Of a stretch of 48,696 nucleotides of DNA, positions 1 to 48,696 are shown piece after piece. Source of the DNA: Gammaproteobacteria bacterium (GTDB lineage: Bacteria > Pseudomonadota > Gammaproteobacteria > Chromatiales > Chromatiaceae). Location of the stretch: contig JAJRZI010000086.1 of assembly GCA_024275295.1 (NCBI GenBank), forward strand, positions 1 through 48,696. The letters run 5' to 3'. The notes beneath the pieces were generated by a model. The model was not told where the DNA came from and ran no database searches. It saw only the letters and a list, made by a program, of their open reading frames with translations. Numbering within the stretch: position 1 is the stretch's first letter; every line of letters begins with the position of its first letter. A program made the translations under genes and the position numbers.

Positions 1-1
1 G

Positions 2-22
2 AAGGCCAGAAAAGGCCTTTTT
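2..22 (+). terminator. Rho-independent terminator of an upstream plus-strand gene
   Basis: The arms aaggcc (2-7) and ggcctt (14-19) form a 6-bp stem with a 6-nt loop, followed by a short T run (18-22). It would end a plus-strand transcript from left of the window. Confidence 0.5.
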
Positions 23-112
23 AAATGAAAAAATGCCTAAAAACCGGACTTATACGGGCAAATTAAACTGTAATGATTATCAGTAACATCTATATCAATC
101 GATTGGTGAATA

Positions 113-580
113 TTAAAGGTAATTATTCAGAGGTTCCTTAGGCCAAGCACCCATTCCTTGATTGCCACAGAGTACAGATGCCCAAGCAATGCAAGCTCCA
201 GACGGACAGTGGAGGCACTCTTTACCAGCAGCAAGCCTCTTATCACGATACTTTGCGACAATATCTGAAGACAATGTCGCCAGTGAATAACTTCCAAGGC
301 GCTCTGTAATTGGCTTGACACGCATCTTCTCAGCTCGCTGTGTTGAAGGCCGTTTTAAAGGCGTCACCTCAGCAAGATATCTTTCCAGGGCCGCATTGAC
401 AGTTGTCAATTCAGAAGAGGAGCGCCGAATATGGACACCACGAATCATCTCGTCCTCGGTACACCGAGCCCAGTCTTCGGCATCGCGTTTGGTACGAAAT
501 GATTTGGAGATGGTGGGCCAGCCTTTACGGCGGATGACAGCCTTCCAGGCTTTGGATGGCGCTCTTACGATAGTGGCCAT
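113..580 (-). pseudogene. Phage-type tyrosine integrase, truncated and frameshifted
   Basis: This is the N-terminal part of a tyrosine recombinase: an arm-binding-like N-terminus (MATIVRAPSKAW) followed by the start of the core-binding SAM-like domain. The catalytic domain with its R..HxxR..Y residues is absent. I take ATG 580 as the start because GGAGGA lies 7 nt upstream. The frame breaks near 217: the first frame runs to RLAAGK and then turns to nonsense, while another frame continues with the integrase-like SASTVRLELALLGHLY. A second shift near 138 is likely, because PLNN, typical of these enzymes, reappears in the first frame. It lies 89 bp beyond the 3' end of tRNA-Lys and is transcribed in the same direction, the usual placement for an element integrated at a tRNA 3' end. 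It is a remnant that cannot recombine. Confidence 0.75.
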
Positions 581-669
581 AGGTACATCCTCCAGGCAGC
601 TCAGTGTACCTATATTGTACCTGCAGAACAAAATGGGGAGTAGTGATTTTGCTAACTACTTGATTTATA

Positions 670-745
670 TGGTGGGTCGTGCAGGAATCGAACCTGCGAC
701 CAATGGATTAAAAATCCACTGCTCTACCGACTGAGCTAACGACCC
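670..745 (-). tRNA. tRNA-Lys (UUU)
   Basis: The minus strand reads a complete 76-nt cloverleaf. It starts GGGTCGTTAGCTCAG, has anticodon stem GTGGA/TCCAC around the loop TTTTTAA (anticodon TTT), T-arm GGTTCGATTCC, and ends with an encoded CCA. The 7-bp acceptor stem GGGTCGT/ACGACCC is perfect. The 3' end faces a broken integrase gene, so this tRNA was probably the attachment site of a lost element. Confidence 0.97.
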
Positions 746-863
746 ATGTCTTGATATTGCCAGCTGTGGAGCGCTAAGGACTCATGAACAACCAAGCATT
801 TGAAGGACGGCGATAATACAGCAACTTGCCGCTTCTGAAAAGTCAAAATCGAGAAAAAAGAGG

Positions 864-1544
864 TTATTTTCGATAGCGGGTTGGATCCGTCACCCCAGCC
901 TCTTGAAAACCCTGCATGCGAAAGCGACAGGAGTCACACAGGCCACACGCCCTACCCTCATCATCAGCTTGATAGCATGAGACCGTTAGACCATAGTCCA
1001 CCCCCAGGCGAACACCCTGACGGATGATATCTGCCTTGCTCAGTTTGACCAATGGGGTGTGAATCTGAAAAGTACAGCCCCCTACCCCAGCCTTCGTACC
1101 TAGATTGGCCACATTTTCGAAGGCATGAATAAATATTTCCCGACAATCAGGGTAACCTGAGTAATCAACAGCTGTAACACCGATAAAGAGATCCCTGGCG
1201 CCAATAATTTCAGCCCACCCCAATGCGAGTGAGAGGAATATTGTATTCCGGGCAGGTACATAGGTGGTGGGGATACCCTCTGCCAACTTTTCTGGCACAG
1301 ATATTGTGTTATCTGTTAGTGCGGAACCACCCAGTTTATCCAGGCCGACATTGATAATTTTGTGCTCAGTTACGCCAAAAGATTCTGCAACCCAATGGGC
1401 TGCCTTTAGCTCCACCCGGTGACGCTGCCCATAGTCCATACTCAATGCATAGCATTCATAGCCTTGCTCCTGGGCTATGGCCAAGGTTGTGGCCGAATCC
1501 AGTCCGCCTGAAATCAGAATCACGGCCTTGGGTTTTTCACTCAT
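864..1544 (-). CDS. queC: 7-cyano-7-deazaguanine synthase QueC
   Basis: QueC converts 7-carboxy-7-deazaguanine to preQ0 with ATP and ammonia, a step toward queuosine in tRNA. The N-terminal PP-loop SGGLDS is at residues 12-17. The C-terminal zinc-binding cysteines are in the stretch [18 protein letters not shown] (about 189-206). At 226 aa it has the family's usual length. Its start overlaps the end of queE by 4 nt, so the two are probably translationally coupled and together make two consecutive steps of the pathway. The stop is TAA. No clear terminator follows; about 120 bp separate it from tRNA-Lys. Confidence 0.95.
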
Positions 1545-2188
1545 TTTCCTCTCTCATCTCCCCACAGCTGTTTGTGCAGCTGCAATTGGAATCTCACCGG
1601 CAGATGATCCCGTAAGATCCACTCAGCTAATTCTGTCGCATTCTGACGCCCATGGCAGGGTGAAAGCAGAACTTCACAGCGCTCAGCCAGCTTCCACTCC
1701 TCTAGCTGCTCTCTGGCCCAGATGTAGTCCTCCTCACCACAGATCACAAATTTAATCTGGTCATGCATCTGCAGATGGTCAATATTGTCATAGCAGTTGC
1801 TTTCACATTCATCTGAGCCGGGTGTCTTGAGATCAATGACCTTTACAACACGCGGATCTACCCGTGATACATCCAGCATTCCCCCGGTCTCCAGAGAGGT
1901 GTTGTAGCCTGCATCACAAAGAGAGGTCATAAGCGTGAGGCTCTCACCCTGGGCCAATGGCTCTCCACCTGTAACGGTTACATAACGGGGTTGAAATTGG
2001 GCGACTGCCTCAAGGATGGATGCAATGGTCATCTCTTCACCTTGCTCATAGGCAAAGCGGGTATCACAGTAGCTGCATCGCAAGGGGCAGCCAGCAAGTC
2101 GAACAAATGCGGTTGGTATGCCTGTAGTACGAGACTCACCCTGCAGTGAGAAGAAGATCTCAGTAACGCTAAGTGTCAAGGTTACCAC
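1541..2188 (-). CDS. queE: 7-carboxy-7-deazaguanine synthase QueE (radical SAM)
   Basis: This radical SAM enzyme contracts the ring of 6-carboxytetrahydropterin to 7-carboxy-7-deazaguanine, directly upstream of QueC in the pathway. The cluster-binding cysteines are C34, C38 and C41 (CPLRCSYC), followed by the TVTGGEP-type SAM segment. The motif [11 protein letters not shown] near the N-terminus is characteristic. The start is ambiguous: GTG 2188 overlaps the end of the reductase gene by 7 nt, and TTG 2179 in the same frame is also possible. It overlaps queC downstream. The length of 215 aa is normal. Confidence 0.93.
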
Positions 2189-3006
2189 CAGCGCTCTACA
2201 TGCACCTCTCCTGGTTTTTTCCGGGTTTTTTCCTTAAACCCCTCTTTTGCTAACATCTCCAGTGCAGTATCAATCATGCCTGGATTGCCACATAAGAAAA
2301 CATTGGTGTTTTCAGGTGTTGGTTTTATTCCCCACCCTTTAGCCACTACACCACGCGCCCAGACATCCTGCAAATGCCCCGTCTCCCCTGCCCAGGGAAT
2401 AGTCTCTTCAGCAGGGCGACTGATAACGGGAATGTAATCAAAGTTATCCACCAGACGGGCAAGCATGCTTAATTCAAGACGATACCCAAGATCCCAGGAG
2501 TGTCGGGCACCATGAATAATGGTAAATTTCCTGCTCGACTCCTTCTTTAAAAAGGTTCGAATAATGCTCATGTATGGCGCAAGCCCCGTGCCCGTCCCCA
2601 TCAGAGCTAAATTGACATGCTCCGGCGTGTCATCCAGCGTGAACATACCGCTGGTTTTCTTGCCCATGTGAATTCTATCGCCCTCTTTGAGGGCAAACAG
2701 ACGAGGGGTTAAGCTGCCGGAGCGAATCAGCGTGATGTAGAACTCCAGGTAGTGCTTCTGTTTGGAGGATGAAGCAATAGAGTATGCACGTTTAATAAGT
2801 TTGTCAGGAGGAGGAGATTTAATCTCAATCTCCGACATGGGACTGGGAATACGAGATGCCCTACCGGGTAGCCCCAGCACAACAAACTGTCCAGGTTTAT
2901 AGTCAGGCAACTTCCATCCATCCGGCCTGACGCGCAGGATCATAGTCTCTGAATTAACAAAGACCGGGGCACTTACAATCGCATTGAAATCTTTACTGGC
3001 AACCAT
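2182..3006 (-). CDS. fpr: Ferredoxin--NADP+ reductase
   Basis: This is an FAD- and NADP-binding oxidoreductase of the bacterial Fpr family that moves electrons between ferredoxin or flavodoxin and NADP(H). The FAD-binding beta-barrel carries RAYSIASS (about residues 94-101). The NADP domain carries LMGTGTGLAPYMS and the FLCGNPGMI segment. The C-terminus, ending VERWW, has the aromatic tail that stacks on the flavin. At 274 aa it is near the usual 255-275. It is first in the cluster with queE and queC and overlaps queE. In an organism with a ferredoxin-dependent reductive TCA cycle it could connect the ferredoxin and NADPH pools (inference). Confidence 0.9.
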   Translation of the reverse strand: MVASKDFNAIVSAPVFVNSETMILRVRPDGWKLPDYKPGQFVVLGLPGRASRIPSPMSEIEIKSPPPDKLIKRAYSIASSSKQKHYLEFYITLIRSGSLTPRLFALKEGDRIHMGKKTSGMFTLDDTPEHVNLALMGTGTGLAPYMSIIRTFLKKESSRKFTIIHGARHSWDLGYRLELSMLARLVDNFDYIPVISRPAEETIPWAGETGHLQDVWARGVVAKGWGIKPTPENTNVFLCGNPGMIDTALEMLAKEGFKEKTRKKPGEVHVERWW

Positions 3007-3253
3007 TTAAATCCTACGCTCTCAAGCGTCCTTATCTTATACAGAGGATATTTGAAATATCTATGCTTACAATTTCATAGAGGGTTGGTACATTACAAAA
3101 ATGACCTGCAGTATACAAGAAGTAAATGCTGGTCAATTGTCAGAGGAGATGAAGAAAAAGCTTTTTGAAAAATATAATGCCATGAATATCAAACCTCTCA
3201 GCTGCATGCCTCTTTGATCATACATCTGCCACTTGTAGCTAAAGGATAGCATT

Positions 3254-4129
3254 TTATTTGAGTAGCGCCTCTGCCTGGGAGACCTGGTCAGTAGCTTTAT
3301 CAAGTATTTTTAGAGATTTTTGGGGATTCAGATCACCCAGTTCTAATTTAGCAAAACAAGGAATATCAATCATGCAGGGATGCTTATGCATTTCAGCAGT
3401 TCCAACATAGCTATGCAGTTGTGCGACTAATAGCAGGTCACAGATATCAGGTTCTGGTGCCGGGTCACGAGACCAATATTCTGCCTCGGCTGCTGCAAGA
3501 ACCATATCATCAGGAAACCCCCAAGCTTTAAGTATCGCCTCTCCAGTCACGCCACGCAGCAAATCTATGACATGTTCTATTTCATCTTTATCATCAACAA
3601 GCTCAGGATAGCTCTCGATATAGCTGAGTATCGAAACAACACCAACATCATGCATTAAACCCGTTAGCATTGCATGCTCTGGATCAAATTTTTTTGTTAA
3701 GCGAGCAAGTATGAAACATAATGCAGCCACTTCCGCACTGTGATACCACAATTGATGCATGTACTTTTGAGTCAAATAATTTTTTGAGCAGAACAATTCA
3801 CGTAAGGCAAAACTTAATACCAGTTTATGCGTAGCATTAACACCAAGACGAACAATTGCACCAACACATGTTTCGACTGGCTCACGTCCAACATAAAGCA
3901 CCGAATTTGCTGCTTTGATCAATTTTGCAGTGATTGCCACATCTGTCTGAATAATTTTTGCTATGCGCTCTGCATCTGAAATTTCGTCTTCCAGCGCTCG
4001 ACCAATCCTAATCGCAAACTCAGGAAGACTTGGCATGTGCAATCTATCATTTTCAAGATCCTCAAATATTTTTACTGCAAGTGCATGTTCCGATGCCTTT
4101 TTATTATCAGGCACAATAGACACACTCAA
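3254..4129 (-). CDS. HDOD domain signalling protein
   Basis: The HDOD domain spans about residues 25-235: the N-terminal LPEFAIRIGRAL helix region, a central AITAKLIKAANS segment and the degenerate HD region around LMHDVGVV. HDOD proteins are non-enzymatic or poorly understood regulators of signalling and motility. The start used is TTG 4129, a weak choice with no well-placed ribosome site. The codon before the first three in-frame codons is the TAA of the upstream cNMP-binding ORF, and both ORFs are in the same reading frame. They are therefore either two halves of one interrupted gene or a split pair. HDOD modules joined to an N-terminal cNMP-binding domain are known in gammaproteobacteria. 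Confidence 0.85.
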   Translation of the reverse strand: MSVSIVPDNKKASEHALAVKIFEDLENDRLHMPSLPEFAIRIGRALEDEISDAERIAKIIQTDVAITAKLIKAANSVLYVGREPVETCVGAIVRLGVNATHKLVLSFALRELFCSKNYLTQKYMHQLWYHSAEVAALCFILARLTKKFDPEHAMLTGLMHDVGVVSILSYIESYPELVDDKDEIEHVIDLLRGVTGEAILKAWGFPDDMVLAAAEAEYWSRDPAPEPDICDLLLVAQLHSYVGTAEMHKHPCMIDIPCFAKLELGDLNPQKSLKILDKATDQVSQAEALLK

Positions 4130-4138
4130 ACCTTCATC

Positions 4139-4507
4139 TTACTGATCAAGACAACCACCTGATAAATCTCTAAGCATACAGCTATCAACAATAAGACATT
4201 CAATATCAGTTAAAGCCACAACATCATATTTACGTGGAAGTAACTGTGCAATTGGGAAAGCCGCACTTGCTGAGTTTGCAGAAATGGTCGACCCACCACC
4301 ATCCGGTGCGCTTTGCTTTATGACTCCGCTAAGAAGAAAAAAGCTGTGCGCATCAGTTGCTCCATATTTGATTACGCACTCTTTTTTATATGCTGAATAA
4401 ATGTAAATTGATTCAGCAAGCAACTTTTGTTGAGCATCATTAAGATCATTTAGCAGAGGAAATTTTTTTAGGTCATCAATATCTGGATGACGCCCTGTAT
4501 TTTCCAT
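4139..4507 (-). CDS. Cyclic-nucleotide-binding-like domain protein (in frame with the downstream HDOD gene)
   Basis: This 122-aa ORF matches a Crp-type beta-barrel domain: a leading helix (FPLLNDLNDAQQKLLAES), a strand region, and a FPIAQLLPRKYDVVALTD segment where a phosphate-binding cassette would lie. The cassette is degenerate, so ligand binding is doubtful. There is no HTH and no signal peptide. ATG 4507 is preceded by AAGGTG at a suitable distance. It follows ppnN by 19 bp in the same operon. A single TAA (4139-4141) separates it from the HDOD frame, with no frame change, which suggests a nonsense mutation in a CNB-HDOD fusion. A natural two-protein split is the alternative. Confidence 0.7.
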   Translation of the reverse strand: MENTGRHPDIDDLKKFPLLNDLNDAQQKLLAESIYIYSAYKKECVIKYGATDAHSFFLLSGVIKQSAPDGGGSTISANSASAAFPIAQLLPRKYDVVALTDIECLIVDSCMLRDLSGGCLDQ

Positions 4508-4526
4508 GAGCAGGCACCTTGTTCAC

Positions 4527-5891
4527 TTAAATAATACGATAGCAAGGTGTATATTCCTTACCCGGTAGTTTCATTCTGTACTGACTAACAAATGATGCCA
4601 ATAAATCGTCCATTGGCTTCATTATTCCTTTATCTCCACGCATTTCAAAATGGCCATATTGTTCAATAGCACGAATACCGTCATCCTTTACATTGCCTGC
4701 AACAATCCCTGAAAATGCCCGCCTCAGATTAGCAGCTAAAAGATGGCTCTCCTGCTTTTTATGCAGCTCCAGTCCAAGCATGTTTTCATGTGTTGGTGCA
4801 AATGTCTTCTGGAACTCTCTATCTATCTTTAACAACCAGTTAAAATAGTATGCATCACTTGTTTTTCGACGAAATCTACGTACCTCTTTTATCCCATTCA
4901 AAATTTCTCGTGCCGCTGCTGCCGGATCATTAATTATAATTTTATAACGCTTACGGGCTTCATCTCCCAAAGTATCTGAAATAAACTGATCAATGGATTC
5001 GAAGTACTCTTTAGCTCCTTCTGGGCCAGTAAAAACCAAAGGGAACGGCATGTTTTTATTGTCCGGGTGCAAAAGGATACCTAAGATATAGAGTATCTCC
5101 TCTGCAGTGCCTGCACCCCCGGGAAAAACAATAATCCCATGACCCGTACGAACAAATGCCTCAAGACGTTTTTCAATATCTGGCAGAATAACAAGATCAT
5201 TAACGATAGGATTAGGTGATTCTGCAGCAATAATACCTGGCTCTGTAATACCGATATAATGACCATCATTAATACGCTGTTTTGCATGACCAATGGTTGC
5301 ACCTTTCATCGGGCCTTTCATTGCCCCTGGGCCACAGCCTGTACAAACATCAAGCCCTCTAAGCCCCATCTCATGCCCTACTTCTTTTGAATATTCATAT
5401 TCTTTACGAGATATTGAATGCCCTCCCCAACAGACAACAAGATTCGGCTTTATGCGTGGCTTTAAAATATTGGCATTACGTAAAATATGAAAAACGGAGT
5501 TTGTAATGCCATTCTCTGTTTTTAGATCAAAATTTTGGCTATCAACAACCTCATTGCTGGCATATACAACATCCCTCAGCACCGCAAAAAGATGCTCACT
5601 TATGCCTCTAATCATTTTTCCATCAACAAATGCATTTGCGGGCGCATCTTTTACTTCAAGCTTTAAACCACGCGCTTGTTGTATGACACGAATATCAAAT
5701 GTTTTGTATCGCTCCAACAACTCCTTGCCATCATCCAGGCAGTTTCCACAATTTAATACGGCTAAAGAACAATTGCGGAATATTTCATATATTCCACCCT
5801 GACTTGTATCCAAAAGCTTGCTTACTTCAACTTCTGCCAGGATGTCTAAACGGCCATTAGGTGTAATTCGTGCATTTACTACATCATACAT
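4527..5891 (-). CDS. ppnN: Pyrimidine/purine nucleotide 5'-monophosphate nucleosidase PpnN (YgdH family)
   Basis: PpnN cleaves nucleoside monophosphates to the base and ribose 5-phosphate; the E. coli enzyme is controlled by (p)ppGpp. The central LOG/Rossmann domain is clear: CWGGHS (154-159), GCGPGAMKGPMKGA, and the signature PGGAGTAEE (257-265). The N- and C-terminal extensions typical of YgdH are present, and 454 aa matches the family. It lies 12 bp after the PilZ gene and 19 bp before the cNMP-binding ORF, so it sits inside an operon of nucleotide-sensing proteins. Confidence 0.93.
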   Translation of the reverse strand: MYDVVNARITPNGRLDILAEVEVSKLLDTSQGGIYEIFRNCSLAVLNCGNCLDDGKELLERYKTFDIRVIQQARGLKLEVKDAPANAFVDGKMIRGISEHLFAVLRDVVYASNEVVDSQNFDLKTENGITNSVFHILRNANILKPRIKPNLVVCWGGHSISRKEYEYSKEVGHEMGLRGLDVCTGCGPGAMKGPMKGATIGHAKQRINDGHYIGITEPGIIAAESPNPIVNDLVILPDIEKRLEAFVRTGHGIIVFPGGAGTAEEILYILGILLHPDNKNMPFPLVFTGPEGAKEYFESIDQFISDTLGDEARKRYKIIINDPAAAAREILNGIKEVRRFRRKTSDAYYFNWLLKIDREFQKTFAPTHENMLGLELHKKQESHLLAANLRRAFSGIVAGNVKDDGIRAIEQYGHFEMRGDKGIMKPMDDLLASFVSQYRMKLPGKEYTPCYRII

Positions 5892-5903
5892 TTCACATCA
5901 CCC

Positions 5904-6296
5904 TTAATCATTAAAACCATATTCGTCTATTACTTCACGGATAGGGGTTAAAATCTCTGCTGCCTGATCCAGAATCTTAAATCCGGTATCACAGAATGAT
6001 GCGTTAATGTCTTTATCTTCCCATCGACTTTCTGCTTCAAAATATATGGACTTAACTTCACCATCATCACCCTGCCACTGCATTTCCAGATTAAAATGCT
6101 TATTTAGTTCTATCGGCTGATCACTAACCAACATTAATCCTTCAGTTGTTATGTCAACAACATGTCCAAGCAATTCTTTAGTATCCGTATTCCACACACG
6201 AAGGTAATAAATCAGATGTCGGCGCCGGATAGTACGTCTGCCATTAACACCTTGCATCACTTTATCTTCATGCTCAAATGGTTTTCTTGTATACAT
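5904..6296 (-). CDS. PilZ domain protein (putative c-di-GMP receptor)
   Basis: PilZ domains bind cyclic di-GMP through an RxxxR motif and a (D/N)xSxxG motif. Here arginines cluster at residues 20-26 (RRTIRRR), followed by DITTEGL (48-54), where threonine replaces the usual serine. The rest forms the expected beta-barrel strands. The protein is 130 aa with no signal peptide. It is first in the operon PilZ-ppnN-CNB-HDOD. Binding is plausible but not assured, because the second motif is not perfect. Confidence 0.8.
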   Translation of the reverse strand: MYTRKPFEHEDKVMQGVNGRRTIRRRHLIYYLRVWNTDTKELLGHVVDITTEGLMLVSDQPIELNKHFNLEMQWQGDDGEVKSIYFEAESRWEDKDINASFCDTGFKILDQAAEILTPIREVIDEYGFND

Positions 6297-6484
6297 GGGA
6301 ACCCCTTAATAACCTATTTATGTATAAATATACAGGCCTTACAATTCAAACCCTACAGCTTGCAGCAAGCTCTCTTCCTGCTTTTGTTGTTCAATGATTA
6401 CCCCACTATAGATAGCATTTTTCTTTACTGCTTCGTGATAGCATAAAAAAATGCCCTATAGAAATCATACCTGATTTCATACGG

Positions 6485-7113
6485 CTATGGTGTTTCACTC
6501 CATACTCGCATTTTTGTTTTTTTCAACATGTGGCAGCGATTACAATTTTTAAATGTAGCTGCGGGAAATGATACTTTACCGTGGCATTTCCCACAGAATT
6601 TACCCGCAATCACATCACCCATTGTGAAGTTATTAGCTCCTGCCTTTTTCTTGAAAGGTTCTGGATGGCAGCTATCACAGCTTAACCAATAAGTATGCAT
6701 ACCATGTGGAAAGATTACATCAGGTATCTGGGGTATCTTTGTTTGGAAGACCATAAGATTTGCGAAATATCCTTCATATTCATCTTCTTTTGTTCTGTAA
6801 GAAAAGCTCTTGGTCGAATAATGCCTTCTGTGACTGCTTTATTCCAATTAACAAAACCAGCATGATCTTTAGGTAAGAGCTCAAATGCAGTCGGCTCACC
6901 TGCAAAAACATCCAAATTTTTAGATAGACTATAAATATCTATATTGCCAACATATAGTCTCAGCAATGACTCTTGTTCTGCATCACACTCTGTACCCAGA
7001 AAGTTTTTACATATATCAGTTAATCCACCTTTGGGCTCAAACTCCTGCTCTTGTGCAAATGCAGTAGAGGTACACACCAAGATAAACAGCAGAAATAACT
7101 TACTTCTTTGCAT
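6485..7113 (-). pseudogene. Exported triple-haem cytochrome c (c3/c7-like), frameshifted
   Basis: Two overlapping frames make up one protein. The first (6715-7113) starts with a signal peptide (MQRSKLFLLFILVCTSTAFA) and a globular part ending in DHAGFVNWNKAVTEG. The second (6485-6754) carries FPHGMHTYWLSCDSCHP and three CXXCH haem sites (CDSCH, CGKCH, CNRCH). Neither works alone: the first has no haem and the second has no export signal. The shift lies at about 6752-6757, in the sequence ATCTTATGG read on the minus strand. One extra T would restore a single 210-aa reading frame. It is either a real pseudogene or a sequence error. The intact protein would be a periplasmic electron carrier. Confidence 0.7.
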
Positions 7114-7582
7114 AGTAATAGCCCCGAATAACGTGTTGTTTTACATGGGAATTAGTGAGCATACAGAACACAGTCAACCTCATCAAAAACATAGCTTGAC
7201 CATCTAAATTAAAACATACTTAGGAACCATTTAGAAATTACCCCTAGATTAACGCTTAGTCCAGTATTTTCTTAGCAAGAAAAATCACTCTTCTAAATAT
7301 ACAACCCACAAACACTATAGCCTGGCATCACAGCTTATTACAGATTCTGTACATACAGCGCATTATGACAATTCACCTAACATATCAATACCTTCCTGGA
7401 TAAGGTGAACCAGATTCTTTGTTTATGCATAGTCGCACACAGATACAGCGTGCTGCAGATAGCAATTTAAGCAATTTCATCTCAATTAATTGATACATAG
7501 ATTTCAATAGTTAACCCATTCACATTTTTTTATTACCGCTTCGCTAAACTTTTAACATCATAAAAATACCAGGAGGAGGATC
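7114..7582. other. Intergenic region, no gene seen
   Basis: This 469-bp AT-rich stretch separates the minus-strand cytochrome gene from the plus-strand small exported gene. I see no RNA gene, no convincing ORF and no strong repeat. It should hold divergent promoters, but no sequence matches a sigma-70 site well enough to mark. Confidence 0.5.
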
Positions 7583-8029
7583 ATGTTACATTCACACTAC
7601 AGTATGATCATTTTTTTTATACAGTTGTTTTTCTACAGCCAGTTTTCAAATGCAAATAGCATGCTTACAGCCAAAGAGAAACAGAGCAACGAAGCACAAC
7701 AGAACCAACATTATGATTTCATCGTCAATCTACCTTATGTAACAACAACTTAAGTACTTCGGCAGATCAATAATGCTCGGTTAGCTTTGAGTAAGCGTAG
7801 AGCTGCTTTATCAAAAACCGAAAAGGAGAGAAGCTTTAATGCCAAAGATAGTGCAATAAGCCTAATATTGCCTGGAGGACTGCTCTACGCTGCAATCATC
7901 AAGCTACGGCACACTGATGTAAAAAACCGGCTACGTGATGTAACCAAACAACTAAATGAGCTTGATCAGGATCTAATGGAATTCAGATCCTCAAGTATTA
8001 ACAACACTTTATTAGCGACATTACACTGA
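7583..8029 (+). pseudogene. Small exported or membrane protein of unknown function, split by an in-frame TAA
   Basis: ATG 7583 follows an unusually strong ribosome site, AGGAGGAGG (7571-7579). The first 56 codons encode a hydrophobic signal-like segment (IIFFIQLFFYSQFSNA) and a polar part, and end at TAA 7751-7753. The same frame then stays open for 91 more codons to 8029. That part has a basic, coiled-coil-like stretch, a hydrophobic segment (ISLILPGGLLYAAII) and a second charged helix. Rejoined, it would be a protein of about 147 aa with an N-terminal signal or anchor, one membrane segment and flanking helices. I do not recognise the family. Alternatively the 56-aa peptide is the real product and the open frame downstream is chance. 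Confidence 0.4.
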
Positions 8030-8126
8030 CAAGATTTTGCCATTTTAGATCAGGGAAAACGCAGATAGAATCTTCTCGATACATCAGGCTGCGACTATTT
8101 CAATGCGACAACACGCAGACCTCAGA

Positions 8127-8157
8127 ATGCTGATGGCCACTCCCTAGCCATCAGCAT
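8127..8157. terminator. Hairpin between convergent genes
   Basis: There is a perfect 11-bp inverted repeat, ATGCTGATGGC / GCCATCAGCAT, with a 9-nt loop. It lies between the plus-strand small gene (ends 8029) and icd on the minus strand (ends 8179). No U tract follows on either strand, so termination is plausible but not certain. Confidence 0.45.
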
Positions 8158-8178
8158 ATCTTCACTAACTAACCTTGC

Positions 8179-10410
<2,232 letters not shown>

Positions 10411-10515
10411 TCAGTTTAAAGATCTCTATTATTAAAACGGCATGTTCATAAGATGAAAAACGGGAGATGAGTTACCAGCTTTATATAACGATCGGACTTA
10501 GCTATAAACTCATCA

Positions 10516-10761
10516 TCAAATTTGGCAAGAATAGTAAGATAGCGCGCGCATGCAAGGAGTTTCGTTGGGACTCAGGCTCGTCTGCTTTAGAGCAAACTCT
10601 TCAGCATAATCTTTATCAGGAGTAATGGCGGCACATTTGATATCTAAATCCAAAGAGGAGAGGATCAACCACGCTCTAATAAAGCCCCGGATAACGGGAG
10701 TCATCTCATCGTCATTCGATCCGACAACGGAGTTTTTGACCCTGTTTGTTTCCATCGGCAT
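10516..10761 (-). CDS. Hypothetical protein
   Basis: This 81-aa ORF lies between the aclA terminator and icd. Two in-frame ATGs lie at 10761 and 10755; AGAGGA sits at a good distance before the second. I recognise no domain, signal peptide or membrane segment. The stretch MTPVIRGFIRAWLILSSLDLD suggests a helix. It may be a real small gene or a chance frame. Confidence 0.35.
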   Translation of the reverse strand: MPMETNRVKNSVVGSNDDEMTPVIRGFIRAWLILSSLDLDIKCAAITPDKDYAEEFALKQTSLSPNETPCMRALSYYSCQI

Positions 10762-10820
10762 CCTCTGGATTCAGTTGCGGTATTGTCTAATAGACGACTC
10801 AGGACAATCGCATCATACAC

Positions 10821-10858
10821 ATTAAAACGCACCCTCCCCCAGTTAAGGAGAGGGTGCG
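10821..10858 (-). terminator. Rho-independent terminator of aclA
   Basis: On the minus strand, CGCACCCTC pairs with GAGGGTGCG around a short loop (10828-10858), followed by TTTTAAT. It lies 42 bp after the aclA stop and separates the aclA transcript from the small ORF and icd. Confidence 0.7.
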
Positions 10859-10899
10859 AAATAATGAAGGTTTATAGCTGCAATGTAAACCCCTACAGA

Positions 10900-13662
10900 T
10901 TATCCGACATAGGTCACTTTGCTGGCTGGGGTACGGGTATCCATATTCCGACCTCGGTTGGTGTGATCGTCGATCTCTGCGGCACTACCGATCATACGTC
11001 CAAACAGGAACACGGTGAATGCTGCAGATTCCAGCTGACGCTCGCTGACCTTGCCTTCTGCATAGGGCTGCCACAGCATCTTCAGCAGGATCACAGCAAT
11101 AACGGCATCGACGTTAACGCAGTAAACATTCTTGCTGACACCCGTCTTGGCCAAGGCCTCAACCATGTTGTGGTAGTAGTCCAGGAAGATATTGTACTGA
11201 CCTTTCTCTTTGATCAGGTCGTTTACAAAAACTTCGCGTGGATCGTAGTTGACATCCTTGCCCTTGAATACAGGGTGGTTGATGCAGGGGATCTTGGCAT
11301 AAGAGAGTTCCCCAGCCGCCTTGGCCTGGGTTTTGTAGGCCTTATACTCTTTGGCATAGCTCAGCGCCATAGCCGCAAGATCCAAGCCATGGTTGGAATC
11401 GCCCGGATCTTTCAAGCCACTCTCTTTGAACTGCTGCATCAAGAAAGCCATTGCCTCGAAACCGTTGCCGCCATGAGCGTAGCCAGTGTGAGTCAGGAAG
11501 CCGATGTAGGACTTATTGACCTGTACACGCTCAGGAACCTCAGGGCCATCAGCACTGACAGCACCTTTGGCACCCTGGCCAGAGATGGTGCCAGGACCGT
11601 TGGTGGTCAACAGACCCAACAGAATGGAGAGTGCAAACAGCTCACCTTCAGTGGCCTTCGTACCCAACAGCGCCAGATGGGCTGTCTCGGTAAAGCACCA
11701 GTCATTCATCAGCTCTTGATCGGAGACACCGCAGAAACTGCCTGCCTGCTGCTGATCACCCGCAGCAGAGGAGCCGATCAAGGTGCTGAAGACACGAAAA
11801 TGCCATGGCATGTTAGTCAAGGTGGTCACAGAGACCCGCTTATGCATCAGCGACTTCCAAACCAGATGAGCACCTGCAGCTGCGGTGATGGCATCCTCAG
11901 CAATCGCTTTGCCGGTACGCTCTGCCAGTGCTTCCAAAGTGCGGATAAAAACAGACTTAACGCCACGTGCCTTGATAGCCGCCAGCATACCTTCACTGCG
12001 TGCAGTGGCACTATCGGCCAGTAGTACTTCAGCAGCAGGACCAGAGGCAGCCTGGTCAACGATAGCACTGATGTCAAAAGCCTCATCAGCAGGATCAGTC
12101 AGACCAGACTGTCCAAACAGATCCTTCAAGGCTTCAGCTGCAGCCTTGGCACCCGCCACCTTGTTTGGCCCAACAATAGCCACCGCAGAGGCCAGTACGG
12201 TATTAGGGCTGTTACCCGCCTCGCGTGCCGCATCCGCAGCCGCTACCGTTATCTCTCCTGCCTGATTGACATAGGCATTGAGAATAACGTTAGCCAAGGC
12301 ACTGCCATTGGCATCAGGATATTCACGTGCCAGCGAGAGAACCAGGTTATCTTCAAAGGTATGAGTAGAGGCATCCAGCACACTGACACCCTGCAGACGG
12401 CTGACCTGAGTTTTGGGATCCATCATAGAGGCGCCAGAGGCATCCTTCATCGTCTGGCGCGGGAAGACCACACCCACCTGCTCTAAAAGCGCAGCAATCT
12501 GCTGGCCATATGGCTCCACGGCAGTAACGAGCGGAGCATCCAGCTCTGCTGGCAGACCAATATCCAGATCACTGGCAAACCAGGGCTTCAATGAAAGATC
12601 ACCCCTGGGTTCAAAATCAGGCTGGATACCATTCTGAGCCATAACAGCGGTCAACGCTGCCGGGATGTGGGCAATGTTGGTCACCACGGCACCCTTGGCA
12701 GATAGCACGGGGTTTTCTGGGGTGTAGATATCGTCTACACCGAATTTCTCCATAAACCATGCCTCTTTGGCTTCGGCATTGTCACCTGAACCTGCGATAG
12801 CACCCGCATGCCCACAGGCGCGGGTCAGTTTAGATTTCCAGCGCCCCACGATACAGGCAACCACAGGCTTCTTGAGTTCGATATCATGCTCATAATAACC
12901 ACCGGGCTCGATATACATAACAGCAGCCTTGCTGCGGTCATCATTATGGAAGGCATGGGTAAATTCAGGTGCAGAGAAGTGAATATAGACATCCTTACCA
13001 GAGGAGACAGATACCGTGGTACCCCAACCTGCTGTCAGCATGTAGGTCGCAATGGTAGTAGTGAAGTTGCCAGAGTTTGAAAACAGGGCAATAGAACCCG
13101 GCACCAGAGACTCTTCAGGGGAGTTACCACCCAGCGCACCACCAATACGGATGTGCTTGTGAGCATCGGCAATACCCAGGCAGTTGGCGCCAAAGACATC
13201 AACACCCTGCTGCTGGCAGTACTGACGAATGATGCGAGAATCAGACAGTGGCACCTTCTAGGTGAGGATAACCACCTTATCGATCTCAGGATTAACGCGT
13301 ACAGCCTCAATAACCGAGTCCTTCACACCAGATGGTGGCACATAGACCACAGCCACGTTGAACTTGTGACCTGCATCCATGGCTTCCGCCACGTTGCTAT
13401 AGATGGGGATATCACCAGCCTCGGTCTTCATAACCGTACCGGAACGACCCGGCATAGTGCCACATACGATGTTGCCACCAGAGTAGACATGACTGACGGG
13501 GGTAACTGTGCGGCTTTCGCCGCCAGCAATATTGAGTACACAGACCCGATCACTCTTATTGGCGATCTGATCCAGGGAGTCGATCCCTACATAATAATGT
13601 TCGAAAGCCGCAACACCGCGTGGTGTCCGGCTATGTTTTCCAGAACTTGTTAATGATGACAT
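10900..13662 (-). CDS. aclA: ATP citrate lyase large subunit (type II form), interrupted by an in-frame TAG
   Basis: The large subunit joins a CoA-ligase alpha-like half to a citrate-synthase-like citryl-CoA lyase half. With AclB it cleaves citrate to acetyl-CoA and oxaloacetate using ATP, the key step of the reductive TCA cycle. The first half holds the CoA-binding part and the phosphohistidine motif GHAGAIAGSGDNAEAKEAW (His about 285 of the joined frame). The second half has DWCFTETAHLALLG and GYAHGGNGFEAM, resembling citrate synthase His regions. The joined frame is 921 codons, well above the ~610 aa of the common form, which fits the divergent type II enzyme. Codon 135 is TAG (13258-13260). 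After it the same frame runs to the end, with a GTG at 13254. The lost residue is probably the Glu of the ITEGVP-like motif (here T-stop-KVP), one base from GAG. Restart at the GTG would remove the nucleotide-binding N-terminus. Confidence 0.85.
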
Positions 13663-13723
13663 TCTGAACCTCTATTCGTTTGCTTTATATTCGATACTGA
13701 AAGGATGCTGAGTTCTCTCAAAC

Positions 13724-15019
13724 TCAGGCCGCTGTCTCGGACGTGGAATCAACACCCATCGCCTTGGCAATAGCCGCTCTACCGCCCTTGTTTTTCATCC
13801 AGTCATCAATATCTTTGGCATAGTTGACTACACCACTCATGGAAGAATCAAAACCGAACATACGGTAAGGAATCTTCAATCCATCCAGGGTGTCTTTCAT
13901 GTAACCCATTCCACGAACCAGGTTAGGACCACCACGCCCCACCACAACATAAAGCGGCTTGAGACCGTTGGTATTCATGTAGTCACGCAGGGCATCTGCC
14001 ATGGCACGGAAGGTCTCAAAAATATCGGTGTTATTGGCCTTACCACCGATAATGAACAGGACGTTGCTCTGCTCCAACCAGTACTTGTAGGTAATCCGGC
14101 TGATGTCATACATCTTCTCGTAAGGCGGGTTACCGCCAAAATCAGAGGAGACGATACCCGCATCACCCAGCAACTCGGTTACCAGGGCGTTAGCGCCGCC
14201 ACCGAAGGTCATCGCAGTGATAGAACCCTGATCATTGGTGACAAATACATCAGACTGACCCTGATAGGTACGCAGCTGGTTCACTTCACGCTCATACTCA
14301 CAAAGCTCGCCAGAATCCAGACTGGCTGGCAATTTCAGACGTTTCCAGTTTGGGTCATCGGTATCAAAGGAGCATTTGAAGTCGCAGGCTACAGGTACCA
14401 GTCGGCCCTTGGCATTAGGCATCATGCGGATAGGATTCAGCTCCAGCATGTTCATGCCATAGTTGTGGTAGAGATCCCACAGTTTCGGCAGGTTCTGAAC
14501 CAGTGGGCTGATGATCTCATTGGGTGCACCCAGCAGGCGCAGGGTATTTGAAATCACAAAGCCCTTCAGACCCGTTAGCGGATCAAAAGGCACGGTTGCG
14601 ATCTTGTCTGCGGGCAACTCTTCAATATCGACACCACCGTGGTGGGTGATCGTCAGGGTAGGTGCACGATATATTGTGCTATCCGTGATGGAGACATAGA
14701 TCTCATACTCGGCAGGGATACCACTTTCAAAGGTGACACCTTCTGCCTTGGCAACCGAATTACCGTGGGTGTGCTTGGCAAAGTAGAGGCGCTCTTTCTC
14801 TGCAATAGCCGTATCCAGATCTTTGGCAAAGCCGATCAGACCCGCTTTACCCTTCTTGCCAATGCCACCCTTGAACATGGGCTTGACCAGCACCAGACCC
14901 CACTTATCAAGCATGGCTTGAATTTCATCGATATTGGCTTCTGGCCCAAGAATCTCAGCACGTGGAAAATCCACATACTCAAGAAGCTTGGAACCCCACA
15001 ACATGCCTGTGATCTGCAT
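13724..15019 (-). CDS. aclB: ATP citrate lyase small subunit (ATP-grasp)
   Basis: The small subunit carries the ATP-grasp and CoA-ligase beta-like portions that phosphorylate and activate citrate together with AclA. Early residues include WGLVLVKPMFKGGIGKKGKAG, an ATP-grasp lysine/glycine loop. MNMLELNPIRMM supplies the metal-binding Glu/Asn. The TFGGGANALVTELLGDAG stretch is the ligase domain glycine loop. The length of 431 aa is slightly above the usual ~400. It lies 61 bp upstream of aclA and 49 bp downstream of mdh, so mdh-aclB-aclA read as one operon. The reading frame is intact, unlike aclA. Confidence 0.92.
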   Translation of the reverse strand: MQITGMLWGSKLLEYVDFPRAEILGPEANIDEIQAMLDKWGLVLVKPMFKGGIGKKGKAGLIGFAKDLDTAIAEKERLYFAKHTHGNSVAKAEGVTFESGIPAEYEIYVSITDSTIYRAPTLTITHHGGVDIEELPADKIATVPFDPLTGLKGFVISNTLRLLGAPNEIISPLVQNLPKLWDLYHNYGMNMLELNPIRMMPNAKGRLVPVACDFKCSFDTDDPNWKRLKLPASLDSGELCEYEREVNQLRTYQGQSDVFVTNDQGSITAMTFGGGANALVTELLGDAGIVSSDFGGNPPYEKMYDISRITYKYWLEQSNVLFIIGGKANNTDIFETFRAMADALRDYMNTNGLKPLYVVVGRGGPNLVRGMGYMKDTLDGLKIPYRMFGFDSSMSGVVNYAKDIDDWMKNKGGRAAIAKAMGVDSTSETAA

Positions 15020-15068
15020 TTGTTGACTCCTAAAAGTTTAAAGGTTAATAGCTTGCAAAATGAAATCT

Positions 15069-16004
15069 TTAGAGACCCGTCTCTTTTACGGTGGAGATCA
15101 CCGCTTCAAGGGTCTTATCGAACATGGCCTGCTCTTCAGCCGTCATTTCAAATTCGAGAATCTTTTCGATGCCACCCGCGCCAATAACACAGGGAACACC
15201 CATAAAATAGCCATCTATACCGTATTCGCCTTCGCACAGAGCCGCAGAAGAGATGACACGTTTTTTGTCCCTGATATAGGCCTCAACCATTTCACAACAG
15301 GAGGCAGCAGGGCTATTGTAGGCACTGCCATTACCCAGCAGCTTGACCACCTCGGTACCTGCTTCACGGGTTCTATCCGCAATGGCATCAATCTTCTCTT
15401 TTGGCAAGAGGGCTTCAAGCGGCACACCACCAACCGTTGCAGTTCGCACCAGAGGGATCATAGTTGGACCATGGCCACCCAGCACAATGGCAGAAACATC
15501 TTCAGATGAGAGACCTGTCTCCATAGAGACAAAGGCTTTAAAACGACCGCTATCCAAGGCGCCAGCCATACCGACCACCCGCTCTTTAGGCAGGCCTGAT
15601 ATCTTATGGAAGGCATAGACCATAGCATCCAGCGGATTAGTGGTTAGAATAACGAAGGCATTTGGCGCATACTTTTTAATATTCTCTGCACCATCGCGAA
15701 TAATGCCCAGATTGATTTCCAGCAGATCATCACGGGTCATTCCCGGCTTTCTTGGCAGGCCTGCAGTTACCACGACAACATCTGCACCATCGATATCCGC
15801 ATAATCGCCCGTACCTGATAGATTTACGTCATATCCACCATGGGGTCTCAAGGCCATCATATCCAGAGCTTTGCCCTTCATAGGGTCTGACAACTCAGCT
15901 CGATCCAGTATCACCACATCACCCAGCTCTTTCTGAGCAATAAGGAGAGCCAAGATACTTCCTATCTGACCACCCCCAATTAAAGCAATTTTCTTCCTGG
16001 ACAT
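15069..16004 (-). CDS. mdh: Malate dehydrogenase (LDH-like type)
   Basis: This enzyme reduces oxaloacetate to malate with NADH, the step after citrate cleavage in the reductive TCA cycle. The Rossmann motif GGGQIGS is at residues 10-16, the substrate arginine region is RKPGMTRDDLL, NPLDAMVY follows, and the catalytic LDSGRF and GGHG are present. It is 311 aa, as usual. One oddity: the very conserved GGHGD(T/S)M reads GGHGPTMIPL, so proline replaces the aspartate after the catalytic His-Gly. It is first in the mdh-aclB-aclA operon and faces the hdr/frd/flx operon across a 755-bp divergent region. Confidence 0.93.
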   Translation of the reverse strand: MSRKKIALIGGGQIGSILALLIAQKELGDVVILDRAELSDPMKGKALDMMALRPHGGYDVNLSGTGDYADIDGADVVVVTAGLPRKPGMTRDDLLEINLGIIRDGAENIKKYAPNAFVILTTNPLDAMVYAFHKISGLPKERVVGMAGALDSGRFKAFVSMETGLSSEDVSAIVLGGHGPTMIPLVRTATVGGVPLEALLPKEKIDAIADRTREAGTEVVKLLGNGSAYNSPAASCCEMVEAYIRDKKRVISSAALCEGEYGIDGYFMGVPCVIGAGGIEKILEFEMTAEEQAMFDKTLEAVISTVKETGL

Positions 16005-16759
16005 ATTCTCTACCCCTTAGATTTTTAGTAGAAGAACCAGCTCATACAGCGCCATCAGCATCTGCCAAAACCAGTCTTGTTGTCAGTTTTTTGAGCGAAC
16101 AGCAAAAAGCTCACACGCCCTTTAAATTTTGAAAGGCGAAATATAAATGAAGAGTCGGCTTAAGTGTACCCCTAATTTGACCTAATCAACGCAGTGTTTC
16201 TTCTATAACAGGAAACAGATAGGGTTATAGTTATCCAGTAACACTGTTTCAGCTAATCCAGCACACCCTACTTAAGCTACCCACCACCACACCCCCTTAA
16301 GAGCTACAATTAATCACGGCACATACTATATGCTACTGATTCAACAGCACTTTAATCGATACTCACTTAACTGAATCACAGCGCTTCAAGCCCAAATCAA
16401 ACTAAAACCTTGATCAATATAAAGCTAAGAGGATTGCTTTTGGGTCAATTTTTAAAAAAATACAGCATCAACAATTCATCAAACAAAGCGAATATTAAGA
16501 AAACAGATAACTGGTAAAATCCAACTTGGGAATAAAACCCTGCATTGCAGGATGCGTATTTTCTTTAAATTACATTCACTTACAAAGTATTTGCAAATAC
16601 CACCCAAGAGATACAACCACATGAAAAGCAGGCTCGACACAATATTAATACAATGTCAATCTTGCACAAAAAGAGATCATAGGGTTGAATATGCAGCCTC
16701 GCTGCCATGCGGCTCACTTTGAGTCGGGTGGAGAACTGATTTTATTGAAGAGGTCAGGA
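16005..16759. promoter_or_regulatory. Divergent regulatory region between mdh and the hdr-frd-flx operon
   Basis: This 755-bp AT-rich stretch has no gene I can support. It must contain promoters for mdh-aclBA (minus) and hdrC onward (plus). Visible elements are an FNR-like TTGAT-N4-ATAAA site (16410-16423) and a small palindrome CCTGCA-T-TGCAGG (about 16540-16552). A 34-codon ORF at 16621-16725 is not convincing. Shared control of the two rTCA blocks is an inference from the layout. Confidence 0.5.
16410..16423 (+). promoter_or_regulatory. Possible FNR/CRP-family binding site
   Basis: TTGATCAATATAAA matches the FNR consensus TTGAT-N4-ATCAA at 9 of 10 defined positions. It lies 350 bp before hdrC and 400 bp before mdh, in the divergent region. 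A single match of this kind arises often by chance in AT-rich DNA. Confidence 0.22.
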
Positions 16760-17152
16760 ATGCTGATCAACCCAGTTGAGAAAGACCAAAAATCTATACG
16801 TGAACTTGAGCTCGCTACCGGCGAGACCATCTCCGACTGCTATCAGTGCGGCAAATGCACAGCTGGCTGCCCAGCATCCATGGATCCTGCGCCCAGTGTA
16901 CTTATTCAGTACCTCAAGCTGGGACAGTTTGAATTGGCCAGAAATGCAGAATCCATCTGGTCATGCATGGCTTGCTTGACCTGCTCTGAGCGTTGCCCAA
17001 AGAATGTCAGCCCAGCCGCTATCATTGAAGGACTCAAGAATTTACATCTGCGCGATATGGACCCCAGGGTAAATCTTGAGACAATGAGTCGGGACTTTAT
17101 TGCTCACTCACCGCAGATGGCTATCATCAGCGGCTTTCGTAAATTTATATAA
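16760..17152 (+). CDS. hdrC: HdrC-like 4Fe-4S protein
   Basis: This soluble electron-transfer subunit of the heterodisulfide reductase type would pass electrons from HdrA to HdrB. Two ferredoxin-type clusters are visible: C27, C30, C33, C37 and C69, C72, C75, C79 (counted from ATG 16760). I prefer this start over the longer frame from 16685 because purine-rich AGGTCAGGA precedes it and the protein then begins as the family does. It is 130 aa with no membrane segment, so it is not an HdrE/DsrM type. It is the first gene of the nine-gene operon; hdrB follows after 17 bp. Confidence 0.88.
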   Translation: MLINPVEKDQKSIRELELATGETISDCYQCGKCTAGCPASMDPAPSVLIQYLKLGQFELARNAESIWSCMACLTCSERCPKNVSPAAIIEGLKNLHLRDMDPRVNLETMSRDFIAHSPQMAIISGFRKFI

Positions 17153-17169
17153 GTATTTAAGGAATTCGG

Positions 17170-18084
17170 ATGTCAGACAAACCTGTTCGCGTTCCCTATT
17201 ATCCTGGGTGCACCATGAAAACCAAGGCGCTCGGATTTGAGCGCTCCGCTATGGATTGTGCCGAGGTCATCGGCTTTGAGATGGACGAGTTGAAGGATTG
17301 GAACTGCTGCGGCGCTTCCTACCCTCTCACCAAAGATAACCTGATGGGGCTCACCGCTCCCACCAATATATTGGTGGAAGCAGAGAGACGTTGCCAGAAA
17401 GAGGAGGTTGACCCCAACCTGCTAACGCTCTGCGTCTTCTGCTACAACACCCTGAAACGTACTGAATATGCGTTTGGTCAGGATAAGAAAAAGCTCGAAA
17501 CCGTTAATGCCTTCCTCGATCGCAAATATGACGGTTCCATTCGGGTAATCCACTATCTGGAATATCTGCGTGATGTCATCGGTTTTGACAATCTGGCAAA
17601 GATGGTTAAAACCGACATGAGCAAATATAGGGTGGCCCCGTACTATGGCTGCCTGCTGCTAAAGCCTAAAAAAGAGATCGGCCTGGATGACCCAGAAGAT
17701 CCTGTCATCCTGCACAACTTTCTGGATGCACTCGGCTGCAAGGTTATCGATTTCCCTGCCCAAGTTGATTGCTGCGGCTCATACCTTGTCATGCGTGAGC
17801 CAAAGAAGGTATCCAAACTTTCATACGACATTCTGGCAGATGCAAACGAATACGGTGCCGAAACACTGGTCACCGCCTGTCCACTCTGCCAGTCAAATCT
17901 GGATAAAAGCCAGGGGGATAAAGTACAGTTTGCTGACCTTGACGGCATGCCCGTACTCTATTTTACCCAGCTCCTGGCCGTTGCTTTCGGCCTGGACACC
18001 AAGACCCACCAACTTGAAGCGCATCACATCGACCCAAGACCTCTATTTGAGGCCAAAGGCGCTGCCGATGACGAATCCAAGTAA
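17170..18084 (+). CDS. hdrB: HdrB-like CCG-domain protein
   Basis: HdrB carries two CCG domains that in methanogens bind the noncubane 4Fe-4S clusters acting on heterodisulfide. Both domains look complete: C14, C46-C47, C88, C91, then C161, C201-C202, C237, C240. It has 304 aa, and AAGGAA precedes the ATG. In methanogen thiol:fumarate reductase this CCG part is fused to the FrdB-like subunit (TfrB). Here it is a separate gene directly before the frdB-like gene, so its partner is probably the fumarate reductase module. The true oxidant on this branch (a disulfide, or only internal electron relay) is not shown by the sequence. Confidence 0.9.
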   Translation: MSDKPVRVPYYPGCTMKTKALGFERSAMDCAEVIGFEMDELKDWNCCGASYPLTKDNLMGLTAPTNILVEAERRCQKEEVDPNLLTLCVFCYNTLKRTEYAFGQDKKKLETVNAFLDRKYDGSIRVIHYLEYLRDVIGFDNLAKMVKTDMSKYRVAPYYGCLLLKPKKEIGLDDPEDPVILHNFLDALGCKVIDFPAQVDCCGSYLVMREPKKVSKLSYDILADANEYGAETLVTACPLCQSNLDKSQGDKVQFADLDGMPVLYFTQLLAVAFGLDTKTHQLEAHHIDPRPLFEAKGAADDESK

Positions 18085-18110
18085 TTTCGAGTCTGATCAG
18101 GAGTCAGTCT

Positions 18111-18899
18111 GTGACTAAATGTACAGAAGATAACAAGCCAATCATGGTCGGTGACCGGACCATTCCGCCACCAGACGCACGTTACATCACCATCAGCATT
18201 ATGGGGCAGCCCTATGAGGTGCCTGAAACCCTGACCATCCTGAAAGCGATGGAATTTGTTGGGTATCAGTTCAAGCGTGGTTGCGGCTGTCGTGGCGGCA
18301 TCTGCGGTGCTTGCGGCACCTTCTACCGAATTGACGGGGATCACACCCTGAAGACCGGGCTGGCCTGTCAGACTGTGGTCGAACCCGGCATGATTCTAGC
18401 TCAGGTGCCCTTCTTCCCGTCCAATCGTGCGTCAGATCTTGATCTCGAAAGCAAGATGCCTGCAGATCAGCAGATCGCTACCATGTACCCTGAGATCTTC
18501 CGCTGTGTAGGCTGCGGCACCTGTACACGCACCTGCCCCATGGATATCGATGTCATGGGTTACATCGCCTACTTCAAACGTGGCGACATCAAGGGCGGTG
18601 CAGAAAAATCATTTGACTGCATCATGTGCGGCCTCTGTGCGGCACGCTGTCCAGCCAATATATCTCAGTTCAATGTCGCAATGACCGCCCGTCGTATAGC
18701 GAGTGCCAAGCTGACACCAAAATCTGGGGTTACCGCTGCACGCGCCGAGCAGGTTCGCTCTGGCCGCTATGAGCCGATGCTGGCTGAACTCTGTGAAATG
18801 AGCGGTGAAGACTTAAAGAAACTTTACGTGGAACGCGAGCGTGAACCCGACTTGGCCAAGCCAGGCGAGTGGATGCCCGAAGACCAGACTCATCTATAA
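18111..18899 (+). CDS. frdB: Fumarate reductase/succinate dehydrogenase iron-sulfur subunit (Tfr-like)
   Basis: This is an electron-transfer subunit with an N-terminal 2Fe-2S site (C58, C60, C65, C68 and C86) and two C-terminal clusters (C132, C135, C138, C142 and C170, C173, C176, C180). This is the SdhB/FrdB/TfrB arrangement. The start is GTG 18111 with AGGAG upstream. At 262 aa it has a short N-terminal extension (about 20 aa) and a charged C-terminal tail. No membrane anchor subunit (FrdC/D, SdhC/D) is encoded nearby, so the enzyme should be soluble and fed by HdrBC rather than by quinol. Confidence 0.88.
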   Translation: MTKCTEDNKPIMVGDRTIPPPDARYITISIMGQPYEVPETLTILKAMEFVGYQFKRGCGCRGGICGACGTFYRIDGDHTLKTGLACQTVVEPGMILAQVPFFPSNRASDLDLESKMPADQQIATMYPEIFRCVGCGTCTRTCPMDIDVMGYIAYFKRGDIKGGAEKSFDCIMCGLCAARCPANISQFNVAMTARRIASAKLTPKSGVTAARAEQVRSGRYEPMLAELCEMSGEDLKKLYVEREREPDLAKPGEWMPEDQTHL

Positions 18900-18910
18900 G
18901 CGAGGAAAGC

Positions 18911-20581
18911 ATGTCCGAAGGTTACACTCCAGAAATGCTCGACCTGATCAAACGGGTCGAGGAAAGTCGCCCTCAGCGCCTATCTGAGTCACGTGCTGGG
19001 AAAGCATTCCCTGCCATGTCAATGGATGCACGGGACGTAGTCCTGAACGCATTCCACCCAGACTATACCGAAGAGGGTCGTCGCGCTCTCGGGATCGGCC
19101 CGAACAAAGATGAGGTCTACCCCGAAGAGCTGATTGATCTGCTGGAATCCCGCAGCATACTGGAAGCGGTCAAGCCAGACCTCTCAACGCCTGGTTATGA
19201 GACCGATGTACTGGTCATCGGCGGTGGCGGTGGTGGTAGCGCAGCCGCACTAAGTGCAGCAGGCGAAGGGCTGAATGTCATCATGGCTACCAAACTACGT
19301 CACGGCGACTCCAACACCGTTATGGCCGAAGGCGGCATTCAAGGTGCCGATCAGGAGCCGGACTCCCCATACTTCCATTATCTTGACGTTATCGGTGGTG
19401 GTCACTTCACCAACGAACGCTCACTTGTAGCCGCCATGACCAACGATGCACCCGTCATTATTGAGTGGCTGGAATCACTGGGCATGATGTTTGACAAACA
19501 CCCCGATGGCCGCATGAAAGCCCGTCACGGTGGTGGTACCAGCCGTAAGCGCATGCACTCTGCGGGTGATATGACCGGCGCTGAAATTATGCGTGTGCTG
19601 CGTGATGAGACACGCGACCGCAAAGACAAAATCAAGATTCTGGAATTCTCACCCGCTATTGAACTGCTGATGGATGAGAACGGCCGTTGTGCTGGTGCTG
19701 TCCTGAACAACATGGAGACCGGTGCCTACTACACCGTAAAAGCCAAGACCACCATCATCGCCACTGGCGGTACCGGTCGTCTGCACTACCGCGGCTTCGC
19801 CTGCACCAACCACTACGGTGCAACCGGTGATGGCCTGGTGATGGCCTACCGCGCAGGTGCCAAACTGGGCTACATGGACTCTGTTCAGTATCACCCAACA
19901 GGCACCGCCTACCCCGAACAAAACGTCGGCCTGCTGGTAACCGAAAAGGTACGTGGTCTGGGCGGACAGCTATTGAACATCGACGGCGAACAGTTCGTAT
20001 TTCCACTGGAACCCCGTGATGTCGAATCTGCCGCCATCATTCGTGAGTGTGTCGGCAACGGCAAAGGCGTAAAGACCCCAACGGGTCGCCTTGGCGTCTG
20101 GCTGGATTCACCGCTTATTGACGAGTTACACGGCCCAGGTACTGTGCAGCGTGAGCTGCCAGCCAAATACATTCAATTCAAGCGCTTTGGCATCGATATC
20201 GCCAAGGTACCCATGCTAGTCTACCCAACGCTGCATTATCAAAATGGCGGCATTGCCATCAATGATCAGTCTGAGACTACAATCCCCGGACTCTATGCCG
20301 CAGGTGAGACCACCGGTGGCGTACATGGTCACAACCGCTTAATGGGTAACTCTCTACTGGATATCCTGGTATTTGGTCGTCGTGCTGGTCAAGCGGCCGC
20401 TACAGCTATTGCCGGTGGCGCTGAACCCGGTACAGCCAGCCTGGATCATCTGGTTGAGTACGGAAAAACCCTGAGTGATGCCGGACTCGATCGTGGTGCA
20501 GTCAGCCCGATGATCCTACCCAACTACGCAACAGATGAAATTCGGTCGCGTCGGTGGGACGTTAAGTCCCCTACCGTTTAA
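18911..20581 (+). CDS. frdA: Fumarate reductase flavoprotein subunit (soluble, noncovalent-FAD type)
   Basis: This is the catalytic subunit of the FrdA/SdhA/TfrA family, reducing fumarate to succinate. The FAD motif GGGGGG starts at about 104. The substrate-site motifs are HPTG and HGHNRLMGNS (His/Arg pair). The residue that is normally the flavin-linked His in SHT(V)AAEGG is Asn135 here (SNTVMAEGG), so FAD is probably bound noncovalently, as in soluble fumarate reductases and L-aspartate oxidase. I use ATG 18911 (GAGGAAAGC upstream) and not the longer frame. About 97 residues precede the FAD domain, an uncommon extension that may dock other subunits. It has 556 aa. L-aspartate oxidase is the main alternative, disfavoured by the FrdB and Hdr neighbours. 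Confidence 0.85.
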   Translation: MSEGYTPEMLDLIKRVEESRPQRLSESRAGKAFPAMSMDARDVVLNAFHPDYTEEGRRALGIGPNKDEVYPEELIDLLESRSILEAVKPDLSTPGYETDVLVIGGGGGGSAAALSAAGEGLNVIMATKLRHGDSNTVMAEGGIQGADQEPDSPYFHYLDVIGGGHFTNERSLVAAMTNDAPVIIEWLESLGMMFDKHPDGRMKARHGGGTSRKRMHSAGDMTGAEIMRVLRDETRDRKDKIKILEFSPAIELLMDENGRCAGAVLNNMETGAYYTVKAKTTIIATGGTGRLHYRGFACTNHYGATGDGLVMAYRAGAKLGYMDSVQYHPTGTAYPEQNVGLLVTEKVRGLGGQLLNIDGEQFVFPLEPRDVESAAIIRECVGNGKGVKTPTGRLGVWLDSPLIDELHGPGTVQRELPAKYIQFKRFGIDIAKVPMLVYPTLHYQNGGIAINDQSETTIPGLYAAGETTGGVHGHNRLMGNSLLDILVFGRRAGQAAATAIAGGAEPGTASLDHLVEYGKTLSDAGLDRGAVSPMILPNYATDEIRSRRWDVKSPTV

Positions 20582-20606
20582 GTAACGAACGGCGAAGGAG
20601 TAAAGT

Positions 20607-22655
20607 ATGGCCAAAATTGGCGTCTTTGTCTGTCAGTGCGGCAATAACATTGCACGCACCGTTGATACTGCTGAGGTGGCGAAGTACATCGGCGAGCAGG
20701 ACGGCGTGGTGCATGTCGAAGATTATAAATTCATGTGCTCCGCCCCTGGGCAGGAGATGTTCAAGAAAGCGATTAAAGAGAAAGGACTGGATGCCTGTAT
20801 CGTCTCCGCTTGTAGCCCAAAAATGCACGAAGCCACCTTCCGCAACGCAGCAGAAGCGGCTGGACTCAATCCATTTAAGGTAGAGATCGCCAACATCCGT
20901 GAGCAGTGCTCCTGGGTGCATGACGACAAAGCAGTGGGAACCGTCAAGTCAAAGGATTTGACCAAGATGATGGTTGAACGCATCAAGTTCAACAAGCCGC
21001 TGGAACGCTACGTCATGCCACTGACCAAACGCGCACTGGTGCTTGGTGGTGGTATCGCCGGCATTCAGGCTTCACTGGATCTAGCCCAAGCCGGCATTGA
21101 AGTACATATTGTCGAGCGTGAACCATCACTGGGCGGCAACATGGCACGTCTCTCTGAGACCTTCCCTACCCTGGATTGCTCTCAGTGCATCATGACCCCG
21201 CGTATGGTGGAGGTACAAAACCATCCGCTCATTACCGTACACGCCTACGCCGAACTGGAGCAGCTTTCAGGCTTCATTGGCAACTTCCGCGCACGTATCC
21301 GCCAAAAAGCCAAGTTCGTCATCGACGATCTCTGCACTGGCTGTGGTGAGTGCTGGGAAAAATGTCCATTCTCTACCGAGAGTGAGTTTGAGATGGGGCT
21401 GGCAAAACGCAGCATCATCTACATTCCATTCCCGCAGGCTGTGCCTACCGTACCTGTCATCGATAAGACAGAATGCCCCAAGATTCTGAAGGACAAATGC
21501 GGTCTCTGCGCCGATGTCTGCGGCCCTGACTGCATCGACTTCACCCAGCAGGATGAGATCAAAGAGATTGATTTCGGTGCTGTTATCGTGGCTACCGGCT
21601 TTGAGCTGATGCCAAATGTCTACCGTGAGTATGGCGGCTGGCGTCCACCTCACATGACACCCAAGAAACTGACCGCCAAACAGCGCAAGGCTCTGCCCCG
21701 CTCAGACGCTGGTCGTTTGGTTGACGTTATCAACGGCCTTGAATTCGAGCGGCTGGCCTCTGCATCAGGCCCTACCGGTGGTCAGATCCGTCGCCCATCC
21801 GATGGCAAGATTCCAGAAACCGTGGTATTCATCGCCTGCGTCGGCTCGCGTGACTGCAACAAGGGTGTAGAGTACTGCTCCAAGATCTGCTGCATGTACA
21901 CTGCCAAGCACACCATGCTCTATCAACATGCTGTGCATCACGGCAAGTCCTTCGTCTTCTACATGGATATCCGTGCAGGCGGCAAAGGCTACGAGGAGTT
22001 TATTAACCGAGCTCAGGATGAAGGTGCACAGTATATCCGTGGCCGCGTCTCTCGCCTCACCAAGCGAGGCGACAAGATTCTGGTCAAGGGCGCAGATACC
22101 CTCACCGGTCAAGCTGTAGACGTTGAAGCGGATATGGTAGTACTGGCTACCGCTATGGTATCGCAAGGCGATTCCGAAGAGGTCGCTCAAACCTTAGGTA
22201 TCGGCTACGACAAACACGGCTTCTTCTCTGAGCAGCATCCAAAGCTCATGCCGGTCGAGTCATCAACAGGTGGCATCTTCCTCGCCGGCGCTTGCCAGGG
22301 TGTAAAAGATATCCCAGAGACGGTCTCACAAGCCTCTGCGACCGCCGCTAAGGTACTCGCCCTCTTCTCTAAAGATGAGATGATGCGCGACCCTGAGGTA
22401 GCGATCGTCAACCAAGAGAAGTGCATGAACTGCTGGGACTGCGTCACCGTATGCCCCTATCTCGCCATCGACCGGGTTGAGCTGAAGGATCGCAACGGCA
22501 ACTTCCGCAAGTGGGCCGCATATGTGAACCCAGGGCTCTGCCAAGGCTGTGGACTGTGTAACACCGCATGCCGCTCCAAGAGCATTGAGCTTATGGGTTA
22601 CACCAACGAGCAGGTCTACGCCCAGATCACCGCCTTTGGCGGGGACATTATTTAA
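20607..22655 (+). CDS. hdrA: HdrA-like FAD/iron-sulfur protein, putative electron-bifurcating core
   Basis: HdrA holds the flavin that splits electrons in flavin-based bifurcation. Visible features in order are an N-terminal Cys-rich domain (CQCG at 9-12), FAD motif GGGIAG (148-153), the HdrA-typical DCSQC (190-194), a ferredoxin-like cluster at C243-C253, a CGLCADVCGPDC segment, and two C-terminal clusters (CMNCWDCVTVCP and CQGCGLCNTACR). It has 682 aa, in the HdrA range. It lies after frdA with its own ribosome site GAAGGAG and before flxD. The expected job is to take electrons from the Flx unit and send them to HdrBC/FrdBA and to ferredoxin. Confidence 0.92.
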   Translation: MAKIGVFVCQCGNNIARTVDTAEVAKYIGEQDGVVHVEDYKFMCSAPGQEMFKKAIKEKGLDACIVSACSPKMHEATFRNAAEAAGLNPFKVEIANIREQCSWVHDDKAVGTVKSKDLTKMMVERIKFNKPLERYVMPLTKRALVLGGGIAGIQASLDLAQAGIEVHIVEREPSLGGNMARLSETFPTLDCSQCIMTPRMVEVQNHPLITVHAYAELEQLSGFIGNFRARIRQKAKFVIDDLCTGCGECWEKCPFSTESEFEMGLAKRSIIYIPFPQAVPTVPVIDKTECPKILKDKCGLCADVCGPDCIDFTQQDEIKEIDFGAVIVATGFELMPNVYREYGGWRPPHMTPKKLTAKQRKALPRSDAGRLVDVINGLEFERLASASGPTGGQIRRPSDGKIPETVVFIACVGSRDCNKGVEYCSKICCMYTAKHTMLYQHAVHHGKSFVFYMDIRAGGKGYEEFINRAQDEGAQYIRGRVSRLTKRGDKILVKGADTLTGQAVDVEADMVVLATAMVSQGDSEEVAQTLGIGYDKHGFFSEQHPKLMPVESSTGGIFLAGACQGVKDIPETVSQASATAAKVLALFSKDEMMRDPEVAIVNQEKCMNCWDCVTVCPYLAIDRVELKDRNGNFRKWAAYVNPGLCQGCGLCNTACRSKSIELMGYTNEQVYAQITAFGGDII

Positions 22656-22682
22656 AGTCTTCAGGTTTAAAAGAGCTGATAC

Positions 22683-23168
22683 ATGGGAAAGAAAATCGAA
22701 ATACATGACTTTGAACCAAAGATCATGGCCTTCGTGTGCAAATGGTGCACATACTCTGGTGCCGATCTTGCTGGCACCAGCCGTATGGACTACTCACCAA
22801 ACGTGCGTATGATACGCTTGCCGTGCTCAGGCCGCATTGATCCACAGTTCCTGATCAAAGCCTTCGAGCAGGGCGCCGATGGCGTCCTTGTCTCCGGTTG
22901 TCATCCAGGTGATTGTCACTACAACGAAGGCAACTATTACGCTCGTCGTCGTAATACAACCTTTCGCCAGCTGATGGATTTCAATGGTATCGATATAGAA
23001 CGCATCGAGTTCTCATGGATATCTGCAGCAGAAGCCATCAAGTGGACATAGGTCGTCGATGCCTTTACCGAGAAGGTTCGTGAATTAGGCCGTCATCCAC
23101 AATACAACGATGACATTGTTGACCCCTACGCCCAGTTTCTGGTGCAGAAAGATCAGGAGTCCGCATGA
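22683..23168 (+). CDS. flxD: FlxD/MvhD-like 2Fe-2S protein, interrupted by an in-frame TAG
   Basis: This small subunit links HdrA to its electron donor (MvhD in methanogens, FlxD in bacteria). The 2Fe-2S cysteines are C19, C22, C48, C73 and C78 (FVCKWC, LPCSGR, GCHPGDC). A TAG at 23049-23051 (codon 123) cuts the protein to 122 aa. The same frame continues for 38 codons to TGA 23166-23168, and that TGA overlaps the ATG of flxC in the ATGA form expected for a coupled operon. The frame after TAG (VVDAFTEKVRELG) is as well preserved as the rest. The lost codon may have been Gln (CAG), one base away. The truncated form would keep the cluster but lose the C-terminal helix. Confidence 0.85.
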
Positions 23169-24058
23169 TCGAGCAAATCCGTAACCAGGCCCGCCTGCTG
23201 CTGGAAAATGGCGATGTTGATGTCGTAATTGGTTATGCCGAAGGGAGTGATCCCACGCGCACAACACCTGTTTTCATACGCAAGGCGGAAGATGTAGACA
23301 AACTGATCTACGATCCACGCTGCATCAACTCTCTGCCGCTCTATCTCAACAAGCGCCACGAGTACACACGCAAGGGTTGGAAAAAGACGGCTATTATCGG
23401 CAAGGGTTGTGACATCCGCGCCATCGTTCAGCTGATCGCTGAAAACCAGCTGAAACGCGATGAGATCTACATCCTTGGCGTCCCCTGTGAAGGTGTTGTC
23501 TCCCATCCCGAGAAGTGGGACGGCAGCCTGCATGATGGCAACCGCGCCAGCAAGTGTACTGACTGTGATGTCATGACCCCTCATGAGACTGACTTCTTTC
23601 CAGGCGATAAACCAGACATTGACCGTTCTAACCCATATGAGGCAACCTCTAAAAATGTTGCAACTCTTATGGAGCTGGAGCTGGACAAGCGCTTTGCCTT
23701 CTGGCGGACAGACTTTGATCGTTGCTTTAAATGCTACGCCTGTCGCGAGGTATGCCCACACTGCTCATGCAATGTCTGCATTACCGATGAGACAACGCCC
23801 AGCTGGATCGACCCAGCTGCACATAAAAAGGGCATTTTCTCCTGGCATCTGACCCGCGCCATGCACCTGGTTGGACGATGCACCGGTTGCGGGGAATGCA
23901 CCCGCGCCTGCCCAATGGGTATTCAGGTGGATCTCTTCAACCAACGCATGAAAGAGGTTGTACAAGAGAGCTACAGTTACAAACCGGGCTACTCTCTGGA
24001 AGACAAGCATCCGTTGATCACCTACAAGGTCGACGACCGCGAGGATTTCATCAAGTAA
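23165..24058 (+). CDS. flxC: FlxC-like iron-sulfur protein (F420-hydrogenase beta/Fd domain type)
   Basis: The N-terminal half resembles the F420-hydrogenase/dehydrogenase beta family (GKGCDIRAIVQLIAENQ, ILGVPCEGVV). It is followed by a Cys-rich part (CFKCYACREVCPHCSCNVC, about 187-205) and a ferredoxin-type cluster CTGCGECTRACP (239-250). Together with FlxB it should move electrons between FlxA's flavin and FlxD/HdrA. It has 297 aa. Its ATG overlaps the flxD stop. The gap to flxB is about 96 bp. Confidence 0.8.
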   Translation: MIEQIRNQARLLLENGDVDVVIGYAEGSDPTRTTPVFIRKAEDVDKLIYDPRCINSLPLYLNKRHEYTRKGWKKTAIIGKGCDIRAIVQLIAENQLKRDEIYILGVPCEGVVSHPEKWDGSLHDGNRASKCTDCDVMTPHETDFFPGDKPDIDRSNPYEATSKNVATLMELELDKRFAFWRTDFDRCFKCYACREVCPHCSCNVCITDETTPSWIDPAAHKKGIFSWHLTRAMHLVGRCTGCGECTRACPMGIQVDLFNQRMKEVVQESYSYKPGYSLEDKHPLITYKVDDREDFIK

Positions 24059-24154
24059 TACGGAACCGAGATATAGGCCCAAGAGAGACCAAGTCCACTG
24101 CCCTGGCCTTGCATCCCAAAGGCACATTTGAGTTTTGATTCGAATCGTGAATTT

Positions 24155-25267
24155 ATGAAAACAGCCACACTTAACAAAAGCGACATCGGTAAATGCATTG
24201 ATCTATTGGTGCAGGCCGATCTACGGGTGATCGCCCCACGCCTTCAGCCTCAACTGGATGAAGATGGCCCTGACTCCATCGATGTGCTCACCTTCACTGA
24301 AGTCAAGTCGGGTGATGATCATCAGGTTGGCGAAGGCCTGCTCCCACTCAACGGCGTAAAGGAGTTTCTGTTCGCAAAACATGAGCCTCTATTTGCCTAC
24401 GAGAAACGTGGTAAAAAGATTGAGATCATCCCGGTTCATCATGAGTACCCACAGACGGTAATCATTGGTGTGCGCCCCTGTGACGCGGCTTCAATCGCCT
24501 CACTGGAGTCGGTCTTCTCAGATGCCAACGCAGGCTTTGAAGACCCATTCTTCACCGAGCGGCGTTCACGTACCACCTTCATCACCTACTCCTGCACCGC
24601 GCCGGATTCCAGCTGCTTCTGTACCTCGGTTAATCTATCACCCGATAGCGCCAAGGGATCAGATCTGCACCTGACTGAGATCGGTGACGGTCGTCTGCAC
24701 GTTGAAGTGATTACCAAGGCCGGTGAAGCTGTAGCCAAACAACTTCAAGATCTGCTTGAAGGAGAAGGCGATCGGGGCGCTCGTGAAAAAGCAGGCGCTG
24801 AAGTCACTGAGAAACTGACCCGCATTCGCGATTCAGCCCCCATCATGGATTGGCTGATGGACACCGCCAACTTTGACGATGAGATGTGGCAACGCCTTGG
24901 CGAGAAATGCATCGGCTGTGGAGCCTGTACATTTGTCTGCCCCACCTGCCACTGCTTTGACATCGTTGACGAAAACAAAGGCTCCAAGGGCTACCGCGTC
25001 AAATTCTGGGACTCCTGCCAGTTTGACCACTTCACCCTGCACGCCTCTGGCCACAACCCCCGTGACTGGCAGTACAAACGCTATCGCAACCGTTTCAACT
25101 GCAAGTTCAAGATCTATCCAGAGAAATTTGAGACCCCAGGTTGCGTTGGCTGCGGTCGTTGTATCCGCGCCTGCCCAGTCAACCTGGATATTACCGAATA
25201 CATGGCCGAGGTCGCCCACAAGGCAGCCAATCCAAACGCCATGAAAGCTGATCCAGATTTCGAATAA
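24155..25267 (+). CDS. flxB: FlxB-like 4Fe-4S protein (HydB/AsrA type)
   Basis: This is a two-cluster iron-sulfur protein of the sulfhydrogenase beta / anaerobic sulfite reductase A type, a partner of FlxA. The clusters are at C252-C262 (CIGCGACTFVC) and C330-C340 (CVGCGRCIRAC). An N-terminal domain with HHEYPQTVIIGVRPCDAASI is typical. The start is uncertain. ATG 24155 fits the family N-terminus but lacks a good ribosome site. TTG 24128 has AAAGG in front and would add nine residues. It has 370 aa from the ATG. Confidence 0.85.
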   Translation: MKTATLNKSDIGKCIDLLVQADLRVIAPRLQPQLDEDGPDSIDVLTFTEVKSGDDHQVGEGLLPLNGVKEFLFAKHEPLFAYEKRGKKIEIIPVHHEYPQTVIIGVRPCDAASIASLESVFSDANAGFEDPFFTERRSRTTFITYSCTAPDSSCFCTSVNLSPDSAKGSDLHLTEIGDGRLHVEVITKAGEAVAKQLQDLLEGEGDRGAREKAGAEVTEKLTRIRDSAPIMDWLMDTANFDDEMWQRLGEKCIGCGACTFVCPTCHCFDIVDENKGSKGYRVKFWDSCQFDHFTLHASGHNPRDWQYKRYRNRFNCKFKIYPEKFETPGCVGCGRCIRACPVNLDITEYMAEVAHKAANPNAMKADPDFE

Positions 25268-25346
25268 ATCACCGGGAGTGATTTATCACGTAAGCCCCAC
25301 AGGGGTGAGTCTCAAGGATGAGACGAATAATAAAGGTATTACATCC

Positions 25347-26192
25347 GTGTCCAATATCTATCAACCCGATCTCATGACCATTACCAAGGTCATCCAAGAA
25401 GCGCCGGGCATCAAAACCTTTCACCTGCAATTTCAGGATGAAAACGTCGCCAAAAACTTTAGCTTCCAGACTGGTCAATTTGGCGAATACTCCGCCTTTG
25501 GCGCGGGAGAGAGTACATTCTGTATCGCCTCCTCCCCCACCCGCCCGGATCACATCGAGTGTTGCTTCCGTGAGACAGGCAAGAATACTGCAGCTCTTGC
25601 CAACCTGACAGAAGGTGACACCATCGGCTTTCGCGGCCCCTATGGCAACACCTTCCCGCTGGATGACTGGAAAGGTAAAAACCTCATCTTCATCGGTGGT
25701 GGTATTGCCCTGCCCCCACTGCGTTCCGTCATCTGGAACTGCCTCGATCTGCGCGAACAGGATGGCCGCTTCGAACACATCTCCGTGATCTACGGTGCCA
25801 AAACCGTGCAGGATCTGGTCTACAAACGCGAGCTTGAAGAGTGGGATCAGATGGACAACGTCACCATGGTCAAAACCGTTGACCCCGGTGGCGAGACCGA
25901 AGATTGGGATGGTCATGTGGGTTTCGTGCCTCACGTACTGGAAAATGAGGTCAAGCCCGACCCAGAGAACACCATCGCCATCGTCTGTGGCCCACCCATC
26001 ATGATCAAATTCACCTTTGAAGCGCTGGAACGCCTTGGCTTCAAACAGGATCAAATGGTCACCACCATGGAAAACCGCATGAAATGCGGCATAGGTAAAT
26101 GCGGGCGCTGCAACATCGGCTCTGTCTATGTCTGTATTGATGGCCCTGTCTTCACAGCCACTGAACTGGCAGCGCTTCCTAACGATTTCTAA
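25347..26192 (+). CDS. flxA: FlxA-like FAD/NAD(P)-binding oxidoreductase (HydG/AsrB type)
   Basis: This is the probable NAD(P)H-oxidising entry point of the Flx unit. A flavin-binding barrel is followed by an NAD-domain loop (IFIGGGIALPPLRSVI) and a C-terminal 2Fe-2S site (CGIGKCGRCNIG... C). GTG 25347 has AAAGG upstream and gives a family-like N-terminus of 281 aa. The frame is open further up to GTG 25278, but that part does not look like the family. Whether it prefers NADH or NADPH is not visible. It is the last gene of the operon; a strong terminator follows at 26205. Confidence 0.82.
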   Translation: MSNIYQPDLMTITKVIQEAPGIKTFHLQFQDENVAKNFSFQTGQFGEYSAFGAGESTFCIASSPTRPDHIECCFRETGKNTAALANLTEGDTIGFRGPYGNTFPLDDWKGKNLIFIGGGIALPPLRSVIWNCLDLREQDGRFEHISVIYGAKTVQDLVYKRELEEWDQMDNVTMVKTVDPGGETEDWDGHVGFVPHVLENEVKPDPENTIAIVCGPPIMIKFTFEALERLGFKQDQMVTTMENRMKCGIGKCGRCNIGSVYVCIDGPVFTATELAALPNDF

Positions 26193-26204
26193 TCCAGCAA
26201 TCAC

Positions 26205-26244
26205 AAAAGGCGGTTCAGTCAAATAGACTGAACCGCCTTTTTTT
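26205..26244 (+). terminator. Strong rho-independent terminator after flxA
   Basis: AAAGGCGGTTCAGTC pairs with GACTGAACCGCCTTT across a short loop, followed by seven T's. It is the cleanest terminator in the window and marks the end of the hdr-frd-flx operon, 12 bp after flxA. Confidence 0.9.
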
Positions 26245-26340
26245 ATGCCTGATAAAAACAAGTGAATTTTATTGTATTTGAAGAGTCTGTGAATGTAGGT
26301 AAAATCACCCGCTTCACCGCATATTCAGCTAGAGACCTTT

Positions 26341-26889
26341 ATGAGCATACTTTTCAGATTACCTCTAATCTTTCTCGCCTCTATCAGCCTCAGTAATCTG
26401 GCATTGGCTGAATCAGAAACAGGGCACACTGAGCATCAGTCAGAGAAGAGACAATCTGTCACAACCCTCTCACCCGCCATTCGCACCCTGTTAACCCAGG
26501 AGATGAACAGCATCCAAAAGACCATGACAGAAATCCTGCCCCTACTTGTCTCAGGAGAGTGGCGGCAGGTATCAGAGCTTGCAGCAAAGATAGCAGGCGG
26601 ACATATCATGAAGCAGAAGCTCTCTGCTGAGCAGGCCCAGGAGCTTATGACCACCCTGCCCCAGGGCTTTAAAGATCTGGATAACAACTTCCATAACTCT
26701 GCCTCTATGATGTCCCACGTGGCCAAACAGGGGCACATAGAACTTGTAGCCTTCTATTACTACCGGCTAACTGAGCTCTGTATAACCTGCCATGCCAAAT
26801 ATGCACAACACCGCTTTCCAAATCTATTTCTTGTGCCCAAGGAACATTCACATGGAAAACAGCAGCAGACTCAAAAGCATAATCACTAA
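26341..26889 (+). CDS. Exported monohaem cytochrome c, class II (c'-like)
   Basis: The signal peptide runs to about residue 23 (SNLALA-ES). A helical body is followed by one haem site, CITCH (147-151), near the C-terminus, as in class II cytochromes c' with their C-terminal haem. The last residues are His-rich (HSHGKQQQ..KHNH), which could bind metal. It has 182 aa. The role of cytochrome c' proteins varies (NO or electron handling) and cannot be assigned here. It has its own start after the flxA terminator and lies just before dsbB. Confidence 0.8.
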   Translation: MSILFRLPLIFLASISLSNLALAESETGHTEHQSEKRQSVTTLSPAIRTLLTQEMNSIQKTMTEILPLLVSGEWRQVSELAAKIAGGHIMKQKLSAEQAQELMTTLPQGFKDLDNNFHNSASMMSHVAKQGHIELVAFYYYRLTELCITCHAKYAQHRFPNLFLVPKEHSHGKQQQTQKHNH

Positions 26890-26943
26890 AGAGCAGCTAC
26901 ACTCATCACCATCACTACTCTCAGCCATATCAGTGGACAACCA

Positions 26944-27471
26944 ATGAGCTTATTACACAGCATATCCAAACGCCGAGTAAATCTGTTTGGATTCATTATT
27001 TGCGCATCTCTGATAGGGGCCGCGCTCTATCTGCAGGAGGCCGGGCATGAACCCTGCCCGCTCTGTATCTTGCAGCGTGTCGCCTTTATCTCCATGGGTA
27101 TCATATTTCTGATTGCTGCCCTGCATAACCCGGCTGGGCGCATCTGCGGACGCATCTATGGCGTGCTGATTGCAATTGCCGGCACTGTGGGTGCCATCAT
27201 CGCCGGACGACATGTCTGGTTGCAACATCTGCCACCTGATCAAGTGCCAGAGTGCGGGCCTGGCCTGGAGTACATGATGGAGGTCTTTCCACTGACCGAA
27301 GCGATGCAGATGGTATTTAAAGGATCGGGGGAGTGTGCAAAGGTCTCATGGACATTCCTGGGGCTAAGCATACCAGGCTGGGCGTTTGTGCTGTTTGTTA
27401 CCCTTGCAGTGGTGGGGCTGCTGCGAAACTGGGCCTACCGTGAACGCAGCAACGCCTACTCAATTCTTTAG
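26944..27471 (+). CDS. dsbB: Disulfide bond formation protein B
   Basis: DsbB is the inner-membrane quinone reductase that re-oxidises DsbA. It has four hydrophobic segments, the first periplasmic pair C38-x2-C41 (PCPLC) and the second pair C104 and C131. At 175 aa it has normal length. Its end overlaps the J-domain gene by 12 nt, tail to tail. It serves the exported cytochromes and disulfide proteins of the neighbourhood. Confidence 0.92.
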   Translation: MSLLHSISKRRVNLFGFIICASLIGAALYLQEAGHEPCPLCILQRVAFISMGIIFLIAALHNPAGRICGRIYGVLIAIAGTVGAIIAGRHVWLQHLPPDQVPECGPGLEYMMEVFPLTEAMQMVFKGSGECAKVSWTFLGLSIPGWAFVLFVTLAVVGLLRNWAYRERSNAYSIL

Positions 27472-28008
27472 CTTTAATAGAACCTCTTTCGCCCGGTTGA
27501 TCTGGGCAGCAAGATAGTTTGACCCACCCCGATCTGGATGCACCTTCAATGCCAGACGGCGGTGGGCAGCGATAATCTCCTCCCTCTCTGCCCCCTCTTT
27601 AACACCCAGGATTCTGCAGGCCTCCTCCAAGCTCATCTGATCACAGGAAGGCGGTGCGCTATGCCCATATCCCGCCTCCTGTGAACGCTGATCTGCAGAC
27701 GAACCCGCCGGATCTCTACGCGTCTGGTAGTGATGAAACAGGCGCTGAGCCAGGCCCAACATCCAAGGCATGCGGATCAGCCGTATCAACAGCGTCACCA
27801 CCCCGCCAATGGCCGCGCCTGCTGCTGCAAACAGGGGACTCAGATGACCCGTCACGGCCAAGATGGCCAGCAGGGCGATGCCCGCTCCGATAGCGATCCT
27901 TACCAGCGCCCTGGAGACCTGCTCCGGCGGCGTACGCACAAACCAGCGTAGCGCCATCCACAGGCCAAGGCAGATACCAAAAAAGAGAATAAGACGGCCT
28001 ATGCCCAC
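27460..28008 (-). CDS. Membrane-anchored DnaJ-domain protein
   Basis: Three N-terminal hydrophobic segments (about residues 1-90) are followed by a linker and a C-terminal J domain (about 120-182) containing the HPD tripeptide in LKVHPDRGGSNYLAAQINRAK. The order, membrane part first and J domain last, is like the TIM14/DjlA-type membrane J proteins. It would recruit DnaK to the inner membrane. It has 182 aa. Its client is unknown. Confidence 0.82.
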   Translation of the reverse strand: MGIGRLILFFGICLGLWMALRWFVRTPPEQVSRALVRIAIGAGIALLAILAVTGHLSPLFAAAGAAIGGVVTLLIRLIRMPWMLGLAQRLFHHYQTRRDPAGSSADQRSQEAGYGHSAPPSCDQMSLEEACRILGVKEGAEREEIIAAHRRLALKVHPDRGGSNYLAAQINRAKEVLLKLKN

Positions 28009-28063
28009 AGCATCACACTCTGTCTAGCTCACCTTTGTCCAAACTTAAGATTTGATGGAAAAA

Positions 28064-29047
28064 TCAACCGCCCGTAATAGACATAATCCGCACGACATTA
28101 TCTGGCTGCGACTGAAATTCATGCTGCTTTGGCTTGAGTTCAATCGCATCCTGCAGCGCCTGTTTGATCTTCTCATCATTTGCCCCACTGCGCAGGAGGG
28201 GACGCAACTCTACTGTATCGTGCTGTCCAAGGCAGAGGTAGAGGGTGCCTTCAACCGAGAGACGCACGCGGTTGCAGGTATCGCAGAAGTGTTGTGACAT
28301 CGGGGTAATGAAGCCGATACGCAGGTTGGTGCCACGCACCCGCACATAATCCGCAGGGCCGGCGCCTTTCATCTTGGCAGGTTCCAGATCAAAACGCTTT
28401 CCCAGATCATCCCTCACCTCTTGCAGGTCGAGGAAGTAATCGGTCGCTGTCTTTCCAGTTGCACCAACGGGCATGGTCTCGATGAAGCGGAGGGTAAAAT
28501 CATGCTTAATACAGAAATCGACCATATCAGTGATTTCATGATCATTTAGCCCTTTCATCACCACCATGTTGATTTTGATGGGGTGCAGACCGGCTGCTTT
28601 GGCCGCCATCAACCCCTCAATGACCTTATCCAGGTCTCCTTGGGTAATCTTATGGAAGGTGGCATGATCGAGTGAATCGAGGCTGACATTGATACGGCCC
28701 ACACCAGACTCTTTAAGCACAGCCGCATATTCTGCCAATCTTGAGGCGTTGGTACTGAGCGAGAGATCCTCCAGCATCGGCAGAGCACCAAACCGACGGA
28801 TCATATCGGGCAGATCCGGGCGTATCAGAGGCTCACCACCCGTTATCCGCATCTTGCTGACACCCAGTTCTGAGAAGAGACGCACCAGGCGTTCCAGCTC
28901 GTCCAGGGTCAGCCAGGATTCAGGCTGAGAGAACCCTTTATAACCTTTGGGAATACAGTAGAAACAGCGAAAGTCACAACGATCTGTCACTGAAATTCGC
29001 AAATACTCTATCTTTCGACCAAAGCCATCTCTCAACTCAAACATCAA
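28064..29047 (-). CDS. moaA: GTP 3',8-cyclase MoaA
   Basis: This radical SAM enzyme performs the first step of molybdenum cofactor synthesis, converting GTP to cyclic 8,9-dihydro-GTP. The N-terminal cluster is C24, C28, C31 (CDFRCFYC). The C-terminal cluster is FCDTCNRVRLSVEGTLYLC. The C-terminus ends in GG (MSITGG), as MoaA does. It has 327 aa. It is a single gene here, without other moa genes nearby. Confidence 0.94.
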   Translation of the reverse strand: MMFELRDGFGRKIEYLRISVTDRCDFRCFYCIPKGYKGFSQPESWLTLDELERLVRLFSELGVSKMRITGGEPLIRPDLPDMIRRFGALPMLEDLSLSTNASRLAEYAAVLKESGVGRINVSLDSLDHATFHKITQGDLDKVIEGLMAAKAAGLHPIKINMVVMKGLNDHEITDMVDFCIKHDFTLRFIETMPVGATGKTATDYFLDLQEVRDDLGKRFDLEPAKMKGAGPADYVRVRGTNLRIGFITPMSQHFCDTCNRVRLSVEGTLYLCLGQHDTVELRPLLRSGANDEKIKQALQDAIELKPKQHEFQSQPDNVVRIMSITGG

Positions 29048-29217
29048 CTTACACCCTGCAAATAGTGATCTTGCTATGCTACAGCAATATTTTCCTTCAC
29101 GCAGGTAATAAATAACCTATCAAATAGATGGGTTTTGCATTTGTCAGCTAAATTTGCGATTCTGGTTCCTGATTACAAGGCCAGTCCTGATCAGCAGCAC
29201 CATTCGAGGAGGGCACT

Positions 29218-29793
29218 ATGGCAAAAAACAGAATGACCATTCACACAGGCCACCGGCGCGCTCTTACTCCTTTAATCCTGGCTTTTCTGGCGGGGATCTT
29301 CTGCACCATCCTGCTCAACTCAGGCATGGGCTACACCAATAGTCTGGAATTCTGTACCTCCTGCCACTCCATGTCTTTTAATATGGAAGAGTATAAAAAG
29401 AGCATCCATTATAAAAACCCATCAGGGGTACGGGCTGAATGCCCGGATTGCCACGTTCCCAAGGCATTTGGCCCCATGCTGATGGCCAAGGCGATGGCAG
29501 CAAAAGATGTTGTCTACGAACTATTGGGCGGCATTAAAACCAAAGGGCAGTTTGAGCAACAGCGCTGGGAGATGGCCAATCACGTTTGGGATAAGATGCA
29601 GGCCACAGATTCCAGGACATGCCGCTCCTGCCATGCATTGGCGCAGATGGATCTTGCCGGGCAGGAGAAGATCGCCCGCAAGCGTCATACCAGTGCAGAG
29701 CAAGAGGGCAAGACCTGCATCGACTGTCATAAGGGCATTGCCCATGAGGAGCCGGAAGAACCCGATGAAGCAACGGAAGAGACTACGCAGTGA
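29218..29793 (+). CDS. NapC/NirT-type tetrahaem cytochrome c
   Basis: This membrane-anchored quinol (de)hydrogenase passes electrons between the quinone pool and periplasmic partners. It has one N-terminal membrane anchor (about residues 16-36) and four CXXCH sites (46-50, 75-79, 135-139, 167-171). A GAGGAGG site precedes ATG 29218. It has 191 aa with a charged Glu-rich tail. It overlaps the fccA-like gene by 4 nt, so the pair is coupled, and its partner is probably the FccAB-like complex and not a nitrate or nitrite reductase, none of which is seen. Confidence 0.88.
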   Translation: MAKNRMTIHTGHRRALTPLILAFLAGIFCTILLNSGMGYTNSLEFCTSCHSMSFNMEEYKKSIHYKNPSGVRAECPDCHVPKAFGPMLMAKAMAAKDVVYELLGGIKTKGQFEQQRWEMANHVWDKMQATDSRTCRSCHALAQMDLAGQEKIARKRHTSAEQEGKTCIDCHKGIAHEEPEEPDEATEETTQ

Positions 29794-30410
29794 AACCTGA
29801 CTATCACCAATATTGGCAACCAACTGTATTTATCATCGGGCTGATCTTCAGCACCCTCTCCGGCAACAGTAGCGCAGCCACTTCAGACAACAGCAACATT
29901 CGTCTGCTGGCCGGTGGCTGCAACATCTGTCACGGCCCGGATGGCATCAGTAGCGGCCCGGCAATTCCCAGCATTGCCGGCCTCTCTGGTGAATATCTAC
30001 GATCCACACTGGAGGGCTTTAAAAGCGGCGAGATACCCTCCACCAGCATGGGGCGTATTGTTAAGGCCTACAACAGCGATGAGTTGCAGGCCCTGGCGGC
30101 CCACTACAGCGGCAGACCCTTTATCAACGCCAGGCAGCCCTACAATCCAAAACAGGCCAAACGGGGTGAAAAGCTGCATGAGCAGTACTGCGAGAAGTGT
30201 CATGCCAGAGGTGGACAGTCAGTGGATGATGATGCCGGGCGTCTGGCCGGACAATGGCGACCCTATCTGATCTGGGCCTTGAAGGATTTTCGCTCTGGTC
30301 AACGCATTGCAGGCAAAAAGATGCAACAGCGGCTGGATAAACTCTACATCCGAAAAGGCAAGGCCGGCTTTAGCGCTCTGCTCCACTACTACGCCAGTCA
30401 GAAACAGTAA
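29790..30410 (+). CDS. fccA: Dihaem cytochrome c4-like subunit (FccA type)
   Basis: This is a dihaem c-type cytochrome whose partner is the flavoprotein after it. It has an N-terminal signal or anchor segment (about 12-30), haem sites CNICH (44-48) and CEKCH (134-138), and a Met in TSMGRIV that could be the first axial ligand. Two c4-like halves of about 100 aa are seen. It starts at GTG 29790, overlapping the NapC gene, and fccB follows after 2 nt. The FccA type takes electrons from sulfide oxidised by FccB. Confidence 0.85.
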   Translation: MKPDYHQYWQPTVFIIGLIFSTLSGNSSAATSDNSNIRLLAGGCNICHGPDGISSGPAIPSIAGLSGEYLRSTLEGFKSGEIPSTSMGRIVKAYNSDELQALAAHYSGRPFINARQPYNPKQAKRGEKLHEQYCEKCHARGGQSVDDDAGRLAGQWRPYLIWALKDFRSGQRIAGKKMQQRLDKLYIRKGKAGFSALLHYYASQKQ

Positions 30411-30412
30411 TC

Positions 30413-31699
30413 ATGACCATCACACGCAGAAGATTTATTAAAACACTGGGGGCAGCTTCAGCACTCTCGCTTGGCGGCACACCCTTTCTTGCCCTTGGCG
30501 CCAACAGGCAGATTGTGATCATTGGCGGCGGCATCGGTGGCACAACGGCCGCCCGGCAGATCCGTCTGATCGATCCCACGATAGATGTCACCCTGATTGA
30601 ACCCAAGCAGCACTATTACACCTGTTTCATGAGCAATGAGGTATTGTGTGGCAAACGCAAACTCAGCAGCATCCGCTTTGACTATACAGGGCTAAAAGCC
30701 CTCGACATCAATGTTATTCACGACAAGGCCACCCATATCACACCAAACAGACAGAAGATCACGACAAAAGGCGGCAAAACACTCTCTTACGACCGATGCA
30801 TCATCGCCCCGGGGATCGATTTCAAGTGGGAGAGTATTGATGGTTTTGATGAAAAAACAGCCCGAATATTCCCGCATGCCTGGCAGGCAGGCCAGCAGAC
30901 AGAGATCCTGCAAAAACAGCTGGGGAGCATGCCCAATGGGGGTACTGTCATCATCACCCCACCCTCTGGCCCGATGCGCGCACCACACGCACCTTATGAG
31001 CGGGCAAGTCAGATTGCACACTATCTAAAGCAACACAAATCCAGATCCAAGGTGCTTATATTTGATGCTAAAATAGCATTTCCACAGCAAGCCCTCTTCT
31101 TTCAGGCCTGGGAGAAACTGTTTGGGTATGGCACCCACAGCAGCCTGATCGAGTGGTATGGTGGCCCAGATTATGCGCTCATCAGACTGGATACTGCATC
31201 TCACACCATCATCACAGTGGCAGGAGACCGGCACACAGGCGACATCCTGAACATCATCCCCGCCCAACAGGCCGGTCACATTGCCGCTACTGCCGGCCTG
31301 ACCGATACCAGTGGCTGGTGCCCAGTTGATCTCCACACCTTTGAATCCACTCAACATAAAGGCATCCACATCATCGGGGACGCCTGTATCGCCAACCCGA
31401 TGCAAAAACTGGGCTCCGCCGCCAACAGTCAGGCCAAAGCCTGCGCTGCTGCTGTGACATCACTTCTTAATGGGCGGGCGCCAGGCCCAGCTGTTTTTAC
31501 TGATGTCGCCTACTCTACTATGGGAGAGGCATACACCTTTTCAACAGTTGGCACATACCGATTGGCAAAAGGGAGCAACAGCCTCACCCGGGTTGCCGGA
31601 GGGTCTACCCCCAGCGATGCTTCAGCAACACATTTAAAACGTGAAGCCGCCTATGCAGAGAGTTGGTTCAACAACCTGACCAAAGATACTTTTGGTTAA
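30413..31699 (+). CDS. fccB: Flavocytochrome c sulfide dehydrogenase flavoprotein-like subunit, missing one redox Cys
   Basis: FccB oxidises sulfide with FAD and an active-site disulfide. The protein has a Tat-like leader (RRRFIK at 5-10), FAD motif GGGIGG (38-43) and the YYTCFMSNEV segment. The usual redox pair lies in a PFRCPPGPYERASQ motif and in GWCPVD. Here the first motif is PMRAPHAPYERASQ (Ala190 where Cys is expected) and the second keeps Cys303. With one partner lost, the normal disulfide cannot form, so the chemistry must differ or the enzyme may be altered in function. It has 428 aa. It is co-encoded with fccA and the NapC-type gene. Confidence 0.85.
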   Translation: MTITRRRFIKTLGAASALSLGGTPFLALGANRQIVIIGGGIGGTTAARQIRLIDPTIDVTLIEPKQHYYTCFMSNEVLCGKRKLSSIRFDYTGLKALDINVIHDKATHITPNRQKITTKGGKTLSYDRCIIAPGIDFKWESIDGFDEKTARIFPHAWQAGQQTEILQKQLGSMPNGGTVIITPPSGPMRAPHAPYERASQIAHYLKQHKSRSKVLIFDAKIAFPQQALFFQAWEKLFGYGTHSSLIEWYGGPDYALIRLDTASHTIITVAGDRHTGDILNIIPAQQAGHIAATAGLTDTSGWCPVDLHTFESTQHKGIHIIGDACIANPMQKLGSAANSQAKACAAAVTSLLNGRAPGPAVFTDVAYSTMGEAYTFSTVGTYRLAKGSNSLTRVAGGSTPSDASATHLKREAAYAESWFNNLTKDTFG

Positions 31700-31729
31700 C
31701 CTACTGCCCCACAATCCTCTTTCCTCATG

Positions 31730-31735
31730 TATAAT
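31730..31735 (+). promoter_or_regulatory. Possible -10 element before ccmA
   Basis: A perfect TATAAT lies 35 bp before the ccmA start. I see no convincing -35 at the right spacing, so only the -10 box is marked. Confidence 0.35.
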
Positions 31736-31770
31736 CGTCGACTTTTGTCGGCTGAATATTACAGAATCAG

Positions 31771-32406
31771 ATGCTGGAGATAACCAACCTCGCCTGTTCA
31801 CGCGGGGATCGCCAACTGTTTACAGGACTGAACTTCTCGCTGGAGCCGGGATCTCTTCTCTATGTGGAGGGGCGAAACGGCACCGGGAAGAGCACGCTTT
31901 TACGCACAATTTGTGGGCTTTTCCTGGCCGACAGTGGTGAGATACTCTGGAATGGCGAAAGCACCCAGTCACTGGCCGAAGACTACACCAAAGAGGTGGT
32001 CTACCTTGGTCACCATAATGGCATAAAAGATGACCTGACCGGCCTGGAGAATCTGCGCATCTCAACCGTTCTGGACGGTGATGATGTCACAGAGGATCAG
32101 ATCTGGAATGCCCTGAAAAAGATGGGACTAAAAGGCTTTGAGGATCTACCCACAAAGGTACTCTCCCAAGGACAGAAACGGCGCGTAGCCTTGGCCCGTC
32201 TGTTATTGAACAGCTCCAAATTATGGATTTTGGATGAACCCTTTACCGCCCTGGATGTGGCGGCCGTCGATCTGCTGCAATCTGTTATTGCTGAGCATAT
32301 TAATGATGGCGGCATAGTCATACTGACCACGCACCAAGAGGTGGCGCTGACCTCTGGCCAGATTCAACGGCTTGAGTTAGGTAAGAAAAAAAACAAAAAT
32401 GTTTAA
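31771..32406 (+). CDS. ccmA: Haem exporter ATP-binding protein CcmA
   Basis: This is the ATPase of the system I cytochrome c maturation complex, which releases holo-CcmE. It has Walker A GRNGTGKST (about 34-42), signature LSQGQKRR, Walker B LWILDEPF and the switch His region. At 211 aa it has the usual short length of CcmA. It overlaps ccmB by 8 nt and starts the nine-gene ccm operon. Confidence 0.95.
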   Translation: MLEITNLACSRGDRQLFTGLNFSLEPGSLLYVEGRNGTGKSTLLRTICGLFLADSGEILWNGESTQSLAEDYTKEVVYLGHHNGIKDDLTGLENLRISTVLDGDDVTEDQIWNALKKMGLKGFEDLPTKVLSQGQKRRVALARLLLNSSKLWILDEPFTALDVAAVDLLQSVIAEHINDGGIVILTTHQEVALTSGQIQRLELGKKKNKNV

Positions 32407-33070
32407 GACCTTCCGCTGCATTGTAATGCGTGATCTGACCCTGGCCATGCGCCGGCGTACAGATGTGTTGACTACACTGTTTTTCTTTATCATTGTGGTC
32501 AGCCTGTTCCCTTTGGGCGCAGGCACTGAAAAAATAATTCTGCAGAAGATCGCCCCCGGTGTTGCCTGGGTTGCCGCCCTGCTGGCATCGATGCTGGCAC
32601 TGGAACGACTGTTTGCCAGTGATTTTGCAGACGGCACTTTGGAGCAGATGCTGCTCACACCACAGCCTATGTTCATTTTGGTGCTGGGCAAGGTATTCGC
32701 CCACTGGCTGTTGACGGGATTACCCCTGGTATTTATCGCACCACTGGTTGGCCTGCAATACTACCTGCCCAACGAGGCTGTCGGCACCATGATGCTGGCA
32801 CTCTTGATCGGGACACCTGTTTTAAGCCTGGTTGGAGCCATTGGTGCCGCTTTAACACTGGGACTGCGTGGCGGCGGCATCCTGCTGTCACTATTGATAT
32901 TGCCGCTCTATATCCCGATCATGATATACGGTGCAGGCGTAGTCTCTGCCAGCGCAATGGGGACTACCGACCTACAAGCCTACTTTTCAATATTGTCAGG
33001 CTTTTTGATATTGGCCCTTGTACTGTCACCCATAGCAACAGCAGCGGCACTGCGTATTTCAGTCGAATAG
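32399..33070 (+). CDS. ccmB: Haem exporter membrane protein CcmB
   Basis: This membrane partner of CcmA has about six hydrophobic segments over 223 aa, and an RRRTDVLTTLFFFI-type N-terminus typical of the family. It ends with TAG, a normal terminator here. The gap to ccmC is 17 bp. Confidence 0.94.
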   Translation: MFKTFRCIVMRDLTLAMRRRTDVLTTLFFFIIVVSLFPLGAGTEKIILQKIAPGVAWVAALLASMLALERLFASDFADGTLEQMLLTPQPMFILVLGKVFAHWLLTGLPLVFIAPLVGLQYYLPNEAVGTMMLALLIGTPVLSLVGAIGAALTLGLRGGGILLSLLILPLYIPIMIYGAGVVSASAMGTTDLQAYFSILSGFLILALVLSPIATAAALRISVE

Positions 33071-33087
33071 AGACGAGAGAAAAACTT

Positions 33088-33846
33088 GTGAGCATAAACT
33101 GGTTCAAGTATTCATCACCAACAACCTTCTACCCACTTGCTGGAAAGATGATCCCTTTCTTTGGCTGGCTAACCGCCATCCTGGCAATAGGTGGACTCTA
33201 CTGGGGCTTCTTTGAAACCCCTGATACCCTCAGTGATCAGAAGCAGTACTACCGCATCATCTACATCCATGTAGGTGCCGCCTGGATGTCCATGTGGCTC
33301 TATATAATGATGGCTGCCTGGGCATTGGCCGGATTGGTGTTTCAAACCCGCCTCTCTTTCATGATCGCAAGCGCCATTGCACCAACAGGTGCCATCGCTA
33401 CCTTTTTGGCACTCTGGACCGGGGCTTTCTGGGGCAAGACCAGCTGGGGAACCTGGTGGGACTGGGATCCACGCATGACCTCAGAACTGATCCTGCTGTT
33501 CCTCTATATGGGTTATATGGCACTTCAGTCCGCCATTGACGATCCCCGCCGGGCAGACCGCGCCGCCGCACTGCTCGCCCTTGTCGGCCTGGTCTGTGTC
33601 CCCATTATCTTTTGGTCCATCAACTGCCCTAATCCCAACGAGTGTGCTGCCCTGCACCAGACATCCAAACCCGGTGGTGGCAATATGGATCCCAATATCC
33701 TAATCGCTATGCTGGTTGTGGCACTTGCCTTTTGGATGTACGCCTTTGTCGCCATCCTGATGCGCGTGCGCAATATCATCCTGGAGCGCGAACGCCATAC
33801 CACCTGGGTCAACGAGCTGAACAAGCTGCTGGAGGAGAACAAATGA
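33088..33846 (+). CDS. ccmC: Haem lyase/transporter CcmC
   Basis: CcmC loads haem onto CcmE. It carries the WWD tryptophan-rich motif (WGTWWDWDPRMTSELIL) between membrane segments. It has 252 aa and six hydrophobic segments. It starts at GTG 33088. Its stop overlaps the ccmD ATG. Confidence 0.94.
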   Translation: MSINWFKYSSPTTFYPLAGKMIPFFGWLTAILAIGGLYWGFFETPDTLSDQKQYYRIIYIHVGAAWMSMWLYIMMAAWALAGLVFQTRLSFMIASAIAPTGAIATFLALWTGAFWGKTSWGTWWDWDPRMTSELILLFLYMGYMALQSAIDDPRRADRAAALLALVGLVCVPIIFWSINCPNPNECAALHQTSKPGGGNMDPNILIAMLVVALAFWMYAFVAILMRVRNIILERERHTTWVNELNKLLEENK

Positions 33847-34022
33847 GCGCTATTTCTGAATTTTTCCACGCCGGCGGCTACGGATTCTATATCTGGGGCT
33901 CGTATGGCATGGCCATCCTTTTAATGGCCGGTGAGCTGATTGCTGTCAAACAACAATATCGAACTATCCTGAAACGCCTGAGTCGAATGGCACGAATAAA
34001 TGCCGCTGAGGAAGATGAATGA
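33843..34022 (+). CDS. ccmD: Haem exporter protein CcmD
   Basis: This small protein of 59 aa has one membrane segment (GFYIWGSYGMAILLMAGELI) followed by a basic tail. CcmD stabilises the CcmABC-holo-CcmE complex. ATG 33843 lies within the ATGA of the ccmC stop, and its own TGA overlaps ccmE. Confidence 0.88.
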   Translation: MSAISEFFHAGGYGFYIWGSYGMAILLMAGELIAVKQQYRTILKRLSRMARINAAEEDE

Positions 34023-34477
34023 AACCAAGACAGAAACGCATTGTATTTGCCGTTATTGCAGTTATTGCCATTGGCATTGCTGCGAAGCTGATCATTGCAT
34101 CAATAGATAAAGGCTCATCCTATTTCTACAGCCCAAAGAAAGTGCTAGCGGGTGAAGCCCCTAAAGATCAGGTCTTTCGAATTGGCGGGCTGGTTAAAGT
34201 GGGTTCTATGCATCGCCTTGGCAAGACCCTGACCGTTGAATTCATCATCACAGATAATGTGTCTGCTGAAGTTACAACCCACTACACCGGCATACTCCCG
34301 GATCTTTTTAAAGAGGGTCAAGGTGTTGTAGCCAAGGGACGACTGGGGGATGACGGCATTTTTAAGGCCGAAGAGGTATTGGCCAAACACGATGAAAAAT
34401 ATCTGGCGCCCGAAGTAAAAGATGCACTCGAAGAGGCACACAACGAAGCCACAAACAAGAAGGAGAATACCCAGTGA
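34019..34477 (+). CDS. ccmE: Haem chaperone CcmE
   Basis: CcmE is a periplasmic haem carrier with an N-terminal membrane anchor (about 9-27). Haem is bound covalently at His124 in LAKHDEKY, with Tyr128 as a ligand. It has 152 aa. It overlaps ccmD and ccmF by 4 nt each. Confidence 0.95.
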   Translation: MKPRQKRIVFAVIAVIAIGIAAKLIIASIDKGSSYFYSPKKVLAGEAPKDQVFRIGGLVKVGSMHRLGKTLTVEFIITDNVSAEVTTHYTGILPDLFKEGQGVVAKGRLGDDGIFKAEEVLAKHDEKYLAPEVKDALEEAHNEATNKKENTQ

Positions 34478-36474
34478 TCCCAGAAATTGGCCATTTTGCC
34501 CTGGTTCTGGCCATGTGCCTTGCCATTGCACAGGCAATCTTCCCGCTTGTGGGCACCATGAATAACACCCCATCCTGGGCAGGACTGGCACGGCCACTGG
34601 CCTGGGGGCAGGCACTATTCCTTACCATAGCCTTCGGTGCCCTCACTTATGCCTTCCTGGTTGACGACTTCTCGGTCAGATATGTCGCAGCCAACTCCAA
34701 TACACTGCTGCCCACTGTCTATAAAATCTCTGCAGTTTGGGGTGCACATGAGGGATCACTCCTATTATGGGCCTTTTTCCTGGGCATCTGGAGTGCTGCA
34801 ATCGCCATCCTCAGTAAAAGTCTGACACAAGAGGTTGTATCACGTGTATTAGCCGTGATGGGCATGATCAACGCCGGCTTTGTCTCATTCATGCTCTTTA
34901 CCTCCAACCCATTTGAACGCCTGTTTCGGATACCTGCTGAAGGACGGGATCTCAATCCACTACTACAGGATGTTGGACTGGCACTTCACCCCCCCACGCT
35001 CTACCTGGGCTACGTGGGTTTCTCCGTGGCCTTTGGCTTTGCCATCGCCGCCCTGATTGGCGGTCGGCTTGATGCCTCCTGGGCACGTTGGTCTCGCCCC
35101 TGGACCACGGCAGCCTGGGTCTGGTTGACACTGGGCATCACTATCGGAAGCTGGTGGGCCTACTACGAACTGGGCTGGGGCGGCTGGTGGTTCTGGGATC
35201 CGGTTGAAAATGCATCCTTCATGCCCTGGATTGCCGGTACTGCACTGATGCATTCACTGGCAGTAACAGAGAAACGTGGTGCATTCAGAAGCTGGACATT
35301 GATGCTTGCCATACTGGCCTTCTCACTCTGTCTGCTGGGCACCTTTCTGGTTCGTTCCGGTGTATTAACCTCTGTGCATGCTTTTGCAGCTGACCCCGCA
35401 CGCGGCATATTCATTCTGATCTTTCTGTTAATCGTTATCGGTGGCTCACTCGCCCTTTACGCTTGGCGTGCACCCTCCATTTTTAGCGGTGGCCGTTTTG
35501 ACCTTGTCTCACGTGAGTCATTCCTGCTGGGCAACAACCTGCTACTGACCGTATTCACCTTTCTGGTTCTATTCGGCACCCTGGCACCGCTGGTCTATGA
35601 CGCCCTGGAGTGGGGCAAGATCTCGGTTGGATTCCCCTGGTTCAACAAGATGTTTCTGATGGTAACCCCTTTCCTGGCGGTATTGATCGGCTTCGGTCCA
35701 CTGATGCGATGGAAGCGCACTGACCCTGCATGGCTCATGAAAAAGCTACGTATCGCCATGATCATCAGTGTCATCATTGGACTCATCGCATTTATACCTT
35801 CGATATCAAAAGGCTCCCTGCTTGTTCCTCTGGGCATGTTCCTGGTGGCCTGGGTCATTACCTCACATATCACGGCTATCATTGACCGCCTGAAACATAA
35901 GCAAGGTATCAGTCACTTTTTTGCTGATATAGCGGGCAAAGGGCGCAGCTACTACGGCATGGTACTTGCCCATTTGGGTGTTGCCATGTTCATACTTGGC
36001 GCCACTATGGTCTCCCATCATGGCGTGGATAAAGACCTGCGCATGTCCCCCGGTGAAAGTGCTGAGATCAGCGCCTACCGCTTTCAATTCAATGGCGTTG
36101 TCCGAACCCCTGGCCCTAACTACACAGCCAACCAGGGTAAGTTCACCATTTTTCTGGATGACAAAGAGGTCGCCGTGTTAGAACCACAAAAGCGCACCTA
36201 TTTTGCACAAGGACGACCGATGACCGAGGCGGCCATCGACTGGGGGCTTACACGTGACCTCTATGTCTCACTGGGTGAAGACCTGGGTGATGGCGACTGG
36301 AGCATGCGCCTCTACTACAAACCTTTTGTACGTTGGATCTGGCTTGGCGGGCTGGCTATGGCCTTAGGCGGCGTTCTCTGCATCTCTGACCGTCGCTACC
36401 GAACCAAAAAACAGAAAAACCAACAGTTGGCACAGTCAGATGCCGCTAACACCTTGGCTACGGAGAACAGTTAA
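34474..36474 (+). CDS. ccmF: Cytochrome c haem lyase subunit CcmF
   Basis: CcmF is a large membrane protein (666 aa) that attaches haem to apocytochromes. The WWD domain reads WGGWWFWDPVENASFMPW, and many hydrophobic segments surround it. The length is normal. Its stop overlaps the ccmG ATG by one base. Confidence 0.96.
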   Translation: MIPEIGHFALVLAMCLAIAQAIFPLVGTMNNTPSWAGLARPLAWGQALFLTIAFGALTYAFLVDDFSVRYVAANSNTLLPTVYKISAVWGAHEGSLLLWAFFLGIWSAAIAILSKSLTQEVVSRVLAVMGMINAGFVSFMLFTSNPFERLFRIPAEGRDLNPLLQDVGLALHPPTLYLGYVGFSVAFGFAIAALIGGRLDASWARWSRPWTTAAWVWLTLGITIGSWWAYYELGWGGWWFWDPVENASFMPWIAGTALMHSLAVTEKRGAFRSWTLMLAILAFSLCLLGTFLVRSGVLTSVHAFAADPARGIFILIFLLIVIGGSLALYAWRAPSIFSGGRFDLVSRESFLLGNNLLLTVFTFLVLFGTLAPLVYDALEWGKISVGFPWFNKMFLMVTPFLAVLIGFGPLMRWKRTDPAWLMKKLRIAMIISVIIGLIAFIPSISKGSLLVPLGMFLVAWVITSHITAIIDRLKHKQGISHFFADIAGKGRSYYGMVLAHLGVAMFILGATMVSHHGVDKDLRMSPGESAEISAYRFQFNGVVRTPGPNYTANQGKFTIFLDDKEVAVLEPQKRTYFAQGRPMTEAAIDWGLTRDLYVSLGEDLGDGDWSMRLYYKPFVRWIWLGGLAMALGGVLCISDRRYRTKKQKNQQLAQSDAANTLATENS

Positions 36475-37016
36475 TGTCCGGTCGCACACGTTTCCTGATA
36501 CCGCTATTCATTTTTCTCATTATGGCAGGCTTTCTGCTCAAGGGTCTGTTCATGGATCCACGCCATATACCCTCGGTGCTGATCAACAAGCCAGCCGCTG
36601 AGTTCAACCTGCCGACCCTGTATAACCCTGAGAAATTCATCAGCAAAGCGGACATGAAGGGAAAGATCTGGATGCTGAATGTCTGGGCCTCCTGGTGTTC
36701 TGCCTGCCGGGCAGAACATCAGGTACTCAATGCAATAGCAGGCATGGGTATCGTGGATATTATCGGACTCGACTACAAAGATGAGGCTGCTGATGGCAAA
36801 AGATGGCTACAGCAACTGGGCAACCCTTACAAAGAGGTTCTGGTCGATAAAAGTGGCCGTACCGGCATCGACTTTGGAGTATACGGCGTACCTGAGAGCT
36901 TCCTTATAGATGGTGACGGGGTCATCCGTCATAAATTTACCGGCCCCATCTACTACCCGGATATCAAAGGGGTGCTGATACCCAAACTTAAAGAGATCAG
37001 GGGTGAAGGCAAATGA
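36474..37016 (+). CDS. ccmG: Thiol:disulfide interchange protein CcmG (DsbE)
   Basis: CcmG is a membrane-anchored thioredoxin that reduces apocytochrome cysteines. The N-terminal anchor is residues 5-25. The active site is WCSAC (in WASWCSACRAEHQ), and GVYGVPESFLID carries the cis-Pro. It has 180 aa. It overlaps ccmH by 4 nt. Confidence 0.95.
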   Translation: MSGRTRFLIPLFIFLIMAGFLLKGLFMDPRHIPSVLINKPAAEFNLPTLYNPEKFISKADMKGKIWMLNVWASWCSACRAEHQVLNAIAGMGIVDIIGLDYKDEAADGKRWLQQLGNPYKEVLVDKSGRTGIDFGVYGVPESFLIDGDGVIRHKFTGPIYYPDIKGVLIPKLKEIRGEGK

Positions 37017-37498
37017 AGATACTCAAGACAGCAGTCTTCCTTGGGCTGTTTCTCATGTCCGGCTTTGCCGGCGCTACCGCCCTCTCCTCATACAGCTTTA
37101 AGGATAAGGCTGAGGAGCAGGCCTTCCGTGAGTTAACCGCCAAGATTCGCTGTCTGGTCTGCCAAAATCAATCCCTTGCAGACTCTGATGCCGATCTTGC
37201 AAGCGATCTGCGCAGAGAGATCTACGCCCTCTGGAAAGAACAAAAATCAGAAGATGAGATCCTTGATTTTCTGGTATCACGCTATGGTGATTTTGTACTC
37301 TACGACCCTCCATTCAAACCCTCTACCTACATCCTGTGGTTTGGCCCATTCTTCTTGCTCATTATTGGTGGCTACGTGCTCTCACGCGCACTGAAAAGCA
37401 AAACCAAAGACAAAGAGGTAGAGCTGACTGAAGAGGATCAACAACGCCTGAAAGCCCTGCTGGAAGATGACAACGATAACCGGGAAACAACCAAATGA
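37013..37498 (+). CDS. ccmH: Cytochrome c maturation protein CcmH
   Basis: CcmH is an apocytochrome thioreductase with a signal peptide (to about residue 21), the redox motif RCLVCQNQS, and a C-terminal membrane segment. It has 161 aa. The TPR part (CcmI) is a separate gene. It overlaps ccmI by 4 nt. Confidence 0.94.
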   Translation: MKILKTAVFLGLFLMSGFAGATALSSYSFKDKAEEQAFRELTAKIRCLVCQNQSLADSDADLASDLRREIYALWKEQKSEDEILDFLVSRYGDFVLYDPPFKPSTYILWFGPFFLLIIGGYVLSRALKSKTKDKEVELTEEDQQRLKALLEDDNDNRETTK

Positions 37499-38799
37499 CT
37501 CTGTTTTGGATAACTGCAGCCGGGCTTACCGCCGTGGCCATACTCTTTATCGTACTACCACTGCTCCGATACAAACCGATAGAAGAAGCCAGCTCAGATG
37601 AACTCAATATTGAGATTATCAAGCAACAACTAAAAGAGCTGGAAGCCGACATGGAGGCGGGCGAGCTGGAGCAAGAACAGTACACCGCCTCCCGCCATGA
37701 CCTGGAAAAGGCGCTGCTGGCAGACCTCAATACTGGCAATGAGAACAAGGCCAGCGAAGCCAAATCCGGACGTTGGGCGATATTCGCAATACCCGTGATT
37801 ATTGTTGTTATCGCTCTGCCTACCTACTTTAAAGTCGGCGCCCCTGACATCATTCCACAGCTTAACGACCCAGCATCCGTGCAGCAACGCACTGCCCAAA
37901 ACAATACACAGCATTCAGCTGCCGGACAGCCCAACGCCTCGATGGAAGAGCTGGTTATCAAGCTTGCAAAGCGGATGGAGAGTGAGCCAGAGAACATAGA
38001 AGGCTGGAAAATGCTGGGGCGTAGCTATATCTCTCTGGGACGCATTCAGGAGGCTCTCCAAACATACGAGAAAGCCATAAAACTTGACCGGAAGGATGTT
38101 GATCTACTGATGGGCTACGCCACTACCATGGCCATGACCCGCAACAATCAGTTCCAGGGCATGCCTGCCGAAATCATTGATCAGGCCTACCAGCTAGCAC
38201 CACAAAATCCCAACGTACTCTGGCTAAAGGGCAATATTCATTATCAGGCTGGCGAATTTCAACAGGCTGTAGTTGTTTGGGAAAAGGTAATGACCAAGCT
38301 ACAACCCGGTAGTGAAGAGGCCACGACGGTTGCTGAATATCTCAAAGATGCCCGTTCCAGACTACCTGCTGGCACAGCAGTACCTGCAGCGCCTCAGGCC
38401 ACCGCCGCTCCAGCCGGCGCCACTGAGACCAGTGCCAATAGCACCACTGCTGCTGAAGCAATTCGTGTCACGGTAACGCTGGATACTGCACTGCAAAACA
38501 AGGTTCAGGGTAACGAAACACTCTTTATCTTTGCCCGCGCAGTGAATGGCCCACGTGTGCCTCTTGCTGTCGTTCGCAAAACGGTAAGAGACCTGCCTAT
38601 CACGCTTGTTATGGATGACAGTATGGCCATGGCAGCACAGTTTGCACTCTCAAAATATCCACAAGTCATTGTAGAGGCCAGGATCACAAAATCCGGCAAA
38701 CCATCTGCATCAAGTGGCGATCTTGAGGGCCATGTCAGCCCGGTTAAACCGGGTCAAACAGAGACTGTAAATCTGATTATCAATAGCATAAATCCGTAG
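37495..38799 (+). CDS. ccmI: Cytochrome c maturation TPR protein CcmI
   Basis: CcmI binds the C-terminus of apocytochromes. It has two N-terminal membrane segments (about 4-22 and 98-114), a TPR region (MLGRSYISLGRIQEALQTYEKA) at about 170-280, an Ala/Pro/Thr-rich linker and a C-terminal domain of about 100 aa. It has 434 aa, longer than the minimal form because of the C-terminal domain. It is last in the ccm operon. Confidence 0.92.
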   Translation: MTLFWITAAGLTAVAILFIVLPLLRYKPIEEASSDELNIEIIKQQLKELEADMEAGELEQEQYTASRHDLEKALLADLNTGNENKASEAKSGRWAIFAIPVIIVVIALPTYFKVGAPDIIPQLNDPASVQQRTAQNNTQHSAAGQPNASMEELVIKLAKRMESEPENIEGWKMLGRSYISLGRIQEALQTYEKAIKLDRKDVDLLMGYATTMAMTRNNQFQGMPAEIIDQAYQLAPQNPNVLWLKGNIHYQAGEFQQAVVVWEKVMTKLQPGSEEATTVAEYLKDARSRLPAGTAVPAAPQATAAPAGATETSANSTTAAEAIRVTVTLDTALQNKVQGNETLFIFARAVNGPRVPLAVVRKTVRDLPITLVMDDSMAMAAQFALSKYPQVIVEARITKSGKPSASSGDLEGHVSPVKPGQTETVNLIINSINP

Positions 38800-38808
38800 C
38801 TATCGACA

Positions 38809-38841
38809 TGCCAAAGCGGTCGTTTAAAGACCGCTTTGGCA
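38809..38841 (+). terminator. Hairpin after ccmI
   Basis: A 13-bp perfect stem, TGCCAAAGCGGTC/GACCGCTTTGGCA, with a 7-nt loop lies 9 bp after the ccmI stop. No U tract follows. It probably stops ccm transcription and may also block antisense reading from mtnP. Confidence 0.6.
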
Positions 38842-38913
38842 ACCATTAAACAACCCAGTCATAAAGAAAGGAGAGATCTCCCAAAAGATTTGTTCACCCG
38901 ATAGTATCGGGCC

Positions 38914-38946
38914 AGTACACCGTCCAGGTTATATTGACGGTGTACT
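38914..38946. terminator. Hairpin overlapping the end of mtnP
   Basis: AGTACACCGTC/GACGGTGTACT is an 11-bp inverted repeat with an 11-nt loop at the end of mtnP. A second small palindrome, cccgat-agt-atcggg, lies beside it at about 38897-38911. Neither has a U tract. Confidence 0.4.
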
Positions 38947-39691
38947 AGGGAGTGTTCTCAATCAATAAGGCCAAAAGCACCTTTTTGGCCCTGTCCATGC
39001 CCTCATCCAAGCTAGCCTCTATCTCTTCCCAGGTAATGGGACCTTCTCCACGGCCAGCGGCCCAGTTTGCCACCACAGCACAGGAGGCATAGCTTAGTTC
39101 CAACTCACGGGCCAGCGCAGCTTCCGGCATGCCTGTCATACCTACCAGGTCACAGCCATCTCGCTCCATTCGATTGATCTCCATGGCTGATTCCAGACGT
39201 GGCCCTTGTGTAGCACCATAGGTACCGTCTGGAACAAGCTCAACCCCTGCCAGCTGGCCAGCTTCAATCAAACGGGTTCGCAGTTTTTCACAATAGGGAT
39301 CAGTAAAGTCAACATGTACCACTTTTCCCTGTTGCTGCTCAAAAAAGGTGTGCGCTCGACCCCAGGTGTAGTCAATAATCTGATGCGGAATGGCAACACA
39401 ACCCGGCACCATATCCTGACGGATGCCACCCACAGCACCCATGCCTACAATCTTTTTGACTCCCGCATCCTTTAGCGCCCAAATATTGGCCTGATAGTTG
39501 ATCTGATGCGGTGGGATGGTGTGTCCTTCGCCATGACGGGGAAGAAAGATGATCTCTTTGCCTCCAAATTCACCAAAAGCCAAAGGGGCGGAGGGTTCGC
39601 CAAAAGGGGTCTGTACTCTTTTTTGCCGGGTAATATCCAGCTCTTTTATCTGCCCAAAGCCTGAGCCACCAATAATTGCAAACTCTGCCAT
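38945..39691 (-). CDS. mtnP: S-methyl-5'-thioadenosine/thioinosine phosphorylase
   Basis: This phosphorylase of the PNP/MTAP family recycles methylthioadenosine (or methylthioinosine) from polyamine synthesis. It has IIGGSGFG at the N-terminus, LPRHGEGHTIPPHQINYQAN (phosphate/ribose site), and TYGATQGPRLE and MTGMPEAALARELE in the substrate site. The length of 248 aa is closer to the Pseudomonas-type methylthioinosine phosphorylase. It lies 11 bp after hpt in the same direction; such pairs are common in gammaproteobacteria, with Hpt using the released hypoxanthine (inference). Confidence 0.9.
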   Translation of the reverse strand: MAEFAIIGGSGFGQIKELDITRQKRVQTPFGEPSAPLAFGEFGGKEIIFLPRHGEGHTIPPHQINYQANIWALKDAGVKKIVGMGAVGGIRQDMVPGCVAIPHQIIDYTWGRAHTFFEQQQGKVVHVDFTDPYCEKLRTRLIEAGQLAGVELVPDGTYGATQGPRLESAMEINRMERDGCDLVGMTGMPEAALARELELSYASCAVVANWAAGRGEGPITWEEIEASLDEGMDRAKKVLLALLIENTP

Positions 39692-39702
39692 GTGACTATG
39701 CG

Positions 39703-40254
39703 CTAGCTGCCGGCCACAGCATAGATGCCTGCCGCATTTCGCAGATAGCCTTTGTAATCCATACCATAACCAAACAGGTAACGATCTTTCGCCTGCATGC
39801 CAACAAAGTCTGCTTTAAAACCATTGGTGCGATCATGGATTTTTTCTACCAGCACAGCAGTCAATACGCTATTTGCACCCTGATTTCGGCACCCTTCAAC
39901 AATGGCCGCCAGTGTGACACCTTCATCCAGAATATCATCAAGAATAAGTACATCCTTGCCATCCAGTAGCTCCTCCGGTGGACGTAGCCAGTGCAGCTCA
40001 CCACCCGATGTTCCATTACGATAGCGAGTGGCATGCACATAATCGGAACGCAGTGGAAAATTGAGGCGGGTCAGCAATTGACCGCCCATGACCAGACCAC
40101 CATTCATCACACTCAATACAATTGGATCAGAATCAGCAAGCCGTTGGGTAATCTCTATCGCCATGCGATCCATGGCAGCCTCAACCTGTTCGCGGGAGTA
40201 GAGCTGATCCGCAGCATGGAATATCTCCTTAACCTCTGTTGCACTGATTGTCAT
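39703..40254 (-). CDS. hpt: Hypoxanthine-guanine phosphoribosyltransferase
   Basis: This purine salvage enzyme adds phosphoribose to hypoxanthine or guanine. The PRPP-binding loop is VLILDDILDEGVTL, and the base-site segment KADFVGMQAKDRYLFGYGMDYKG is typical. It has 183 aa. It is paired with mtnP. Confidence 0.92.
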   Translation of the reverse strand: MTISATEVKEIFHAADQLYSREQVEAAMDRMAIEITQRLADSDPIVLSVMNGGLVMGGQLLTRLNFPLRSDYVHATRYRNGTSGGELHWLRPPEELLDGKDVLILDDILDEGVTLAAIVEGCRNQGANSVLTAVLVEKIHDRTNGFKADFVGMQAKDRYLFGYGMDYKGYLRNAAGIYAVAGS

Positions 40255-40308
40255 ATCGGTTCCTGTATAAATATAGAGTTCTAAAAACAGTATAAGCGTA
40301 TCACAGGG

Positions 40309-41352
40309 CTACAGATCCAAGGATAATGAAAGTGTCTCATCAAATTCACCCACCATACGCACTGCAGCTTTCCAACGGGGATCAAGATGCATCTCATCAC
40401 GAGTAACTGCGCCATGGCCATGCATACGCATCAGCCGCATCTGTGCTACCGGATCTTTGTACGTCTTTAACGTCTCCAGTACCTGGGCCGCACCTGTTGG
40501 ATTATTACAAACCAGCACCATATCACAGCCTGCCTCCAATGCTGCCAAGGCACGATCTCCATAATCACCGGCACTATCTGCTGCTGCCATGGAGAGATCA
40601 TCACTGAAGATGGCGCCCTGGAACCGAAAGCGGCCACGCAGGATCTCTTTTAGCCCATAGGGTGAAAAACCGGCCAGCTCAGGGGCCGCCTGCTCGTAGA
40701 TAACATGGGCCGGCATAACAGCCTCCAGCCCATAGCTGATCATGCGATCAAAAGGCAGGAGATCAGCCATAATCTCTTCCAAATTACGCCGATCTACAGG
40801 CAGCTCATGATGCGAATCCTCACGCACGCCACCATGCCCTGGAAAGTGCTTGCCCACCGTAACCATACCCGCCTCATTGACTCCACGCCGCCAGGCCTGG
40901 GCCAGCTCCACAATGGCAGCAGACTTGTGAGAGAAGGCCCTATCCCCAATCACCTGACTCAGCTCACCACCCAGATCCAACACCGGGGCAAAACTAAAGT
41001 CCACCCTTACAGAGCGGAGCTCTGTCGCCATTAGCCAACCTGTTTCACACGCCACATCATGTGCATGTTTTTTATTGGTCTCATATAGCTTCCCAAACCA
41101 GGCAGCAGGTGGCAGGCGGGTAAAGCCCTCACGGAAGCGCTGAACTCGTCCTCCCTCCTGATCCACAGCAATCAGTAAAGCGGGATTGCGCAGCTCATGT
41201 ATTTCAGAAATCAGCCGATAAACCTGAGCAGGTGATTGAAAATTACGGCTAAATAGAATGACACCACCCGCGGCAGGATGCAGAAGCATTTCACGCTCGG
41301 CAGGAGTAAGTTCGGTACTCTCCAAATCGAGCATCAGGGGGCCACGCGTCAT
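40309..41352 (-). CDS. nagZ: Beta-N-acetylhexosaminidase NagZ
   Basis: NagZ is a cytoplasmic family 3 glycosidase that removes GlcNAc from muropeptides in cell-wall recycling. It has KHFPGHG in the catalytic loop and FSDDLSM with the nucleophile Asp. I use ATG 41352 (MTRGPLMLDLE, matching the family start); the frame is open up to ATG 41367. About 347 aa, normal. It lies upstream of hpt by 54 bp and faces the palindromic element. Confidence 0.93.
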   Translation of the reverse strand: MTRGPLMLDLESTELTPAEREMLLHPAAGGVILFSRNFQSPAQVYRLISEIHELRNPALLIAVDQEGGRVQRFREGFTRLPPAAWFGKLYETNKKHAHDVACETGWLMATELRSVRVDFSFAPVLDLGGELSQVIGDRAFSHKSAAIVELAQAWRRGVNEAGMVTVGKHFPGHGGVREDSHHELPVDRRNLEEIMADLLPFDRMISYGLEAVMPAHVIYEQAAPELAGFSPYGLKEILRGRFRFQGAIFSDDLSMAAADSAGDYGDRALAALEAGCDMVLVCNNPTGAAQVLETLKTYKDPVAQMRLMRMHGHGAVTRDEMHLDPRWKAAVRMVGEFDETLSLSLDL

Positions 41353-41410
41353 AATATTGTTCACCATAATCTATAAAAAAGGTCAGTTTGCACTATGATT
41401 TCAACTACAT

Positions 41411-41653
41411 TAAACCTAGAGTCGGCAGTTGGCCACTCCATTCTGATACTGAGTTACTGATATGCAAGCTATTGACCTCAAGTACCTTATTCACCTGCCG
41501 GGTGAATCACGCTACGGAGCGGATTGCACGCTTGCGGCGGCGCATGGCTGCGTTGCAACTCCTTGGAATAGAACAACTATTCTACGTCGTTGCGCCTTGC
41601 CCTGCACCCCCGCAAGCGCACACTCCACTCCGTCCAACTGCCGATTCTAGGTT
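41411..41653. repeat. Long imperfect palindromic element (MITE- or REP-like)
   Basis: The outer arms CCTAGAGTCGGCAGTTGG (41415-41432) and CCAACTGCCGATTCTAGG (41635-41652) are an inverted repeat with one mismatch in 18. Inside, ACGGAGCGGATTGCACGCTTGCGG and a near-complement before 41632 make a second pair, and GGAATAG/CTATTC a third near the centre. The whole could fold into one long hairpin. It is GC-rich in an AT-richer gap, codes for nothing convincing, and lies between nagZ and the FliL-like gene. It resembles non-autonomous palindromic repeats; other copies are expected elsewhere in the genome but cannot be checked here. Confidence 0.65.
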
Positions 41654-41661
41654 AAACCAAA

Positions 41662-42069
41662 ATGGATAAAAAAATGCGCCTTGCTCTATATGCACTCCTC
41701 TCAGTCATGCTCATGCTACCCTGCTATACCTATGCTGAAGAAGAGAGCACACCGGCAAAAACCGCCTATTTCCCGCTTGATCCCTCTATTGTGGTCAACC
41801 TGGCAAGCGGTGGAAAGTTTTGCCGTGTCGACATTCAGATCATGACGCTGGATGAAGAACAGCTGGAGAATATCAAGCTGCACGCACCCGCCATCCGGCA
41901 TGAGCTGATACTGCTGTTATCTGACCAGAATGGCAAAAAGCTCAGGACACCTGCTGGCAAAGAGGCATTTCATAAGGCCGCTCTCACTGCAGCTCAAGGG
42001 GTCATTGAAGAGCTAACGGGCACTAACAGCATCAATGAACTCTATTTCACCAGCTTTTTTGTTCAGTAG
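41662..42069 (+). CDS. FliL-like exported protein
   Basis: This 135-aa protein has a signal peptide (to about residue 25, TYAEE) and a domain of the flagellar basal body FliL family (YFPLDPSIVVNLASGGKFCRVDIQIMTLDEEQ, RHELILLLS, IEELTG...I..LYFTSFFVQ). Many gammaproteobacteria have such FliL-like proteins outside flagellar operons, with unknown function. There are no flagellar genes here. ATG 41662 lies just after the palindromic element with no clear ribosome site; ATG 41674 is possible. Its end overlaps the ABC permease gene tail to tail by 23 nt. Confidence 0.78.
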   Translation: MDKKMRLALYALLSVMLMLPCYTYAEEESTPAKTAYFPLDPSIVVNLASGGKFCRVDIQIMTLDEEQLENIKLHAPAIRHELILLLSDQNGKKLRTPAGKEAFHKAALTAAQGVIEELTGTNSINELYFTSFFVQ

Positions 42070-42859
42070 CACCCCGCACATCCAGCCAATCCCGCAGGTA
42101 GTCGCCCAGTAGGTTGACCGCCAATACCACCAACAGAATAGCTATTCCAGGCGCCAGCACCAGATGCGGTGCAACCAGCATATAACGGGTGCCATCCCGA
42201 ATCATGCTGCCCCACGAGGCCTCCGGGGGCTGCACGCCCAATCCAAGAAAAGAGAGCCCTGCCTCAGCAATCACAATACTTGCCACACCAAAGGTTGCTT
42301 CAATGATCAGTGGTGCCGCCATCAGTGGCAGAAGATGTCGCACAACAATGCGCAGATGGCCTGTACCCAGTGCAATCGCTGCAGTTACATGATCACGATA
42401 TTTCAGTGAGAGAACCTGCGCCCTCGCCAGCCGGGCATAGCCCACCCAACCCACAACCGATAGCGCAATAATGACATTATCGACACCTGGCCCCATCACC
42501 CCAGCCAGCGCAATAGCCAGCAGGATACCGGGGAAGGCAAGAAAGATGTCAATGACGCGCACCAGCAGCAGATCCACCATACCGCCCACATAAGCCGCAA
42601 AAGCGCCGGCCAGGATGCCAATCAGGCTTGATATGCACACCACACCCAAAGCTACGGTAAAGGAGGTTCTCGCCCCCATCACCAGACGATCCAGAACAGA
42701 GCGCCCCAAATCATCCGCTCCCAGCCACTGCCCAACCCCAGGGCCATTTAATATATGCGGCAAGTCGATACGGTTAGGTTCCAATGGCAGAAGTGGGCCA
42801 AACAGCGCCATCAGGCACCAAAGCAGCAGGATCCCAGCAGGCAGGTAGATACGCATCAC
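42047..42859 (-). CDS. Peptide ABC transporter permease (DppC/OppC type)
   Basis: This is an inner-membrane permease of the oligopeptide/nickel family with about six hydrophobic segments and the EAA loop (AIALGTGHLRIVVRHLLP...). The PEASWGSMIRDG signature near the end is typical of DppC. It has 270 aa. It forms a pair with the DppB-type gene upstream. No ATPase genes (DppD/DppF) follow; the operon ends here. Confidence 0.88.
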   Translation of the reverse strand: MMRIYLPAGILLLWCLMALFGPLLPLEPNRIDLPHILNGPGVGQWLGADDLGRSVLDRLVMGARTSFTVALGVVCISSLIGILAGAFAAYVGGMVDLLLVRVIDIFLAFPGILLAIALAGVMGPGVDNVIIALSVVGWVGYARLARAQVLSLKYRDHVTAAIALGTGHLRIVVRHLLPLMAAPLIIEATFGVASIVIAEAGLSFLGLGVQPPEASWGSMIRDGTRYMLVAPHLVLAPGIAILLVVLAVNLLGDYLRDWLDVRGATEQKSW

Positions 42860-42881
42860 AATTTAGCAGTTACAGTCCAAT

Positions 42882-43811
42882 TCATTGATCTGCCCCAAGG
42901 CGGATACGAGGGTCAATCCAGGCATAAACCAGGTCGGTTAGCGTATTTACCAATACATAGATGAGGCTGATCACCAATACACAGGCCTGCACCACAGGAT
43001 AGTCCCGTTTCTGGATCGATTCGACCAACAGGGAGCCAATGCCGGGCCAGGAGAAGACGGTCTCGGTAATCACCGCCCCACCCAGCAACGCACCCAGCTG
43101 AAGGCCCAGCAATGTCACCACCGGCAGCCAAGCATTGGGCAGGGCGTGCTGCCAGACCACGGCCCCCATCGATAGCCCTTTGGCCCGTGCAGTACGGATA
43201 TAGTCCTCCGACAGCACCTCCAACAAACTACTCCGCACCATTCGCGCCAGAATCGCAGCCAGCGCCGTACCCAGCGTGATCGTCGGCAGGATAAAGCTGC
43301 CCGCAGCATCACGCCCACTCACCGGCGTCCAGCCCAGCCAGAGCGAAAAGAGCAGGATCAGCATCGGCCCCATCCAGAAATTGGGGATAGAGACACCCAG
43401 CAGCGAGAAGCTCATTGCCCCAACGTCCCAACCACGATCCTTATGCAGCGCAGCCAGGATACCCAGTGGTAGCGCAAGCGCCACCGCAAGCAGCAACGAC
43501 AAGGCCGCCAACTCCAGGGTTGCCGGCAGACGCTCAGCCAGGATGTCGATAATGGGCCGTTGCGAATGGAGTGATTCGCCCAGATCCAACCTCAGCAGGC
43601 CGGAAAAATAGTGCATCAGCTGTGCCGCAAGCGGTTGATTCAGGCCCAGTGCAGTACGCAGAGCCTCCCGATCCGCCGGACGGGCCGACTCACCCAGCAT
43701 CACCTCCACCGGATCGCCCGGCACCAGATGAATCAAAAAGAAGACCAGGCAGACGACACCCACCACCACCAGCGCCGCGCTGATCAGCCGGGTCAGCAAA
43801 AGATTACCCAT
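42882..43811 (-). CDS. Peptide ABC transporter permease (DppB/OppB type)
   Basis: This is the partner permease, with an N-terminal segment (MGNLLLTRLISAALVVVGVVCLVFF), the large loop GDPVEVMLGESARPADREALR, and the EAA loop RTARAKGLSMGAVVWQHALPN. It has 309 aa. It overlaps the L,D-transpeptidase gene upstream by 8 nt. The substrate is probably a peptide. Confidence 0.9.
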   Translation of the reverse strand: MGNLLLTRLISAALVVVGVVCLVFFLIHLVPGDPVEVMLGESARPADREALRTALGLNQPLAAQLMHYFSGLLRLDLGESLHSQRPIIDILAERLPATLELAALSLLLAVALALPLGILAALHKDRGWDVGAMSFSLLGVSIPNFWMGPMLILLFSLWLGWTPVSGRDAAGSFILPTITLGTALAAILARMVRSSLLEVLSEDYIRTARAKGLSMGAVVWQHALPNAWLPVVTLLGLQLGALLGGAVITETVFSWPGIGSLLVESIQKRDYPVVQACVLVISLIYVLVNTLTDLVYAWIDPRIRLGADQ

Positions 43812-44316
43812 CCCTCCCCTCCTGGATATCCACCAGCATGCCGCTCTCCACCTGCTCGAACAGCGCCATCAGATCCCAGTTGCGCATACGAATACAGCCA
43901 TGAGATCGGGGTACGCCCATCGGTTCTGAATCCGGGCAGCCATGGATATAGATATAACGGCGCAGGCTGTCCACCCGCCCCCCACGATTCCGGCCCGGCT
44001 CCAGCCCGGTCAACCAGAGGATGCGACACAGCACCCAATCACGCTGTGGATGATTTTCCGCAAGCTCTGGCGAATAGATCTCCCCTGTTGCCCGCCGACC
44101 AACAAACACCGCGCACGCTGGCTGCCCAGCCCCAATCTTTATTCGGATACGGTGCAATCCACGCGGGGTGCAGCCACTGCCCTCCACCTCGCCTGGGCCA
44201 TTCAGAGCACTGGATATGGGATAGCGGCAGACCACCTCTGCACTATCAAGCAGTGACAGGGATTGCTCTGCCAGATTGATCTGGATCTTTTTAGAATGCA
44301 TTACGTTGAACGTCAT
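43804..44316 (-). CDS. L,D-transpeptidase (YkuD) domain protein
   Basis: The YkuD catalytic motif is YIYIHGCPDS...RSHGCIRM with nucleophile Cys141 and His125. The protein is 170 aa with no signal peptide visible at the N-terminus (MTFNVMHSKKIQINL). YkuD enzymes make or break meso-diaminopimelate crosslinks, usually in the periplasm. It sits between the solute-binding protein gene (26-nt overlap) and the permease gene, so it shares the operon. The lack of an export signal is odd and could mean a cytoplasmic L,D-carboxypeptidase-like role (inference). Confidence 0.85.
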   Translation of the reverse strand: MTFNVMHSKKIQINLAEQSLSLLDSAEVVCRYPISSALNGPGEVEGSGCTPRGLHRIRIKIGAGQPACAVFVGRRATGEIYSPELAENHPQRDWVLCRILWLTGLEPGRNRGGRVDSLRRYIYIHGCPDSEPMGVPRSHGCIRMRNWDLMALFEQVESGMLVDIQEGRDG

Positions 44317-45820
44317 TCAGTCCATCATAATTCCCATCACTGGCCAGGTGATAGCCTTGAATATCACTTCGACTGACAACAATCTGATTCTCATACCAAA
44401 GCGGCACATAGGGCAGCTCTTGCAGCAACAGTGCCTGTAGTTGCCGGTAGAGCCCAGCCTGTTGCCGCTCATCTGCCGCCCTCTCCGCCTGTTCAATCAG
44501 ACGATCAACCTCTGCGCGCCCCCGGTTAGCGCCATTTGGCGGCACCGAATCACTGTGGAACACATAGCGGAAGATATCAGGCGTCTTGACCCCCACCCAG
44601 GCCAGACTGTACACCTGAAAACGGCCCGCCTTGATATCACCATAGACCGTTGCCCAGTCATAACTGCGCAGATCAACCTCGATGCCCGCCGCTGCCAACT
44701 GACTCTGAATCACCGTGGCCAGACGCACCCGGAAAGGGTCACTGGAGGTTTTATAGACCAACCGTAGCGGGTGCTGCGCATCATAACCTGCCTCACGCAG
44801 TAGCGCCCTGGCCCTCTCCAGATCGCGGTTATAGGGCGGCAAACCCTCTGCCCCGGCCCAGTGTGAAGGTGGAAATATTGCCTGCGCCTGACGGGCGGCA
44901 CCCTGCATCACATAGTGGATAATCGCCTCACGATCAATCGCATAGGCAATGGCCTGACGCACCACCAACTGCCCTGTATCCGCATCCTGCAGATTAAAAC
45001 CCAGATAGGAGAAATTAGAGCCTGCCGTCTGCTCAATATTCACCCTATCTTTCTGTCTCAGATAGGCCAGCAGCTCTGGCGGCAGATCATTCTGGATAAT
45101 ATCGACTTCACCCCGCAGCAGCTTCAGAATACGTACCGTCGCCTCAGAGACCTTAAGAAACTCAAACCGCTGCCCATCCCGGCGACGCACCAGCTGTAGT
45201 CGCCCCTCCTCTGGCCAGGCAACAAACTGGAAAGGGCCGCTGCCAACGGGCTGGTTCTGAAAAGGGTGTTTTTTGCTCATCAGATCAGCCGGCAGAATAC
45301 CTATCACAAGATAGGCAGGAAATAGCGGATCAGCCCGCTTGAGAAAAAAGTCGACCTGCTCCTCTCCCTGAATACCGATCCGGTCAATCATCATCAATGC
45401 TGCACGATGAGGTGAGCCATTTTCTGGATCAAGAATATAGTCATAGGTCGCTTTCACATCTCTGGCTGTGAGATAAGCACCATTATGAAATCTGCGGCCT
45501 TCATCCTTTAAGGTAAAGCGATAGTGGACAGGCGAGAGCTGCTGCCACCGGGCCAGCGCAGGAATCGGACGGCTGGCCATATCAAAACCGACCAGACGAC
45601 GATAGAGCAGACGGTTGATCCGGGTAGAGGTGGCATCTGTAGCAAAACGGGGATCAAGATTCACCGGCGCATTGGCAAGCCCCATGCGGATTACATCATC
45701 ATGAGGCTGGCTGCAGGCAAACAGCAGCAGCATCCAGCTGATTACAAAAAAGGTTCTGATTTTATGGCTGTTCAGGGGGGATGATTTAAAGATAGCATAC
45801 CCTGGGTAAATGAGATCCAT
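44291..45820 (-). CDS. Peptide ABC transporter substrate-binding lipoprotein
   Basis: This is a periplasmic solute-binding protein of family 5 (DppA/OppA). The lipobox is LLFACS (Cys about 36), so it is probably a lipoprotein. SBP_bac_5 hallmarks are YRFTLKDEGRRFHNGAYLTARDVKATYD and RQAIAYAIDREAI. It has 509 aa. ATG 45820 gives a leader slightly longer than usual; an internal start is possible. It is the first gene of the operon with the L,D-transpeptidase and permeases. Confidence 0.88.
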   Translation of the reverse strand: MDLIYPGYAIFKSSPLNSHKIRTFFVISWMLLLFACSQPHDDVIRMGLANAPVNLDPRFATDATSTRINRLLYRRLVGFDMASRPIPALARWQQLSPVHYRFTLKDEGRRFHNGAYLTARDVKATYDYILDPENGSPHRAALMMIDRIGIQGEEQVDFFLKRADPLFPAYLVIGILPADLMSKKHPFQNQPVGSGPFQFVAWPEEGRLQLVRRRDGQRFEFLKVSEATVRILKLLRGEVDIIQNDLPPELLAYLRQKDRVNIEQTAGSNFSYLGFNLQDADTGQLVVRQAIAYAIDREAIIHYVMQGAARQAQAIFPPSHWAGAEGLPPYNRDLERARALLREAGYDAQHPLRLVYKTSSDPFRVRLATVIQSQLAAAGIEVDLRSYDWATVYGDIKAGRFQVYSLAWVGVKTPDIFRYVFHSDSVPPNGANRGRAEVDRLIEQAERAADERQQAGLYRQLQALLLQELPYVPLWYENQIVVSRSDIQGYHLASDGNYDGLNDVQRNAF

Positions 45821-45848
45821 CGCTGCTTATAACATGAGGCGCGTACTC

Positions 45849-47825
45849 CTATCCAGCATCACTCCCACTCCAGGATACCGGCCGCCCCAAACAGTAACCC
45901 TGCCCTCCATCAACATTCAATACCTGCAGCGATTGCCAGATTGTTTCAGACTCAACCGCTTCTGCAATCACCTGCATATCCAGCCCATGTGCAATATTAG
46001 TTAACGCCTGGATAAAAAAGCGGTGATCTGAATTTTCATCAATCTGACTTAAATAACTTCCGTCCACCTTTAGATAGCTGATCTTCAGTGAATGCAGATA
46101 GGCAAAAGAGCTGAAGCCCCGCCCAAAATGATCCAATGCCACCTGACCACCACACCGATTGATACGCTTTATCAAGCCGTGCACCTGGCCAAGCATGGTA
46201 ACTGCACCATACTCTGGCAGCTCAAAAATAATCTGTTTTGCGCTCTGTTTATGTTCCCATAACCTCTCTTCCAGCCAATCCGAAAACCCTTTTGTCTGAA
46301 GTGATGAAGGCGAGAGATTGACGGCCAATCGAAAAGCCGGGTCTGCAGACTCTGCCAGAAGCCGCAATGCCCGTTCAATCACCGCCTTATCAATCTCTGC
46401 ACTCAACCCAAGGCTCTCAGCCATCGGCATGAATTCACCGGCAACCAGCAGTTGTCCCGTGTCGTCATCACTCATCAGGCGCACCAGCACCTCATGATGA
46501 AGTATCTCTTTTTCCGGGCAGCTGTAGACCGGCTGCAGATGCAAGGCGACCCTGTTATCCGCCAATGCCTGCTGAATGAAAGAGCGCCATTCAGAGGCAC
46601 TGCACGTTACCTCCTTCCCACTATCTTCCGGCACAAAAAGGGACCAGCTATTTGCCCCTTTGGTTTGTGCAAAACGTAATGCCTTGTCCGCCTCTATGAG
46701 TAGCCCAGAGGCATCCTGCCTGCCATCGAAGTAGGCGATCCCCACATGCCCGTTATCTGATGGCAATGCTCCCTCTTCACCATTCAGACCAGCCAATGCA
46801 TCCGATATGCGTTGCCCCAAAACCTCTCCCTCTGCAACACTATAATCTTCCGCCAGCAGGGCAAAATCACCCCCGGAGAGATGCGCCAGGGTATGTCGAG
46901 GTATTTCTGCTGCAATATCACGCAGCAGAGCAGCCATTTGGCACAACCGCTCATCACCAGCCGCATAGCCATATCTGTTGTTGTAATCCTTCAGATTGCG
47001 CAGCTGAATAAGAGACAAGACCGCATGCGAACAGACCTCTGGCGAAGCCATGCGATTGTTCAGAGTAGCCATAAAATGGGGCTTATTCGCCAGCCCCGAC
47101 ACGGGATGCTGATGCGCCTGCTCACGCAGTTTGGCCGCCAGATCCTCATGCTCAGTCAACATCATCTGAAGCTTGGCCGACATGCGGTTCATCGCCTCCA
47201 CAATACGCCTCAGATCACGGGTGCGCGGCAGTTTATTCAAGATGGGGAATTCACGATTGCAGATAGAGTCCGCCTGCCACTCAATCTCCTTTAGCGGGCT
47301 AAGCACCATACGCAGCAGCACCAGCCCCAGACCAATCACAGTCAACGCACTCACAAGAAACCAACCAAAGGTCTCCGTCACATTTTCCCACAACTGCCGA
47401 TAGGCAAAGCCAGGGTGGCTCTGCACCAATACCCGACCCGCCTGACGCCAGCCTGCCATAATTAATGCCTCACCCTTTGGCGCCTCAAGTGGTAGATACT
47501 TAATAAACCAGGCAGGCACATCCTTTACCTGAACCATCAGCTCACGCTTGACCAACACGCTACCCTGAATATCCTCAAGCCTGATGGTTTGGTAGTAGCC
47601 CCGGTCAAAAATAGCATCAACCATGGAGGTGGTAGTGGCCAGATCATCATCAATCATATGTGGTGAAACAGAGAGTCCAAGCGATGTTGCCGCATCCTGG
47701 GCATGGGACTTGAGCTGCACCTCCAGATATCTCCTGGCATTTTGCACACTGATAAAGAATGTCCCTGCAAACACAAGCAACAACAGAACCGCCAGTAGCA
47801 TGACCAGCTGTCGTGACAATGTCAT
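45849..47825 (-). CDS. lapD: LapD-type c-di-GMP receptor (degenerate GGDEF-EAL)
   Basis: LapD is an inner-membrane receptor that senses cytoplasmic c-di-GMP and sequesters the periplasmic protease LapG. It has a membrane helix at residues 5-25, a periplasmic LapD/MoxY N domain to about 150, a second membrane helix, HAMP, then GGDEF and EAL domains. Both catalytic sites are broken: the GGDEF motif reads SGGDFALL, EAL reads EVL, and DDFG reads DHFG. That is the receptor pattern. ATG 47825 has GGGAG upstream and is preferred over the longer frame. It has 658 aa and lies 28 bp after lapG. Confidence 0.9.
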   Translation of the reverse strand: MTLSRQLVMLLAVLLLLVFAGTFFISVQNARRYLEVQLKSHAQDAATSLGLSVSPHMIDDDLATTTSMVDAIFDRGYYQTIRLEDIQGSVLVKRELMVQVKDVPAWFIKYLPLEAPKGEALIMAGWRQAGRVLVQSHPGFAYRQLWENVTETFGWFLVSALTVIGLGLVLLRMVLSPLKEIEWQADSICNREFPILNKLPRTRDLRRIVEAMNRMSAKLQMMLTEHEDLAAKLREQAHQHPVSGLANKPHFMATLNNRMASPEVCSHAVLSLIQLRNLKDYNNRYGYAAGDERLCQMAALLRDIAAEIPRHTLAHLSGGDFALLAEDYSVAEGEVLGQRISDALAGLNGEEGALPSDNGHVGIAYFDGRQDASGLLIEADKALRFAQTKGANSWSLFVPEDSGKEVTCSASEWRSFIQQALADNRVALHLQPVYSCPEKEILHHEVLVRLMSDDDTGQLLVAGEFMPMAESLGLSAEIDKAVIERALRLLAESADPAFRLAVNLSPSSLQTKGFSDWLEERLWEHKQSAKQIIFELPEYGAVTMLGQVHGLIKRINRCGGQVALDHFGRGFSSFAYLHSLKISYLKVDGSYLSQIDENSDHRFFIQALTNIAHGLDMQVIAEAVESETIWQSLQVLNVDGGQGYCLGRPVSWSGSDAG

Positions 47826-47853
47826 AACACACTCCCATATAGTTGCAGCAACA

Positions 47854-48555
47854 TCACTTCCCCTCATTTGCCATTTTGCTGATCAGATCCCGCCACAGGC
47901 TGATGCGATCTGAACGACCCACCCGTTTCCCCCGGCCCCGGCTTTTGGCAAGCCAGAGACCATCACCATTAAAACTATAGACAGGGGCCAGATCCTGGCG
48001 TTGCGATGCCACTTTGATCCGACCTATAAGATTATCCAGTACCAGTGGCTCTGCATCAGGACGCTCATAATAGGCAAGCACCATGTGTGCCTGATTCAGC
48101 TCCAGTGACTTGACATAGGTTATGCGCAACTTCTCAATCGGTACACCCATCTCACGCAGGGTAAAATATTTGGCAATGGAATAATCCTCACAATCTGCAG
48201 CATTAATGGACAACATCTCAACTGGCGTGGCCCAATAATCGGTTTTACCCCAAATTTCATCATCCGTGCTATAGGTTACCTGATTAAAAAAATCATTCAC
48301 CAGTTTTAACTGGCTCTGCTCATCCAGCCCCTGATTGCGTGCAATCAGATCCTGCCAACCCAGGATACGGCTCTTTGCCGACACCCCATATTTACCCTCC
48401 ACCCAGGCCATGAGGCTGGGGCTGATACCCCTGTTGTCGGCAATGACCATAGATAAAAAAGAGAGCGACAGCAGCAACAGCAACTGGAGATACCGCACCT
48501 TTTTTGCAGGCCAGCCGGCCACAGAAATATAAGCTTGGATTGAGAACGCTGTCAC
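47854..48555 (-). CDS. lapG: LapG-type periplasmic cysteine protease
   Basis: LapG releases the LapA-type adhesin from the cell surface when LapD lets it go. It has an N-terminal membrane or signal segment (about 20-39) and the transglutaminase-like catalytic triad Cys122 (DCEDYSIAKYFTLREMG), His157 (NQAHMVLAYY) and Asp174 (LVLDNL). It has 233 aa and starts at GTG 48555 with a GGGG ribosome site. It is followed by lapD in the same operon. The adhesin substrate is not in the window. Confidence 0.92.
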   Translation of the reverse strand: MTAFSIQAYISVAGWPAKKVRYLQLLLLLSLSFLSMVIADNRGISPSLMAWVEGKYGVSAKSRILGWQDLIARNQGLDEQSQLKLVNDFFNQVTYSTDDEIWGKTDYWATPVEMLSINAADCEDYSIAKYFTLREMGVPIEKLRITYVKSLELNQAHMVLAYYERPDAEPLVLDNLIGRIKVASQRQDLAPVYSFNGDGLWLAKSRGRGKRVGRSDRISLWRDLISKMANEGK

Positions 48556-48696
48556 TCACTACCCCGATTGTTTACAAAAAACCTCCACACATCAATATAC
48601 AGAAGCTCTATAGAGTTTTTCGTCAACAGCCAGACAAACTTAAAACCCGACATCTCTCAGGTTGTTGATTTGATGAATTGTTCCAACCGCTTCACC

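Follow-up and report, generated by a model that had tools for sequence, protein, structure and literature searches.

The 48,696-nucleotide stretch analysed here (the window, contig JAJRZI010000086.1 of a Gammaproteobacteria bacterium) carries nine co-directional genes on the forward strand at 16760–26192, hdrC-hdrB-frdB-frdA-hdrA-flxD-flxC-flxB-flxA, and the order proposed for them in the initial annotation was borne out by the list of open reading frames (ORFs) and by Pfam and NCBIfam scans, with the listed ORFs spaced by -31 to +113 nt. The first gene product, HdrC (16760–17152, +; two [4Fe-4S] motifs by Pfam/NCBIfam), has a frame open from the listed ORF start at 16685, and we prefer the ATG at 16760 chosen originally because it is preceded by a GAGG motif and because the open frame has only 135 codons in loci L004, L005, L008 and L014 (153–154 in L006 and L007). 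With HdrC starting here, the divergent region (16005–16759) between the operon and the malate dehydrogenase gene mdh (15069–16004, -) has the 755 bp first ascribed to it. A hairpin resembling an intrinsic terminator follows the last gene (26205–26241, +; 16-bp stem, -29.4 kcal/mol, z -9.25), in agreement with the strong terminator annotated there; it is absent from the list produced by a terminator consensus scan, probably because the T run is partly consumed by the stem.

Operon integrity and genomic surroundings

The claim that the fumarate reductase lacks membrane anchors also stands, as there is no anchor gene in the run and a Kyte-Doolittle scan of all nine proteins in 19-residue windows gave no value of at least 1.6 (maximum 1.43) and hence no predicted transmembrane segment. 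Comparison with genome G205, whose FrdA is 96% identical, gave dN/dS values of 0.02–0.05 for six of the nine genes, with FlxD counted only as far as its stop and without values for HdrC, FrdA and FlxC, for which the script gave no match. A search of other genomes for the nine-gene order, as the initial annotation had suggested, found it identical and uncut in seven loci of the same lineage including the window (the others being L004, L005, L006, L007, L014 and L125; the FlxD label in L006 comes from one of several annotation passes only).

All seven subunits of a FlxABCD-HdrABC system are encoded together in the window, with FlxD (22683–23051, +; MvhD/FlpD family by Pfam match) shortened by an in-frame TAG (23049–23051) past which the frame continues to the length found in relatives, near ones being about 40 aa longer. 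The remaining Flx proteins were identified by Pfam/NCBIfam as FlxC (23165–24058, +), with two [4Fe-4S] motifs, the AsrA/sulfhydrogenase-beta-like FlxB (24128–25267, +; Fer4_22, next in-frame ATG at 24155), and FlxA (25278–26192, +), an NAD(P)H-binding subunit with flavin and [2Fe-2S] (NAD-binding and DHODB Fe-S domains) whose nearest solved chain is the gamma subunit of sulfhydrogenase 1 (9nez_C, E 2e-57).

On the reverse strand, mdh is accompanied by the small subunit of a citrate lyase/citryl-CoA synthetase pair (13724–15019, -; ATP-grasp and Citrate_bind), the large subunit AclA (10900–13662, -; assigned by context and CoA-ligase domains, with an in-frame TAG at 13258–13260), and a monomeric isocitrate dehydrogenase (8179–10401, -). 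The position of the operon beside acl and mdh holds for the window, L004 and L006 and does not extend to L005, L007, L014 and L125, where neither was found upstream of hdrC within 2.4, 7.2, 7.9 and 6.6 kb, respectively, and AclB is encoded elsewhere in the genome. The reductive TCA (rTCA) setting itself is supported, as an AclB homologue is present in 10/10 genomes carrying the FrdA lineage of the window; RuBisCO had no match in 9/10 of these, including the genome of the window, and no KorABCD-type alpha subunit was matched at E <= 1e-60. Other enzymes that might reduce fumarate or oxidise succinate are encoded in the genome as SdhAB (L091) and FrdBA2 (L092).

The FrdBA and Hdr subunits

FrdA (18911–20581, +; ATG at 18911, frame open from 18869) is a FAD_binding_2 flavoprotein whose predicted model is similar to fumarate reductases of known structure (1kf6_A by Foldseek, E 1.8e-29; 1d4c_C, a flavocytochrome c, Z 34.8). 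It keeps the active-site residues of these enzymes: H342, T358, E359, R383, H456 and R490, identified as such by alignment, do not vary among 54 sequences, of which four belong to the sister paralogue FrdA2. Its highest-scoring NCBIfam model is TfrA (NF004900; 344 bits, below the 718 cut-off). FrdA does not qualify as a NadB equivalog, scoring 279 bits with TIGR00551 under the 453 cut-off, which the C2 gene of this genome passes with 663 bits. FrdA has the catalytic flavoprotein fold of Complex II/quinol:fumarate reductase but differs in an ordered stretch of about 100 aa that extends its N-terminus and has no Pfam match, in its short C-terminus, and in an invariant Asn (N149) where the SdhA alignment has the His that binds FAD covalently; the window also differs from Complex II in lacking a membrane anchor and a [3Fe-4S]-type motif. 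In our tree, 86 FrdA proteins of the Hdr-linked type form one clade separate from 12 FrdA2 proteins (SH-aLRT 99 each). The FrdA of the window represents a separate lineage nearest to Myxococcota/delta sequences, and is only 54–58% identical to the Kor-linked FrdA of the same order.

FrdB (18111–18899, +) combines a plant-type [2Fe-2S] domain with an HdrC-like domain holding two full CxxCxxCxxxC [4Fe-4S] motifs, and none of the 3Fe-4S type (cluster types being predicted from motifs). Among FrdB ORFs of 200 aa or more, 80/80 contain the [2Fe-2S] motif together with both [4Fe-4S] motifs, and none of the 12 Cys varies across 59 aligned sequences, the rows having been selected by a motif containing three of the 12. 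The C-terminal part matches HdrC (8rvu_c, Z 8.1 over 88 residues, which is weak for a helical domain), and the predicted model is of middling confidence (pLDDT 70.9, pTM 0.50). No CCG domain was found in FrdB by Pfam/NCBIfam scans or alignment. Two complete CCG motifs for non-cubane clusters are instead present in HdrB (17170–18084, +; C14/C46-47/C88-C91 and C161/C201-202/C237-C240), as in all 67 ORFs labelled HdrB with a length of 280 aa or more.

Since the NCBIfam TfrB model spans both the FrdB-like and HdrB-like parts, we read FrdB and HdrB as a split TfrB, and the absence of a CCG domain from FrdB would make HdrB its natural electron source. The proposed route from HdrBC to FrdBA gains support because TfrB has such a domain and FrdB lacks one. 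The likeness to methanogen TfrAB lies in FrdA, which best fits the TfrA model, and in FrdB and HdrB, which together cover parts of the TfrB model; the window differs in having the FrdB and CCG parts as separate genes and in the additional HdrA, HdrC and NAD(P)H module.

HdrA (20607–22655, +), the FAD and Fe-S subunit, is collinear with the solved methanogen HdrA 5odc_A (E 4e-183; residues 3–676 align with 5–648) and retains its FAD and Fe-S regions, the Cys-rich ones having been compared by eye. The Lys that aligns with chain position 409 of 5odc_A, a residue with a functional role, is present, and the spacing within one inserted ferredoxin motif is wider. The window thus resembles electron-bifurcating HdrABC in both its collinear HdrA and the two CCG motifs of its HdrB.

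Distribution of the FrdBA–Hdr pairing

Using FrdA as the query, we fetched 80 loci, 47 of which are flanked by 4 kb or more on each side, and in 46/47 a same-strand Hdr gene lies no further than 10 kb from FrdA (both HdrA and HdrB in 43/47), although the 80 were picked by likeness to the FrdA of the window and the count is uninformative on distant FrdA. The exception with complete flanks is L069, where Hdr is missing over that distance, and in the 15 other loci without Hdr the flanks end early on at least one side. The FrdA–Hdr loci span about a dozen phyla, as titled in the database records. An order-level search without the FrdA anchor placed HdrA in 23/210 genomes and FrdA of the window class in 23/210, with 22 in common (G034 has HdrA and no FrdA). 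For FrdA2, same-strand Hdr was found in 0/11 fetched loci; L138 has an HdrB-like ORF on the opposite strand, in an sdhAB group. The FrdBA-HdrABC-Flx partnership put forward initially is conserved well beyond chance.

Across lineages the gene order is reshuffled and the gene content retained. Same-strand neighbours among the 47 loci include fumarase (8/47), SucCD (6/47) and KorABC (31/47), with representatives confirmed by NCBIfam, and these neighbours point to fumarate and succinate as the substrates. The donor module varies, with FlxB in 29/47, Mvh hydrogenase in 3/47, and a HdrA-FlxD fusion in L017. Inter-subunit distance correlations single out no contact, because they are high for nearly all pairs, Kor included (0.61–0.98).

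The idea of FrdBA-Hdr-Flx coupling is largely in print already for other sulfur bacteria, a precedent that the initial annotation left unmentioned. PMC6315080 (2019) and PMC11636981 (2024) describe flxABCD-hdrABC together with korABCD and tfrAB, in Thioflavicoccus as well as in tubeworm symbionts, and propose Hdr-Flx electron flow to TfrAB and OGOR, a joint complex and electron bifurcation. The organisms share with the window Hdr-Flx beside a TfrAB-type fumarate reductase in an rTCA cluster with aclAB, but also carry RuBisCO, which had no match in the genome of the window. In Endoriftia (PMC11636981) KorABCD lies between HdrA and HdrBC, whereas in the window FrdBA lies between HdrCB and HdrA. 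The expression pattern of tfrAB in Endoriftia differs from that of its Hdr-Flx cluster, which counts against joint action. Ca. Celaenobacter (Cloacimonadota) is described in PMC8542988 (2021) with a TFR-OGOR-fumarase-SCS-Mvh-Hdr cluster, and it has the same FrdBA family and HdrABC as the window (L049 bears the same MAG title), but its donor is a hydrogenase rather than Flx and its Hdr is presented as heterodisulfide-linked. We found no biochemistry of a Hdr-Flx-FrdBA complex in the literature examined, and in the accessible text of the 2018 review PMC5861303 none of six mentions of fumarate has it accepting electrons from a bifurcating enzyme. New here are the spread over many phyla, the separate lineage nearest to Myxococcota/delta, and its lack of KorABCD, retention of acl (10/10) and undetected RuBisCO (9/10).

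Proposed mechanism and alternatives

We are fairly confident that FrdBA and Hdr-Flx act together on fumarate or succinate, and on balance we favour reading the operon as encoding one soluble NAD(P)H:fumarate oxidoreductase, very likely a bifurcating one; the chance that it forms one physically joined, bifurcating complex we put at about even. The gene content, the intact predicted cofactor and active sites, the partnership across phyla and the pathway context all rest on data, and from them we infer the contact of HdrB/C with FrdB, the direction of flow and bifurcation. FlxA would accept hydride from NAD(P)H, and the electrons would travel by way of FlxB, FlxC and FlxD to HdrA and its FAD. HdrA would split each pair, sending one electron through HdrC and HdrB to FrdB (the two [4Fe-4S] clusters, then [2Fe-2S]) and from FrdB to the FrdA FAD for the reduction of fumarate to succinate, and the second to ferredoxin for 2-oxoglutarate and pyruvate synthases. 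The net reaction would be 2 NAD(P)H + fumarate + oxidised ferredoxin -> succinate + reduced ferredoxin (2 e-). From the E0' values printed in PMC5861303 (fumarate +33 mV, NADH -320 mV) and in the abstract of PMC10734219 (ferredoxin about -450 mV), we calculate that, under standard conditions, this would release ~43 kJ for each fumarate reduced, making the coupled reaction feasible.

It is possible, if unlikely, that the operon encodes two enzymes, with HdrABC-FlxABCD using NADH to reduce ferredoxin and a disulfide carrier (DsrC-type or a small thiol), and the carrier reducing fumarate via FrdBA as in the methanogen thiol:fumarate reductase. The CCG motifs that HdrB retains complete are those of disulfide-reductase-type clusters, and TfrA is the best NCBIfam model for FrdA. 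In Desulfovibrio, FlxABCD-HdrABC, which has all seven Flx and Hdr subunits in common with the window and no FrdBA as named, reportedly binds DsrC and is said to be tied to ethanol metabolism (both by the titles of cited works). A DsrC-like route is listed as an option in PMC11636981. Against two enzymes, FrdBA by itself lacks any known site for oxidising thiols, given that FrdB has no CCG domain, and HdrB is the sole CCG protein of the operon.

Slightly less probable again is one complex acting as a plain NADH:fumarate reductase. Hydrogenobacter reportedly has such a soluble NADH-dependent enzyme, FrdABCDE. Electron transfer from NADH to fumarate runs strongly downhill without any need for coupling, the rTCA cycle requires an enzyme of this kind, and KorABCD, the would-be user of ferredoxin, does not adjoin the window-type operon; however, a HdrA collinear almost end to end with a solved bifurcating HdrA would be superfluous in a plain enzyme, PFOR follows the operon in L125, and ferredoxin-type oxidoreductases are encoded in the genome.

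We regard as improbable a reverse reaction in which succinate and reduced ferredoxin yield fumarate and NADH or H2, so that the system would be a confurcating succinate dehydrogenase of heterotrophs and reductive in some lineages only. SucCD, fumarase and hydrogenase neighbours would fit propionate or succinate oxidation equally well, and citrate lyase was seen in only L004 and L006 in the flanking DNA examined of the 80 loci, but this direction is ~43 kJ uphill under standard conditions, and the reductive direction is favoured in the lineage of the window by its citrate-lyase and RuBisCO counts. Marginally weaker still is the suggestion that FrdA acts on another enoate or L-aspartate and is linked to fumarate by mere homology, for although L-aspartate oxidase models match FrdA too (279 bits) and NadB has the same active-site residues, FrdA scores higher with the TfrA model, neighbours across the fetched loci include fumarase, SucCD and Kor, and a true NadB is encoded separately in the genome, on C2 (953 bits vs a cut-off of 629).

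Returning to the bifurcating fumarate reductase, we tentatively suggest that HdrABC-FrdBA may serve generally as an acceptor module, in the form of a soluble bifurcating fumarate reductase found over about a dozen bacterial phyla in which donors are swapped (Flx with NADH, Mvh with H2, fused HdrA-FlxD with others) and OGOR is optionally attached. In the lineage of the window it would serve rTCA-based carbon fixation without RuBisCO, with fumarate reduction paying for the ferredoxin of the next carboxylation. The association with Mvh hydrogenase in Cloacimonadota suggests an equal logic with H2 as donor. Relatives with citrate lyase in which RuBisCO was not detected offer a cleaner case than the tubeworm symbionts, which run two pathways in parallel. 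Should the bifurcating reading hold, the rTCA cycle would directly couple its energetically generous step to the supply of the reductant that is hardest to obtain, and CO2 fixation would be cheaper with no membrane involved.

The nine-gene operon and its neighbours

The initial annotation had described a nine-gene hdrCB-frdBA-hdrA-flxDCBA run, and this was borne out by the ORFs and their Pfam and NCBIfam matches, which place HdrC, HdrB, FrdB, FrdA, HdrA, FlxD, FlxC, FlxB and FlxA in that order at 16760–26192 (+). The ORFs are tightly packed and closed by a strong hairpin, and the run starts 755 bp away from the divergent mdh, which is followed on the minus strand by the genes for a citrate-lyase pair and for a monomeric isocitrate dehydrogenase. 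The assembled genome comprises 162 contigs totalling 3.2 Mb, of which the window is number 28. ATP-grasp and Citrate_bind domains are present in the small lyase subunit, whose nearest solved chain is the citryl-CoA synthetase large subunit (6hxq_B, E 1.8e-35), and the large subunit has CoA-binding and ligase domains only, with no lyase domain found by domain search at E 1e-5. Following published clusters, the pair would be a type II ATP citrate lyase.

Two in-frame TAG codons, both read through in relatives, were found inside AclA, the large lyase subunit (13258–13260, −), and near the end of FlxD (23049–23051, +), where the stop is C-terminal to the conserved MvhD domain (residues 14–121 of 122). 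Amber recoding by pyrrolysine is not supported, the best match to the PylS model scoring 28 bits against a cut-off of 178, and TAG also terminates nine of 48 greedily called ORFs (a rough count which includes spurious ORFs). Because a broken citrate lyase would be odd without RuBisCO, a sequencing error or strain-level lesion should be considered at the AclA codon, and the two TAGs may reflect sequencing error, a lesion or something else.

The FrdBA pair and a possible electron route

The best curated model for FrdA is the methanogen thiol:fumarate reductase subunit TfrA, at 344 bits and under that model's cut-off of 718, with lower scores against the succinate dehydrogenase, fumarate reductase and aspartate oxidase models; the NadB and SdhA proteins of this genome are encoded by separate genes and each score above their own cut-offs. 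FrdA residues H342, T358, E359, R383, H456 and R490 are invariant in 54 aligned sequences (four of these belong to the sister paralogue class FrdA2, and L007, L047, L055 and L057 were omitted because of stop codons), and align by eye with the HPTG, TEG, RD, HY and NRL motifs of solved SdhA proteins. An invariant Asn replaces the covalent-FAD histidine, so judging from the alignment the FAD of FrdA should be bound non-covalently. The AlphaFold model (pLDDT 82.7) resembles E. coli FrdA and the flavocytochrome c fumarate reductases. It also includes an ordered N-terminal extension with no Pfam match (from about residue 15 or 20 to 105; 18911–19183). This extension is shared with FrdA2, contains an invariant HPD (63–65) and G77, and is perhaps a docking part.

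Every FrdB ORF of 200 aa or longer (80 of 80, collected with no motif prefilter) carries one [2Fe-2S] and two full [4Fe-4S] motifs (the FrdB alignment of 59 includes 58 of 72 eligible locus rows, all chosen by the [2Fe-2S] motif). The C-terminal part of FrdB shares 38% identity with HdrC over 61 residues, explained in part by the ferredoxin motifs. It also resembles HdrC in the FrdB model, which is of middling quality (pLDDT 70.9) and aligned with 8rvu_c over 88 residues (Z 8.1, rmsd 2.9). No SdhB or FrdB chain was among the 50 VIA-align matches listed, but these are dominated by the [2Fe-2S] domain and the absence carries no weight. Unlike the FrdB/SdhB proteins of complex II, the window FrdB has no [3Fe-4S]-type motif, and in contrast to TfrAB, where the non-cubane cluster (CCG) domain is within TfrB, it is the HdrB encoded by the adjoining gene that bears both CCG motifs. 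As FrdB has no CCG domain and the run no anchor, the operon offers no evident source of electrons other than HdrB or HdrC.

In the mechanism we propose, NADH would be oxidised at FlxA and electrons passed via FlxBC and FlxD to HdrA, from which one branch would lead by way of HdrC, HdrB and FrdB to FrdA for the reduction of fumarate, and the other to ferredoxin. Using E0' values given in PMC5861303, and about −450 mV for ferredoxin from the abstract of PMC10734219, the coupled reaction is calculated to release about 43 kJ per fumarate. The initial annotation, which had read the operon as an electron-bifurcating fumarate reductase, was correct in what it observed and is supported in part in its interpretation: the FrdBA–Hdr–Flx partnership stands, and the HdrB/C–FrdB contact and bifurcation are what we infer.

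Association of FrdBA with Hdr proteins

We compared 80 loci, the best 80 of 134 confirmed FrdA relatives as selected by likeness to the window FrdA, most of which are MAG contigs with organisms named by record title. Gene labels were taken from the best phmmer match in a small set of reference sequences (E ≤ 1e-5, 1e-6 or 1e-8 depending on the analysis), and absences are partly labelling failures (e.g. FlxA in GC-rich loci, and FrdB in L033 and L050). Of these best 80 of 134, 47 have at least 4 kb either side of frdA. A same-strand Hdr gene lies within 10 kb in 46 of the 47, and both HdrA and HdrB are nearby in 43, with Kor found near frdA in 31, FlxB in 29, fumarase in eight, SucCD in six and Mvh hydrogenase in three. 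Locus L069 is the sole counted locus with no Hdr gene, and the other 15 of the 16 Hdr-less loci have one or both flanks short.

The FrdA2 class provided a control, with 11 of 29 class matches counted and the window genome's own copy, L092, excluded. No Hdr gene was found on the same strand in any of the 11, and a NuoF-like gene lies beside FrdA2 in nine (NuoF-like, GltD-like and Vor/Por-like names are from NCBIfam matches of representatives or were assigned by eye). Three of the 11 control genomes (G207, G202 and G076) also have an Hdr-linked FrdA. In control locus L138, an HdrB-like ORF accompanies sdhAB on the other strand, as expected for an SdhE-type anchor. The second FrdBA pair of the window genome (L092:4375–6736, on contig 136) is located beside aconitase and pntA. 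FrdB2–FrdA2 pairs are also seen in L138, L141 and L142, and in some loci the pair adjoins two-subunit KorAB, aconitase and pntA. FrdBA2 could be a further soluble, NADH-linked enzyme that acts as a fumarate reductase or succinate dehydrogenase. No match was obtained when the window genome was searched for the NuoE family.

A wider search of 210 genomes of the order identified window-class FrdA in 23 (ten at 77–100% and 13 at 54–58% identity) and HdrA at E ≤ 1e-100 also in 23, with 22 genomes common to both; G034 has HdrA only, and G206 has a partial FrdA match and HdrB with no HdrA match. As the carriers are related, these 22 genomes do not represent 22 independent events. Chance adjacency of FrdBA and Hdr can be rejected from the 46/47 loci (best 80 of 134) compared with 0/11 controls and the 22/23 co-occurrence. 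Distance correlations between subunits were useless as evidence of contact, since nearly every pair correlates. We note that two G204 contigs (59 and 18) each have an HdrA and an FrdA end, 94–96% identical to the window, reflecting either duplication or mixed strains.

According to record titles and taxonomy, Hdr-linked FrdA proteins are found in Pseudomonadota, Myxococcota, Aminicenantota, Cloacimonadota, Delongiibacteriota, Fidelibacterota, Spirochaetota, Bacteroidota, Bacillota, Acidobacteriota, Atribacterota and Sumerlaeota, several of these phyla being represented by one MAG contig each. The order hdrCB-frdBA-hdrA-flxDCBA of the window lineage is replaced by frdBA-rubrerythrin-like-hdrCB-korDABC-hdrA-flx in Gallionellaceae and others, by hdrB-kor-hdrA-flxDCBA-frdBA in Aminicenantes, and by hdrA-hdrCB-frdBA-sucCD-fum in Delongbacteria, where HdrA is fused with a FlxD part. 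Gene content that stays the same as the order shifts typically marks a functional unit. A Cloacimonadota locus with sucD-fum-korDABC-hdrCBA-flxD-frdBA-mvhGA on one strand (L036:122–14667) is a reductive half-branch with H2 input. The rubrerythrin/EncB-like ferritin-fold ORF of the Kor-linked proteobacterial type (L128:10519–11094), which separates frdA from hdrC, was found in 23 of the 80 loci (best 80 of 134) and three of nine order loci, and perhaps offers oxygen protection.

Two proteobacterial types and their probable origins

The gene association itself has been published. In the reductive TCA cycle clusters of tubeworm symbionts and Thioflavicoccus, flxABCD-hdrABC is intermingled with korABCD and tfrAB genes, and electrons were proposed to pass directly to the 2-oxoglutarate oxidoreductase (OGOR) and TfrAB (PMC6315080, 2019). 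Other papers report Endoriftia korABCD between hdrA and hdrBC and a tfrAB differing in expression (PMC11636981, 2024), a Celaenobacter cluster (PMC8542988, 2021), and a Thiomargarita frdA adjoining hdrA and mvhD (PMC4914600, 2016). In contrast to the Endoriftia arrangement, the window has a Kor-less nine-gene form, and no description of this form, of RuBisCO-less hosts or of the spread across phyla was found in passages of open-licence papers among the top matches listed; exact-phrase searches for a fumarate reductase that bifurcates or is linked to Hdr gave no match either. The operon is a new form of a published association, and the evolutionary case for it is wider than any we found in print.

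A quick IQ-TREE analysis of 100 FrdA rows (L005, L008, L014 and proteins under 500 aa were left out) placed 86 of the Hdr-linked type in one clade and 12 FrdA2 apart (SH-aLRT 99 each). The window clade groups with Myxococcota/delta rows, and the Kor-linked proteobacterial FrdA proteins are near Aminicenantes, except for the long branch of L133 (G044). Five window subunits (HdrA, FlxD, FlxB, FrdA and FrdB) are nearer to the myxococcal locus L011 than to the other two groups, and HdrB is tied at a distance of 0.43 (the L011 HdrB is cut short). A mere deletion of KorABCD from the tubeworm operon is not favoured by this grouping of FrdA, nor by five of six subunits being closest to Myxococcota. 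As the nearest relatives of the two types differ, there were probably at least two entries of the unit into Pseudomonadota. It should be noted that L007 and L008 are titled Polarisedimenticolaceae, the matching genomes G032 and G204 are in the window's own family, and these records are likely to be mislabelled or mis-binned.

All ten window-lineage genomes have a small citrate-lyase subunit homologue; eight have no KorABCD-type alpha match at E ≤ 1e-60 and two have a 34–35% match only. RuBisCO was not found by Pfam search in nine of the ten, the exception being G202 (citrate-lyase-bearing genomes with no match to RuBisCO, the CO2-fixation marker searched, are G000, which is the window genome, G203–G207, G011, G032 and G033). 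The 13 Kor-linked genomes all have a KorABCD-type alpha and RuBisCO (in pieces only in G077), and 11 have the small lyase subunit homologue. KorABCD is replaced in the window genome by a two-subunit KorAB, two PFOR-type genes and, on contig C52, a three-subunit oxidoreductase, which has PorA as its best models, below cut-off, and could be an OGOR or a POR. As FrdBA rather than OGOR is common to both types, a comparison in which the fetched loci are FrdA-biased but the order-level HdrA count is not, the weight moves away from electrons passing directly to OGOR and towards the reduction of fumarate as the central function.
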